A stretch of 41,749 nt of DNA from a virus, in IMG/VR virus record IMGVR_UViG_3300030060_006579, positions 1 through 41,749 of that record; one strand, written 5' to 3'. The notes beneath the pieces were generated by a model. It was not told where the DNA came from. It was given only the letters and a program-made list of their open reading frames with translations, and ran no database searches. Positions 1 through 41,749 of this stretch are shown piece by piece. The stretch's first letter is position 1. Each line of letters starts with the position of its first letter. The position numbers were made by a program, and so were the translations under genes.

Positions 1-1
1 A

Positions 2-154
2 CAGGGAGATAAGGATATAATGAAGATCAACGCGATAATCGGCACACAGATTAACTCGGTAAAAGCAGGTACATTTGCTGCTTTAGCTGCGATTAGACTT
101 CTTGCAAAAGAAGGAATTGCGACTGAAGAATCAGTACTTGCGATGGCTGCCTAA
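2..154 (+). CDS. C-terminal end of an unrecognised gene (5'-truncated)
   Basis: The frame is open from the first bases of the window to the TAA at 152-154, giving about 50 residues that end in ESVLAMAA. The visible part is Ala/Ile/Leu-rich and looks helical (for example AGTFAALAAIRLLAKEG). I do not recognise the family. The base composition is visibly richer in G and C than anything downstream, with codons such as ATC, AAC, GCG, CTT and GGC that the neighbours rarely use. Such codon use is common in very highly expressed phage genes such as capsid or tail-tube genes, so a major structural protein is possible, but that is inference. A strong intrinsic terminator follows about 50 bases after the stop, so this gene ends a transcription unit. 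Confidence 0.6.
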   Translation, partial: QGDKDIMKINAIIGTQINSVKAGTFAALAAIRLLAKEGIATEESVLAMAA

Positions 155-204
155 GAGGTACTCATCACCAACGGCCTAATGGAGTATATGTCGTAAAAAC
201 TCTA

Positions 205-233
205 GAGAGCAGCCACAGGCTGCTCTTTTTTTT
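205..233 (+). terminator. Rho-independent terminator
   Basis: GAGCAGCC (207-214), the loop ACA and GGCTGCTC (218-225) form a perfect 8-bp GC-rich stem with a 3-nt loop. It is followed directly by a run of eight or nine T residues. It closes the unit ending at 154 and insulates the envelope cassette that starts at 266. It is the clearest terminator in the window. Confidence 0.93.
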
Positions 234-248
234 CTATACTTATTTCCG

Positions 249-258
249 TATATTTCAA
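249..258 (+). promoter_or_regulatory. Possible late promoter element for the envelope cassette
   Basis: TATATTTCAA lies just downstream of the terminator at 205-233 and 17-20 bases before the alternative ATG codons at 266 and 269. It resembles the element TATATTTATAA found before the genes at 10743, 16014 and 37142. A new promoter is expected here because the upstream unit is terminated. The match is imperfect and the region is AT-rich, so the call is tentative. Confidence 0.35.
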
Positions 259-265
259 TATCTAT

Positions 266-1336
266 ATGATGAAAAAGTTACTGTTTATTTTATGTATGTT
301 ACCTGGATTAATATTTGCACAGGAAACTAAAAAAAATAATTTTAAAAAAGCCTTAAAAAGGACCTTCAAATTTGCTACATTTTATGGAGCAGTGAATGGA
401 GGTAATTCCATTTCTGATGTGGATGTTTATTCAGTTACTAATGGTTTAGAAACTGCTACTATAAAAACACCTTTTGACTATTCTTTAGCTTTTGGGGTTA
501 GGAAAATAGCAAGATTAGGATATGAAAATAGAGCAAATACATTTTATAATGGTACAGAAAAGTCTTTTTCGGATAATGCTACTATTGGTAAAATTAAAGG
601 GTTTGAATTTTTATTTGAATTAGATTACACTAGACAGCAGGGAATTAATTTTTTAAATCAACAACATTTTTTAAGATATGTAGCAGATCAATGGATTGCT
701 AAAGTAGAATATATTCAAGATGGTTTTGCCGACATAGAATATTTTGAAGCATCTGAAAGATATAGACAAAAATTAGGAAAAAAATTATCATTTAATATAG
801 GTGCTGTTCAAAGATTATCAGAACCTTATGGTTATAACCCCCTAGAAGAATGGATGTTATCAAATGGAAGTTTACATTATACAGATTTAGCTATACAAGA
901 AGGATATACAGTTATATTTGATGGTCAAGGAGGTGAAACATATTACAATCCTTCAGGAAATTTAGTAGCAGAAAATACACAAATTTGGGAAGGTGTAGTT
1001 ATACCTACAGTATTAGCAGATTATACAGAGAAAAAAAGAAACGAACTAAGTCAAACTTTACAACATTCTTTAGTTATAGGGTTTGACTTTTATCATTTTA
1101 CCGATGATTTTTGGGTACATAGTTGGGGTAATTTAATGCCTTACCATTATGATGATGGTGGGCAATATTCATATCATAAATTTAATAATGGACAATGGAT
1201 AGATTATTCAGGAGGATTAATATTTGGTTATAGATTTAATAGAAGTCTAGGAGTATTTTTAGAAGGAAAATATAATAAATATTGGAACCGTAACTGGCAT
1301 GATTTTTCACTTGGACTAAATTACGTAATATTTTAA
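266..1336 (+). CDS. Predicted outer-membrane beta-barrel protein, phage-encoded
   Basis: The 356-residue protein starts with a clear Sec signal peptide (MMKKLLFILCMLPGLIFAQ, residues 1-19), probably cut after Ala18. The mature part has many alternating aromatic/polar segments, is rich in Tyr, Phe, Trp, Asn and Gly, and ends in a strand finishing with Phe (LGLNYVIF). These are typical marks of an outer-membrane barrel inserted by the BAM machinery. Cys10 sits inside the signal peptide and is not a lipobox. The start may be 266 or the next ATG at 269. It is the first gene after a terminator and is followed within 3 bases by a membrane protein gene. I infer insertion in the host outer membrane during infection, for example to change surface receptors, permeability or superinfection. 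A virion role seems unlikely because of the signal peptide. The specific function is unknown. Confidence 0.7.
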   Translation: MMKKLLFILCMLPGLIFAQETKKNNFKKALKRTFKFATFYGAVNGGNSISDVDVYSVTNGLETATIKTPFDYSLAFGVRKIARLGYENRANTFYNGTEKSFSDNATIGKIKGFEFLFELDYTRQQGINFLNQQHFLRYVADQWIAKVEYIQDGFADIEYFEASERYRQKLGKKLSFNIGAVQRLSEPYGYNPLEEWMLSNGSLHYTDLAIQEGYTVIFDGQGGETYYNPSGNLVAENTQIWEGVVIPTVLADYTEKKRNELSQTLQHSLVIGFDFYHFTDDFWVHSWGNLMPYHYDDGGQYSYHKFNNGQWIDYSGGLIFGYRFNRSLGVFLEGKYNKYWNRNWHDFSLGLNYVIF

Positions 1337-1339
1337 AAA

Positions 1340-1624
1340 ATGGCAAAAGAATTAAACGAAGACACTACATTAAAATTAAGTATTAAGACACTAGGAGGTA
1401 TAGCTATATTAATTTTTACTCTTGTAGGTATGTGGTTTACATTACAGGCAGATATAGCCGAAGCGAAAGAATTACCTGCACCTCTTCCCCCTGAAATTAC
1501 TAGAATGGAATATGATATGAAAGATCAATTAATACGTCAAACTATTATGACTACTCAGGAGGATGTTACCGAAATAAAAGAAGATATTAAACGTATCGAA
1601 GAAAAAATTGATAAACTAAGATAA
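1340..1624 (+). CDS. Small membrane-anchored coiled-coil protein
   Basis: The 94-residue protein has one strong hydrophobic segment (about residues 17-35, GGIAILIFTLVGMWFTL). A short Pro-rich stretch follows (LPAPLPPE), then a charged heptad-like helix (about 60-94, with EIKEDIKRIEEKIDKL) that should form a coiled coil. The topology is probably a short cytoplasmic N-terminus with a periplasmic coiled coil. It follows the barrel gene after 3 bases and precedes the thioredoxin-like gene by 6 bases, so the three are probably co-transcribed. One membrane span plus a periplasmic coiled coil also fits an inner-membrane spanin or a holin-like accessory protein, but no partner outer-membrane spanin is visible nearby. 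Function unknown. Confidence 0.65.
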   Translation: MAKELNEDTTLKLSIKTLGGIAILIFTLVGMWFTLQADIAEAKELPAPLPPEITRMEYDMKDQLIRQTIMTTQEDVTEIKEDIKRIEEKIDKLR

Positions 1625-1630
1625 AAAACC

Positions 1631-1975
1631 ATGAAAAAATTTATTATATTAATTATAGTATTATTATTCTCTTTTGTATCTTTTTCACAAAATATGTGTG
1701 ATGAAGATATTTGTGTAATAGAATTTAATGCAGGTTTTAATAAACAAAATAGTGTAGATTGGTTAGAAAAATTAGGAGATTGTGGGGTTATGAGAGTAGA
1801 TATTCAAGAAAATCCAGATTTACAAAAAAAATATAAAATAGTAGTTGTTCCAACAATTATAGTATTTAATGGAAAAGAAGTAGAACGTTTTCAAGCAAAT
1901 ATTATGATGGCAATGGAAGCAACTAGAAAAGATGTGCAAAACGTGATTGACGAAATATTGATGTCTGATTTTTAA
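1631..1975 (+). CDS. Exported thioredoxin-fold protein lacking the CXXC active site
   Basis: The 114-residue protein has a Sec signal peptide at residues 1-20 (FIILIIVLLFSFVSFSQ). The mature part follows the thioredoxin pattern: a first strand (VIEFNAGF, 29-36), a helix, a strand (MRVDI), the cis-proline strand (IVVVPTIIVF, Pro74) and a final helix. Where thioredoxins have WCGPC, this protein has GFNKQNS, so the redox pair is missing. Three Cys remain (23, 28, 51), of which the C-x4-C pair 23/28 lies before the first strand. It should act in the periplasm. Without CXXC it is more likely a chaperone, inhibitor or binding protein than a disulfide reductase. The neighbours are other exported or membrane proteins, including a very Cys-rich one downstream, so a role in folding that protein is conceivable but unproven. 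Confidence 0.7.
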   Translation: MKKFIILIIVLLFSFVSFSQNMCDEDICVIEFNAGFNKQNSVDWLEKLGDCGVMRVDIQENPDLQKKYKIVVVPTIIVFNGKEVERFQANIMMAMEATRKDVQNVIDEILMSDF

Positions 1976-1985
1976 AAACACAAAT

Positions 1986-4900
1986 ATGAAAAAGTTAAAA
2001 TTATTGTTATTTATATTATTACCAACGGTTCTATTAGCGCAACCACCTTCCCCTAATACATGGGCACAATTAGCATTTGATTTTGATGGATATGCATCAG
2101 AAACTACTTGGGAATTATCAAATTCAAATAATCAAATAATCGCAAGCGGTGGTCCATATTATGATGGACTATCAGATACACTTATAATGATTGATTCACT
2201 TATTGCGGGTCCTCATACTTTAACTATTAATGATTCTTACGGTGATGGTTGGAGCTGGCAATATATAGGGTCTGCTTTACTGAATAATTCTTGCCAAGAT
2301 ACATTAGCTTATGTTCAAGGTGATTTTGGTTCGTTATATGTTCAATCTCTAATAATAGCACCATGTGCTCCTCCCTATGGAGGATGTTTAGATCCATTAG
2401 CTACAAATTATGATCCCACATCTGCTTTTGATGATGGGTCATGTATTTATCCTCCTTGTGCTGGTTTAGATACATTTTATGTAATAAATTATTGTGATGG
2501 TCCACAAAATAAAGTCCATTATAAATGGTCAAATATGCCTAACCCTAATTGTAGGATGGCAGCTTATACTAGAACAACAGACATAAATACACTAGGTGAT
2601 ACGTGGTATCCTTATCCAGCAAACTTTTCTAATACAGGTTTATTATATAGTAATTCACAAAATAATACTACATACTATTTTTTAGGTATGCTTGCAGATT
2701 CCACTTTAACTGATACTTTAGTGGTAACAACACAAGAATGTATACCTGGATGTACGGATCCCTTAGCATTAAATTATAATCCTTGGGCTAATTCGGATGA
2801 TGGTTCATGTCAATTACCTCCTGCAAATTGTGCAACGGGAGAATCAAATATAGTAATATCAATAATACCAGACACTTATCCAGGAGAAACTTCTTGGGAA
2901 ATTGCAGACACAACAGGAAATATATTAGCTACATCACCTTCATATACTATATCAGGAGTCCCTGTAATTACTGAAGTTTGTATACCAGATGGAACTGTTA
3001 TAGAATTTACTTTATTTGATTCATTTGGAGATGGTTTATGTGGATCATGTTATGGAGGAGCTGATGGATCCGCAATAGTACAAACACTATGTGGAGATAC
3101 TATAGTAGCTATATTGCCGGGAGATGCAAATTTTGGAAATGATACTTCTACTGTATATACAGTTGCACCTTGTATTCCTACTGTTATTTCAGGATGTACA
3201 ACACCAGGTTTTACAGAATATAACCCCCAAGCTACAGTAGATGATGGTTCATGTGCTACTCCTGTTATTTTAGGATGTACAGACCCTACATCTCCAGATT
3301 ACGATTCTTTAGCAAACACTATGCAGCTAATACCACAATGTCAGTATACATTAGTAATTACTGACGAAGCAGAAGATGGGTGGTTTGGAGCATGGGTAGG
3401 TATATTACAAGATAGTACAGTATTGGGACCATTTATGATGGGCCCTAACGATGGTTACTCAGAAGAATTTACTATTAGTCTAAATGCCCTAAGTCCAGTT
3501 GAGTTAATGTTTTTTGCTCCCGGACAATCTGCAACAACAGCAAATCAATGTGGGTTCTTTTTAATAGGACCTGAAGGCGATACTACATTATCAGGAGGAA
3601 CTAATCCTTGGACTGATCCTATGTTACAATTCCCTTACAGATATAATGCAATGCCTTACTGTGGTAATGTTTGTATACCAGGAATAGTAGGATGTATGGA
3701 TTCTACAGCATTAAATTATGATCCTTTAGCTAATATGCCTGGTACATGTATTCCTATAGTATATGGTTGTACTAATCCTTTAGCCTTTAATTATAATCCA
3801 AACGCAAATGTAGACGATAATAGTTGTGTTCCTATTATTGTTGGTTGTATGGATTCCACAGCATTTAATTTCAATCCATTCGCTAATGTCCCAGACCCAT
3901 TAGCATGTGTTCCAGTGATATATGGTTGTATGGATGATACTATGTTTAATTATAACCCAGCAGCTAACACAGACGATGGTTCATGTATTCCTATTGTATA
4001 TGGGTGTACAGATCCAAATGCTTTTAATTATAACCCTTTAGCAAACACAAATAATAACTCATGTGTACCAGTAGTTTATGGGTGTACAGATCCAACATCT
4101 TTTAATTTTAATCCAAATGCAAATGTAGATGATAATTCATGTGTTCCTGTAGTAATTGGTTGTACTGATCCTACAGCCTTAAATTATGATAGTTTAGCAA
4201 ATACAAATTCAGGCTGTGTATATCCAATTTATGGTTGTACAGACCCAACAATGTTTAACTATAATCAAAATGCAAACGTAGATGATGGTTCATGTGTGCC
4301 TTACATTTATGGGTGTACGGATTCAACAGCTATAAATTATTGTGATACATGTAATACTAATGTAGGATGTGTTTATCCTGTTTATGGTTGTACAGATCCA
4401 ACAATGTTTAATTACGACCCTAATGCTAATACAGATGATGGTACTTGTGTTCCTTTTATTTATGGTTGTACAGATCCAACAATGTTTAATTATGATGCTA
4501 ATGCTAATACAGACAATGGATCTTGTATACCATTCATATATGGATGTACAGACAGTACAATGTTTAATTATGATCCTTTAGCAAATACTGATAATGGGAC
4601 TTGTATTCCTTACATTTATGGTTGCACCGATCAAACAGCACTTAATTTTGATCCATTAGCAAACACATTAGATAATTCGTGTTGTTATATAGCTGGATGT
4701 ACTGATCCTACAGCCTTAAATTACGATCCAGATGCATGTTTTGATGATAATTCGTGTATAACAATAGTAACAGGTTGTACAGATGTATCAGCATATAATT
4801 ACAACCCGCTAGCAAATGTATCAGATTCAGCAGCTTGTTTATATGATGCTGGATGTTATGGGGGGCCAGGTATACCATATTGGTTAAATGATGGGTGTTA

Positions 4901-5234
4901 TGCTTGGGTAATTGATGTAGATGATTATTGCTGTACTGTAAATTGGGACGCTTCATGTCAATCAATGTATAATTACTGTCAACAAGGATGGCCAGTAGGT
5001 ATAGAAGATATATCTGCATTAGGTATAGTTGTTTATCCAAATCCTACACAAAATATATTAACCATAGAAACAAGATTAGAAATAGAAGTAGAAGTATTTG
5101 ATATGGTTGGTAAATTATTAATAAGTGAAAGAAATATTAAGACTTTAGATTTATCAAAGCTTACAAATGGTTTATATAATTTAAATATTATTTATGAGGA
5201 TAAACGTTATAATAAACAAATAGTAAAACAATAA
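1986..5234 (+). CDS. Secreted Cys-repeat protein with T9SS type A sorting domain
   Basis: The protein has 1082 residues. Order of parts: Sec signal peptide (1-19, ending VLLAQ); three related domains with the DSYGDGW/DSFGDGL/EAEDGW signature (about 40-110, 295-380 and 450-560); 19 copies of a 20-24-residue module of the type GCTDPTALNYDPxAxxDDGSC, the last 15 in tandem (about 569-951); a Cys-rich linker; and from about residue 1012 a typical T9SS type A C-terminal domain with VYPNPTQN, a KLL strand, LTNGLYNLNI and a final KQIVKQ. In Bacteroidetes such domains direct proteins from the periplasm through the T9SS to the cell surface, where the domain is usually cleaved and the protein anchored or released. 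The two Cys of each module probably form disulfides and the Asp/Asn positions may bind calcium. Base composition matches the neighbours. The starting leader is A-rich. Its exact role is unknown; a surface decoy, adhesin or exclusion factor is possible. Confidence 0.88.
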   Translation: MKKLKLLLFILLPTVLLAQPPSPNTWAQLAFDFDGYASETTWELSNSNNQIIASGGPYYDGLSDTLIMIDSLIAGPHTLTINDSYGDGWSWQYIGSALLNNSCQDTLAYVQGDFGSLYVQSLIIAPCAPPYGGCLDPLATNYDPTSAFDDGSCIYPPCAGLDTFYVINYCDGPQNKVHYKWSNMPNPNCRMAAYTRTTDINTLGDTWYPYPANFSNTGLLYSNSQNNTTYYFLGMLADSTLTDTLVVTTQECIPGCTDPLALNYNPWANSDDGSCQLPPANCATGESNIVISIIPDTYPGETSWEIADTTGNILATSPSYTISGVPVITEVCIPDGTVIEFTLFDSFGDGLCGSCYGGADGSAIVQTLCGDTIVAILPGDANFGNDTSTVYTVAPCIPTVISGCTTPGFTEYNPQATVDDGSCATPVILGCTDPTSPDYDSLANTMQLIPQCQYTLVITDEAEDGWFGAWVGILQDSTVLGPFMMGPNDGYSEEFTISLNALSPVELMFFAPGQSATTANQCGFFLIGPEGDTTLSGGTNPWTDPMLQFPYRYNAMPYCGNVCIPGIVGCMDSTALNYDPLANMPGTCIPIVYGCTNPLAFNYNPNANVDDNSCVPIIVGCMDSTAFNFNPFANVPDPLACVPVIYGCMDDTMFNYNPAANTDDGSCIPIVYGCTDPNAFNYNPLANTNNNSCVPVVYGCTDPTSFNFNPNANVDDNSCVPVVIGCTDPTALNYDSLANTNSGCVYPIYGCTDPTMFNYNQNANVDDGSCVPYIYGCTDSTAINYCDTCNTNVGCVYPVYGCTDPTMFNYDPNANTDDGTCVPFIYGCTDPTMFNYDANANTDNGSCIPFIYGCTDSTMFNYDPLANTDNGTCIPYIYGCTDQTALNFDPLANTLDNSCCYIAGCTDPTALNYDPDACFDDNSCITIVTGCTDVSAYNYNPLANVSDSAACLYDAGCYGGPGIPYWLNDGCYAWVIDVDDYCCTVNWDASCQSMYNYCQQGWPVGIEDISALGIVVYPNPTQNILTIETRLEIEVEVFDMVGKLLISERNIKTLDLSKLTNGLYNLNIIYEDKRYNKQIVKQ
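3690..4837 (+). repeat. Tandem array of 15 GCTDP modules within the secreted protein gene
   Basis: Fifteen in-frame repeats of about 69-78 bases run without interruption, each encoding Gly-Cys-(Thr/Met)-Asp, a hydrophobic-Asn-Tyr core, a Pro-x-Ala-Asn segment and an Asp-Asp-Gly/Asn-Ser-Cys end. Four further, dispersed copies lie upstream at about 2388, 2749, 3193 and 3273. Some copies are nearly identical at DNA level: GGTTGTACAGATCCAACAAT occurs at about 4387 and again about 78 bases later, and with one change at about 4234. This points to recent duplication or recombination between copies. Confidence 0.9.
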
Positions 5235-5262
5235 AAATCAATATTAGCTTCCGAAATAATTT

Positions 5263-5271
5263 TATATTTAT
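5263..5271 (+). promoter_or_regulatory. Possible late promoter element before the head/core gene block
   Basis: TATATTTAT lies in the 59-base gap between the T9SS-protein gene and the gene at 5294, 31 bases before the ATG. It shares its first nine bases with the elements at 15988 and 37116. It is placed where a new transcription unit would begin, after the envelope cassette. Confidence 0.4.
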
Positions 5272-5293
5272 TGGAGAATAATACACTATAGAT

Positions 5294-6277
5294 ATGGCAA
5301 ATAATAAATACGCGGGATATACACCTAAAAATATGAAACCTTCTGATAAACAAGGCCAAGCATATGCTGGACTAGAAAAAGGGGGAACTTATGAAAATTT
5401 AGGTAATAGTTTAGATAGAGTAAATCCATATGAGTTTAGAAAAGGTATGGATTATGAATTAACTCAAATGGGTTGTTCTAGATTAATGGAATCAACTCCC
5501 GAAGAAAGAGAAAAAGCAACAGAATCTGTCATTAAAAACTTAGAAGAACATCAAGCGTATTATTCAGCCCTAATTCAGTTTGAAACAGGTATGAATCATG
5601 CAGGTAAAATTAATGAATCATCATTTAAAAAATTCTTAGAATCTTATTCATCAGAAAGAGGAGAAGGAATGGTTGAAGTAGATAAAGAAATTAAAGACGA
5701 TAAAATGGATAAACCTAAAAATGCTGATTTAAATTCTATTAAAATGAAAACTATTCAACCCTTAAAAGAGGCTATATCACAAGAAATAAAAAACATCTTA
5801 GCTGAGAAAAAAGATGATGATGATGATACTAAGGATGATAAAAAAGCAACTAAAGGAGCAAAAGGAAAAGATAAAAAAATAAAAGCCCTAGATAAAGAAG
5901 TTGAAAAATTAAAAAAAGAAAAAGATAAAAATAAAGAAAAACTTCAACCAGATTTAAAGAAATTTAAAGATGGTAAAATGTCTGCTGATGATTATAGAAA
6001 AAAATCAAAAACTTTAGTAGATAGAAATAAAGAAATTAATGCTAGATTAGATCAAATAGAAAAAGAAAAAAAAGAAATAGCATTAAAGGAAAAATTAGAC
6101 AAAAGAGAGGTAGCTAAAACAATGATGGAGAAGGATACTCATATGGCTATTTTAGAAATTATCAAAGAATATGGTATTTCATTAAGAGAAGGCTCACAAG
6201 GTGTGAAAGCATATTATGAAATAGCAAAAACAGCCTATCAAGAAGGGTTTATGGCTGGTTTATATAAAATCAAATAA
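5294..6277 (+). CDS. Charged coiled-coil protein, possible prohead core/scaffold
   Basis: The 327-residue protein has an ordered N-terminal part (about 1-150, with YEFRKGMDYELTQMGCSRLM), a low-complexity Lys/Asp linker (about 170-190, DDDDDTKDDKK) and a long Lys/Glu coiled coil (about 190-270). A helical C-terminus ends in AYQEGFMAGLYKIK. A segment near residue 150 (MKTIQPLKEAISQEIKNIL) resembles the helices that begin other proteins in this window. It heads a block of small, highly charged proteins just after a candidate late promoter. Charged helical proteins beside the head genes are commonly scaffold or core proteins in T4-like phages, so that is my best guess. No family signature is decisive, and another virion or internal head protein is equally possible. 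Confidence 0.6.
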   Translation: MANNKYAGYTPKNMKPSDKQGQAYAGLEKGGTYENLGNSLDRVNPYEFRKGMDYELTQMGCSRLMESTPEEREKATESVIKNLEEHQAYYSALIQFETGMNHAGKINESSFKKFLESYSSERGEGMVEVDKEIKDDKMDKPKNADLNSIKMKTIQPLKEAISQEIKNILAEKKDDDDDTKDDKKATKGAKGKDKKIKALDKEVEKLKKEKDKNKEKLQPDLKKFKDGKMSADDYRKKSKTLVDRNKEINARLDQIEKEKKEIALKEKLDKREVAKTMMEKDTHMAILEIIKEYGISLREGSQGVKAYYEIAKTAYQEGFMAGLYKIK

Positions 6278-6285
6278 AAATCGTT

Positions 6286-6546
6286 ATGAAAAAAATTAAA
6301 AATTATTTTAAAAGATTATGGAGAGCTCTTTTAGATTCAACAGAATTAGATGAAAGAGCAGTAGCAGCAGTAGAAGAAGCTAGAGCTAGAGTAGCAGAAA
6401 TGAAAAAAGAACTAGCAGATGTTAAAAAAGCAGCTAAAAACGTGGTTAATCAATCAAAAGACGTTGTAGCAGCAGCAAAAGGAAAAAAAAGAAAAGGGAG
6501 AAAACCTTATAACAAACGTAAAACCAATAATAACTCTAAAAAGTAA
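6286..6546 (+). CDS. Small basic helical protein
   Basis: The 86-residue protein begins with a basic amphipathic segment (MKKIKNYFKRLWRALLD). It continues with a long Ala/Glu/Lys helix (about 20-67, with VAAVEEARARVAEMKKELAD) and ends in a strongly basic tail (KGKKRKGRKPYNKRK). The helix looks like a coiled coil and the tail like a nucleic-acid-binding segment. It lies 9 bases after the preceding gene and 6 before the next, in a block of small charged proteins, so packaging with the DNA or core assembly is plausible. I do not recognise a named family. The basic tail contrasts with the very acidic product of the next gene, and the two might pair. Confidence 0.6.
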   Translation: MKKIKNYFKRLWRALLDSTELDERAVAAVEEARARVAEMKKELADVKKAAKNVVNQSKDVVAAAKGKKRKGRKPYNKRKTNNNSKK

Positions 6547-6551
6547 AAAAA

Positions 6552-6986
6552 ATGACTTTACAAGAATTACAAAAAATGATTAAAGAAGAGTTCGATGCTT
6601 ACATGGGTGAGCAAGAGGACGACGTAGATGTATCTGTTAGTGATAACGATGTAGATGCGGAAATGGGTGACATGGATGACGAAGGAGCTGAGGATATGCT
6701 TCGTAAAATTTATGACATGCTAAAAGATAAATTTGAGGCTGAAGAAGAAGAAGATATGGGAGATGTTGAAGCAGATGAAGATATGAGTGAAGAAGCAGAC
6801 CTAGAAGAAAATTCAACTACAGACGCTAAATTCCAAAAAACAGGAATGGCTCCAATGGCAAAAGGTTCAGCAGGCGCAAATGTAGGATATGAAACAGCTA
6901 AAACTACTAAAGGATCTACTGGATATGATGCTGGATCAAAAGCTCTTCAAGAAAGATTTAAGAGATTAGCTAACATTATTAAGTAA
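6552..6986 (+). CDS. Small very acidic protein, possible capsid/core component
   Basis: The 144-residue protein opens with an amphipathic helix (MTLQELQKMIKEEFDAYM). An extremely acidic region follows (about 19-85, with repeated DDVDVSVSD and EEEED runs), then a Gly/Ala/Thr-rich spacer and a short basic C-terminal helix (ERFKRLANIIK). The opening helix resembles that of the product at 16014 and may be a targeting or assembly signal. The composition suggests a flexible, mostly disordered body between two short helices. Function is unknown. Prohead core or an internal head protein is a reasonable guess from the position in the late region and from the charge. Confidence 0.6.
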   Translation: MTLQELQKMIKEEFDAYMGEQEDDVDVSVSDNDVDAEMGDMDDEGAEDMLRKIYDMLKDKFEAEEEEDMGDVEADEDMSEEADLEENSTTDAKFQKTGMAPMAKGSAGANVGYETAKTTKGSTGYDAGSKALQERFKRLANIIK

Positions 6987-6994
6987 ACTTACTT

Positions 6995-8098
6995 ATGACT
7001 CTCGATGAGTTATTATTAGAATGGTCTTACAGATCAGAAAGGGGATATCCAACATTGGATAACCCTTCTGATGTCTCTACTTTAAAACAAATACTTAAAG
7101 AACTTAATTTATCTGAACAAGATGTTGAGGATGTATTGGATAATCTTCCTAAAGATGAACCTGGAGGAGACGATATTACAACACCTGGCACTAGTGGTAT
7201 GGAAGATTCTTCAGTAGAAAAAGAAAAAGAAGACCAAGTAAAAACTACTCCTAAACAAAACACAGAATATGATGATTTAATTCTAAAAACTTTAGGTGTA
7301 GATCAAATTCCTTTATCAAAAAATAAATATCGATATCCGGGTCCTGGAGGAGCAACTTATACAGAACAAGTTAAACCAGATGATTTAGAAATATATCAAA
7401 AATTATGGGAAGCAGCACCTGATAAAAAAACAGAAAAAGGGGTAGCAACAGCAGGTGTAGGAAAAGGAGAAGTATCTTTATATTGGTTATATACTTATTC
7501 TAATTCAGGAGTTCAAGCATCTGAAGGTAGAGAAAATGATGATCCAGATTTATTTTTTAATGGAAATGGTATGGAGGTTAAGGCATATGGTTCACATAAT
7601 GCTAAATTATCAATAGGTAGATATGGTGCTGATAAAGAAAATTTAAGATTATTAAGTACAATTTTTGGTATTAGTACTTTAGCTAGAGTTTTTGGAGGTG
7701 AAGGTACAGATAAAACTATAAATCCTACCAATTTTGCCGGAAAAGATTTAGAAGATGCTTTTGAAAGCGTATCAGCTTTTAGTAATATAGATCTTGACCA
7801 ATTATCTGAATTGTATCCTATATTTAATCAAATAAAAAATAATTTAGATTTTGTAGATTCAAAATTAGAATATAATACACCTAAAGAAGGTGGTTTAGCA
7901 ATGGGAAGAAAATTTTTAAAAGATAAATTAAATAGAAAACCAGGAAATGGTAATCATTTAGTTAATCTTAAAAAAGATGGTAGTATGAAATTTTGGCTTG
8001 TAGATTTTGATACAATCGATAGTGATGATGATATTTTAAATAAAATGAGTTCTTCACAAAGTGCTATGAACCTTAATTTCACAAAAGTTTTTGGATAA
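6995..8098 (+). CDS. Protein with possible PD-(D/E)XK nuclease core
   Basis: The 367-residue protein has an N-terminal part (about 1-45, MTLDELLLEWSYRSERGYP), a disordered Pro/Asp/Lys stretch (about 50-90) and a folded domain from about 90 on. In the folded domain, Pro184-Asp185 is followed nine residues after the Asp by Glu194-Val195-Lys196 (DPDLFFNGNGMEVKAYG). This is the spacing and strand context of a PD-(D/E)XK nuclease site. An upstream GVGKGEVSLYWL segment could supply the helical Glu. The rest (IGRYG, FKLVDFDT-like strands) fits an alpha/beta core but is not diagnostic. If real, it could be a nuclease acting on host or phage DNA, or an inactive structural relative. It sits among small virion-type genes, 8 bases after the previous one. 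A virion protein with a chance motif is the main alternative. Confidence 0.55.
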   Translation: MTLDELLLEWSYRSERGYPTLDNPSDVSTLKQILKELNLSEQDVEDVLDNLPKDEPGGDDITTPGTSGMEDSSVEKEKEDQVKTTPKQNTEYDDLILKTLGVDQIPLSKNKYRYPGPGGATYTEQVKPDDLEIYQKLWEAAPDKKTEKGVATAGVGKGEVSLYWLYTYSNSGVQASEGRENDDPDLFFNGNGMEVKAYGSHNAKLSIGRYGADKENLRLLSTIFGISTLARVFGGEGTDKTINPTNFAGKDLEDAFESVSAFSNIDLDQLSELYPIFNQIKNNLDFVDSKLEYNTPKEGGLAMGRKFLKDKLNRKPGNGNHLVNLKKDGSMKFWLVDFDTIDSDDDILNKMSSSQSAMNLNFTKVFG

Positions 8099-8100
8099 AA

Positions 8101-8172
8101 ATTTGGCTATCTATAAAATAAGTTATATCCTACAACTGTAGGGGTTTTAAGGTCGAAACGGCGAACCGGTAT
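8101..8172 (+). promoter_or_regulatory. Intergenic hairpin region, possible weak terminator or leader
   Basis: This 74-base gap is richer in G and C than its surroundings. CCTAC (8129-8133), loop AACT and GTAGG (8138-8142) form a short perfect stem followed by GG and four T. A second small stem, CGG/CCG with a CGAA loop, lies at 8159-8168, immediately before the ATG at 8173. It could be a weak terminator after the gene ending at 8098, or a structured leader. The stems are short, so confidence is low. Confidence 0.3.
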
Positions 8173-8544
8173 ATGACACAATACAATCCTAAAAATATAG
8201 AAGAGGCGTTAAAACGTCTAGAAAAATTGGACGAACTAAAAGGTATCCATCGTTCCGGTACTAATATCATGTCGTTTTTTGATGATAATGATAAAGAATA
8301 CGAATTACAAAAACAACAATCCGCAGCAGATTTAAAAAAAGAAGAATATCTTAAAAGTGTTGAGTTACTTAAAAAACTTATACAAGAAAAAGGGACAAAA
8401 AAAGATTTAACCCGTGTTATAGCTATAGGTTCTTTAATTGAAACAACAGATTTCCTTAATATATCACCAAACATCAAAAAAACATTAAAAGAAAACATGA
8501 GTTGGTGTAATTCACAATATGAAAAATATACAAATGAAAATTAA
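8173..8544 (+). CDS. Small helical protein of unknown function
   Basis: The 123-residue protein is charged and almost entirely helical by composition (for example IEEALKRLEKLDELKG and YLKSVELLKKLIQEKG). It has no signal peptide, membrane segment or recognised motif. The start at 8173 follows the only sizeable gap in this block and is the first ATG in frame. Its end overlaps the start of the 46-residue frame at 8534 by 11 bases, which suggests coupled translation. No function can be assigned. Confidence 0.55.
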   Translation: MTQYNPKNIEEALKRLEKLDELKGIHRSGTNIMSFFDDNDKEYELQKQQSAADLKKEEYLKSVELLKKLIQEKGTKKDLTRVIAIGSLIETTDFLNISPNIKKTLKENMSWCNSQYEKYTNEN

Positions 8545-8674
8545 AAATTTTGAAAAATATGAGGATGATTATTATCCTTATAAAGAAAAAATTAGAAGAA
8601 AAAAACCTCGTAAAAAAGATTTGGATATACCAAAAAAGGGTACTATAAATGACAGAAATAAAAATAAATTATGA
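8534..8674 (+). CDS. 46-residue basic protein, overlapping both neighbours
   Basis: A short frame starts at ATG 8534, inside the end of the previous gene, and stops at TGA 8672-8674, overlapping the next ATG (8671) as ATGA. The product starts MKIKNFEKYEDDYYPYKEK and is then strongly basic (RRKKPRKKDLD). It fills exactly what would otherwise be the largest gap in this compact block. The start overlap and ATGA stop overlap are the arrangement expected for a translated gene in a phage operon. It has Tyr/Asp-rich and Lys/Arg-rich halves and no recognised family. Confidence 0.6.
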   Translation: MKIKNFEKYEDDYYPYKEKIRRKKPRKKDLDIPKKGTINDRNKNKL

Positions 8675-8889
8675 AATACGTAAGACAAACACAAGAACAT
8701 TTAGATAGATTAGATCAATCTTTAAGAGTTTTAAGAGATATGATTAAAAGAGGTGACAATCAAGCCGCTATTAGGTATATGGAAGAAGGAGATTTAAAAG
8801 AAAGATTTGGTGAATTACAAAATATAATTACATTATCATCAACAGGTAATTTAGGAGCAAGTGGTATTCAATCAGTAGGAAATTTATAA
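8671..8889 (+). CDS. Small helical protein of unknown function
   Basis: The 72-residue protein has a helix-rich first part (TQEHLDRLDQSLRVLRDMIK, RYMEEGDLKERFGELQNII) and a Gly/Ser-rich end. It starts by ATGA overlap with the 46-residue gene and stops one base before the HD-domain gene, so it is translated within a tight operon. The helices have heptad character, which suggests a small adaptor or assembly protein. No motif or named family is recognised. Confidence 0.55.
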   Translation: MKYVRQTQEHLDRLDQSLRVLRDMIKRGDNQAAIRYMEEGDLKERFGELQNIITLSSTGNLGASGIQSVGNL

Positions 8890-8890
8890 T

Positions 8891-9679
8891 ATGTTATCAG
8901 CAGAAAAAATCCAATTAAATTGGGACCGTTATATTAATGAAATAAAAACAAATATATCTAAAGACAGAACAGATATATTAATTTCTTTTTTAGAAAAGTA
9001 TCAAGAAAGAATGATGATGATGCCAGCATCAAGTAAAAATTGGCACCATTCAGCATTTGCTGGTGGTTATGTTGATCATGTTTTACGTGTGTATGATTGC
9101 GCAAATGAATTGTATAAAACGTGGAAAAAAATGGGAGGCGATGTATCTACGTATTCTATTGAGGAAATGCATTTCGTCGCATTATTTCACGATTTAGGTA
9201 AGATGGGTCAACAAGAGGGTGAATATTATCAACCAAATGATTCACAATGGCATGTGGATAAGTTAGGACAGATTTATAAGTTTAATACTGATATTCCTGC
9301 AATGAAAATACCAGAACGATCTTTATTTTTATTACAAGAAATAGGATGTAAAGTAAGTCAAAACGAATACATTGGGATTAAGATTCATGATGGTTTATAT
9401 GATGAATCAAATAAATTTTATTTTATGTCTGGTATGAAAGAGACTAAGTTAAGATCTCATTTACCTTTATTAATGCATCAAGCAGATCATATGGCTGCTC
9501 AAATTGAATTCGAAATTTGGAATAATGCTACAGATGCAGTACCTAAACAATCATATAAACCTAAAAACGCTAGTAAAGGTGATAAAACACTAAGAGCAGC
9601 TAAAAAAGTTAACACAGAAAATAATCCGAATCTATCAAAAGCTACAATTGATGTTATAGATTCATTTTTTAAAGATTAA
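8891..9679 (+). CDS. HD-domain phosphohydrolase-like protein
   Basis: The 262-residue protein shows an HD-superfamily pattern: His52/His53 and His63 (SKNWHHSAFAGGYVDHVLRV), the HD pair His100-Asp101 in FHDLGK, His166-Asp167 (IKIHDG) and the final MHQADHMA (His196, Asp199). These residues normally bind one or two divalent metals and hydrolyse phosphate esters, often of nucleotides. A C-terminal Lys-rich tail (about 215-245) lies outside the domain. The nearest analogy is with nucleotidases and dNTP or (p)ppGpp hydrolases carried by phages, but the substrate cannot be told from the sequence. It begins 1 base after the previous stop. A role in the infected cell's nucleotide pool is the simplest guess, although its position amid late genes is unusual for that. 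Confidence 0.8.
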   Translation: MLSAEKIQLNWDRYINEIKTNISKDRTDILISFLEKYQERMMMMPASSKNWHHSAFAGGYVDHVLRVYDCANELYKTWKKMGGDVSTYSIEEMHFVALFHDLGKMGQQEGEYYQPNDSQWHVDKLGQIYKFNTDIPAMKIPERSLFLLQEIGCKVSQNEYIGIKIHDGLYDESNKFYFMSGMKETKLRSHLPLLMHQADHMAAQIEFEIWNNATDAVPKQSYKPKNASKGDKTLRAAKKVNTENNPNLSKATIDVIDSFFKD

Positions 9680-9681
9680 AT

Positions 9682-9930
9682 ATGATAATACTTAGCATTA
9701 TATTAACGTTAGTAATAACAGTTTCTTTTTTTATTGTTAGAAATTTATTACAAAAAAATGAACAATTAGAAGATTTTATATCAAAACAAAGTGATGCTAT
9801 CAATGCTTGTGATCAAAGGCTAAAACAATTAGATGATAAAAATATCTTTTATGCAGACGATCAAATAGGTTTTTTCTTTAAAGAAGTACAAAAAATACAA
9901 GAAGCCTTAAATGAATTTACGTTAAAATAA
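9682..9930 (+). CDS. Small membrane-anchored coiled-coil protein
   Basis: The 82-residue protein begins with a hydrophobic helix (IILSIILTLVITVSFFIV, about 2-19). A charged helix follows (about 25-55, KNEQLEDFISKQSDAINACD), then a short end with FFFKEVQKIQEALNEF. It looks like a single-span inner-membrane protein with the remainder cytoplasmic or periplasmic. It starts 2 bases after the HD-domain gene and is followed by the sigma-factor gene. The function is unknown; a lysis-timing or membrane adaptor role is possible. Confidence 0.6.
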   Translation: MIILSIILTLVITVSFFIVRNLLQKNEQLEDFISKQSDAINACDQRLKQLDDKNIFYADDQIGFFFKEVQKIQEALNEFTLK

Positions 9931-9939
9931 AAACACTAC

Positions 9940-10716
9940 ATGTTAGACAAAACCAAGTGGGCTCCTAAACCTCCTCCAGAACCAGTAATCACTGGTTCTC
10001 TTGAGCCGGGACCTAAAAAGAGAGGAAGGAAAAGAACAAAAAAACAGTATTTTACAGCAGATACAGATTTAGCTATAAAAGAATATTTAGCGTCTGTTAA
10101 TCAAGATGAAAGAGATCATATATTTAAAACAAGAATACATTATCCTTTTTATAAATTAGCTGAAAATTTAATACACACATTTAAATTTTACTACACAGAA
10201 GTAGATGATTTGGAAGATTTAAAACATGAAGTAATTTGTTTTTTATTAGAAAAATTAGATTATTTCAAGCCCGAAAAAGGTACTAAAGCCTTTAGTTATT
10301 TCTCAATTGTAGGTAAAAATTATCTTATATTATATAATAATAACAATTATAAAAAGAAAAAAGCAAAAGTAGACCCCTCAGCAGCAGATGAAGATGATGG
10401 TGTTTTACATCAGTTAGGCAGAGACCAACGTAAACAAGAAATAAAAGACTTTATAGATTATTTTACTGAATATATTGATAAAAACATGTTTACAATGTTT
10501 AAAAAAGATAAAGATAGAAAAGTATGTGATGCTATTAATATATTATTTAAACGTAGAGAAAATTTAGAAATTTTTAATAAAAAAGCACTTTACATTTATA
10601 TAAGAGAAATGACTGGTGTAGAAACTCCCGTTATCACTAAAGTAACTAAGGTATTAAAAAAATTATACAAAGAATTATATATCGAATTTGATAAAACTGG
10701 ATATGTAAGAGTCTAA
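9940..10716 (+). CDS. gp55: T4 gp55-like late sigma factor
   Basis: The 258-residue protein has a Pro/Lys-rich N-terminus (KKRGRKRTKKQYF), then a sigma-70 region-2-like core. The helix HYPFYKLAENLIHTFKF is followed by DLEDLKHEVICFLLEKLDYF and then KPEKGTKAFSYFSIVGKNYL (about 109-128), which matches the region 2.2-2.4 pattern of gp55-type factors. The C-terminal part is helical and Lys-rich. T4 gp55 (185 residues) is a minimal sigma that recognises the -10 element of late promoters and works with the sliding clamp. This one is longer at both ends. It would direct transcription of the virion genes that fill this window; the AT-rich motifs at 10723, 15988 and 37116 are candidate targets. A gp33 co-activator and the clamp are not in this window. 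Confidence 0.82.
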   Translation: MLDKTKWAPKPPPEPVITGSLEPGPKKRGRKRTKKQYFTADTDLAIKEYLASVNQDERDHIFKTRIHYPFYKLAENLIHTFKFYYTEVDDLEDLKHEVICFLLEKLDYFKPEKGTKAFSYFSIVGKNYLILYNNNNYKKKKAKVDPSAADEDDGVLHQLGRDQRKQEIKDFIDYFTEYIDKNMFTMFKKDKDRKVCDAINILFKRRENLEIFNKKALYIYIREMTGVETPVITKVTKVLKKLYKELYIEFDKTGYVRV

Positions 10717-10722
10717 TTTTAC

Positions 10723-10733
10723 CATATTTATAA
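10723..10733 (+). promoter_or_regulatory. Candidate late promoter element
   Basis: CATATTTATAA lies in the short gap after the sigma-factor gene, 20 bases before the ATG at 10743. It matches TATATTTATAA (15988, 37116) at 10 of 11 positions. It would start the baseplate/hub transcription unit. Confidence 0.45.
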
Positions 10734-10742
10734 TAAAATAAT

Positions 10743-11129
10743 ATGGATCCATTAAACCAAATATTGTTTGACGATAAATCTTTTAGTGATTTACTAAAAG
10801 AAATCCACGGCAATCAAAAGAAAAAAGCTAAACAATTAGCATCTTTAATTGCAGAATTACGTCCTTTAGTTCAGTCTTTAGGTGATGCTACAGTTATAGT
10901 TCCACTAATAAAAGAATACATGGAAATTAGTGTCAAAAATGATGATCAACTAATAAAAATGGCAGCTATTGTTCAACGTTTATCAACGGGAGCAGCTAAT
11001 AGTGGAGATGGTGGTTTATTATCAGCTGAAGAAATGGATCAATTAATGGATGTAGCCGAAGAAATAGCTAAAACGGTTGAAAAACCAAAAGAAATAGAAG
11101 CTCCCTCTCAAGAAGAAATAGAAAAGTAA
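10743..11129 (+). CDS. Small helical protein of unknown function
   Basis: The 128-residue protein is helical throughout (GNQKKKAKQLASLIAELRPL, PLIKEYMEISVKNDDQLIKM) with an acidic, Glu/Pro-rich C-terminus. It has no signal peptide, membrane span or recognised motif. It heads a unit after a candidate late promoter, and its stop is directly followed by the ATG of the next gene (TAAATG), so the two are translationally linked. By position it may be a baseplate or tail assembly protein. Confidence 0.55.
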   Translation: MDPLNQILFDDKSFSDLLKEIHGNQKKKAKQLASLIAELRPLVQSLGDATVIVPLIKEYMEISVKNDDQLIKMAAIVQRLSTGAANSGDGGLLSAEEMDQLMDVAEEIAKTVEKPKEIEAPSQEEIEK

Positions 11130-12539
11130 ATGCCGTTATTAGGAAGAAAAAATAAAACAAAACTAAAATCACAACCTTTAGGATTTAAAGCTGTAAGGGT
11201 AGTAGATATAATTTTGAATATTAATCATCCTAGAGCTGAAGAATATGGGGGATATGATGCTATTGGAACTATATTTTATCAAAACATATACGATCAAAAT
11301 CAGGGTGATAATACTAGATTAACAGAAGATGCAAGACCTTATTTTACTTTTGTAAAACAATATCCTTTAGTAAATGAAATTGTACTGATATTAAATGGTC
11401 CTACAAAATATTATAATGAGGATAGAGCCGCAAATCACGCATATTATTTACCCAATATTAATATTTGGAATCATCAACATAATAATGCTTTAGCAGACAT
11501 ATCATATTATATAGAAGGTGAGGAAGGAGCATCTCCTAATTATAGTACAGTAGGAGGACAAATTATAAGAACAGCTGAAGGAGATAATTCAGTAGAAATT
11601 CCCTTAGGACAATATTTTAAAGAAAATTTAAGTATTCAACCATTATTACCTTTCGAAGGTGATACTATTATAGAAGGTCGATTTGGTAATTCAATAAGAT
11701 TTGGAGCAACTGCATTAAATGATGAAACACCAGATAAAGATGAGACAGCTTACTCTACAAAAGGAGAAACTGGTGATCCCATCACTATTATACGTAATGG
11801 TGCTATACCAGAAAGTAATGGGTGGGAACATAGAATTGAAAACATAAATACGGATCATTCAACTATTTACTTAACTTCAAATCAAGTTTTACCTAATATG
11901 GAAATTGTTTCTACACACTGGCAATCTTGGTTAGCTAAGTATGATGAATTAGAAGTAAGTAATAAGGATGAATTTGATAGTATCACTGAAGGTTTTGAAG
12001 TTGAAACTTTAGAACCAGAAGAACCAGAAGCAACAGCAGATCAAGAATTAGAAGAAGCAACAGAAGAAGACATAGCAGCTGAAGAAGAATTAAATGAGGA
12101 TCCGGAAGATTGTGTAGAGTGTGGAGAACATGAAGGACCTTTTATGATTGCAGAGGGTGAGGAGTTTAAATATTCATATGAAGTAGATAATGAAGTTTCA
12201 GACGATGAAGTAGCAGAAGAAAATAATCAAACACCACCACCACCAGATCCTCCTCAAAACGAACCAGAAGTTCAACCATTACCTCCAGATTTTGGACCCG
12301 AAAAAGATATAGTAGAAACATATCGTGGTTTTGACATTGAAAGATCACGAGGTAGATTTGATGGGTATTACGTTGAGACTTATGAAATAGTATCAAAAAG
12401 TTGGCCAGCAGGATCAGCAGAAGAATATGTAGATTATGAATATGGTGGGTTGGGTTCACAATACGGATATGATACATTAAAAGAAAGTATAGACGAAGCA
12501 TATGAAGATTATGAAGATGGATATAGAATTGGAGATTAA
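11130..12539 (+). CDS. Virion structural protein, probable baseplate/hub component
   Basis: The 469-residue protein has a folded N-terminal region (about 1-270) rich in beta strands. It includes LGFKAVRVVDIILN, an oligomer-like stretch FEGDTIIEGRFGNSIRFGAT and GDPITIIRNG, a wording I associate with tail structural proteins of marine T4-like phages. From about 285 the protein is extremely acidic and Pro-rich (EEPEATADQELEEATEEDIA and PPPPDPPQN) and so probably disordered. It ends in a short folded segment (ETYRGFDIERSRGRFDGYYV). It lies immediately before the amidase and spike-like genes, which supports a place in the baseplate hub. The precise T4 counterpart cannot be told. Confidence 0.6.
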   Translation: MPLLGRKNKTKLKSQPLGFKAVRVVDIILNINHPRAEEYGGYDAIGTIFYQNIYDQNQGDNTRLTEDARPYFTFVKQYPLVNEIVLILNGPTKYYNEDRAANHAYYLPNINIWNHQHNNALADISYYIEGEEGASPNYSTVGGQIIRTAEGDNSVEIPLGQYFKENLSIQPLLPFEGDTIIEGRFGNSIRFGATALNDETPDKDETAYSTKGETGDPITIIRNGAIPESNGWEHRIENINTDHSTIYLTSNQVLPNMEIVSTHWQSWLAKYDELEVSNKDEFDSITEGFEVETLEPEEPEATADQELEEATEEDIAAEEELNEDPEDCVECGEHEGPFMIAEGEEFKYSYEVDNEVSDDEVAEENNQTPPPPDPPQNEPEVQPLPPDFGPEKDIVETYRGFDIERSRGRFDGYYVETYEIVSKSWPAGSAEEYVDYEYGGLGSQYGYDTLKESIDEAYEDYEDGYRIGD

Positions 12540-12550
12540 AAAAATAAAAT

Positions 12551-14245
12551 ATGACTAAATGTGGAACAAATACGACAGGCTCAAATGAACCAGAATTAGG
12601 AGTCTTAGATTTATTACTTAGACAAGATAATTTTGGTAGTATTGATTCAGATGCAGATGGTCTTGAAGACGATTTTGGAACAGAATTTTTAGAACAAAAT
12701 GAGCAACCTCCTGCTCATGAAGTAGGAGATGAAAATGGTACATGTTATAAAGACTTTACTACTGAAGAAGAACGAAAAGAAGGTAAAAAACAATTTGATT
12801 ATAAAGAAGAAGACAGAGAAGAAGGAGAAGAACAAGAAGATACATTAGTAGGATGTACAGATCCAGCAGCATTAAATTTTAATCCGGACGCTACACAAGA
12901 CGATGGAAGTTGTATATATGAACCAGTAGAGGATGCATTACCTCCTTTAACTGGAGAATATGCTTTTAGATCAAAAGCAGACGCTTTAGCATTATCTAAA
13001 AAAAAGAGGTCAAGTCTATATTATCCTACAAATAAAGAAGAACAACAAAAATTAGGAAAGGGCAATTGGGCAGATAAATTATATTATTATAACGTACCTG
13101 ACAATAAAGATGGAAGTGATGGGTATATGAGATGGAAACCCGGTTATAATAAAAAAAATACTAAATTTTGGTTTCCAGAACCTAGACCTCTTAATATAGC
13201 TTTAAAATACTGGAGAACGGGAGGTTTTAAAAATGGTGATCCCATAAAATCCGCTCAATCAGCTACTAATGGAAATTATGAATGTTCTAAAGATGGAATG
13301 TACACTGAAGGTTTATGTTCATCAATAAAATATCTAAGTGTACATATTACTGGAATATCAAATGAAACAAACCCAAACAGAGATCCTTTAGGACATGCTG
13401 GGGGTAAATTTGTTAAAGGTGAATGGTCTACTCCCCCCTATCATTGGTTATTTCAAAAGAATGGAAATGTCTCACAATTATTATGTGACCACAGAGCAGG
13501 TATAGCCGCAGGAGGAAAACACTATGACACGGGAGAAACATTTCATAATCATTCTGTAAGTGTTAATTGGATGACTTATGGAGCTGGAACTGATAAGTAT
13601 GTGGATAATGGTCATTGTACTATTCCTCAATCAGCAAGAAGAAATTTTAATGAAGTAACTTTTAATAAATTCAGAGGTCATTTTCCTTCGGACGAACAAA
13701 TTATAGGAATGGCTAAACTCATAGCAGTATACATAAAAAGATATCCAGACATTAAAGTATTTGGACATAACCAACAATCAACAGACAGAACTTGTCCTGT
13801 ATTTTTTGTACCTAGTTGGATAAGAGCGGGGGGAATACCAGGTTTAGATCAAGAAGGAATAGATAAACTTATACTAACGGGAGGGAGTACAAAAGCATCT
13901 TCTGAAGCTGAAAATGATTATTCTATAGCGCCTAAGTTAATAGATTCTTTCGGACCTGATACCTGGTATGGAGAAGCGGCAAGACAATTAGCAAAAATTT
14001 CAAATCCTGGAGGAATAGGAACAGGAGTAGTACCTAGACCTTCTGATTTTGAATCAAACGTCCCTGTCAACCAAAACCAACCAATAGTAAAAAAATGGCA
14101 AGACATGGATTGTGATGAATTTATGGTTTATTTTAACCAAAACTGGAAAAATCTACCCCCAGGTGTTGCAGGTCAACGACTTAGAAATATGCCTGAGGAG
14201 GAAAGAGATGAATTTGAAATGAAAACATATAACTGTCAAGGATAA
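12551..14245 (+). CDS. Virion-type N-acetylmuramoyl-L-alanine amidase with a GCTDP module
   Basis: The 564-residue protein has an acidic N-terminus (1-100), one GCTDP module (about 101-121, Cys102 and Cys121) and an amidase domain (about 260-430). The amidase follows the T7-lysozyme/Amidase_2/PGRP pattern. Putative zinc ligands are His265 (SVHITG), His406 (FGHNQQS) and Cys415 (TCPVFF). Tyr297 (PPYHWLF) matches the catalytic Tyr, and Arg413 stands where T7 lysozyme has Lys128. GNVSQLLCDHRAGIAAGG also fits the family. It should cut the amide between MurNAc and the stem peptide. Its place between the hub protein and a spike-like gene argues for a tail-tip enzyme that opens peptidoglycan during entry, in place of the T4 gp5 lysozyme, though a role in lysis is not excluded. 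The C-terminal 100 residues (CDEFMVYFNQNW) are unassigned. No signal peptide is present. Confidence 0.85.
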   Translation: MTKCGTNTTGSNEPELGVLDLLLRQDNFGSIDSDADGLEDDFGTEFLEQNEQPPAHEVGDENGTCYKDFTTEEERKEGKKQFDYKEEDREEGEEQEDTLVGCTDPAALNFNPDATQDDGSCIYEPVEDALPPLTGEYAFRSKADALALSKKKRSSLYYPTNKEEQQKLGKGNWADKLYYYNVPDNKDGSDGYMRWKPGYNKKNTKFWFPEPRPLNIALKYWRTGGFKNGDPIKSAQSATNGNYECSKDGMYTEGLCSSIKYLSVHITGISNETNPNRDPLGHAGGKFVKGEWSTPPYHWLFQKNGNVSQLLCDHRAGIAAGGKHYDTGETFHNHSVSVNWMTYGAGTDKYVDNGHCTIPQSARRNFNEVTFNKFRGHFPSDEQIIGMAKLIAVYIKRYPDIKVFGHNQQSTDRTCPVFFVPSWIRAGGIPGLDQEGIDKLILTGGSTKASSEAENDYSIAPKLIDSFGPDTWYGEAARQLAKISNPGGIGTGVVPRPSDFESNVPVNQNQPIVKKWQDMDCDEFMVYFNQNWKNLPPGVAGQRLRNMPEEERDEFEMKTYNCQG

Positions 14246-14251
14246 AATAAT

Positions 14252-14794
14252 ATGGCAAATCAAGGAGTAAACATAAATGAAAGACCAGAACAACCTTTTG
14301 CATATCAAGGTCATCAGGTAATCATTAATACTGATAGAGTTGTAATGCAATCTAAAAAAGACAGTGTTCTTGTATTCGCAAAAGAACACATGTCATTTAG
14401 TGCAAATAAAAGTATACATTTTGACACAGGAGGAACTCCAGATAATCCTGGAGACAGTTATTTTATAATTAATTCTCCTAAAATTGTTTTGGGTTTAAAA
14501 AATAACAATAAATTACCTACGGAACCTGTTTTATTAGGTGAAAGAACTGAAGAATTTTTAAAAGACGTATTAGCAGCTATAGATGCTTTATGTGATATAT
14601 TAGATGGTCCCGAACATATAGATTCAGCGGGAGACGTACCTTCTCCTGCTTTAGTTGCTGCTATAACAACTTTTAGAAACGACCATATAAAAAAACTAGC
14701 CTCTGAAATAGGATATACTTATAAAACGGATGAGGATTTTAAACACAAAGTAGACACTAGTCAAATATCAAGTAAACACGTATTTACAATTTAA
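14252..14794 (+). CDS. Beta-rich protein, possible baseplate spike component
   Basis: The 180-residue protein is dominated in its first half by short alternating strands (QVIINTDRVVMQSKKDSVLV, MSFSANKSIHFDTGG, YFIINSPKIVLGL). This is the pattern of a triple-stranded beta-helix or beta-prism as in gp5/VgrG spike C-termini. The second half is helical (EFLKDVLAAIDALCDILDG). It starts 6 bases after the amidase gene and precedes a hydrophobic protein gene. In T4 the lysozyme and spike are one polypeptide (gp5); here the two activities would lie on adjacent genes. The identification as spike is an inference from fold pattern and position, not from a motif match. Confidence 0.55.
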   Translation: MANQGVNINERPEQPFAYQGHQVIINTDRVVMQSKKDSVLVFAKEHMSFSANKSIHFDTGGTPDNPGDSYFIINSPKIVLGLKNNNKLPTEPVLLGERTEEFLKDVLAAIDALCDILDGPEHIDSAGDVPSPALVAAITTFRNDHIKKLASEIGYTYKTDEDFKHKVDTSQISSKHVFTI

Positions 14795-14795
14795 A

Positions 14796-15971
14796 ATGGA
14801 AGCAGTAGTAGGTAAAATAACAACTATGTTAAAGTCTAAATTACATGGACTTAAGGGTAAAGCCGTAGAACAAGGTAAAAGAAAGGTAATGAAATATAAA
14901 GATAAATTACCTACAGAAGATCAAATAACAGAAAAAATTAAAAATTCAGGATGTTCAGATGCAGATAAAAAAAGATTAGAAAAACAATATAATAAAATAA
15001 AAAATGCTTTAAATAAAATCAAAGGAATAGTAGCAGCTGCAGCTGCAGCATGCGCTGGTTTAGCAGCTATATTAGCTTTATTAAATGGATTATTAAAAAT
15101 ATTAGATGTTATAATTAAAATATTAAATGTAATTTTAAAAATATTAAAAATAGTAATTAAAATAGCAAAAATAGTAGTTAAATTTTTAGGAGGAACAGGT
15201 ACTGGAGGTTTAATTGATTTATTATCTCGTTTAATAGCAAAATCAGAATATACAATAGGTAAATGGGTTCAGTGTGTAGGAAGAGCAAAAGAATTTATAT
15301 CAAAAATGCTTAAAAAATATATAAATCCTATTTCTAAAGCACTAGCTAAAGCAGCAGCAGCATTAGCAGCTTTATTAGGAGTAATTGAAGGTTTATTAAT
15401 GGTTTTAGAAATGTTATACATGTTTATGTTAAGTAAATGTGCTATAAGTGGGGGAGATAATAATTTAACGTCAGATACAAACAATAAAGGAGAAGGAACA
15501 GCAGGAGACGGAACAGGAGGAGAAGATGGAGGTGAAGGAGGTAATAGTGGTTTACTAGGTACAGGAACTAAAGGAGATCAATTAAATGCTTTATATAAAA
15601 TGTTACAAGAAGGTTCTCCTGAAGAAATAATATCTAAAATGGCTTTAAGAAGAGGAGGAGATGATGAATATATTCGTTATATTAGAAATGCTCGTTTTCA
15701 AACAATAGGATATGAAAGATTTAACGCAGCTGTTGATTCATTAGATACTACTCAAGGAGTAGATTATCCTTACACAGATATTAGTAAAAATATAGCACCT
15801 GAAACAAGAATTGATGCTACAAACGAACTTCCTGAATTTCCTGATTTAATTAGAGGAAATGAAAGAAATAATATTTTAAAAAGAAATTTAAGAACTAATC
15901 CTGATGGTCCTAATCCTGATGATGTATTACCAAATACTAGTGGAGGTGGAGGATCTGGGGGATCTTATTAA
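14796..15971 (+). CDS. Very hydrophobic helical virion protein, possible membrane-inserting component
   Basis: The 391-residue protein begins with a Lys-rich helical part (1-75). A long stretch follows (about 76-130) of Ala/Leu/Ile/Val helices with regularly spaced Lys (AAAAAACAGLAAILALLNG, VIIKILNVILKILKIVIKI). A second hydrophobic block lies at about 180-212 (ALAKAAAALAALLGVIEGLL, MVLEMLYMFML). Then come a Gly/Glu-rich linker (about 225-260), a mixed domain and a tail ending GGGGSGGSY. There is no signal peptide. The two hydrophobic blocks could insert in a membrane or pack inside the tail. The position, one base after the spike-like gene and next to the amidase, suggests a tail-tip or ejected protein that could line a channel in the host inner membrane. 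A tape-measure-like role is less likely because it is short. The function is unproven. Confidence 0.55.
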   Translation: MEAVVGKITTMLKSKLHGLKGKAVEQGKRKVMKYKDKLPTEDQITEKIKNSGCSDADKKRLEKQYNKIKNALNKIKGIVAAAAAACAGLAAILALLNGLLKILDVIIKILNVILKILKIVIKIAKIVVKFLGGTGTGGLIDLLSRLIAKSEYTIGKWVQCVGRAKEFISKMLKKYINPISKALAKAAAALAALLGVIEGLLMVLEMLYMFMLSKCAISGGDNNLTSDTNNKGEGTAGDGTGGEDGGEGGNSGLLGTGTKGDQLNALYKMLQEGSPEEIISKMALRRGGDDEYIRYIRNARFQTIGYERFNAAVDSLDTTQGVDYPYTDISKNIAPETRIDATNELPEFPDLIRGNERNNILKRNLRTNPDGPNPDDVLPNTSGGGGSGGSY

Positions 15972-15987
15972 TAAAAATAAACTAATT

Positions 15988-15998
15988 TATATTTATAA
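15988..15998 (+). promoter_or_regulatory. Candidate late promoter element
   Basis: TATATTTATAA lies in the 42-base gap after the hydrophobic-protein gene, 26 bases before the ATG at 16014. The identical 11-mer occurs at the same distance (26 bases) before the gene at 37142. It would start the wedge/tail unit. Confidence 0.5.
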
Positions 15999-16013
15999 CA
16001 AATAATAAAAAAC

Positions 16014-16445
16014 ATGAAAGCAAAAACATTTGAAAATCTAATTAGAAAAGTAGTTAGAGAAGAAATTGATTATGCGTTACGTAGAGAAATTAAATCACTT
16101 AAAGAAGACTTACGTGATGAACTAAAACCTACAATCACAGAACATAAAGAAAGAATGGTTGAAGTTCCCGATAAGATAAAAAGTTCTTTAAAAGAAAAAA
16201 TAATGGGTAAACAACCCTTTAAAAAACAAAATTTTACTAGCAATGCTGCATTAAATGATCTTTTAAATGAAACAGCAGTAGGGGACACAAATTTAGAATC
16301 AACAATGGTAACTTCACCAGGTGATCCTTTTAAATCAGGAGGAATATTACCTACAGAAGTAATGCCTGATCCAGTACAAAAAGTAGTAAATAGAGATTAT
16401 AGAGCACTAATGCAAGCAATTGATAAGAAAAAAGGAAAATTATAA
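16014..16445 (+). CDS. Virion-associated helical protein of unknown function
   Basis: The 143-residue protein opens with a long charged helix (FENLIRKVVREEIDYALRRE). The rest is Lys-rich with short conserved-looking pieces (NAALNDLLNETAV, DPVQKVVNRDYRALMQAI). The opening helix resembles that of the acidic protein at 6552. It begins a unit headed by a candidate late promoter and is followed after 3 bases by the gp25 gene, so a tail or baseplate assembly role is likely. No named family is recognised. Confidence 0.6.
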   Translation: MKAKTFENLIRKVVREEIDYALRREIKSLKEDLRDELKPTITEHKERMVEVPDKIKSSLKEKIMGKQPFKKQNFTSNAALNDLLNETAVGDTNLESTMVTSPGDPFKSGGILPTEVMPDPVQKVVNRDYRALMQAIDKKKGKL

Positions 16446-16448
16446 TAA

Positions 16449-16880
16449 ATGGCAATTGTCGAAAGAAATAATATAAAAATAAATCCTATAGATTTACCTG
16501 AAAATGATAAAGTAGCGGTAGGTGTTACTTTTCCCTTTGACGGTCCTGCTGTATTTAATTCTTCTTACACTACTAAAGAACAAGTAAAAAGTAACTTAAT
16601 TAATTTATTATTAACTACCCCTGGAGAAAGATTAATGAATCCCACTTTTGGAGTAGGTATTAGAAATCTTTTATTTGAACAAGTTATAGATAAAGAATTA
16701 ATAAAAAACAGAATAATAGATGGAGCTCAGTTGAATATTCCCGAAATAGAAATAGTAAATTTATTTATTAAAAGAGAAAATCAAGAAACAACTCCAGAAA
16801 TACACACAGTACGTATAGCAATATATTATAAATTATTAGCGGATAGATCTACGGACTCAGTATTACTAAACTTTGTATAA
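16449..16880 (+). CDS. gp25: Baseplate wedge protein gp25
   Basis: The 143-residue protein matches the GPW/gp25 family (T4 gp25 has 132 residues). The marks are an N-terminal strand region (VAVGVTFPFDGPAVF), the helix KEQVKSNLINLLLTTPGERL, the signature NPTFGVGIRNLLFE and a C-terminal strand pair (TVRIAIYYKLLADRS). In contractile tails gp25 joins the wedge and triggers sheath contraction and polymerisation. The gene lies 3 bases before the gp6 gene, the order usual in T4-like phages. All key regions are present and no truncation is seen. The leader is A-rich without a Shine-Dalgarno. Confidence 0.95.
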   Translation: MAIVERNNIKINPIDLPENDKVAVGVTFPFDGPAVFNSSYTTKEQVKSNLINLLLTTPGERLMNPTFGVGIRNLLFEQVIDKELIKNRIIDGAQLNIPEIEIVNLFIKRENQETTPEIHTVRIAIYYKLLADRSTDSVLLNFV

Positions 16881-16883
16881 AAT

Positions 16884-18779
16884 ATGGCATTTTCAAAAAC
16901 ATCAAATACTCCTCGAGAAAAAGACATTAAATACTTAAATAAAACTTTTGATGACTTTAAAGCTCAACTAACAGAATTTGCGGAATCTTATTTCCCTGAG
17001 ACTTTTAATGATTTTTCTGATTCATCTCCAGGAGTAATGTTTATGGAAATGGCTTCCTATGTGGGAGATGTTTTATCTTATTATCAAAACGCACAATTAC
17101 AAGAAAACTTTTTATTACTAGCTCAAGAAAAAGAAAATCTTTATAATTTAGCCTATTCTTTAGGATATAAACCTAAAGCAACAAATACTTCAGCAGTAAT
17201 ATTAGACTTATTTCAATTAGTACCATCAGATCCTTCTAATGCTTACCAAGCAGATATGAGTTATGCTCTTACAATAGAAGAAGGTTCAACTTTTATATCT
17301 GAAGAAGGTCCAGAATTTATGATAGAAAAAGATGTAGATTTTGGTATGGATAGTGATATAAGTCCTTTAGAAACAACCGTTTATTCTATTAATAATTCTA
17401 CAAATAATCCTGAATATTACCTCTTAAAAAAAAGAGTAAAAGCCCATTCAGCAACAATAGAAACAGAAACTTTTGATGTTGGAAGTTTTTCTAAATTTTT
17501 AACATTAGAATTAAGTAACCCTAATATAATAGAAATACAAAGTATAACAGATACCGATGGTAATAGATACCATGAAGTACCTTACTTAGCTCAGGATACG
17601 TTATTTGAAGATGTAGAAAATATCGCTAGTAATGATCCTGAATTACATGGTTTTAATGAATCAACTCCTTACTTATTAAAATTAAAAAGAGTTCCTAGAA
17701 GATTTGTAACAAGATTAAAATCAAATAATGTTTTACAAATACAATTTGGAGCAGGAGAAAATAGTGTAGTAGATGAAGAAATTATACCTAATCCAGATAA
17801 TATAGGTTTGGGAATTAAAGATGGAAGATCTAAATTAGAATTCGCTTATGATCCATCAAATTTCTTATATACGGGTACCTATGGAGTAGTTCCTACAAAT
17901 ACAAGATTAAAAGTAGTTTATAAAGTTAATAATTTTGGTAGAGCAGCAAATGTTGGTGGTCAAACTATAACTCGAGTAGGGCAATTAAATCTAAAATTAA
18001 AACCAAACACGGATCCTAGTTTACAACAATATGTTAGAGACTCAATAACAGTAAATAATATTTCTCCAGCTACTGGTGGGGGAGCAGGAGATTCAGTAGA
18101 AGAAATAAGACAAAATGCAATGGCTGCTTTTTCAGCCCAAAATAGAACAGTAACAAAAGATGATTATTTAGTTAGAACTTTATCTATGCCTTCTAAGTTT
18201 GGTAGAGTAGCTAAAGCATATATAACTCAAGATGATCAAATATCTCCTTTAGTCTCAAGTCCGGGTAGAATACCAAATCCTATGGCTTTGAATTTATATA
18301 CTTTAGGATACCGTAGAAATGGTACTTTAACTACCTTAAACCAAGCTACCAAAATGAATTTACAAACATATTTAGAACAACATAGGATGTTAACAGATGC
18401 TATTAATCTTAAAGATGCATTTGTAATTAATATAGGAGTAGATTTTGAAATCGTAACTTTTAAAAACTTTAATAATCAGGTAGTATTAAGAAAATGTTTA
18501 GAAGATTTAAAACTTTTCTTTAATGTAGAAAGATGGCAAATAAACCAACCTATAATAACTTCTGAAATATTCAATACTATTGGAGCAGTAGAAGGAGTAC
18601 AATCAGTAGTAAATGTAAATGTACGTAATATAGTAGGAATAGATTTAGGATATTCTCCCTACAAGTATGATTTAGATGATGCTACTATAAAAGGTACTAT
18701 ATATCCTTCATTAGATCCAAGTATATTTGAAGTTAAGTTTTTAGATAAAGATATACAAGGAAGAATAACACAATATTAA
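16884..18779 (+). CDS. gp6: Baseplate wedge protein gp6 (baseplate J-like)
   Basis: The 631-residue protein is close to T4 gp6 in length (660). The N-terminal region has the typical FAESYFPETFNDFSDSSPGV, then MFMEMASYVGDVLSYYQNAQ and NLYNLAYSLGYKPKA. The central region contains beta-rich domains (FEFAYDPS-like strands, RLKVVYKVNNFGRAANVGG). The J-like domain shows GGGAGDSVEEIRQNAMAAFS, then QNRTVTKDDYLVRTLSMPSK, and the C-terminus is the dimer-type region LGYSPYKYDL. gp6 forms the ring that links the wedges of the baseplate. It follows gp25 directly and precedes a tail protein after 1 base. Nothing odd is seen. Confidence 0.93.
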   Translation: MAFSKTSNTPREKDIKYLNKTFDDFKAQLTEFAESYFPETFNDFSDSSPGVMFMEMASYVGDVLSYYQNAQLQENFLLLAQEKENLYNLAYSLGYKPKATNTSAVILDLFQLVPSDPSNAYQADMSYALTIEEGSTFISEEGPEFMIEKDVDFGMDSDISPLETTVYSINNSTNNPEYYLLKKRVKAHSATIETETFDVGSFSKFLTLELSNPNIIEIQSITDTDGNRYHEVPYLAQDTLFEDVENIASNDPELHGFNESTPYLLKLKRVPRRFVTRLKSNNVLQIQFGAGENSVVDEEIIPNPDNIGLGIKDGRSKLEFAYDPSNFLYTGTYGVVPTNTRLKVVYKVNNFGRAANVGGQTITRVGQLNLKLKPNTDPSLQQYVRDSITVNNISPATGGGAGDSVEEIRQNAMAAFSAQNRTVTKDDYLVRTLSMPSKFGRVAKAYITQDDQISPLVSSPGRIPNPMALNLYTLGYRRNGTLTTLNQATKMNLQTYLEQHRMLTDAINLKDAFVINIGVDFEIVTFKNFNNQVVLRKCLEDLKLFFNVERWQINQPIITSEIFNTIGAVEGVQSVVNVNVRNIVGIDLGYSPYKYDLDDATIKGTIYPSLDPSIFEVKFLDKDIQGRITQY

Positions 18780-18780
18780 A

Positions 18781-19944
18781 ATGGCATATTACTCTATATT
18801 TCCCGAAAAAGACGCAACAATATATAGTCACCCTAACAGAACAGGATTAAATACTGGTGGGGATGAAATATTAGAATTATTAGAAGAAAAAGATTCTAAT
18901 AAAGAAATATATTATCCCTCACGTTTTTTAATTAAATTTAAAAACACAGAAATTAAGGACGTAATAGAAAATAAACTAACAGGAGCAGCCAAAGAAGTAA
19001 ATACATCAAATGTAAAAGTATGCTTAGAAGTATTTTCTACAGAACATAAGTCATTACACACAAATCATATAATACAAGTACATGCAATTTCACAATCATG
19101 GGATGAGGGTACAGGTAGATTTAAAAATAACCCCTCTTCATCTAATGGATGTACATGGGAAATGAGAACAGATACAGGTTCAAGCGCAAGAGCAATATGG
19201 ACTACTTCAAGTTTTGCATCTAATTCCACAGGATCTTCTTGTGAATTTATGACTTTAGGAGGGGGAACTTGGTGGGCAGGAGTAGACTATACAGCAGAAA
19301 CATCTTTTTCAAATGCAGATAATTTAGATTTAAATATAAACGTAACTAATTTTATCAAGTTCTTTTCAGCCAGTTATTACCAAGGAGCAACTTACCCAAC
19401 AGGTATAGAAAATGAAGGATTTATAATTAAAAAACCAGATGCTACTGAATGTGATGCCTCAGCTAGTTTTGGTGAATTACAATATTTTTCAGCAGACACA
19501 CATACAATTTATCCGCCTAAACTAACTTTTAAATGGGATGATTCATCTTATTCTCATAGTGGTACTACTTTAACTAGTGGAGATATATTTTTATCATTAT
19601 ATAATAATAAAGCTGAATTTCAAAGAAAATCAAAACAACGTTTTAGATTAACTACAAGAAAAAGATACCCAGACAGAGCTTTTACAACAAGCTCAAATTA
19701 TCTAGACTTACAATACTTACCAGCAACAAGTTATTATGGGTTACGTGATGCAACAACTGACGAAATAATAATCCCTTTTGATACAGAATATACAAAATTA
19801 AGTGCAGATAGTGATGGTATGTATTTTGATTTATTTATGGAAGGATTGCAACCAGAACGTTATTATAAACTAATGTTTAGAGTAGATAATAATGATGGTA
19901 TTAATATTTATGATGAAGATTATTATTTTAAGGTTGTTAGATAA
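18781..19944 (+). CDS. Tail/baseplate protein, DNRLRE-like beta domain
   Basis: The 387-residue protein begins AYYSIFPEKDATIYS. A beta-rich domain with SRFLIKFKNTEIKD and KVCLEVFSTEH follows. AISQSWDEGTGRFKN and GGGTWWAGVDY then resemble the DNRLRE family of carbohydrate-binding, beta-jelly-roll domains, which have SWxEGxx and W/G-rich motifs. The C-terminal part is a separate beta-domain (RFRLTTRKRYPDRAF, FMEGLQPERYYKLMFRVDN). No catalytic site is seen. The position right after gp6 suggests a wedge or baseplate-edge protein, perhaps an attachment point for fibres. Its stop overlaps the next start as TAATG, so translation is coupled. The domain call is tentative. Confidence 0.5.
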   Translation: MAYYSIFPEKDATIYSHPNRTGLNTGGDEILELLEEKDSNKEIYYPSRFLIKFKNTEIKDVIENKLTGAAKEVNTSNVKVCLEVFSTEHKSLHTNHIIQVHAISQSWDEGTGRFKNNPSSSNGCTWEMRTDTGSSARAIWTTSSFASNSTGSSCEFMTLGGGTWWAGVDYTAETSFSNADNLDLNINVTNFIKFFSASYYQGATYPTGIENEGFIIKKPDATECDASASFGELQYFSADTHTIYPPKLTFKWDDSSYSHSGTTLTSGDIFLSLYNNKAEFQRKSKQRFRLTTRKRYPDRAFTTSSNYLDLQYLPATSYYGLRDATTDEIIIPFDTEYTKLSADSDGMYFDLFMEGLQPERYYKLMFRVDNNDGINIYDEDYYFKVVR

Positions 19945-21773
19945 TGGGTAGAATAGATCCAAAAATAGTAGTAAAAGGAGAAGAAAGTCCAATTAAGATT
20001 GTAAAGCTTAAAGGAAAAACTTCAGCTGAAAGTGGCCATCAACACGATTTTGTTATTTATGACGATGATACAGTTGAAATTTTTGAAGTTATTACAAAGA
20101 ATACCGCAACGGGTAAACCAGAAAGACATACTCATGAATATCTAGGTGAATACCCTTATGGGGTTATGTCAAAAGTTGCAAGAAGCTCAGCAGATAAAAA
20201 CACTGTTCATTTTCACAAAATAGATAGTGTTTCTTATCCTATTGACTTGCAAAAAAAGATTTATGGTAAAGTTTCATTTAAAGATAAAATAGATAAAAAA
20301 TTCAGTGAATTTGGATCCCAAACTGAAAATATAAGTATGGATGAATTTTTTCAACATTACCAAAATTTATTTTATGAAATACCAAAAGACGGAAATAATT
20401 CTCATAAATCAATAATATTACAAAGTACAGAATATGTTGGTGGTATAATAGATAGTAGAGATACTGAAATAATAAGTCTTACAAACCAAGTAGTAGATTT
20501 GGAAAGAAAACTAGCAGAAGCAGAAGAAGCGGATAAAGAACATCCAGTGTTTACAAATGGTACCTTCCTTAAAGAAGCAGATAAAGCTACAGTTTACTAT
20601 ATGGATAAGGGGGCTAAAAGACCAATCGCAGATTATGATACTTACTTAGTACTTAAAAGAGTTAATGGTCACGAATTAGACAAACCAGATGAAGAAGTTT
20701 ATATATTAGTTAATGAAGATGTGATTAAAGGATTAGACACAGGACCTAGATTTACTTCTGAAGATTTATATGGTGATGAAGAACAAAGAGATAAGGAAGA
20801 AGAAAAGAAAAGAGTAGAATTAGACCCAGATGATTTCATAGCAGATCCTTCTCATTATAACACTACAAGTGACTATATTGAAGCATTAGATAGAGAAACA
20901 AGACAATTATTAGCTAAAGAAGAATACGTACAAGAATTATACTACAGATATAAAGCCGACAGTGAAAATATTACAGACAGTGAGGAAAGAGGAGAGGCAT
21001 CTAGTAAATTCCAAGAAATACGTCAAGAATTATATCACTTAAGAAGAAAAATATTAAGATATACAGACATTTTAGAATCAGTAGATCCAGATGGAGATTT
21101 ACAAAACATAGAAATAGACACTTCACAATTAAAACAAATTGTAGAACAAAAAATGTCTAGACCTGATAATGAATTTACTCAAGCAGAACTTCAACAATTA
21201 AGATCTAGAGAAAATAAGATAGAAAGATTTTTAGATTCCCAAGGAAGAGCAACATATGGTGGATCTACTAGATCAACATCTGGAGGATCAGGAACATCAA
21301 CTCCATCAAGTGATTCAGGAGCTATGTCAGGATATTTAGCTTCAGCAGGTATAACGGGTGTGGATGCAGCAACAGAAGAACAACCTAAAAACCCACCAGC
21401 TGGATATGTATCTAATGGAAATAGAACGGTAAAAAATCACACAGCAGAGGAAGCAATAAGAGCCATGAAATTAGGAGCAAGATCACCAGGAGGAAATTAT
21501 TATTGGACTTTAAAACCTAGAAACCAAAACACGGAAGAAACTCCTAAATTAATAAACCCACAGTGGACAATATATGAACAAAATCGTGCAAAACCAATTC
21601 CTATAAATGGAGGTACTTATGCAGCACAACAACAAAAGATAAACATATATGCTGAAAAACCAGTTTCTAAATATTGGTGGTCAACTAATAAATTTGAATG
21701 GTTCCCAGTACCGGGTAAATTTCCTGGTGTAAGAGCTAGAAAATGGGAAGGTAAAACTATTCATAAACTTTAA
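19944..21773 (+). CDS. Tail structural protein with three HxH motifs
   Basis: The 609-residue protein has near its N-terminus three His-x-His motifs at residues 32-34 (HQH), 62-64 (HTH) and 89-91 (HFH), at even spacing in a beta-rich context. The middle (about 110-370) is helical and highly charged (VDLERKLAEAEEADKE, RQELYHLRRKILRYTDIL). A Ser/Gly/Thr-rich linker follows (about 430-450), and then a C-terminal domain (SKYWWSTNKFEWFPV). HxH motifs in phage tail fibres and spikes are known to bind iron or other metals (T4 gp37 tip), so the N-terminal part may be metal-stabilised. It starts on the last base of the previous gene. The place between gp6 and the giant protein suggests the baseplate wedge, but no T4 counterpart is recognised. 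Confidence 0.55.
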   Translation: MGRIDPKIVVKGEESPIKIVKLKGKTSAESGHQHDFVIYDDDTVEIFEVITKNTATGKPERHTHEYLGEYPYGVMSKVARSSADKNTVHFHKIDSVSYPIDLQKKIYGKVSFKDKIDKKFSEFGSQTENISMDEFFQHYQNLFYEIPKDGNNSHKSIILQSTEYVGGIIDSRDTEIISLTNQVVDLERKLAEAEEADKEHPVFTNGTFLKEADKATVYYMDKGAKRPIADYDTYLVLKRVNGHELDKPDEEVYILVNEDVIKGLDTGPRFTSEDLYGDEEQRDKEEEKKRVELDPDDFIADPSHYNTTSDYIEALDRETRQLLAKEEYVQELYYRYKADSENITDSEERGEASSKFQEIRQELYHLRRKILRYTDILESVDPDGDLQNIEIDTSQLKQIVEQKMSRPDNEFTQAELQQLRSRENKIERFLDSQGRATYGGSTRSTSGGSGTSTPSSDSGAMSGYLASAGITGVDAATEEQPKNPPAGYVSNGNRTVKNHTAEEAIRAMKLGARSPGGNYYWTLKPRNQNTEETPKLINPQWTIYEQNRAKPIPINGGTYAAQQQKINIYAEKPVSKYWWSTNKFEWFPVPGKFPGVRARKWEGKTIHKL

Positions 21774-21778
21774 AATTA

Positions 21779-24700
21779 ATGGAAAAAGTCACAATAAATA
21801 AAATAGAAAGACTTAAGATAGAAGATTCTCAGGGTTTAACTTCTAGAGACATTAAAAGGAAGTTTGGCAAAAGCAATGACTATGTTGAACTTCATGTTTT
21901 AGATTTAGGAGGAGATTTATTATATAGTGCTCCTAATTATAATGGTTATTCTCTTCCTAATCAAATAGAAAGCACAGAGAATTCCACATTAACAAGTACT
22001 TTATTTATAGATCCATATAAGTTTTTACAAGATAATGATTTTTACGTAGGACAATATAATGTAATATGTAACATCCATAGAAAAAAGATATTTAGTGGGT
22101 TACAAGCAGATTTTAAAATCCATGAAATTTCTCCATCAAGAACAGAATTAAAAATAAAAGCATTAGGAAATGTTGAGGATACATTTAAACAAGCAGTATT
22201 AGATTTTATAAGTGAAATAGAAGGATCTCTTTTTAATAAAGATTTTACACTTAATTTTGGAAACAATACAAATATACTAGGAATAAATATAGCATATAAT
22301 AATCCAGACGAAACAGCCTTAATTAAATTATATGAACCTCTTCCCCCTGAAATAGAAAAGGGAGCTACATTTTGGGTAGTAGAAGAAATTATAGAACCTT
22401 TAGAATTTAAAGTAGATTTAGGTCAACCAACAGAAGTAGAAACAGGAATACCTTTAAGGGGACCTAATTTTAGAATAGATACTCGTTTAAATGATTCTAT
22501 CCCTTCTCAATTTAAAGTATATAACGACTTTTTAGAAAATACAAACTCATCCTCATTATACACTGTAATGAGTAGTTTAAGTGAAAGTATAGAATTATCT
22601 ATAGATTATACTAAAACAGGCACAGGTTCTTTAGAAACAGGATTCCATTTTGAAAATTTTACTCATTTTGGTAGTGCAGAAGAAAGGTTAAAAAACTTTA
22701 AATATAAATTAGAATTATTAGAATTATTTGATAGACAGATAAACGAAATATCTACTATTCAAGGTAGTGTATCATCTTCTGTAGCAGTTACTTCTAATAT
22801 TAATTTAATAGAAAATAAAAAAGCAAAATTAATATCTGGATTTGACAATTATGAAAAATTCTTATATTATGAAAACCACCCCTTTGCTTGGCCTAAGGTT
22901 CCAGATTTTGGTATAGGTAATTTACAAGTAACAAATTCAGCATTATTACCTGAGTCAATATATTTAGAGGTAGGATTAACAGATTGTGATGTATTTTTTA
23001 AACCATTTAATTTAAGACCTACTACTTCATCAGAAGCTATAGAATGGTATGGCAGTACAAATGATTTAAATATAAATTATGGAGGTCAAATATTATCAGC
23101 TTCTAGATTTGATAGAGATAATAAACATAGTTTAGTAAGAACTATTCCTGAGCATGTTTCTATGAGAGAAGAAAATGCTCAATATATTACTTTTACTAAT
23201 ATGATTGGTCATTATTTTGACCAAATATGGATTTATATAGACCACATAGGACAAATTAGAAATGCACATAATTCTTTTAAAGATGGTATTTCAAAAGATT
23301 TAGTATACACTGCTTTAAGTAGTTTAGGTGTAGAAGCTTTTGATCAATTTGAAAATGAAGAATTATTTGAGTATATCATAGGAACTAATAAAGCTAAATC
23401 AGGTTCTTTTGGAACATATGATGCTCCTGATGGAACCATTATGGTAACTTCTTCTTTAGTAACATGTGATAACGGAGGAAGTTCCGTTCCTAAAGGAGAT
23501 ATAACAAAAGAAATTTGGAAAAGATTATACCATAACTTACCTTATCTTTTAAAGACTAAAGGAACAGAAAGAGGAATTAAAGCCCTTATGAATTGTTATG
23601 GTGTTCCTGAAACTATATTAAATGTAAAAGAATATGGTGGCCCAACAACAGATTCTACTACTTATAAAACATTTAATTATGAAAAATTTTCAAGAGCATT
23701 AGAGGGAAGTTCGAACACAGAAGGATATTTTATCAAGGCACCTTGGGCAGCTACATCTTCCTTATTTACAGGAGTTATAGAAAGTAAACCTAATAGATCA
23801 GAGGGTAAAATAATATTTTCCGTAGGAGCAATAAGAGAACTATTTAACCAACCTTTTCCTAAAACAGTAGAATTAACAGCAACGGATTTATCAGTTCATA
23901 CTTTTACTTCAAATTATGATTTTGTATTACATGAAGAAAGTGGGCTAGAAACAGCTGAAAGTTTAGCAGAAGCTATAGATGCACATCCTTTATTTTCAGC
24001 CTCTGTTTTTGTAAGAGAAGATTTACTTGATCCCGCTCATGAAAAATATAATTTAGATATAGAAATAATGCTTACTCAGCATTTACAAGGTGTAGATGGT
24101 AATACAGAAATAAAAGGTACATTATTTGAAGACACATTAACACCTGCTTGCGGTAACCCACAACAATTTCCTGAAGTTGAATTTTTAACAAAAGTAGACT
24201 TTAATGGGGGAGGAGGTATAAATAATTCTATTTCTACGACAACAGTGATACCTGGTCTTAATACATGTGCAAGTAAAATATTAATCCAAAACGGAATATT
24301 AGAAGATGGAACAGGTAATTTAATTAACAATGGACTATTTCAGGACGAAGCAGAATTTATGGACTTTGTTACTGATATAAGAAACGGATATATAGACAAA
24401 GATATATCTTTATATTCATTTGAATCCTTATCACCATCAGCAACTCCTTTATACTTAGGAGATAAACAATGTACGGGAGTAAATGATTATGGTTTATTTG
24501 TAATAGAATGTTTCAAAGCAGATAATTGTGCAAGTCTCCCACCTACAGCGGTATCCTCTCCTACAACAGCAGTACAAGGAACTACAGCAGTAGGTACAAT
24601 AACTATCCCTAATGCGGTAGGAGGAAATAACAATTTATATACAGGAGAAACAGTAGTATTAACAGCCGCAGATGGAAGTATACATACTTTTACATTAATA

Positions 24701-27700
24701 GGAGGAGGTTCAGTAAATTCAATAGGTCAAGATCTTACTAATCAAATAAATGCTAACCCTAATTTTACAGCTGTAAATTTAAACTCAGTCCCTTCAAGAA
24801 TAGGGTATGCTTTAGAAATAACAACAGTAGCTACTGGATCTAATGCTAATACCCCTATACAAGGTACTGCACTTAACATGCCAGGAGACACATCTTTTAT
24901 GTCTTTAACAACTGTAGGATTTACAGGAGGTATAGACGAAGTAATAGCAACACCTGATCCAGAACCAGATACTCCTTGTAATGCAACTTTGCAAATTTAT
25001 GTTGAAGGAGGAACATATTTTGATGTTTCAGCTACACAATTTACTAATTACTTAATTCAGGGAAGTACAGGAGATCTTACTTTAGATGATTATTTAGTAC
25101 AAGCTTTACCACAAGCTCAAAATCAATGGACTTATAATTCTTCACTTCAATCTTTTGAAGGAGATCCTACAACCATGACAGCTACACCAGCAATTTATAT
25201 AAGTAGTGTATCTATTCTTCAAGGAAAATATTTAACTCCTTTGGAAATACTGCAGTACTTAGACTCTGATTGTGGTGATGTGTCTTCCTTAAATAGCGTG
25301 TGTTATACTAATTATACTACGTTTATAGACGCATTAAATGCTGAAGGTATAGTAAATGATAATGTACCAGGAATAAATGTAAATACAAAATGGTCTGAAT
25401 TAAAAGCACCAGATATTATAACCCACTTTCCCGCATCCTCATCTTGTGGGTGTCATGAATTTACTACAGGTACTATTACTACAACAAATGTTTTAACTCA
25501 ACAACCAACAGTTAATCCTAGTATACCTTTAGGACAAGGAGCCCAAAATAGTAATTATGGAAAATTTGGAGCTAGATTCTATGCAGATACTAATTCATCT
25601 ACTTTTTATGATATTCCCGCTTCAGTAAGTACTTATTTTGGGGGGACAAATCAAAATGATGGAAGATTAAATAACATAGGAGTTTGGGATGGAACAAATC
25701 CTTTTACTGGGGGATTAACTGAGATGAATCCTTTATACCAATGGATAGGATTTTCAAGATGTATAAATGTACCACAAGATGGAGAATATTTAATAGGTTT
25801 AGCAGGAGATAATGAAATAAGATTTGCACTAAATGGTCAGATATTAATTGAAAAAAACCAAAGTAATTTTTTTGATGGAGCTAGCTTTGAATATTGGTGG
25901 GTTTATAAAGTAAATCTAACAGCGGGAGACAATACAATAGTTTTAGAAGGAAAAAACAACAGCTCTATAGCCTCTTTTGGATGTGATATAGTAGGACCTT
26001 TTCCAGTAGGAACTTTTAATTCGGAAACTGATTTTGAAGATATAGATAATGATGGAATTACTGTAGGAGGAACTTATTATCTTAATTTAGAGGAAGCTTA
26101 TAAAAATAATATAATATTTAGTAGTGAAGACGAATTAAACGCTGCAACAGCGGGAGGAGAAACATATATGAATCCGGGAGATGCGGATCCAACTTCAGAT
26201 ACAGGAGTAACAGATGAAGCATCTAACTATGAAGACCCTAATCTTGGAGGACTTCCTCAATTAGATTGGTTTATAGCTAATGATCCAACAGGTCAAATCC
26301 AATTTAAAAAGTTTGCATATTCTCATCCAGATTATCTAACGGGAATAAATCCAACAGGAAATGCATTTACACCTTGTCTTGAACCTCAAAATCAACCAAC
26401 ACGTTTAGATGCAAATGGTCTTCCAACATACTGGTATAGGATATTTTCTTTTACTTTAAGTTCTACAGGAGGTCCTTCATCAGGGGGTACAATTACAGGT
26501 CATATGTCTCAATATACAGGTAATGGCTTACATTATACAGACTTAGGTAACCATAATAGTTGGGAAGATTTTATAAATGCATTAAACGCAGCAGGAGGTC
26601 CTGAAACATTTAGTATTACTGAGTCTAGAGCTCAAGTATTAGAAAAAATAAGAAGTGCAGAACAATCTGCAATATTAGCTAATCCTGATTTAAATTACGA
26701 TATTCAAGTTTCTATTACCACAGCTGTATCTCCTGTTACTTGTCGACCAGGAACAACCACAACTGGAGGAGAATTTAATACACAAACAAATGAATGTCCA
26801 GAAGGTTATTTATATAATGAATGTACTGGACTTTGTGAAAAAACAGAAATAGAAACAACAACAGGTTCTTGTGATGGAATGGTTATTAACCCAGAAGGAA
26901 ATGGATCATTTGAAACATCAGCAGATTTTGTAGATTATTTTACTGATTTTGATAATGGTTTTTATGGTCAAAACATAGATGACTTTTATTTTGAATCTGA
27001 TGAACCTTTACCTTGGGGAACTTTTGTAGCAGATCAATGTACAGGTTCTAATGGGTTACCTATTAGAAGAGTAGTTGGTTTTAGAAAAGACCAATCAGTA
27101 CTACCTGTAGATAATACTTTATATACAAATTACGAAACATTTGTAAATCAATTAAACACAGATGGGCATGGTGTACCTACACCTCCCCCTATTTTTTCAG
27201 AATTAACAGCAGCTATAATAACATCATCTTTTGAGGGATCTTGCCAACATAAAACATTTATATCAAACCCATTAACATCAGATGGTACTTTCCCTAATCC
27301 AGGATCTGGAAATACAGGTATAGTTGATTTCTTAGAATATTATTCTGAACAAAATAATAATATACAAAGTGTAGCAATAGATGGATTTAGTTTTGCAGTT
27401 GCAAAAGAAACTTTAGAAACAACCACAGAAACATGTGAAGTAAACGCAGATATGTTTGTATTTTATGACATGACTTCTATGGATAGTAGTACTAGACAAA
27501 CAGCTTATAATGGTTTTAAAGCATGGCATCAAATTCAAGTAAATAACGGATACACAGGAAGAGTAGTACACATTCAATTATATGGTGAACGTTGGATATT
27601 ATGGCCGGCATGGATTTTAAACCCACAAGACCCATCATTAACTAAAAATTATGATGGTTCAGAATGGTATGGTAGACAAGGAGGAAATAGTTCACATAAC

Positions 27701-30700
27701 CAAACTGCTAATACTAGCTTTACCACAGATGATGCAATGTCAGGAGTTGATACTCATAAAAATTCAACATCGAATATACGACCTTTAGATGCTTGGGTTG
27801 CTGATAATAATGCAATATTAAATGCAGACCAACAAACATTAGGAAAAACAATACCTACGAATCCAACAGACCCAGCATATAATGGAATAGCAAATGATGC
27901 TAATGCAATAGTAGTTTGTTTTGCAGATGAATCAGATGGTATCCCTAACCAAGTTGATGGTGTACATAGTACTCTTAGTGGTACTACTGAAAAGGGTAGA
28001 TACCAAAGAAGAGGAACATATCACCACCAAACAGACACTGATCTTAATTCCCATATGACTGATTGGTATGAGGCAGGTTTATACTATCAAAGAAATCCAG
28101 CATCTTTCAATTCAATTCCAGGTTTTGGAAAAGATGGTAATGTTAGTTTAATGTTAAATAATGATTACGAAGAGGATAGCAACCAAACAGGATTTAAAAA
28201 ATCGGGAGATAGTGCTCCTGAAGTAACAGATTTATGGAAAATAGATTATACTGAAGCTACAACTAGATTAGCCGCTCATGGAGGAAATATAGCTACGTTT
28301 GTATACCCTGCAAGGGTGGGTCCCGCAAAATCTCATAGAGCCTTCCCATTACATGTTATAGGTGCTATAGAAAGTGGACCTAATAATGATGGATTATTAC
28401 CAGTAGGAGACCCTAAATATACGATATGTACTGCAGCTGATCTTACTAATATCACTGTTGAAAATCCTTATTTTACTTCGGGATACGGTGGGTTAGATCA
28501 ATTTGGATTTGCGTATAATGTAACAGTTGTTTCTACAGCAAATGCTTCTACATTTGAAGGAATTATAAATACTGATCTAACTCAATTTATTGAAGAATCA
28601 GAAATATGTGAATCAGTTACTGAAACAATATTTACTGATCCTAACGTATGTGAAGATGAAAATGGTAATCCTATATTCCATATTAATGAATTCTTTATGG
28701 ATCCCGCAGTGGAAACACAACCTTTCACAACATATACAGATTATATAAGTCATGCACAAAATAAAGGATATGCCCTAACATTAGCTGATACCAGACTAGA
28801 ATCTCAAATAGGAGGACCTATAGTAGCAGACGAATGTATATGTGCAGATGTTTGTCCTAATGACTTAGTACTTAATGATAATACAATTATTACAGTAACA
28901 GGATCAATCTTTGATCAACACAGTCATCCTTTTGTACAAGGGGATGGTATTATACAATCAAATAACCCTAACTTTACAGCAATTGTACAACAAATAGATG
29001 ATGTTTCAAATGCATTAATAATAAATGTCACAGGGGGTACCTTAAACTTTACAGATCCTTTAATATCCATAACCACAGGAAATCAATATATACCTGATCC
29101 CCAATTAAATGAGTTCATAGTTCCTCAACCACAGGGAGTATTTGCAAATTATGATGAATATATGAATTTTATTTCTAATCCTGTAAATGGATATAATGAT
29201 GTAAACTTAAATACATTAAAATTCCATTTAGTTGATCAGTCTTATCAACAAATAACTGTAGAGGAAGAAGATTGTTCTATAGAAGCAGACATATATGTGT
29301 TTTATGATCATACTTCAATGGGGGGAACAGCAAGAGAAAATGCTTTCAATGCTATAAATGATTGGGTTTTAGATTTACAAGCAACTCAAGGATTCAATAA
29401 AAATGTCTACCATATAAAAGCAAATGATGAAAGATGGGTAAGATGGGGAACAGCTGCTATGGAGGGACTTAATACAACTTTAGCATCATCAATTTACCCA
29501 ATAGAACCTCATTTAGCTGTAGCAGAAAATGATCCAAACATAAATGTTTATAGTAATACTTTTGCAAGTTCTAATGGCAATTTTTCAACAGTTGGAGTCC
29601 CAACAGGGGATATTTTAGTTATTTGTTATTTAGATGAAGCAAATGGGGGTTATGTTGATCAAGCTACAAATAATTTAGCTCCGGATTATAGTAATCTTGA
29701 ACCTAAAGTAAATTGGCAAACAGACCATACAGATTACATAACAGCTTATAACAATTATACGGCAGGGAATGTAGCATGTTTCTTTTACCCAACTCCAGCA
29801 TCTCCTACTTCTGTAAACGGTATATATTCAGCAACTATGTTAGGTGCTTTAGCAGGAATAACTAGTGGAGATAATAATAATGGATTATTAGCTAATCCTC
29901 CAGCTTCAAATCATGGGGGGTATGATTCAACGGGTACTTTAATAACTCCGGGAGCAACTACTTTTGATGCAATAAAAAACAAAAACCCATATTTTGATGC
30001 TGGATATGGAGAATTAAATAAATATGGTTGGGGAACTAATATAACATACCCTATAATGTCTTCACAACAATTATCTACAGATCTTAATGAATTTGTATCT
30101 ACTTCAGAAATATGTGAAACTGAAACAGTACAAGAAATCACAGTAGATATATTATGTACTGGTTCTTTATCTACAGATATTAACCAATATGGATTATTTA
30201 CAGTTGAAGGATTTTATCAAAATGCTTTAATTGAAGCTTCAACAACAACAAACCAATATGCATCTGATTCAACGTTTTATACAAATTGGGAAAGTTTTAT
30301 TCTTCAAAAGATTCAAGAAGATGGAGCAACGGGCATTGATTTCTTAAATAATAATGGAGCAAATATTAGTGTAAATACAACATGGTACCAGTTATCAGCA
30401 TCTGTAGAACTATTAGGAACAGGAACAGTAACTACTACAACTACAACAACTTACCCACTAGTAAATGTGTTTGATAACCAATCATCAATATATAATAATA
30501 CTAATCTTAATTCTGGAATAGCAGGAACACCAAATGACCAATTAAATTGGTTAATAGCTAATGGTCATGGACAAAATATAGATGGGTACTATTTTATAAA
30601 CACAGACTTAGATGAAACACAAGCTCCATATAATAGTTGTACAGGAGCTAATTTACCAGCAGGAGGAGGAGTATACAGTACAATAACTGATTTTACTTTT

Positions 30701-33670
30701 ACAACAATACCGGGCTTAACTTTTTCAAGTGCAGGAGGTACTTACACAAGTTGGCATACATTTATTGATACTGTAAATAGTTTAAATTTTGAAGTTACAC
30801 CAGGAACATCAGTCACTACATTTAACCAACCATGTGATGTAGGAATAAACACAGGTATCTCAGGACAAACTAGTCAAGGATTTACATACATTCATACCTT
30901 TTTAGCTGGTAATGTTAATGATGTTCATAATCTATATGTAGATGCTTATATTTCAGATGATGCTACAGCTAATGTAGTTGGATATTATTTTGAAGATACT
31001 AACCCAAGTAACACTTTTACTAATACATGTACTCCAGAAGCTTATCGATATGGAAAAAATTTCCAAGTAGATTGTGATATGAATACACATCCAACTATAC
31101 CATCTAGTACTCTTGCTGCTAATGGGTATTTTGGAAGTATAATGCAAACTGGTCTTACAAAATCTCCAACATATGATAGTTATGCACAACTTATTGATGC
31201 ATTAAATAGTGCTTGTAATTACCAGGGAGACCAAGATCAATTTAATTATTCAGATACCCCAGAAAATGTAGCTGCAACTATAAGTGCACTTGTTAGTGGC
31301 CATCCAAGATATGAAGGACAAATAGTACTAACTAATTTAGACATGTATGTAGAAACATGTACTTGTAGTACTACAACAACAGACCCGACTTCAACACAAG
31401 TAGATATTTTCACTTATTCTGACGATTTAACAACAGTATTAAATTATTTTAATATTACCTCAGAAACACCTTACAGTGCGAATTTTAGTATAAATTTCAG
31501 TGCTGCTAATTGTAATGAAATACCAGGTCCTCCAGTTGATGTAGATGTTTACGAAACTCAAAGCATAGGAGGAAATGTATCATTATATGGACAAATAGAG
31601 GGGGGAGCATGTCTTTGTATTCCAGAAGCAACAGGAGGAGAAGATTTAGATGGAGACATCGAATTTGAATCTTGTATTTGTTGTCCTGAATCATCATCTA
31701 TAGAAATAGGATGTTTAATAGCAGGAGAAGTATCTAGTAGTAGATGTGAATGTTCAGCAGATACTTTTGAAACAGTTATAGAGTTTGTTTCTGCTAGTGC
31801 TTTTGATATAATTCCATCTAGTTCTGCTAAAATGGTAGAATTTAGAATAAAACCACATAGATTAGATAAACCTGTATACACATCTTTAGAAGCATGTTGT
31901 GATCCTGTTGTAACAATACCAACAGCTTCACACTTATTTAGTTTATTTAATCCCTCACAACCACAAGCAACACCACACTTAATTTTAAGACCATACACAG
32001 GTAGTGATGTTTCATCCTCTGATGATTTTAGAAATTTTGGTTCATTAGATTTATATAAAAATGGATCGGTAGTAGGCAGCACGGACATATTCCCTGTTTA
32101 TAATGGAGCTTTTTGGAACATATTTATAGGAACTAAAGGAGAATCAGGAAGTAGTAGTGAAGTATATTTTGGAGCTTACCAGTCAAATTTCTTGGGCCAT
32201 GTTACTCACCTAACAGCTTCCGCTACATTTAGTGAATATGAAAGAGCAGTCTCTTTTGGAGATACAGCTTATAACTTAACTAATAATATATCACCTGCAA
32301 AAATAGCATACTTTTGTGGGATTCCTACTAATACTAATTCAGTATTAGGGGATGTAAATACATTTGAATACTCAGGTTCTCTTCAAGAAATTAAATATTA
32401 TGTTAAGGATTTCTTAACACACGATACTTTAGTAAAACACGCTTTAGATCCTTTCCAATATGCTGGTAATACCGTTAGTTCATCTTGGAATAATGTATTT
32501 TTAAGATTACCTTTAGGAAGTAACAATAAAGTAGATTCAGCTTCTTATAATAATAATGGATTAGGAATAATTCAAAACTTTAACCCACACCCATCATTTA
32601 GTTTATATGAATCTTCAAGTATATCTAGTTCTGTTACTAACCAAGTATTTAGCGAAGTTTATGAAACTCATAGACATTTAACCCCTGATACTGTAGGTAT
32701 ATCAACTACTAGTGAAAAAGTAAGAATAGATTCGGGTTCTGTAGATAGAAGTATATTATCTTTTGATATAAGATCAGAAACATCTACTTTAGATAGACAA
32801 CCATTAGATTATAATGATTTAGGAGTATTTTTCTCACCACAAGCAGAAATTAATGAGGATATAGTTTATACCTTAGGTGCATTTAGAATGGATGATTTCA
32901 TTGGAGACCCAACTCACCAAAGCTTAGCAGAATATCCTGATTTAGAAGAATTAAAATTAGAATATTTCCGAAAATATTTAAATAGCCACAGACAAAATAT
33001 GTTTGACTATATAAGATTAATTCAATTTATAGATCATACTTTATTTAAAGTAGTGGAACAATTTGTACCTGCAAAAGCTAATTTAAAAACAGGTTTATTA
33101 ATTGAACCTCATTATTTAGAAAGACAAAAATTTGCAAGACAAATACCTACATTTGAAAGACTAGAAAGAGAAGCAATAATAGATTCTTATGTTTATCCTT
33201 CGGGAGAAGTAAAACAATATGAAGCATGTATTAATATATCTGATAAAACAAATGAAAATTACTTCACTTGGGTAGGAGCTTTAACAGCAAGTGATAACTT
33301 ATACATGAGTCAAAGTAAATACGCTTCGGACGAATGTAACCCATATATTACTTTATATGATAATTTTGACCCATTATATGGTAATTTTGTAGATTGTATA
33401 ATTAGTAAAGAATATTATTATATTTCAAAACCACCACAATTTACTTTTGGTAATGATCCTACAAATCCAGGTATAAGTCCAGACATAGGAATAAATCCAG
33501 TTACTCCTTCAAAAGGATCAGGAATTGGTATTTATCCAGGATCCGTAACATATGTAGCTGTTAAGGGAGCAACATCACCAGCATCGTCACTAGCGTCGTC
33601 TCCAGTTTCAAACACAGGAACATCTACTAATGGAAGTGGAGGAAGTTCAGGAGGAAGTTATGGAGTATAA
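21779..33670 (+). CDS. Giant 3963-residue mosaic tail/baseplate protein
   Basis: By far the longest gene here. Residues 1-670 look like an ordinary tail structural protein (YVELHVLDLGGDLLYS, IWKRLYHNLPYLLKTKGTER). Residues about 680-3270 are a mosaic of repeated modules: short IxTFxxx/NANPNFTA-type domains, a PA14/lectin-like domain (about 1257-1410, with GEYLIGLAGDNEIRFALNGQ), two related vWA-like modules (1886-2277 and 2499-2779) and about six YTNxxxFIxxLN segments, joined by Thr-rich linkers and rich in Cys. Residues about 3330-3570 are LamG-like (MVEFRIKPHRL, DLYKNGSVVGST, YSGSLQEIKYYV). The end (about 3570-3963) has an N-terminal-like helical part and a Gly/Ser tail (GGSSGGSYGV). By position it may be the gp7-type wedge protein or a long fibre, extended with host-binding modules. 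No frameshift is seen over 11.9 kb. Precise role not known. Confidence 0.75.
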   Translation: MEKVTINKIERLKIEDSQGLTSRDIKRKFGKSNDYVELHVLDLGGDLLYSAPNYNGYSLPNQIESTENSTLTSTLFIDPYKFLQDNDFYVGQYNVICNIHRKKIFSGLQADFKIHEISPSRTELKIKALGNVEDTFKQAVLDFISEIEGSLFNKDFTLNFGNNTNILGINIAYNNPDETALIKLYEPLPPEIEKGATFWVVEEIIEPLEFKVDLGQPTEVETGIPLRGPNFRIDTRLNDSIPSQFKVYNDFLENTNSSSLYTVMSSLSESIELSIDYTKTGTGSLETGFHFENFTHFGSAEERLKNFKYKLELLELFDRQINEISTIQGSVSSSVAVTSNINLIENKKAKLISGFDNYEKFLYYENHPFAWPKVPDFGIGNLQVTNSALLPESIYLEVGLTDCDVFFKPFNLRPTTSSEAIEWYGSTNDLNINYGGQILSASRFDRDNKHSLVRTIPEHVSMREENAQYITFTNMIGHYFDQIWIYIDHIGQIRNAHNSFKDGISKDLVYTALSSLGVEAFDQFENEELFEYIIGTNKAKSGSFGTYDAPDGTIMVTSSLVTCDNGGSSVPKGDITKEIWKRLYHNLPYLLKTKGTERGIKALMNCYGVPETILNVKEYGGPTTDSTTYKTFNYEKFSRALEGSSNTEGYFIKAPWAATSSLFTGVIESKPNRSEGKIIFSVGAIRELFNQPFPKTVELTATDLSVHTFTSNYDFVLHEESGLETAESLAEAIDAHPLFSASVFVREDLLDPAHEKYNLDIEIMLTQHLQGVDGNTEIKGTLFEDTLTPACGNPQQFPEVEFLTKVDFNGGGGINNSISTTTVIPGLNTCASKILIQNGILEDGTGNLINNGLFQDEAEFMDFVTDIRNGYIDKDISLYSFESLSPSATPLYLGDKQCTGVNDYGLFVIECFKADNCASLPPTAVSSPTTAVQGTTAVGTITIPNAVGGNNNLYTGETVVLTAADGSIHTFTLIGGGSVNSIGQDLTNQINANPNFTAVNLNSVPSRIGYALEITTVATGSNANTPIQGTALNMPGDTSFMSLTTVGFTGGIDEVIATPDPEPDTPCNATLQIYVEGGTYFDVSATQFTNYLIQGSTGDLTLDDYLVQALPQAQNQWTYNSSLQSFEGDPTTMTATPAIYISSVSILQGKYLTPLEILQYLDSDCGDVSSLNSVCYTNYTTFIDALNAEGIVNDNVPGINVNTKWSELKAPDIITHFPASSSCGCHEFTTGTITTTNVLTQQPTVNPSIPLGQGAQNSNYGKFGARFYADTNSSTFYDIPASVSTYFGGTNQNDGRLNNIGVWDGTNPFTGGLTEMNPLYQWIGFSRCINVPQDGEYLIGLAGDNEIRFALNGQILIEKNQSNFFDGASFEYWWVYKVNLTAGDNTIVLEGKNNSSIASFGCDIVGPFPVGTFNSETDFEDIDNDGITVGGTYYLNLEEAYKNNIIFSSEDELNAATAGGETYMNPGDADPTSDTGVTDEASNYEDPNLGGLPQLDWFIANDPTGQIQFKKFAYSHPDYLTGINPTGNAFTPCLEPQNQPTRLDANGLPTYWYRIFSFTLSSTGGPSSGGTITGHMSQYTGNGLHYTDLGNHNSWEDFINALNAAGGPETFSITESRAQVLEKIRSAEQSAILANPDLNYDIQVSITTAVSPVTCRPGTTTTGGEFNTQTNECPEGYLYNECTGLCEKTEIETTTGSCDGMVINPEGNGSFETSADFVDYFTDFDNGFYGQNIDDFYFESDEPLPWGTFVADQCTGSNGLPIRRVVGFRKDQSVLPVDNTLYTNYETFVNQLNTDGHGVPTPPPIFSELTAAIITSSFEGSCQHKTFISNPLTSDGTFPNPGSGNTGIVDFLEYYSEQNNNIQSVAIDGFSFAVAKETLETTTETCEVNADMFVFYDMTSMDSSTRQTAYNGFKAWHQIQVNNGYTGRVVHIQLYGERWILWPAWILNPQDPSLTKNYDGSEWYGRQGGNSSHNQTANTSFTTDDAMSGVDTHKNSTSNIRPLDAWVADNNAILNADQQTLGKTIPTNPTDPAYNGIANDANAIVVCFADESDGIPNQVDGVHSTLSGTTEKGRYQRRGTYHHQTDTDLNSHMTDWYEAGLYYQRNPASFNSIPGFGKDGNVSLMLNNDYEEDSNQTGFKKSGDSAPEVTDLWKIDYTEATTRLAAHGGNIATFVYPARVGPAKSHRAFPLHVIGAIESGPNNDGLLPVGDPKYTICTAADLTNITVENPYFTSGYGGLDQFGFAYNVTVVSTANASTFEGIINTDLTQFIEESEICESVTETIFTDPNVCEDENGNPIFHINEFFMDPAVETQPFTTYTDYISHAQNKGYALTLADTRLESQIGGPIVADECICADVCPNDLVLNDNTIITVTGSIFDQHSHPFVQGDGIIQSNNPNFTAIVQQIDDVSNALIINVTGGTLNFTDPLISITTGNQYIPDPQLNEFIVPQPQGVFANYDEYMNFISNPVNGYNDVNLNTLKFHLVDQSYQQITVEEEDCSIEADIYVFYDHTSMGGTARENAFNAINDWVLDLQATQGFNKNVYHIKANDERWVRWGTAAMEGLNTTLASSIYPIEPHLAVAENDPNINVYSNTFASSNGNFSTVGVPTGDILVICYLDEANGGYVDQATNNLAPDYSNLEPKVNWQTDHTDYITAYNNYTAGNVACFFYPTPASPTSVNGIYSATMLGALAGITSGDNNNGLLANPPASNHGGYDSTGTLITPGATTFDAIKNKNPYFDAGYGELNKYGWGTNITYPIMSSQQLSTDLNEFVSTSEICETETVQEITVDILCTGSLSTDINQYGLFTVEGFYQNALIEASTTTNQYASDSTFYTNWESFILQKIQEDGATGIDFLNNNGANISVNTTWYQLSASVELLGTGTVTTTTTTTYPLVNVFDNQSSIYNNTNLNSGIAGTPNDQLNWLIANGHGQNIDGYYFINTDLDETQAPYNSCTGANLPAGGGVYSTITDFTFTTIPGLTFSSAGGTYTSWHTFIDTVNSLNFEVTPGTSVTTFNQPCDVGINTGISGQTSQGFTYIHTFLAGNVNDVHNLYVDAYISDDATANVVGYYFEDTNPSNTFTNTCTPEAYRYGKNFQVDCDMNTHPTIPSSTLAANGYFGSIMQTGLTKSPTYDSYAQLIDALNSACNYQGDQDQFNYSDTPENVAATISALVSGHPRYEGQIVLTNLDMYVETCTCSTTTTDPTSTQVDIFTYSDDLTTVLNYFNITSETPYSANFSINFSAANCNEIPGPPVDVDVYETQSIGGNVSLYGQIEGGACLCIPEATGGEDLDGDIEFESCICCPESSSIEIGCLIAGEVSSSRCECSADTFETVIEFVSASAFDIIPSSSAKMVEFRIKPHRLDKPVYTSLEACCDPVVTIPTASHLFSLFNPSQPQATPHLILRPYTGSDVSSSDDFRNFGSLDLYKNGSVVGSTDIFPVYNGAFWNIFIGTKGESGSSSEVYFGAYQSNFLGHVTHLTASATFSEYERAVSFGDTAYNLTNNISPAKIAYFCGIPTNTNSVLGDVNTFEYSGSLQEIKYYVKDFLTHDTLVKHALDPFQYAGNTVSSSWNNVFLRLPLGSNNKVDSASYNNNGLGIIQNFNPHPSFSLYESSSISSSVTNQVFSEVYETHRHLTPDTVGISTTSEKVRIDSGSVDRSILSFDIRSETSTLDRQPLDYNDLGVFFSPQAEINEDIVYTLGAFRMDDFIGDPTHQSLAEYPDLEELKLEYFRKYLNSHRQNMFDYIRLIQFIDHTLFKVVEQFVPAKANLKTGLLIEPHYLERQKFARQIPTFERLEREAIIDSYVYPSGEVKQYEACINISDKTNENYFTWVGALTASDNLYMSQSKYASDECNPYITLYDNFDPLYGNFVDCIISKEYYYISKPPQFTFGNDPTNPGISPDIGINPVTPSKGSGIGIYPGSVTYVAVKGATSPASSLASSPVSNTGTSTNGSGGSSGGSYGV
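27434..28609 (+). repeat. vWA-like module, copy 1, within the giant protein gene
   Basis: It encodes residues about 1886-2277, bounded by Cys at both ends (CEVNADMF to ESEIC). It begins with a hydrophobic strand and an Asp-x-Thr-Ser motif (FVFYDMTSM), continues with VVHIQLYGERWILWP and NAIVVCFADESDG, and ends NPYFTSGYGGLDQFG then FIEESEIC. The order matches copy 2 at 29273-30115. The likeness to von Willebrand A domains (metal-binding D-x-S/T start) is tentative; the duplication itself is plain. Confidence 0.7.
29273..30115 (+). repeat. vWA-like module, copy 2, within the giant protein gene
   Basis: It encodes residues about 2499-2779, with the same Cys boundaries (CSIEADIYVF to STSEIC). Landmarks parallel to copy 1 are YDHTSM, VYHIKANDERWVRWG, DILVICYLDEANGG, SGDNNNGLL and NPYFDAGYGELNKYG. 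It is about 110 residues shorter than copy 1, mainly in the middle. Similarity is at the protein level with many substitutions, so the duplication is old. Confidence 0.7.
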
Positions 33671-33702
33671 TAAAAATATATATGTATATAAAACAATAAT
33701 AA

Positions 33703-36700
33703 ATGGCACAGGCACCACAAAATACATGGAATAATAGTTGGGGTAGTATAAACGACCATAATTCCACACCTCCTTCGGGATGGACCTTTATACCAAATGA
33801 GAAAGTTTGGAGGTATACTGGCCAACTTTCTAATGAAACCTTTCAACCTATAGATGGTGGACCTAATCCCCCTCCAACAAACACAACAATATACTTAACA
33901 TCATCAGTAGATTGTTTTCCAGATGTAATTGTTAATTCCACAGGAGATCCAGTAGTACCACCAACAGGAGACCCAGTAGTTATACCGGGGACAACAACAG
34001 GTACAAAACCTTCAACTCCTCCATCACCACCAGTTAGTCCTGGTGTACAACCTGTACCTACATTTGGTAAATTTTATAACGTATGTTTTGATGATGGGCT
34101 TTTAAACCAAAAAGGTTGGACTAGACCAAGATTTGAGGGAACTAAATTAAGAGCATTATATTATAATGAATATACTAATGAATTACAAGAGGGGAAAGAA
34201 TTAAGCCCCATCCAAAACCCTAATTTGGATACAAGTATAGATAAATTAAAGTTTATAATAACAGCTTCTCACCAAATAACATCATCCGAATTACAAAATA
34301 CGTTAGGTAATCCTTTTGAATTTGATAAAGACAGTGGTATTGTTTATACCTTACGTGGGATTACTGAAAAATCATGTGATTGGACAACTGAATTTAGAGA
34401 AGATTTAGCAGTTAGAGAAAAATACCCTCCAAAATCGGTAGGGGGGACTGATACTAATGGAACTGATACTACAGCTGATGGGATAAATCAAACTTATCAA
34501 TTATCTTCTTCTGATCTTCCTGTTGCTCCTTTTGGACCTGATGTTTATGATGTACCTTTAGTACCTACATCATATTATAAATTAAATCCCTACACTCAAG
34601 AACCAGAAAAAGTAGAAAGAAAACAAAAAACGTTTGATTTAATTCCTACACCTATAAAATTAAACCCAGTAGATCCTAAGGGACTAAATGGAGGACCTTT
34701 CTTTTTAGGAACGGATCCAGGACAAAATGAAGAAATAACATCAAATAATAGATTACCATCAGAATATCAAATTAAATACAAACAAAGAGATTATGTATAC
34801 ACAGGTCCTTGGCAACATGAAACAGAAACAGGACAATTTGCTGCTGGTACTGCTGATTTAAGTCAGTGGACTACTTGGGGATATAATGAAACAGAAATTT
34901 CTAGATCAGCAATTATTCCTGAAAGACAATCAGAAGGAGACATTACTTATGGTAAATCACCTGTTATTGAAAATTATTCAAATGCAGTATTTTTTGGAAA
35001 TACAGTATACGGTTATCAACAAAGTGATGTATTTCCAGGACCGGGACCTGATTTTTCATATCTTAAATTAGAAAAAGCTTATATATTTAATTCTGAAGAT
35101 GATTCTTTCTATGTACAAGAAATAAAATCAGAAGGAGAAGATAGAACATTCCAAAACTTAATGCAATCTACTTTTCCTTGGTCTACAGATTTTAGGTTAA
35201 AATTATTAGATTATGACCAAGAAAATAACTTAAAAACAAGTTATGGAGTTCATTGGAATAGAGGATATTTTTCTGAAATAGCAACTTACACAACTGAATC
35301 AGCTAATAGAACAGCATCGGGACATTATCCAGGAACAGGAATTAATTTTGAATTAGGTGATGGTAGATATGTAGCAGGAGGAAATGCAAACTTTACAGGT
35401 TCCGGTGGTGGACTCTTCAGCCAATACTTTTCCCAATTTTTAGGAAACCAAACACCTGTTGCAAATAATAATTCAGGTGATTTAAATGAAGGAGCTCAAT
35501 TTAGAAAAGCACCTACGGGATCGGATGATGGTGGTTATTATTATATGGTTAGTGATAATGGAGGAGGAGAAGGATCTTTATTTTATGGAACTTTTAAAAG
35601 AGCAGGAGCTGATTTTGGTAGAGAAGAACAAAATTTCCCTAGATATCAAACAATGGTAGATGCAGGTAATTGGAAAACAGGTCCTGGAACAAGTAATTTC
35701 TTTGGATTGGATCCTTTACCTGGTGGTATGAGATACTATCAATTTAGATTTTGGCCAGTACATAGACCGGTAGGAGGAATGAGTGCTGATGGAGGAACGT
35801 CTCCTAATAGTACTAAAATGCTAGGAAGAGTACTATCAGGAACTTTTGAAATAAATGATAAAAATCCATCTGCAGACTGGTGGTTTGAACAAGGAGGAGA
35901 AAAAGAAATAAAATGGGTTTCTGAAAGTTGTGCTGGGGACGTAACATCAAGTATGAAAATATTTATGGATCAATGTCATAAACAAGACGATCTATATATC
36001 CTTACATTTAATGAAGCTAAATTTGTAGATAAATCCTTTAATCAAGGATTCCAAAGAGAAACTCATCCATTCTTAAAAAGAACAAGATCGGATGTACCTG
36101 GATATCCAGGAGATCCTAATTGGTTTAATTCTTCTTCAGGAGCATATGAACCTTATGGTGATGCTACAATGGGAACAGATGACCATATAGCAGACTATAG
36201 TTATTATATAAATTACGTTAGACCTTTTAACACATTTGGATCTATGTTATATAGTAACAGACCTGAAGCTGTAGGTGTAAGAAACGCACATAACCTATTA
36301 GCGGGCTTAGGAGACGCAGCAGAAATAGGTATGGGATGGTATGATTATTCAGAAGAAGCATTAGAATGGTCATCTACAGTAGGACAAACTATAAATCCAG
36401 CAACAGGAGAAATTTGGTCTGTACATGATGAGGGATATAAAGGAAAATACACGGGATATGGACCTATGGGAGGAATATATGCTTACGGTATAAATGCCCC
36501 TAGATTTATGAATGGAGATGCTTTTATACAGACAGGTGATAGAGACGGAAAAAGTTTCACAAATGATGGGAACGGAACACAAACACAAAATATAAAAGAT
36601 GCTGCTGGAAATGTGATTCAAACTAATACAAATGGAACTTTTGTAGTTGATAGTGTTAGTGTTTGGACAGGATACATGTATGGAAATAACTGGAGACATT

Positions 36701-37086
36701 TTTTCACGGGAGGATCTAATGGTAAATACATTGATTTTAGAGAAAGAAAAGGATGGGGAGGTGTTAACAAATGGACTATTTCTAAATTAGAAGAAAGACC
36801 AAACTTCATCTTAACAGACATTAATAAACAGGAAGAATTACCACAAGGTGTAGGTCAAAAAGGATTTATACTTATACCTGACACTTTAAACCCTAGGATT
36901 AAAGCTAATTTAGATTTTTATTTAAGTAAAGCAGGTTTAATTGATAAAGAAAGAGCACCAAAACATAAAGATAAATCAATTAAGAGAAATACTTATTTAC
37001 CTCCTAGAATTAAATTAAAAAAACCAAAAAGAAGAGGATGGTTTTGGAAACTACGTAAAAATCTCTTTAATACGGGAAATTATTAG
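33703..37086 (+). CDS. Large tail/fibre structural protein
   Basis: The 1127-residue protein has a short N-terminal domain with Trp-rich segments (NTWNNSWGSINDHN, SGWTFIPNEKVWRYTG). A Pro/Thr linker follows (about 55-120, GTKPSTPPSPPVSPG), then a long beta-rich body (GWTRPRFEGTKLRALYYNEY, FGNTVYGYQQSDVFPGPGP). The C-terminus is basic (about 1080-1127, with KRRGWFWKLRKNLF). Asn, Gly, Tyr and Trp are frequent, as in fibre and adhesin proteins. It follows the giant protein by 32 bases, after an AT-rich gap with a weak TATATATGTAT element. I place it in the tail or fibre module by position and composition, without a named family match. The basic end could be an anchor to the baseplate. Confidence 0.6.
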   Translation: MAQAPQNTWNNSWGSINDHNSTPPSGWTFIPNEKVWRYTGQLSNETFQPIDGGPNPPPTNTTIYLTSSVDCFPDVIVNSTGDPVVPPTGDPVVIPGTTTGTKPSTPPSPPVSPGVQPVPTFGKFYNVCFDDGLLNQKGWTRPRFEGTKLRALYYNEYTNELQEGKELSPIQNPNLDTSIDKLKFIITASHQITSSELQNTLGNPFEFDKDSGIVYTLRGITEKSCDWTTEFREDLAVREKYPPKSVGGTDTNGTDTTADGINQTYQLSSSDLPVAPFGPDVYDVPLVPTSYYKLNPYTQEPEKVERKQKTFDLIPTPIKLNPVDPKGLNGGPFFLGTDPGQNEEITSNNRLPSEYQIKYKQRDYVYTGPWQHETETGQFAAGTADLSQWTTWGYNETEISRSAIIPERQSEGDITYGKSPVIENYSNAVFFGNTVYGYQQSDVFPGPGPDFSYLKLEKAYIFNSEDDSFYVQEIKSEGEDRTFQNLMQSTFPWSTDFRLKLLDYDQENNLKTSYGVHWNRGYFSEIATYTTESANRTASGHYPGTGINFELGDGRYVAGGNANFTGSGGGLFSQYFSQFLGNQTPVANNNSGDLNEGAQFRKAPTGSDDGGYYYMVSDNGGGEGSLFYGTFKRAGADFGREEQNFPRYQTMVDAGNWKTGPGTSNFFGLDPLPGGMRYYQFRFWPVHRPVGGMSADGGTSPNSTKMLGRVLSGTFEINDKNPSADWWFEQGGEKEIKWVSESCAGDVTSSMKIFMDQCHKQDDLYILTFNEAKFVDKSFNQGFQRETHPFLKRTRSDVPGYPGDPNWFNSSSGAYEPYGDATMGTDDHIADYSYYINYVRPFNTFGSMLYSNRPEAVGVRNAHNLLAGLGDAAEIGMGWYDYSEEALEWSSTVGQTINPATGEIWSVHDEGYKGKYTGYGPMGGIYAYGINAPRFMNGDAFIQTGDRDGKSFTNDGNGTQTQNIKDAAGNVIQTNTNGTFVVDSVSVWTGYMYGNNWRHFFTGGSNGKYIDFRERKGWGGVNKWTISKLEERPNFILTDINKQEELPQGVGQKGFILIPDTLNPRIKANLDFYLSKAGLIDKERAPKHKDKSIKRNTYLPPRIKLKKPKRRGWFWKLRKNLFNTGNY

Positions 37087-37115
37087 AATAAAAACATTAA
37101 GAAACAAAAAAACAT

Positions 37116-37126
37116 TATATTTATAA
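37116..37126 (+). promoter_or_regulatory. Candidate late promoter element
   Basis: TATATTTATAA lies 26 bases before the ATG at 37142, in the 55-base gap after the fibre-like gene. The identical 11-mer at the same distance precedes the gene at 16014. It is followed by TAATAAATAAAAAAAAC, which also contains AATAAATA, a match to the NATAAATA late-promoter form described for T4-like cyanophages. Confidence 0.5.
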
Positions 37127-37141
37127 TAAATAAAAAAAACA

Positions 37142-37834
37142 ATGGGATATTTAGACAATACACAAGTTATAGTAGATGCCGTTTTAACTAAAAGAGGAAG
37201 AGAATTATTAGCAAGAAATGATGGGTCTTTTAGAATTACACAATTTGCTTTAGCAGACGATGAAATTGATTATTCACTATTTAATGAATTTCACCCTAAT
37301 GGGTCACAATTCGCAGGAGAGGCGATAGAAAATGGAACTTTATTAGAAGCTTTTCCCGATGAAAATAATATTATGGTTCATAAGTTAGTTACTCTACCAA
37401 GAGGAACAACAAAATTACCTATTGTTACTGCTAATATAAGTAAAATTCAACTATCTCTTGGTTCTACGACTAATGTTAACCCAACAACACTTAATTTTGG
37501 TGGTCAAGCAAATCTTAAAGAACCAGACGGATATATGGCTACAATTGCAGATAGAAGATTATTACAAGCATTTGTAGGAGTAGGACAAAAAGGTAGAGTA
37601 TCCGCTCGTAGACCTTTTAGTGATTCTGCTTTAAGTGAAACTATAAAAGGTACATCATTTAGTTTAACAGCTATTAATAGTACATCTTTATTTGGATCTA
37701 ATGCCAAATTAACAACTACTATTACTATAGAAGGTGTTAATTCTGGAGCTAGAACAACTATTCCAGTTGAAATTTCAAAAGAAGTAATAGCAACAAGAGG
37801 AACTAAAGGAGAAACAGGAATATTCCTAAAATAA
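37142..37834 (+). CDS. Virion structural protein, tail/fibre associated
   Basis: The 230-residue protein begins with a well-ordered segment (VIVDAVLTKRGRELLARND then ITQFALADDEIDYSLFNEF) that I know as a conserved opening of structural proteins in large marine phages. The remainder is beta-rich (TANISKIQLSLGSTT, TTTITIEGVNSGARTTIPVE). It has no signal peptide or membrane segment. It heads a unit of three genes behind a good candidate late promoter, followed by two fibre-like proteins. A baseplate/fibre adaptor role is plausible but not shown. Confidence 0.65.
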   Translation: MGYLDNTQVIVDAVLTKRGRELLARNDGSFRITQFALADDEIDYSLFNEFHPNGSQFAGEAIENGTLLEAFPDENNIMVHKLVTLPRGTTKLPIVTANISKIQLSLGSTTNVNPTTLNFGGQANLKEPDGYMATIADRRLLQAFVGVGQKGRVSARRPFSDSALSETIKGTSFSLTAINSTSLFGSNAKLTTTITIEGVNSGARTTIPVEISKEVIATRGTKGETGIFLK

Positions 37835-37845
37835 AATAATAAAGA

Positions 37846-38925
37846 ATGTCAACACTAATAAGATATAATTCAGAAGATATAGTAATTGATACTAAAAGAA
37901 TATCAACTTCAACATGGGCAGACAACACAAATAATTTAGGATCAGCTCACACATCATCTATGCAAGCAGATCAAACATTACCTTCATCTCAGGGTAATTT
38001 CTTTATAGATGTTTTTAATATGCATACAGGTTCTATTTCATCTTCAAAAGAATACTCAATAGCATATGGTCATAAAAATGGTTCGGGATCTTTAGATTTT
38101 ACACATGATGAAGGATCATTTGGGTATAGTGCCACTAGATGGAATTATAGTCATTATAGACAATTAGTTTATGGAGACGAATTACAAGAATTTAATTTTA
38201 ATGGTTTTGTACCTGATGATATTTGGGTAATTAACATTGAAAGAAGAAATTATAAACAAAATTTAAAACCAGGAACACTTAATTTATTTTTAGGTGAATC
38301 AGATACAGGAGCTGTAATTCAATTAACGGATAATAGTGTTACTACTACAGGATCTGCTACATTAACTATGTGTGGGAGACAATATGATATAGTTTCGGGT
38401 TCAAGTGGGATAGCAATATCACCACAAAAAAGTAACTTATCAGCAACTATTGGTGATGAACAACATGGATCCTATGGTTATTTTTATCCAGATGCTGGTT
38501 TTATTGTTTTAAATCCAGCAGCTTTAGGTCAAGACACAGTATTAGGAGGAAGTGGTGTTGCCAATTCAATTACTAATTTAACTCCTAATCCAACTTCTAA
38601 TGCTCCTGGACTTAACATTCATAAATTATTAAGTTCTATTCAGTATGGATCTAATTTTATTTGTGATAGTGAGGAAAAAGTGACTTCTCAGTATTATTTT
38701 ACAAGGGTAAAAAACAGTGAATTCAATTATACTACAAACCCTTCATTTATAGATGAACAAGGAAGTTTAAGATTTCAGTCAATGGTAGACCAACCAACAG
38801 TATACATTACAACAGTAGGGCTATACAGTGATCAAGGTGAATTATTAGCAGTAGCTAAACTAAGTAAACCATTAGCAAAAGATTTTACAAAAGAAAGCTT
38901 AATAAAGGTAAAAATTGACTATTAA
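37846..38925 (+). CDS. Tail/fibre protein with TTVGLY C-terminal module
   Basis: The 359-residue protein has an N-terminal beta-rich region (LIRYNSEDIVIDTKRISTST, FIDVFNMHTGSISSSKEYSI). The middle contains AYGHKNGSGSLDF and QLVYGDELQEFNFNG. From about residue 322 it has a compact end module, YITTVGLYSDQGELLAVAKL followed by LIKVKIDY. The same module ends the next protein, so the two are related by a shared C-terminal domain. I infer both sit in the same fibre or baseplate position, with the C-terminal module as interface. The leader is A-rich (AATAATAAAGAATG). Confidence 0.6.
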   Translation: MSTLIRYNSEDIVIDTKRISTSTWADNTNNLGSAHTSSMQADQTLPSSQGNFFIDVFNMHTGSISSSKEYSIAYGHKNGSGSLDFTHDEGSFGYSATRWNYSHYRQLVYGDELQEFNFNGFVPDDIWVINIERRNYKQNLKPGTLNLFLGESDTGAVIQLTDNSVTTTGSATLTMCGRQYDIVSGSSGIAISPQKSNLSATIGDEQHGSYGYFYPDAGFIVLNPAALGQDTVLGGSGVANSITNLTPNPTSNAPGLNIHKLLSSIQYGSNFICDSEEKVTSQYYFTRVKNSEFNYTTNPSFIDEQGSLRFQSMVDQPTVYITTVGLYSDQGELLAVAKLSKPLAKDFTKESLIKVKIDY

Positions 38926-38937
38926 AAATGATATCGG

Positions 38938-41568
38938 ATGTTTGTATACAAGAAATTAAAGGCATCGGATATAGCAGTTGTACCCTTTAATGCACATAAA
39001 CAATATACTTACACATTAAAAGGTAAATCTGACTCTATAAAACACGTTTATTTTGTAACGGCTTCTTGGAGCCAAAGTGCTATAGAAGATTATGGAGCCG
39101 CAGCATGTGCTCATAGACAATTAGAACATTTATATTACGGAGATTATCCCTTAGATGTAGCTAATAAATTTGGTAATGTTAATTACATTAAATCTCATAG
39201 ACAATTAGATGAAGAAGCTTATGTTTATTCTATACCTCAAGACATGTATGGGGTTCAAATTAAACCAAAATCACTACAATTAGAAACAATAACTGAGGTT
39301 AAAGATTTCAGAGCAACAGCTAGTTTAGGAAATAAAATACAACTGACAGGTAGATTTATTGATGATGGTTTAGGTAATATAATTCATTTAGAAACAAATT
39401 TAGGATCAGGTTCACAAGCATACACTACAGAATCTTTTCCCAATTCTCAAACTTTTAATTATCCAGAATACTTTAAAGACGATCGAGTTTTTTATCTTAA
39501 CCCTATAAATTCTTACAGATTTACAGACTTAACAAGAACAAAACACGGTAAACATATACCTGATTATACAACCCATTCAATACATTATGACCCTAAAGGT
39601 TTAGGATTATTTTCAACTTTACCACAATTTGACAGTGCAGGTTGTAAAGTGCCAGCATATAGTATGGAGGATGTATATGAAGACAGTTATTATCATGGTT
39701 TAATAGATTATAATAATATTAGATTTACTAAATACCCTTATTTCCCAAATTATAGACTTATACCTCCCTCCCATTCAATTAGTGAGATTATATTAGGAAA
39801 TCAAACAGATTATACTCATCATACTTTTATGGATTTTCATAATCAAACACCTCATTCTTTGAATGTGTTAAAAAGAAATGATCCAGGTGTTGTAGAAGGT
39901 CATGGGAAAAAAGGAGGAAGTTACATAAAAGCGGGACATAGTGAAAAATTTAATTTTGATCCTGAAGATGATTTTACGGTTACTTTTAACTTAAAACCAG
40001 CACCTTTTAAATGTGATGGAAATGTTTCTAGTTCTGAATTTCATATTATAGGAAAAAGCAAAACAAAAACAGTAAATGCATCAGAATTATCTGAAAAAGC
40101 AGCAAAAGAATTAAGATTAAATATATCAGGAGCAAATCAAGAAGTAGAAATAGAAGCGGAATCAAGATATCCTTTTGAAATATTTTTATCAGGGTCTAAT
40201 GATGGGTGTACTACTACAACAGTAGTAACTGAACCCGTAACAACTTCAAGTATTCAATGTACTGGTGGAATACAAGTAGTAATTAGTGGACCCCCTTCAC
40301 CATGGTTAGCAGGATATGGAGATCAATTTAATAGAGAAACCCAAGCACCTTCTGGATGGGTTTGGGATTTTAGTATGGGACAGTATGTTAATACAAACCC
40401 TGGTGGAATTTCTTCTACTTCTTTTTCTAACCAAGATTTGTTAGATTATTTTACAGGAAATTTATCCACTCCTACTAGTTATCTTTCTCAAACATTATCC
40501 GCAGTAGGAATAACAGGTGGTACTTTTTCTTATAATCAAAATACAGGAATACTAGAGGGACCTATTTCCACATTATTTCCTTCTAATATAGGAACAGCAG
40601 CAACATCTCAAAGTGGTGCCACTTTATTAGGATTTTTAGATAATTCAAATCATCCTGCTAATACTCCCTTTAGTAGTATCCCTGGATGGAATTCAGACCC
40701 AGTTAAAAATTATCTTCAAGTAAATTATTTATCCGCTCAAGAATTTATAAATACTATCTCTAATAACTGTAATAGTGTAACTGTAGAAATAAGTGAGGGC
40801 CAAAATAGAACAATAACACAAAATAATTCATCATATGATTCTTTATGTTTTAGAAGAAGTAATGGATTAGAACCTTTTACAGTATCCACAGGACCTATAA
40901 TAGCAGGTACGGGTTCAATATATAATGTAGTTTGTCAATATTCACAATCAGTAATGAGTATTTATGTAGATGGAGTATTACAGGTATCAGAATTAGAAAC
41001 AAATAAATCAGGATCTATATGTGGTAAAGAAATAGGACCAACACAAAATAAGGCAAATATGTATATTGGTTGTCAGGGAGGAATACAAAACTTTTACACA
41101 GGATCTTTACAAAATATAGCAATTTACCCTAGAGCATTAAAAGACAGTGAAATAGAAGATAACTACTATGAATCAAAATATATAGGAACACCTATTGTAG
41201 GTAATATATTTTATAGTATGGGATTAATTACAATTACAAATCCTTACTATTTTCATCATTTTAAACACCATAATATAACATCCTCTGTTAATTTTAAAAA
41301 CACTTTACCTTTAGTAGAAAATGAATACCAATGTACAATAGATGAACAAGAATTTAACTTTACAAACAATGTTTCAACTAGATGTATAACTAACGAAGAA
41401 CATGAACATTTAGCAAACTTTGCAACAGGCTCACTTTGGAATCCTTATGTTACAACTGTTGGTTTATATGATGATAATCATGAATTGTTAGTAGTAGGTA
41501 AATTAGGACAACCAGTAAGAATGTCAGATGAAACTGACACTACTTTTATACTTCGTTGGGATACCTAA
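38938..41568 (+). CDS. Large fibre-like protein with a split LamG-like domain
   Basis: The protein has 876 residues. The N-terminal region (MFVYKKLKASDIAVVPFNAH) is followed by a beta-rich part. From about 343 a LamG/concanavalin-like domain begins (EDDFTVTFNLKP, then FHIIGKSKTK). At about 424 it breaks into a Thr/Cys-rich linker (CTTTTVVTEPVTTSS) and a 200-residue insert with AQEFINTISNNC-type segments. The LamG pattern then resumes (about 630-750, SVMSIYVDGVLQVSELETNK, FYTGSLQNIAIYPRALKDSE). The end module (TTVGLYDDNHELLVVGKLGQ then FILRWDT) is shared with the preceding protein. LamG domains bind sugars or proteins, so receptor binding is plausible. The start at 38938 is preferred because the earlier ATG at 38928 is in another frame and stops after 20 codons. 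Confidence 0.65.
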   Translation: MFVYKKLKASDIAVVPFNAHKQYTYTLKGKSDSIKHVYFVTASWSQSAIEDYGAAACAHRQLEHLYYGDYPLDVANKFGNVNYIKSHRQLDEEAYVYSIPQDMYGVQIKPKSLQLETITEVKDFRATASLGNKIQLTGRFIDDGLGNIIHLETNLGSGSQAYTTESFPNSQTFNYPEYFKDDRVFYLNPINSYRFTDLTRTKHGKHIPDYTTHSIHYDPKGLGLFSTLPQFDSAGCKVPAYSMEDVYEDSYYHGLIDYNNIRFTKYPYFPNYRLIPPSHSISEIILGNQTDYTHHTFMDFHNQTPHSLNVLKRNDPGVVEGHGKKGGSYIKAGHSEKFNFDPEDDFTVTFNLKPAPFKCDGNVSSSEFHIIGKSKTKTVNASELSEKAAKELRLNISGANQEVEIEAESRYPFEIFLSGSNDGCTTTTVVTEPVTTSSIQCTGGIQVVISGPPSPWLAGYGDQFNRETQAPSGWVWDFSMGQYVNTNPGGISSTSFSNQDLLDYFTGNLSTPTSYLSQTLSAVGITGGTFSYNQNTGILEGPISTLFPSNIGTAATSQSGATLLGFLDNSNHPANTPFSSIPGWNSDPVKNYLQVNYLSAQEFINTISNNCNSVTVEISEGQNRTITQNNSSYDSLCFRRSNGLEPFTVSTGPIIAGTGSIYNVVCQYSQSVMSIYVDGVLQVSELETNKSGSICGKEIGPTQNKANMYIGCQGGIQNFYTGSLQNIAIYPRALKDSEIEDNYYESKYIGTPIVGNIFYSMGLITITNPYYFHHFKHHNITSSVNFKNTLPLVENEYQCTIDEQEFNFTNNVSTRCITNEEHEHLANFATGSLWNPYVTTVGLYDDNHELLVVGKLGQPVRMSDETDTTFILRWDT

Positions 41569-41592
41569 AATATTTTTTATACATTAAAGGTT

Positions 41593-41749
41593 ATGTGGTA
41601 CTACTTAGATAAACAAATCAATGAAATCTCTGACCTCCCTGAAGGAGCGTTCGGATTTATTTACCAAACAACTCATATCCCAACAGGAAAAAAATACATT
41701 GGTAAAAAATCTTTAATTTATAATTTAAAGAAAAAATTAGGTAAAAAAG
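41593..41749 (+). CDS. GIY-YIG nuclease-like protein (3'-truncated)
   Basis: A frame opens at ATG 41593 and runs to the end of the window (52 codons). It encodes EGAFGFIYQTTHIPTGKKYI followed by GKKSL, the two-strand signature of the GIY-YIG family (GFIY ... KYIG), at residues about 17-40. Members include homing endonucleases and repair nucleases; phages of the T4 type often carry free-standing ones between late genes. The catalytic Arg and Glu would lie beyond the window. The leader TATTTTTTATACATTAAAGG contains another AT-rich element before the ATG. Whether it is a homing enzyme cannot be judged from this part. Confidence 0.7.
   Translation, partial: MWYYLDKQINEISDLPEGAFGFIYQTTHIPTGKKYIGKKSLIYNLKKKLGKK

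Follow-up and report, generated by a model that had tools for sequence, protein, structure and literature searches.

A giant Cys-rich insert in a loop of a LamG-type domain of a tail protein from an uncultured phage

The window, by which we mean the whole 41,749-base stretch of AT-rich viral DNA that was analyzed (IMG/VR record IMGVR_UViG_3300030060_006579, G000), contains a single open frame at 21779-33670 that encodes a tail protein of 3963 residues (P0001) and has the same GC content as the remainder of the window. This gene and all features of the two LamG proteins described below lie on the + strand. Baseplate genes run along the same strand, including a gp25-like wedge gene (16449-16880) and a gp6-like wedge gene (16884-18779), both with PHROG matches and the latter also aligned to T4 gp6 by hhalign (86.9% probability). 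The giant ORF is the third gene downstream of the gp6-like gene, and these gp25-like and gp6-like neighbors are baseplate genes of the contractile-tail type. The protein begins with a conserved domain (residues 1-640, 21779-23698) that includes a KTKGT motif and is common to several hundred viral homologs, and it ends with a second conserved domain (residues 3591-3830, 32549-33268), which is 75-93% identical among the giant proteins. In hhalign, the N-terminal domain showed no profile similarity to T4 gp7, gp8, gp9, gp10 and gp11 or to P2 I, J and H, and its profile gave no matches among PDB sequences. A gp7/gpI-like identity was considered and found to be without profile support (<1% probability, against 86.9% for the gp6 control), in a comparison with single-sequence targets, which may miss a remote kinship. 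It is the gene order that suggests a baseplate place for this domain. Within it, residues 1-180 (21779-22318) are 33-45% identical between the window and L005, and the following 450 residues are 63-88% identical. The sole match of the domain in GTDB genomes, L137, is on a contig in a 1.3 Mb MAG labeled "uncultured bacterium" and may be a mis-binned phage contig.

IMG/VR was searched with both ends of the protein, which returned close giant relatives (L001-L008, L011-L013) and short homologs, and a profile of the N-terminal domain found at least 590 relatives, from which 80 loci were retained. The complete short ORFs bearing this domain are mostly 854-2150 residues long. Sixty-four short ORFs match the window protein, and none of them matches within residues 690-3300. 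The middle of the protein is absent from shorter homologs, which the sequence-only reading of this DNA had proposed to check, and a family of constant length with the same middle throughout is excluded. The closest insert-free homologs are 44-50% identical to the window protein at both ends, with the alignment jumping from residues ~658-674 to ~3346; L018, for example, matches residues 9-674 at 48% and residues 3346-3794 at 52% identity. Three states are found among the relatives, namely no LamG domain, a LamG domain, and a LamG domain with the giant insert.

Alignment with 28 uninterrupted, LamG-bearing homologs places the insert at residues 657-3349 (23747-31825; 2693 residues, 49 Cys). On its left are the first LamG strands (residues ~636-656, 23684-23746), ending with GYFIKAPW, and on its right is the remainder of the split domain (residues 3350-3590, 31826-32548), beginning with AKMVEFRIKP. 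The loop between these two motifs is 8-22 residues long in the 28 homologs and 2693 residues long in the window protein, as illustrated by GYFIK-TPWSMGKPPSAA-KTVEFRIKP in L018 compared to GYFIKAPW-[2693 aa]-AKMVEFRIKP in the window. At the junctions, W656 is followed by AATSS on the left, and SSS precedes AK on the right. Of the two LamG edges proposed earlier, the MVEFRIKP side was located correctly (AKMVEFRIKP, at 3350), while SKPNRSEGKI, near residue 670, falls inside the insert, the true left edge being W656.

We further characterized the interrupted domain on a predicted structure of L053, an uninterrupted homolog of 1124 residues (mean pLDDT 56, with the LamG region mostly at ~60-85). 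A Foldseek search with this model gave weak matches (best E 0.005), pentraxin and LamG folds among them. Superposition of L053 residues 628-897 with VIA-align gave Z values of 10-13.8 against the PAPP-A LG domain, PTX3, SAP and laminin LG. The insertion point maps to about L053 residues 647-654, with predicted strands at 624-637 and 644-646 before it and at 655-662 after it. In the Pfam search, this LamG-type domain had no match, indicating that it is a divergent member of the LamG/pentraxin group, and the strong matches of the L053 model in a viral structure library were all to uncharacterized or unnamed proteins. The domain modeled in L053 thus has a LamG/pentraxin β-sandwich fold, and from the alignment we infer the same fold for the interrupted domain of the window protein. 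Taken together, the 64 uninterrupted homologs, the loop length of 8-22 against 2693 residues and the LamG/pentraxin fold strongly support the location of the giant insert in a loop of a LamG-type domain, in agreement with the original proposal that a mosaic had been inserted into such a domain.

In a tree of 83 rows, the giant proteins group together in one clade with an SH-aLRT support of 100, nested within a set of 40 insert-free sequences, and scanning for the first part of the insert gave matches from this clade only. The simplest reading of the tree is that the insert was gained once. Complete giants measure 3963 (window), 3991 (L005), 4173 (L003 joined with L011) and 4352 residues (L007, read from G006 as L143). 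Their inserts are 2694 (counted to the next residue), 2737, 2915 and 3122 residues long, with 49, 54, 57 and 66 Cys, respectively. The giant-clade phages are uncultured tailed phages; those of their relatives that have names are phages of a Flavobacterium and of a cyanobacterium.

The insert is a mosaic of repeated modules. The best internal repeat scores were 181, 165, 148 and 106, compared to a shuffled maximum of 67; together with the single open frame, this bears out the initial description of a 3963-residue tail protein with a mosaic in its middle, and both ends are conserved phage sequence. Module A is present at residues 678-800 (23810-24178) and again at 957-1078 (24647-25012). An "ETF" repeat of ~70 residues occurs three times, at residues 847-917 (24317-24529), 1704-1774 (26888-27100) and 2450-2508 (29126-29302), and a module that we refer to as FYDxTSM occurs at residues 1886-2250 (27434-28528) and 2501-2772 (29279-30094). 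Residues 1240-1450 (25496-26128) contain a PA14-like module, which was matched by PF07691 at 20.5-22.3 bits in the window, below the curated Pfam gathering cut-off of 24, and found in six of six giants. The right edge (residues 3281-3349, 31619-31825) is Cys-rich, with the pattern ESCICCPE...CECS, and its Cys are invariant in four giants. The middle is unusually rich in Cys, as had been noted from the sequence: the content is 1.8% in residues 657-3349 (49/2693) and 0.8% outside (10/~1270; Fisher p=0.011). Across the four giants, 42 of the 59 Cys are invariant, and the cluster at 3278-3325 is among them. The insert has a low content of basic residues and Thr-rich linkers. PHROGs contained no family for the first part of the mosaic, and an AlphaFold prediction of residues 1160-2330 had a pLDDT of 37, too low for a fold search. 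The vWA-like label given earlier has no statistical support, since PF00092 was absent and hhalign with a vWA profile gave a probability of 0.1% against 92.8% for the control. The sole resemblance is a D-x-T-S-M stretch behind a hydrophobic strand, which recalls a MIDAS.

Comparison of the giants points to different rates for the insert and its scaffold. The insert of the window protein is 59, 58 and 38% identical to those of L003, L005 and L007, against 85, 67 and 64% for the N-terminal end and 90, 90 and 68% for the C-terminal end. By these identities, the insert changes more quickly than the scaffold around it. Individual stretches are also exchanged. Window residues ~1885-2280, which hold the first FYDxTSM copy, are only 17-32% identical to L003 and L005 (~25% overall), whereas the same stretch is 64-85% identical between L003 and L005 and ~39-67% between L003 and the distant L007, and the flanks are at 58-86%. 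The stretch is thus divergent in the window but alike among its relatives, indicating that the window holds a different cassette. The replacement seen in L005 affects another stretch (~1441-1680), and L006 and L007 are without the second copy of module A and have two related-looking copies at other places.

Other contigs encode large Cys-rich proteins that also contain the FYDxTSM module, with profile E-values of about 1e-36 to 1e-43. In L101, L105, L107, L110 and L144, the module-bearing Cys-rich proteins are encoded among structural genes. The L105 major capsid protein matches csAssE-Sib and Cellulophaga phi17:2/phi4:1, a common gene order is found in L101, L103, L105, L107, L110 and L144, and genes adjoining the FYDxTSM proteins match head and packaging families. 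On these grounds, several of the FYDxTSM-bearing contigs are classified, by sequence, as crAss-like. None of the named phages or GTDB genomes searched contained the module, and its profile had no matches among PDB sequences. A 210-kb viral contig, L108, carries adjacent Cys-rich ORFs at 7136-15982 and 16015-21237 (2948 and 1740 residues, with 146 and 90 Cys), the first of which has repeated FYDxTSM modules.

A second tail protein with a LamG domain is encoded in the window at 38938-41568 (876 residues; Laminin_G_3, E=3.5e-9). Its LamG hairpin loop contains an insert of 215 residues (residues 421-635, 40198-40842) with three Cys, which is missing from short homologs: it lies between YPFEIFLSGS and LCFRRSNG, where the short homologs run directly from YPFEVY..G to ..FSRSDG. 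The presence of a second LamG-loop insert in the window indicates that such insertion is not a single accident in the giant clade. The homologs of the second protein in L034 and L050 have an additional insert of ~500-590 residues at another site. The alignment score for a module common to the two inserted proteins was 70, against a shuffled maximum of 87, and profile comparison found one region at 11% probability. On these results, we do not claim that the two proteins share a module.

The closest known parallel is the evolved Dit, in which carbohydrate-binding modules occupy loops of a galectin domain (PMC7291167). In both cases, extra modules are placed in loops of a β-sandwich in a conserved tail protein and are absent from some relatives; the sandwich is peripheral in Dit, and that of the giant protein is probably peripheral in the virion too. 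However, evolved Dits are siphophage proteins with one or two carbohydrate-binding modules of demonstrated binding, whereas the giant protein, known from sequence, has a LamG domain with a Cys-rich, many-module insert of 2.7-3.1k residues and is encoded beside T4-like baseplate genes. Its scaffold has gp25-like and gp6-like genes as neighbors and does not qualify as a siphophage distal tail protein. By analogy, the best reading is that the giant protein would work like an evolved Dit without being one, as an extreme version of that principle. Jumbo phages are reported to have LamG and concanavalin-type lectin domains in tail fibers and in virion proteins (PMC7824862), as ordinary domains of the same fold, whereas here the LamG domain hosts a giant insert. 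Uncharacterized homologs in Flavobacterium phage vB_FspM_immuto (1265 residues) and Microcystis phage Mel-JY01 (1336 residues) share the N-terminal domain (~30% identity), the C-terminal domain and the place after the gp6-like gene. Unlike the window protein, they have no insert, and that of immuto is also without the LamG domain (its alignment passes over window residues ~642-3642). The crAss-like proteins of L101, L105, L107, L110 and L144 resemble the insert in their FYDxTSM module (profile E ~1e-40) and high Cys content but are stand-alone proteins of 1.5-3.2k residues, without the baseplate N-terminal domain or a split LamG. Mosaicism by fragment shuffling, including module exchange among tail proteins, has been surveyed in general terms (PMC10684548), and the exchange seen here is alike, while that survey does not appear to describe a split LamG with a giant insert. 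Our search of open-access journal papers found no description of an insert this large. We judge the architecture to be a variant of the known decorated-tail principle, extreme in scale.

We consider it fairly likely that this contractile-tail baseplate-region protein, with its LamG-loop insert, is a doubly anchored modular host-contact arm. The giant insert is probably a very large arm with which the phage grips its host. The LamG sandwich would serve as a mounting platform and, since both insert ends leave one short loop, the insert may project as a doubly anchored arm of about 285 kDa per copy. This geometry assumes that the LamG domain forms across an insert of 2.7k residues. The conserved Cys cluster at the right edge could staple the base of the arm by disulfides. 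Modules might bind glycans or proteins of the host surface or matrix, giving the virion a multivalent first contact, and cassette exchange would alter specificity. The putative role as a very large modular receptor-binding device, suggested in the sequence-only reading, is supported indirectly, by the position among tail genes, the faster evolution of the insert, its exchange of cassettes and the sub-threshold PA14-like module. If this is correct, a tail domain tolerates and retains, within one loop, an insertion ten times as large as itself, the protein is a concrete case where host range could be linked to defined cassettes, and annotation based on length or on protein ends overlooks the adhesion part of giant-clade phages. 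LamG loops would then be slots for interchangeable host-contact modules common to unrelated phage groups. More tentatively, the arms may represent a new class of adhesion device, with doubly anchored, disulfide-stapled loop arms in the LamG loops of two proteins here and modules exchanged between contractile-tail and crAss-like phages; we regard this as possible but doubtful.

Low basic content, Thr-rich linkers and the lack of any module with a firm annotated binding family would also fit an insert that, instead of binding a host-specific receptor, acts as a general adhesion or protective coat (for particles, gels or tail shielding), with module turnover by drift. We find this unlikely, because cassettes are replaced between conserved flanks, a pattern typical of host-range determinants, and conservation of 42 of the 59 Cys argues for maintained folds. 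Still less probable is a polyprotein whose proteolysis releases the insert, or single modules of it, as separate proteins that are secreted or become part of the virion: the chain, of ~430 kDa when intact, is very long and has many linkers, but the two scaffold halves would need to reassociate across the cuts, and neither a protease nor a cleavage motif was found. The clean interruption of one site, with flanks of normal length, recalls a self-splicing or homing intein-like element that would leave a normal protein of ~1270 residues. This is very improbable, since no intein or endonuclease domain was found, the junctions (W656/AATSS and SSS/AK) lack the Cys/Ser and Asn residues that inteins have there, one insert module is common to proteins in structural gene clusters, and we know of no intein near 2.7-3.1k residues. 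Although the ORF comes from a single metagenome contig, an assembly chimera or fusion artefact can be dismissed almost entirely, as homologous same-site inserts, 38-59% identical, are present in contigs of several IMG assemblies, where the ORFs that are complete measure 3991, 4173 and 4352 residues.

Other genes in the window also merit mention. Positions 33703-37086 encode a tail protein of 1127 residues, about twice the length of its homologs in insert-free phages (mostly 440-660 residues). An ORF of 1082 residues at 1986-5234 starts like a signal peptide, contains many copies of the repeat GCTDPxALNYDPxANxDDGSC and has a Por_Secre_tail domain (type IX secretion sorting, E=4.7e-11); its product is a phage-encoded protein with a predicted Bacteroidota secretion signal. 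An Amidase_2 protein (12551-14245, E=1.1e-6) contains one copy of the GCTDPAALNFNPDATQDDGSC motif, as in the repeats of the 1986-5234 ORF. Finally, the gene at 9940-10716 has a weak match to sigma-70 region 2 (E=0.048) and may encode a gp55-like late sigma factor.
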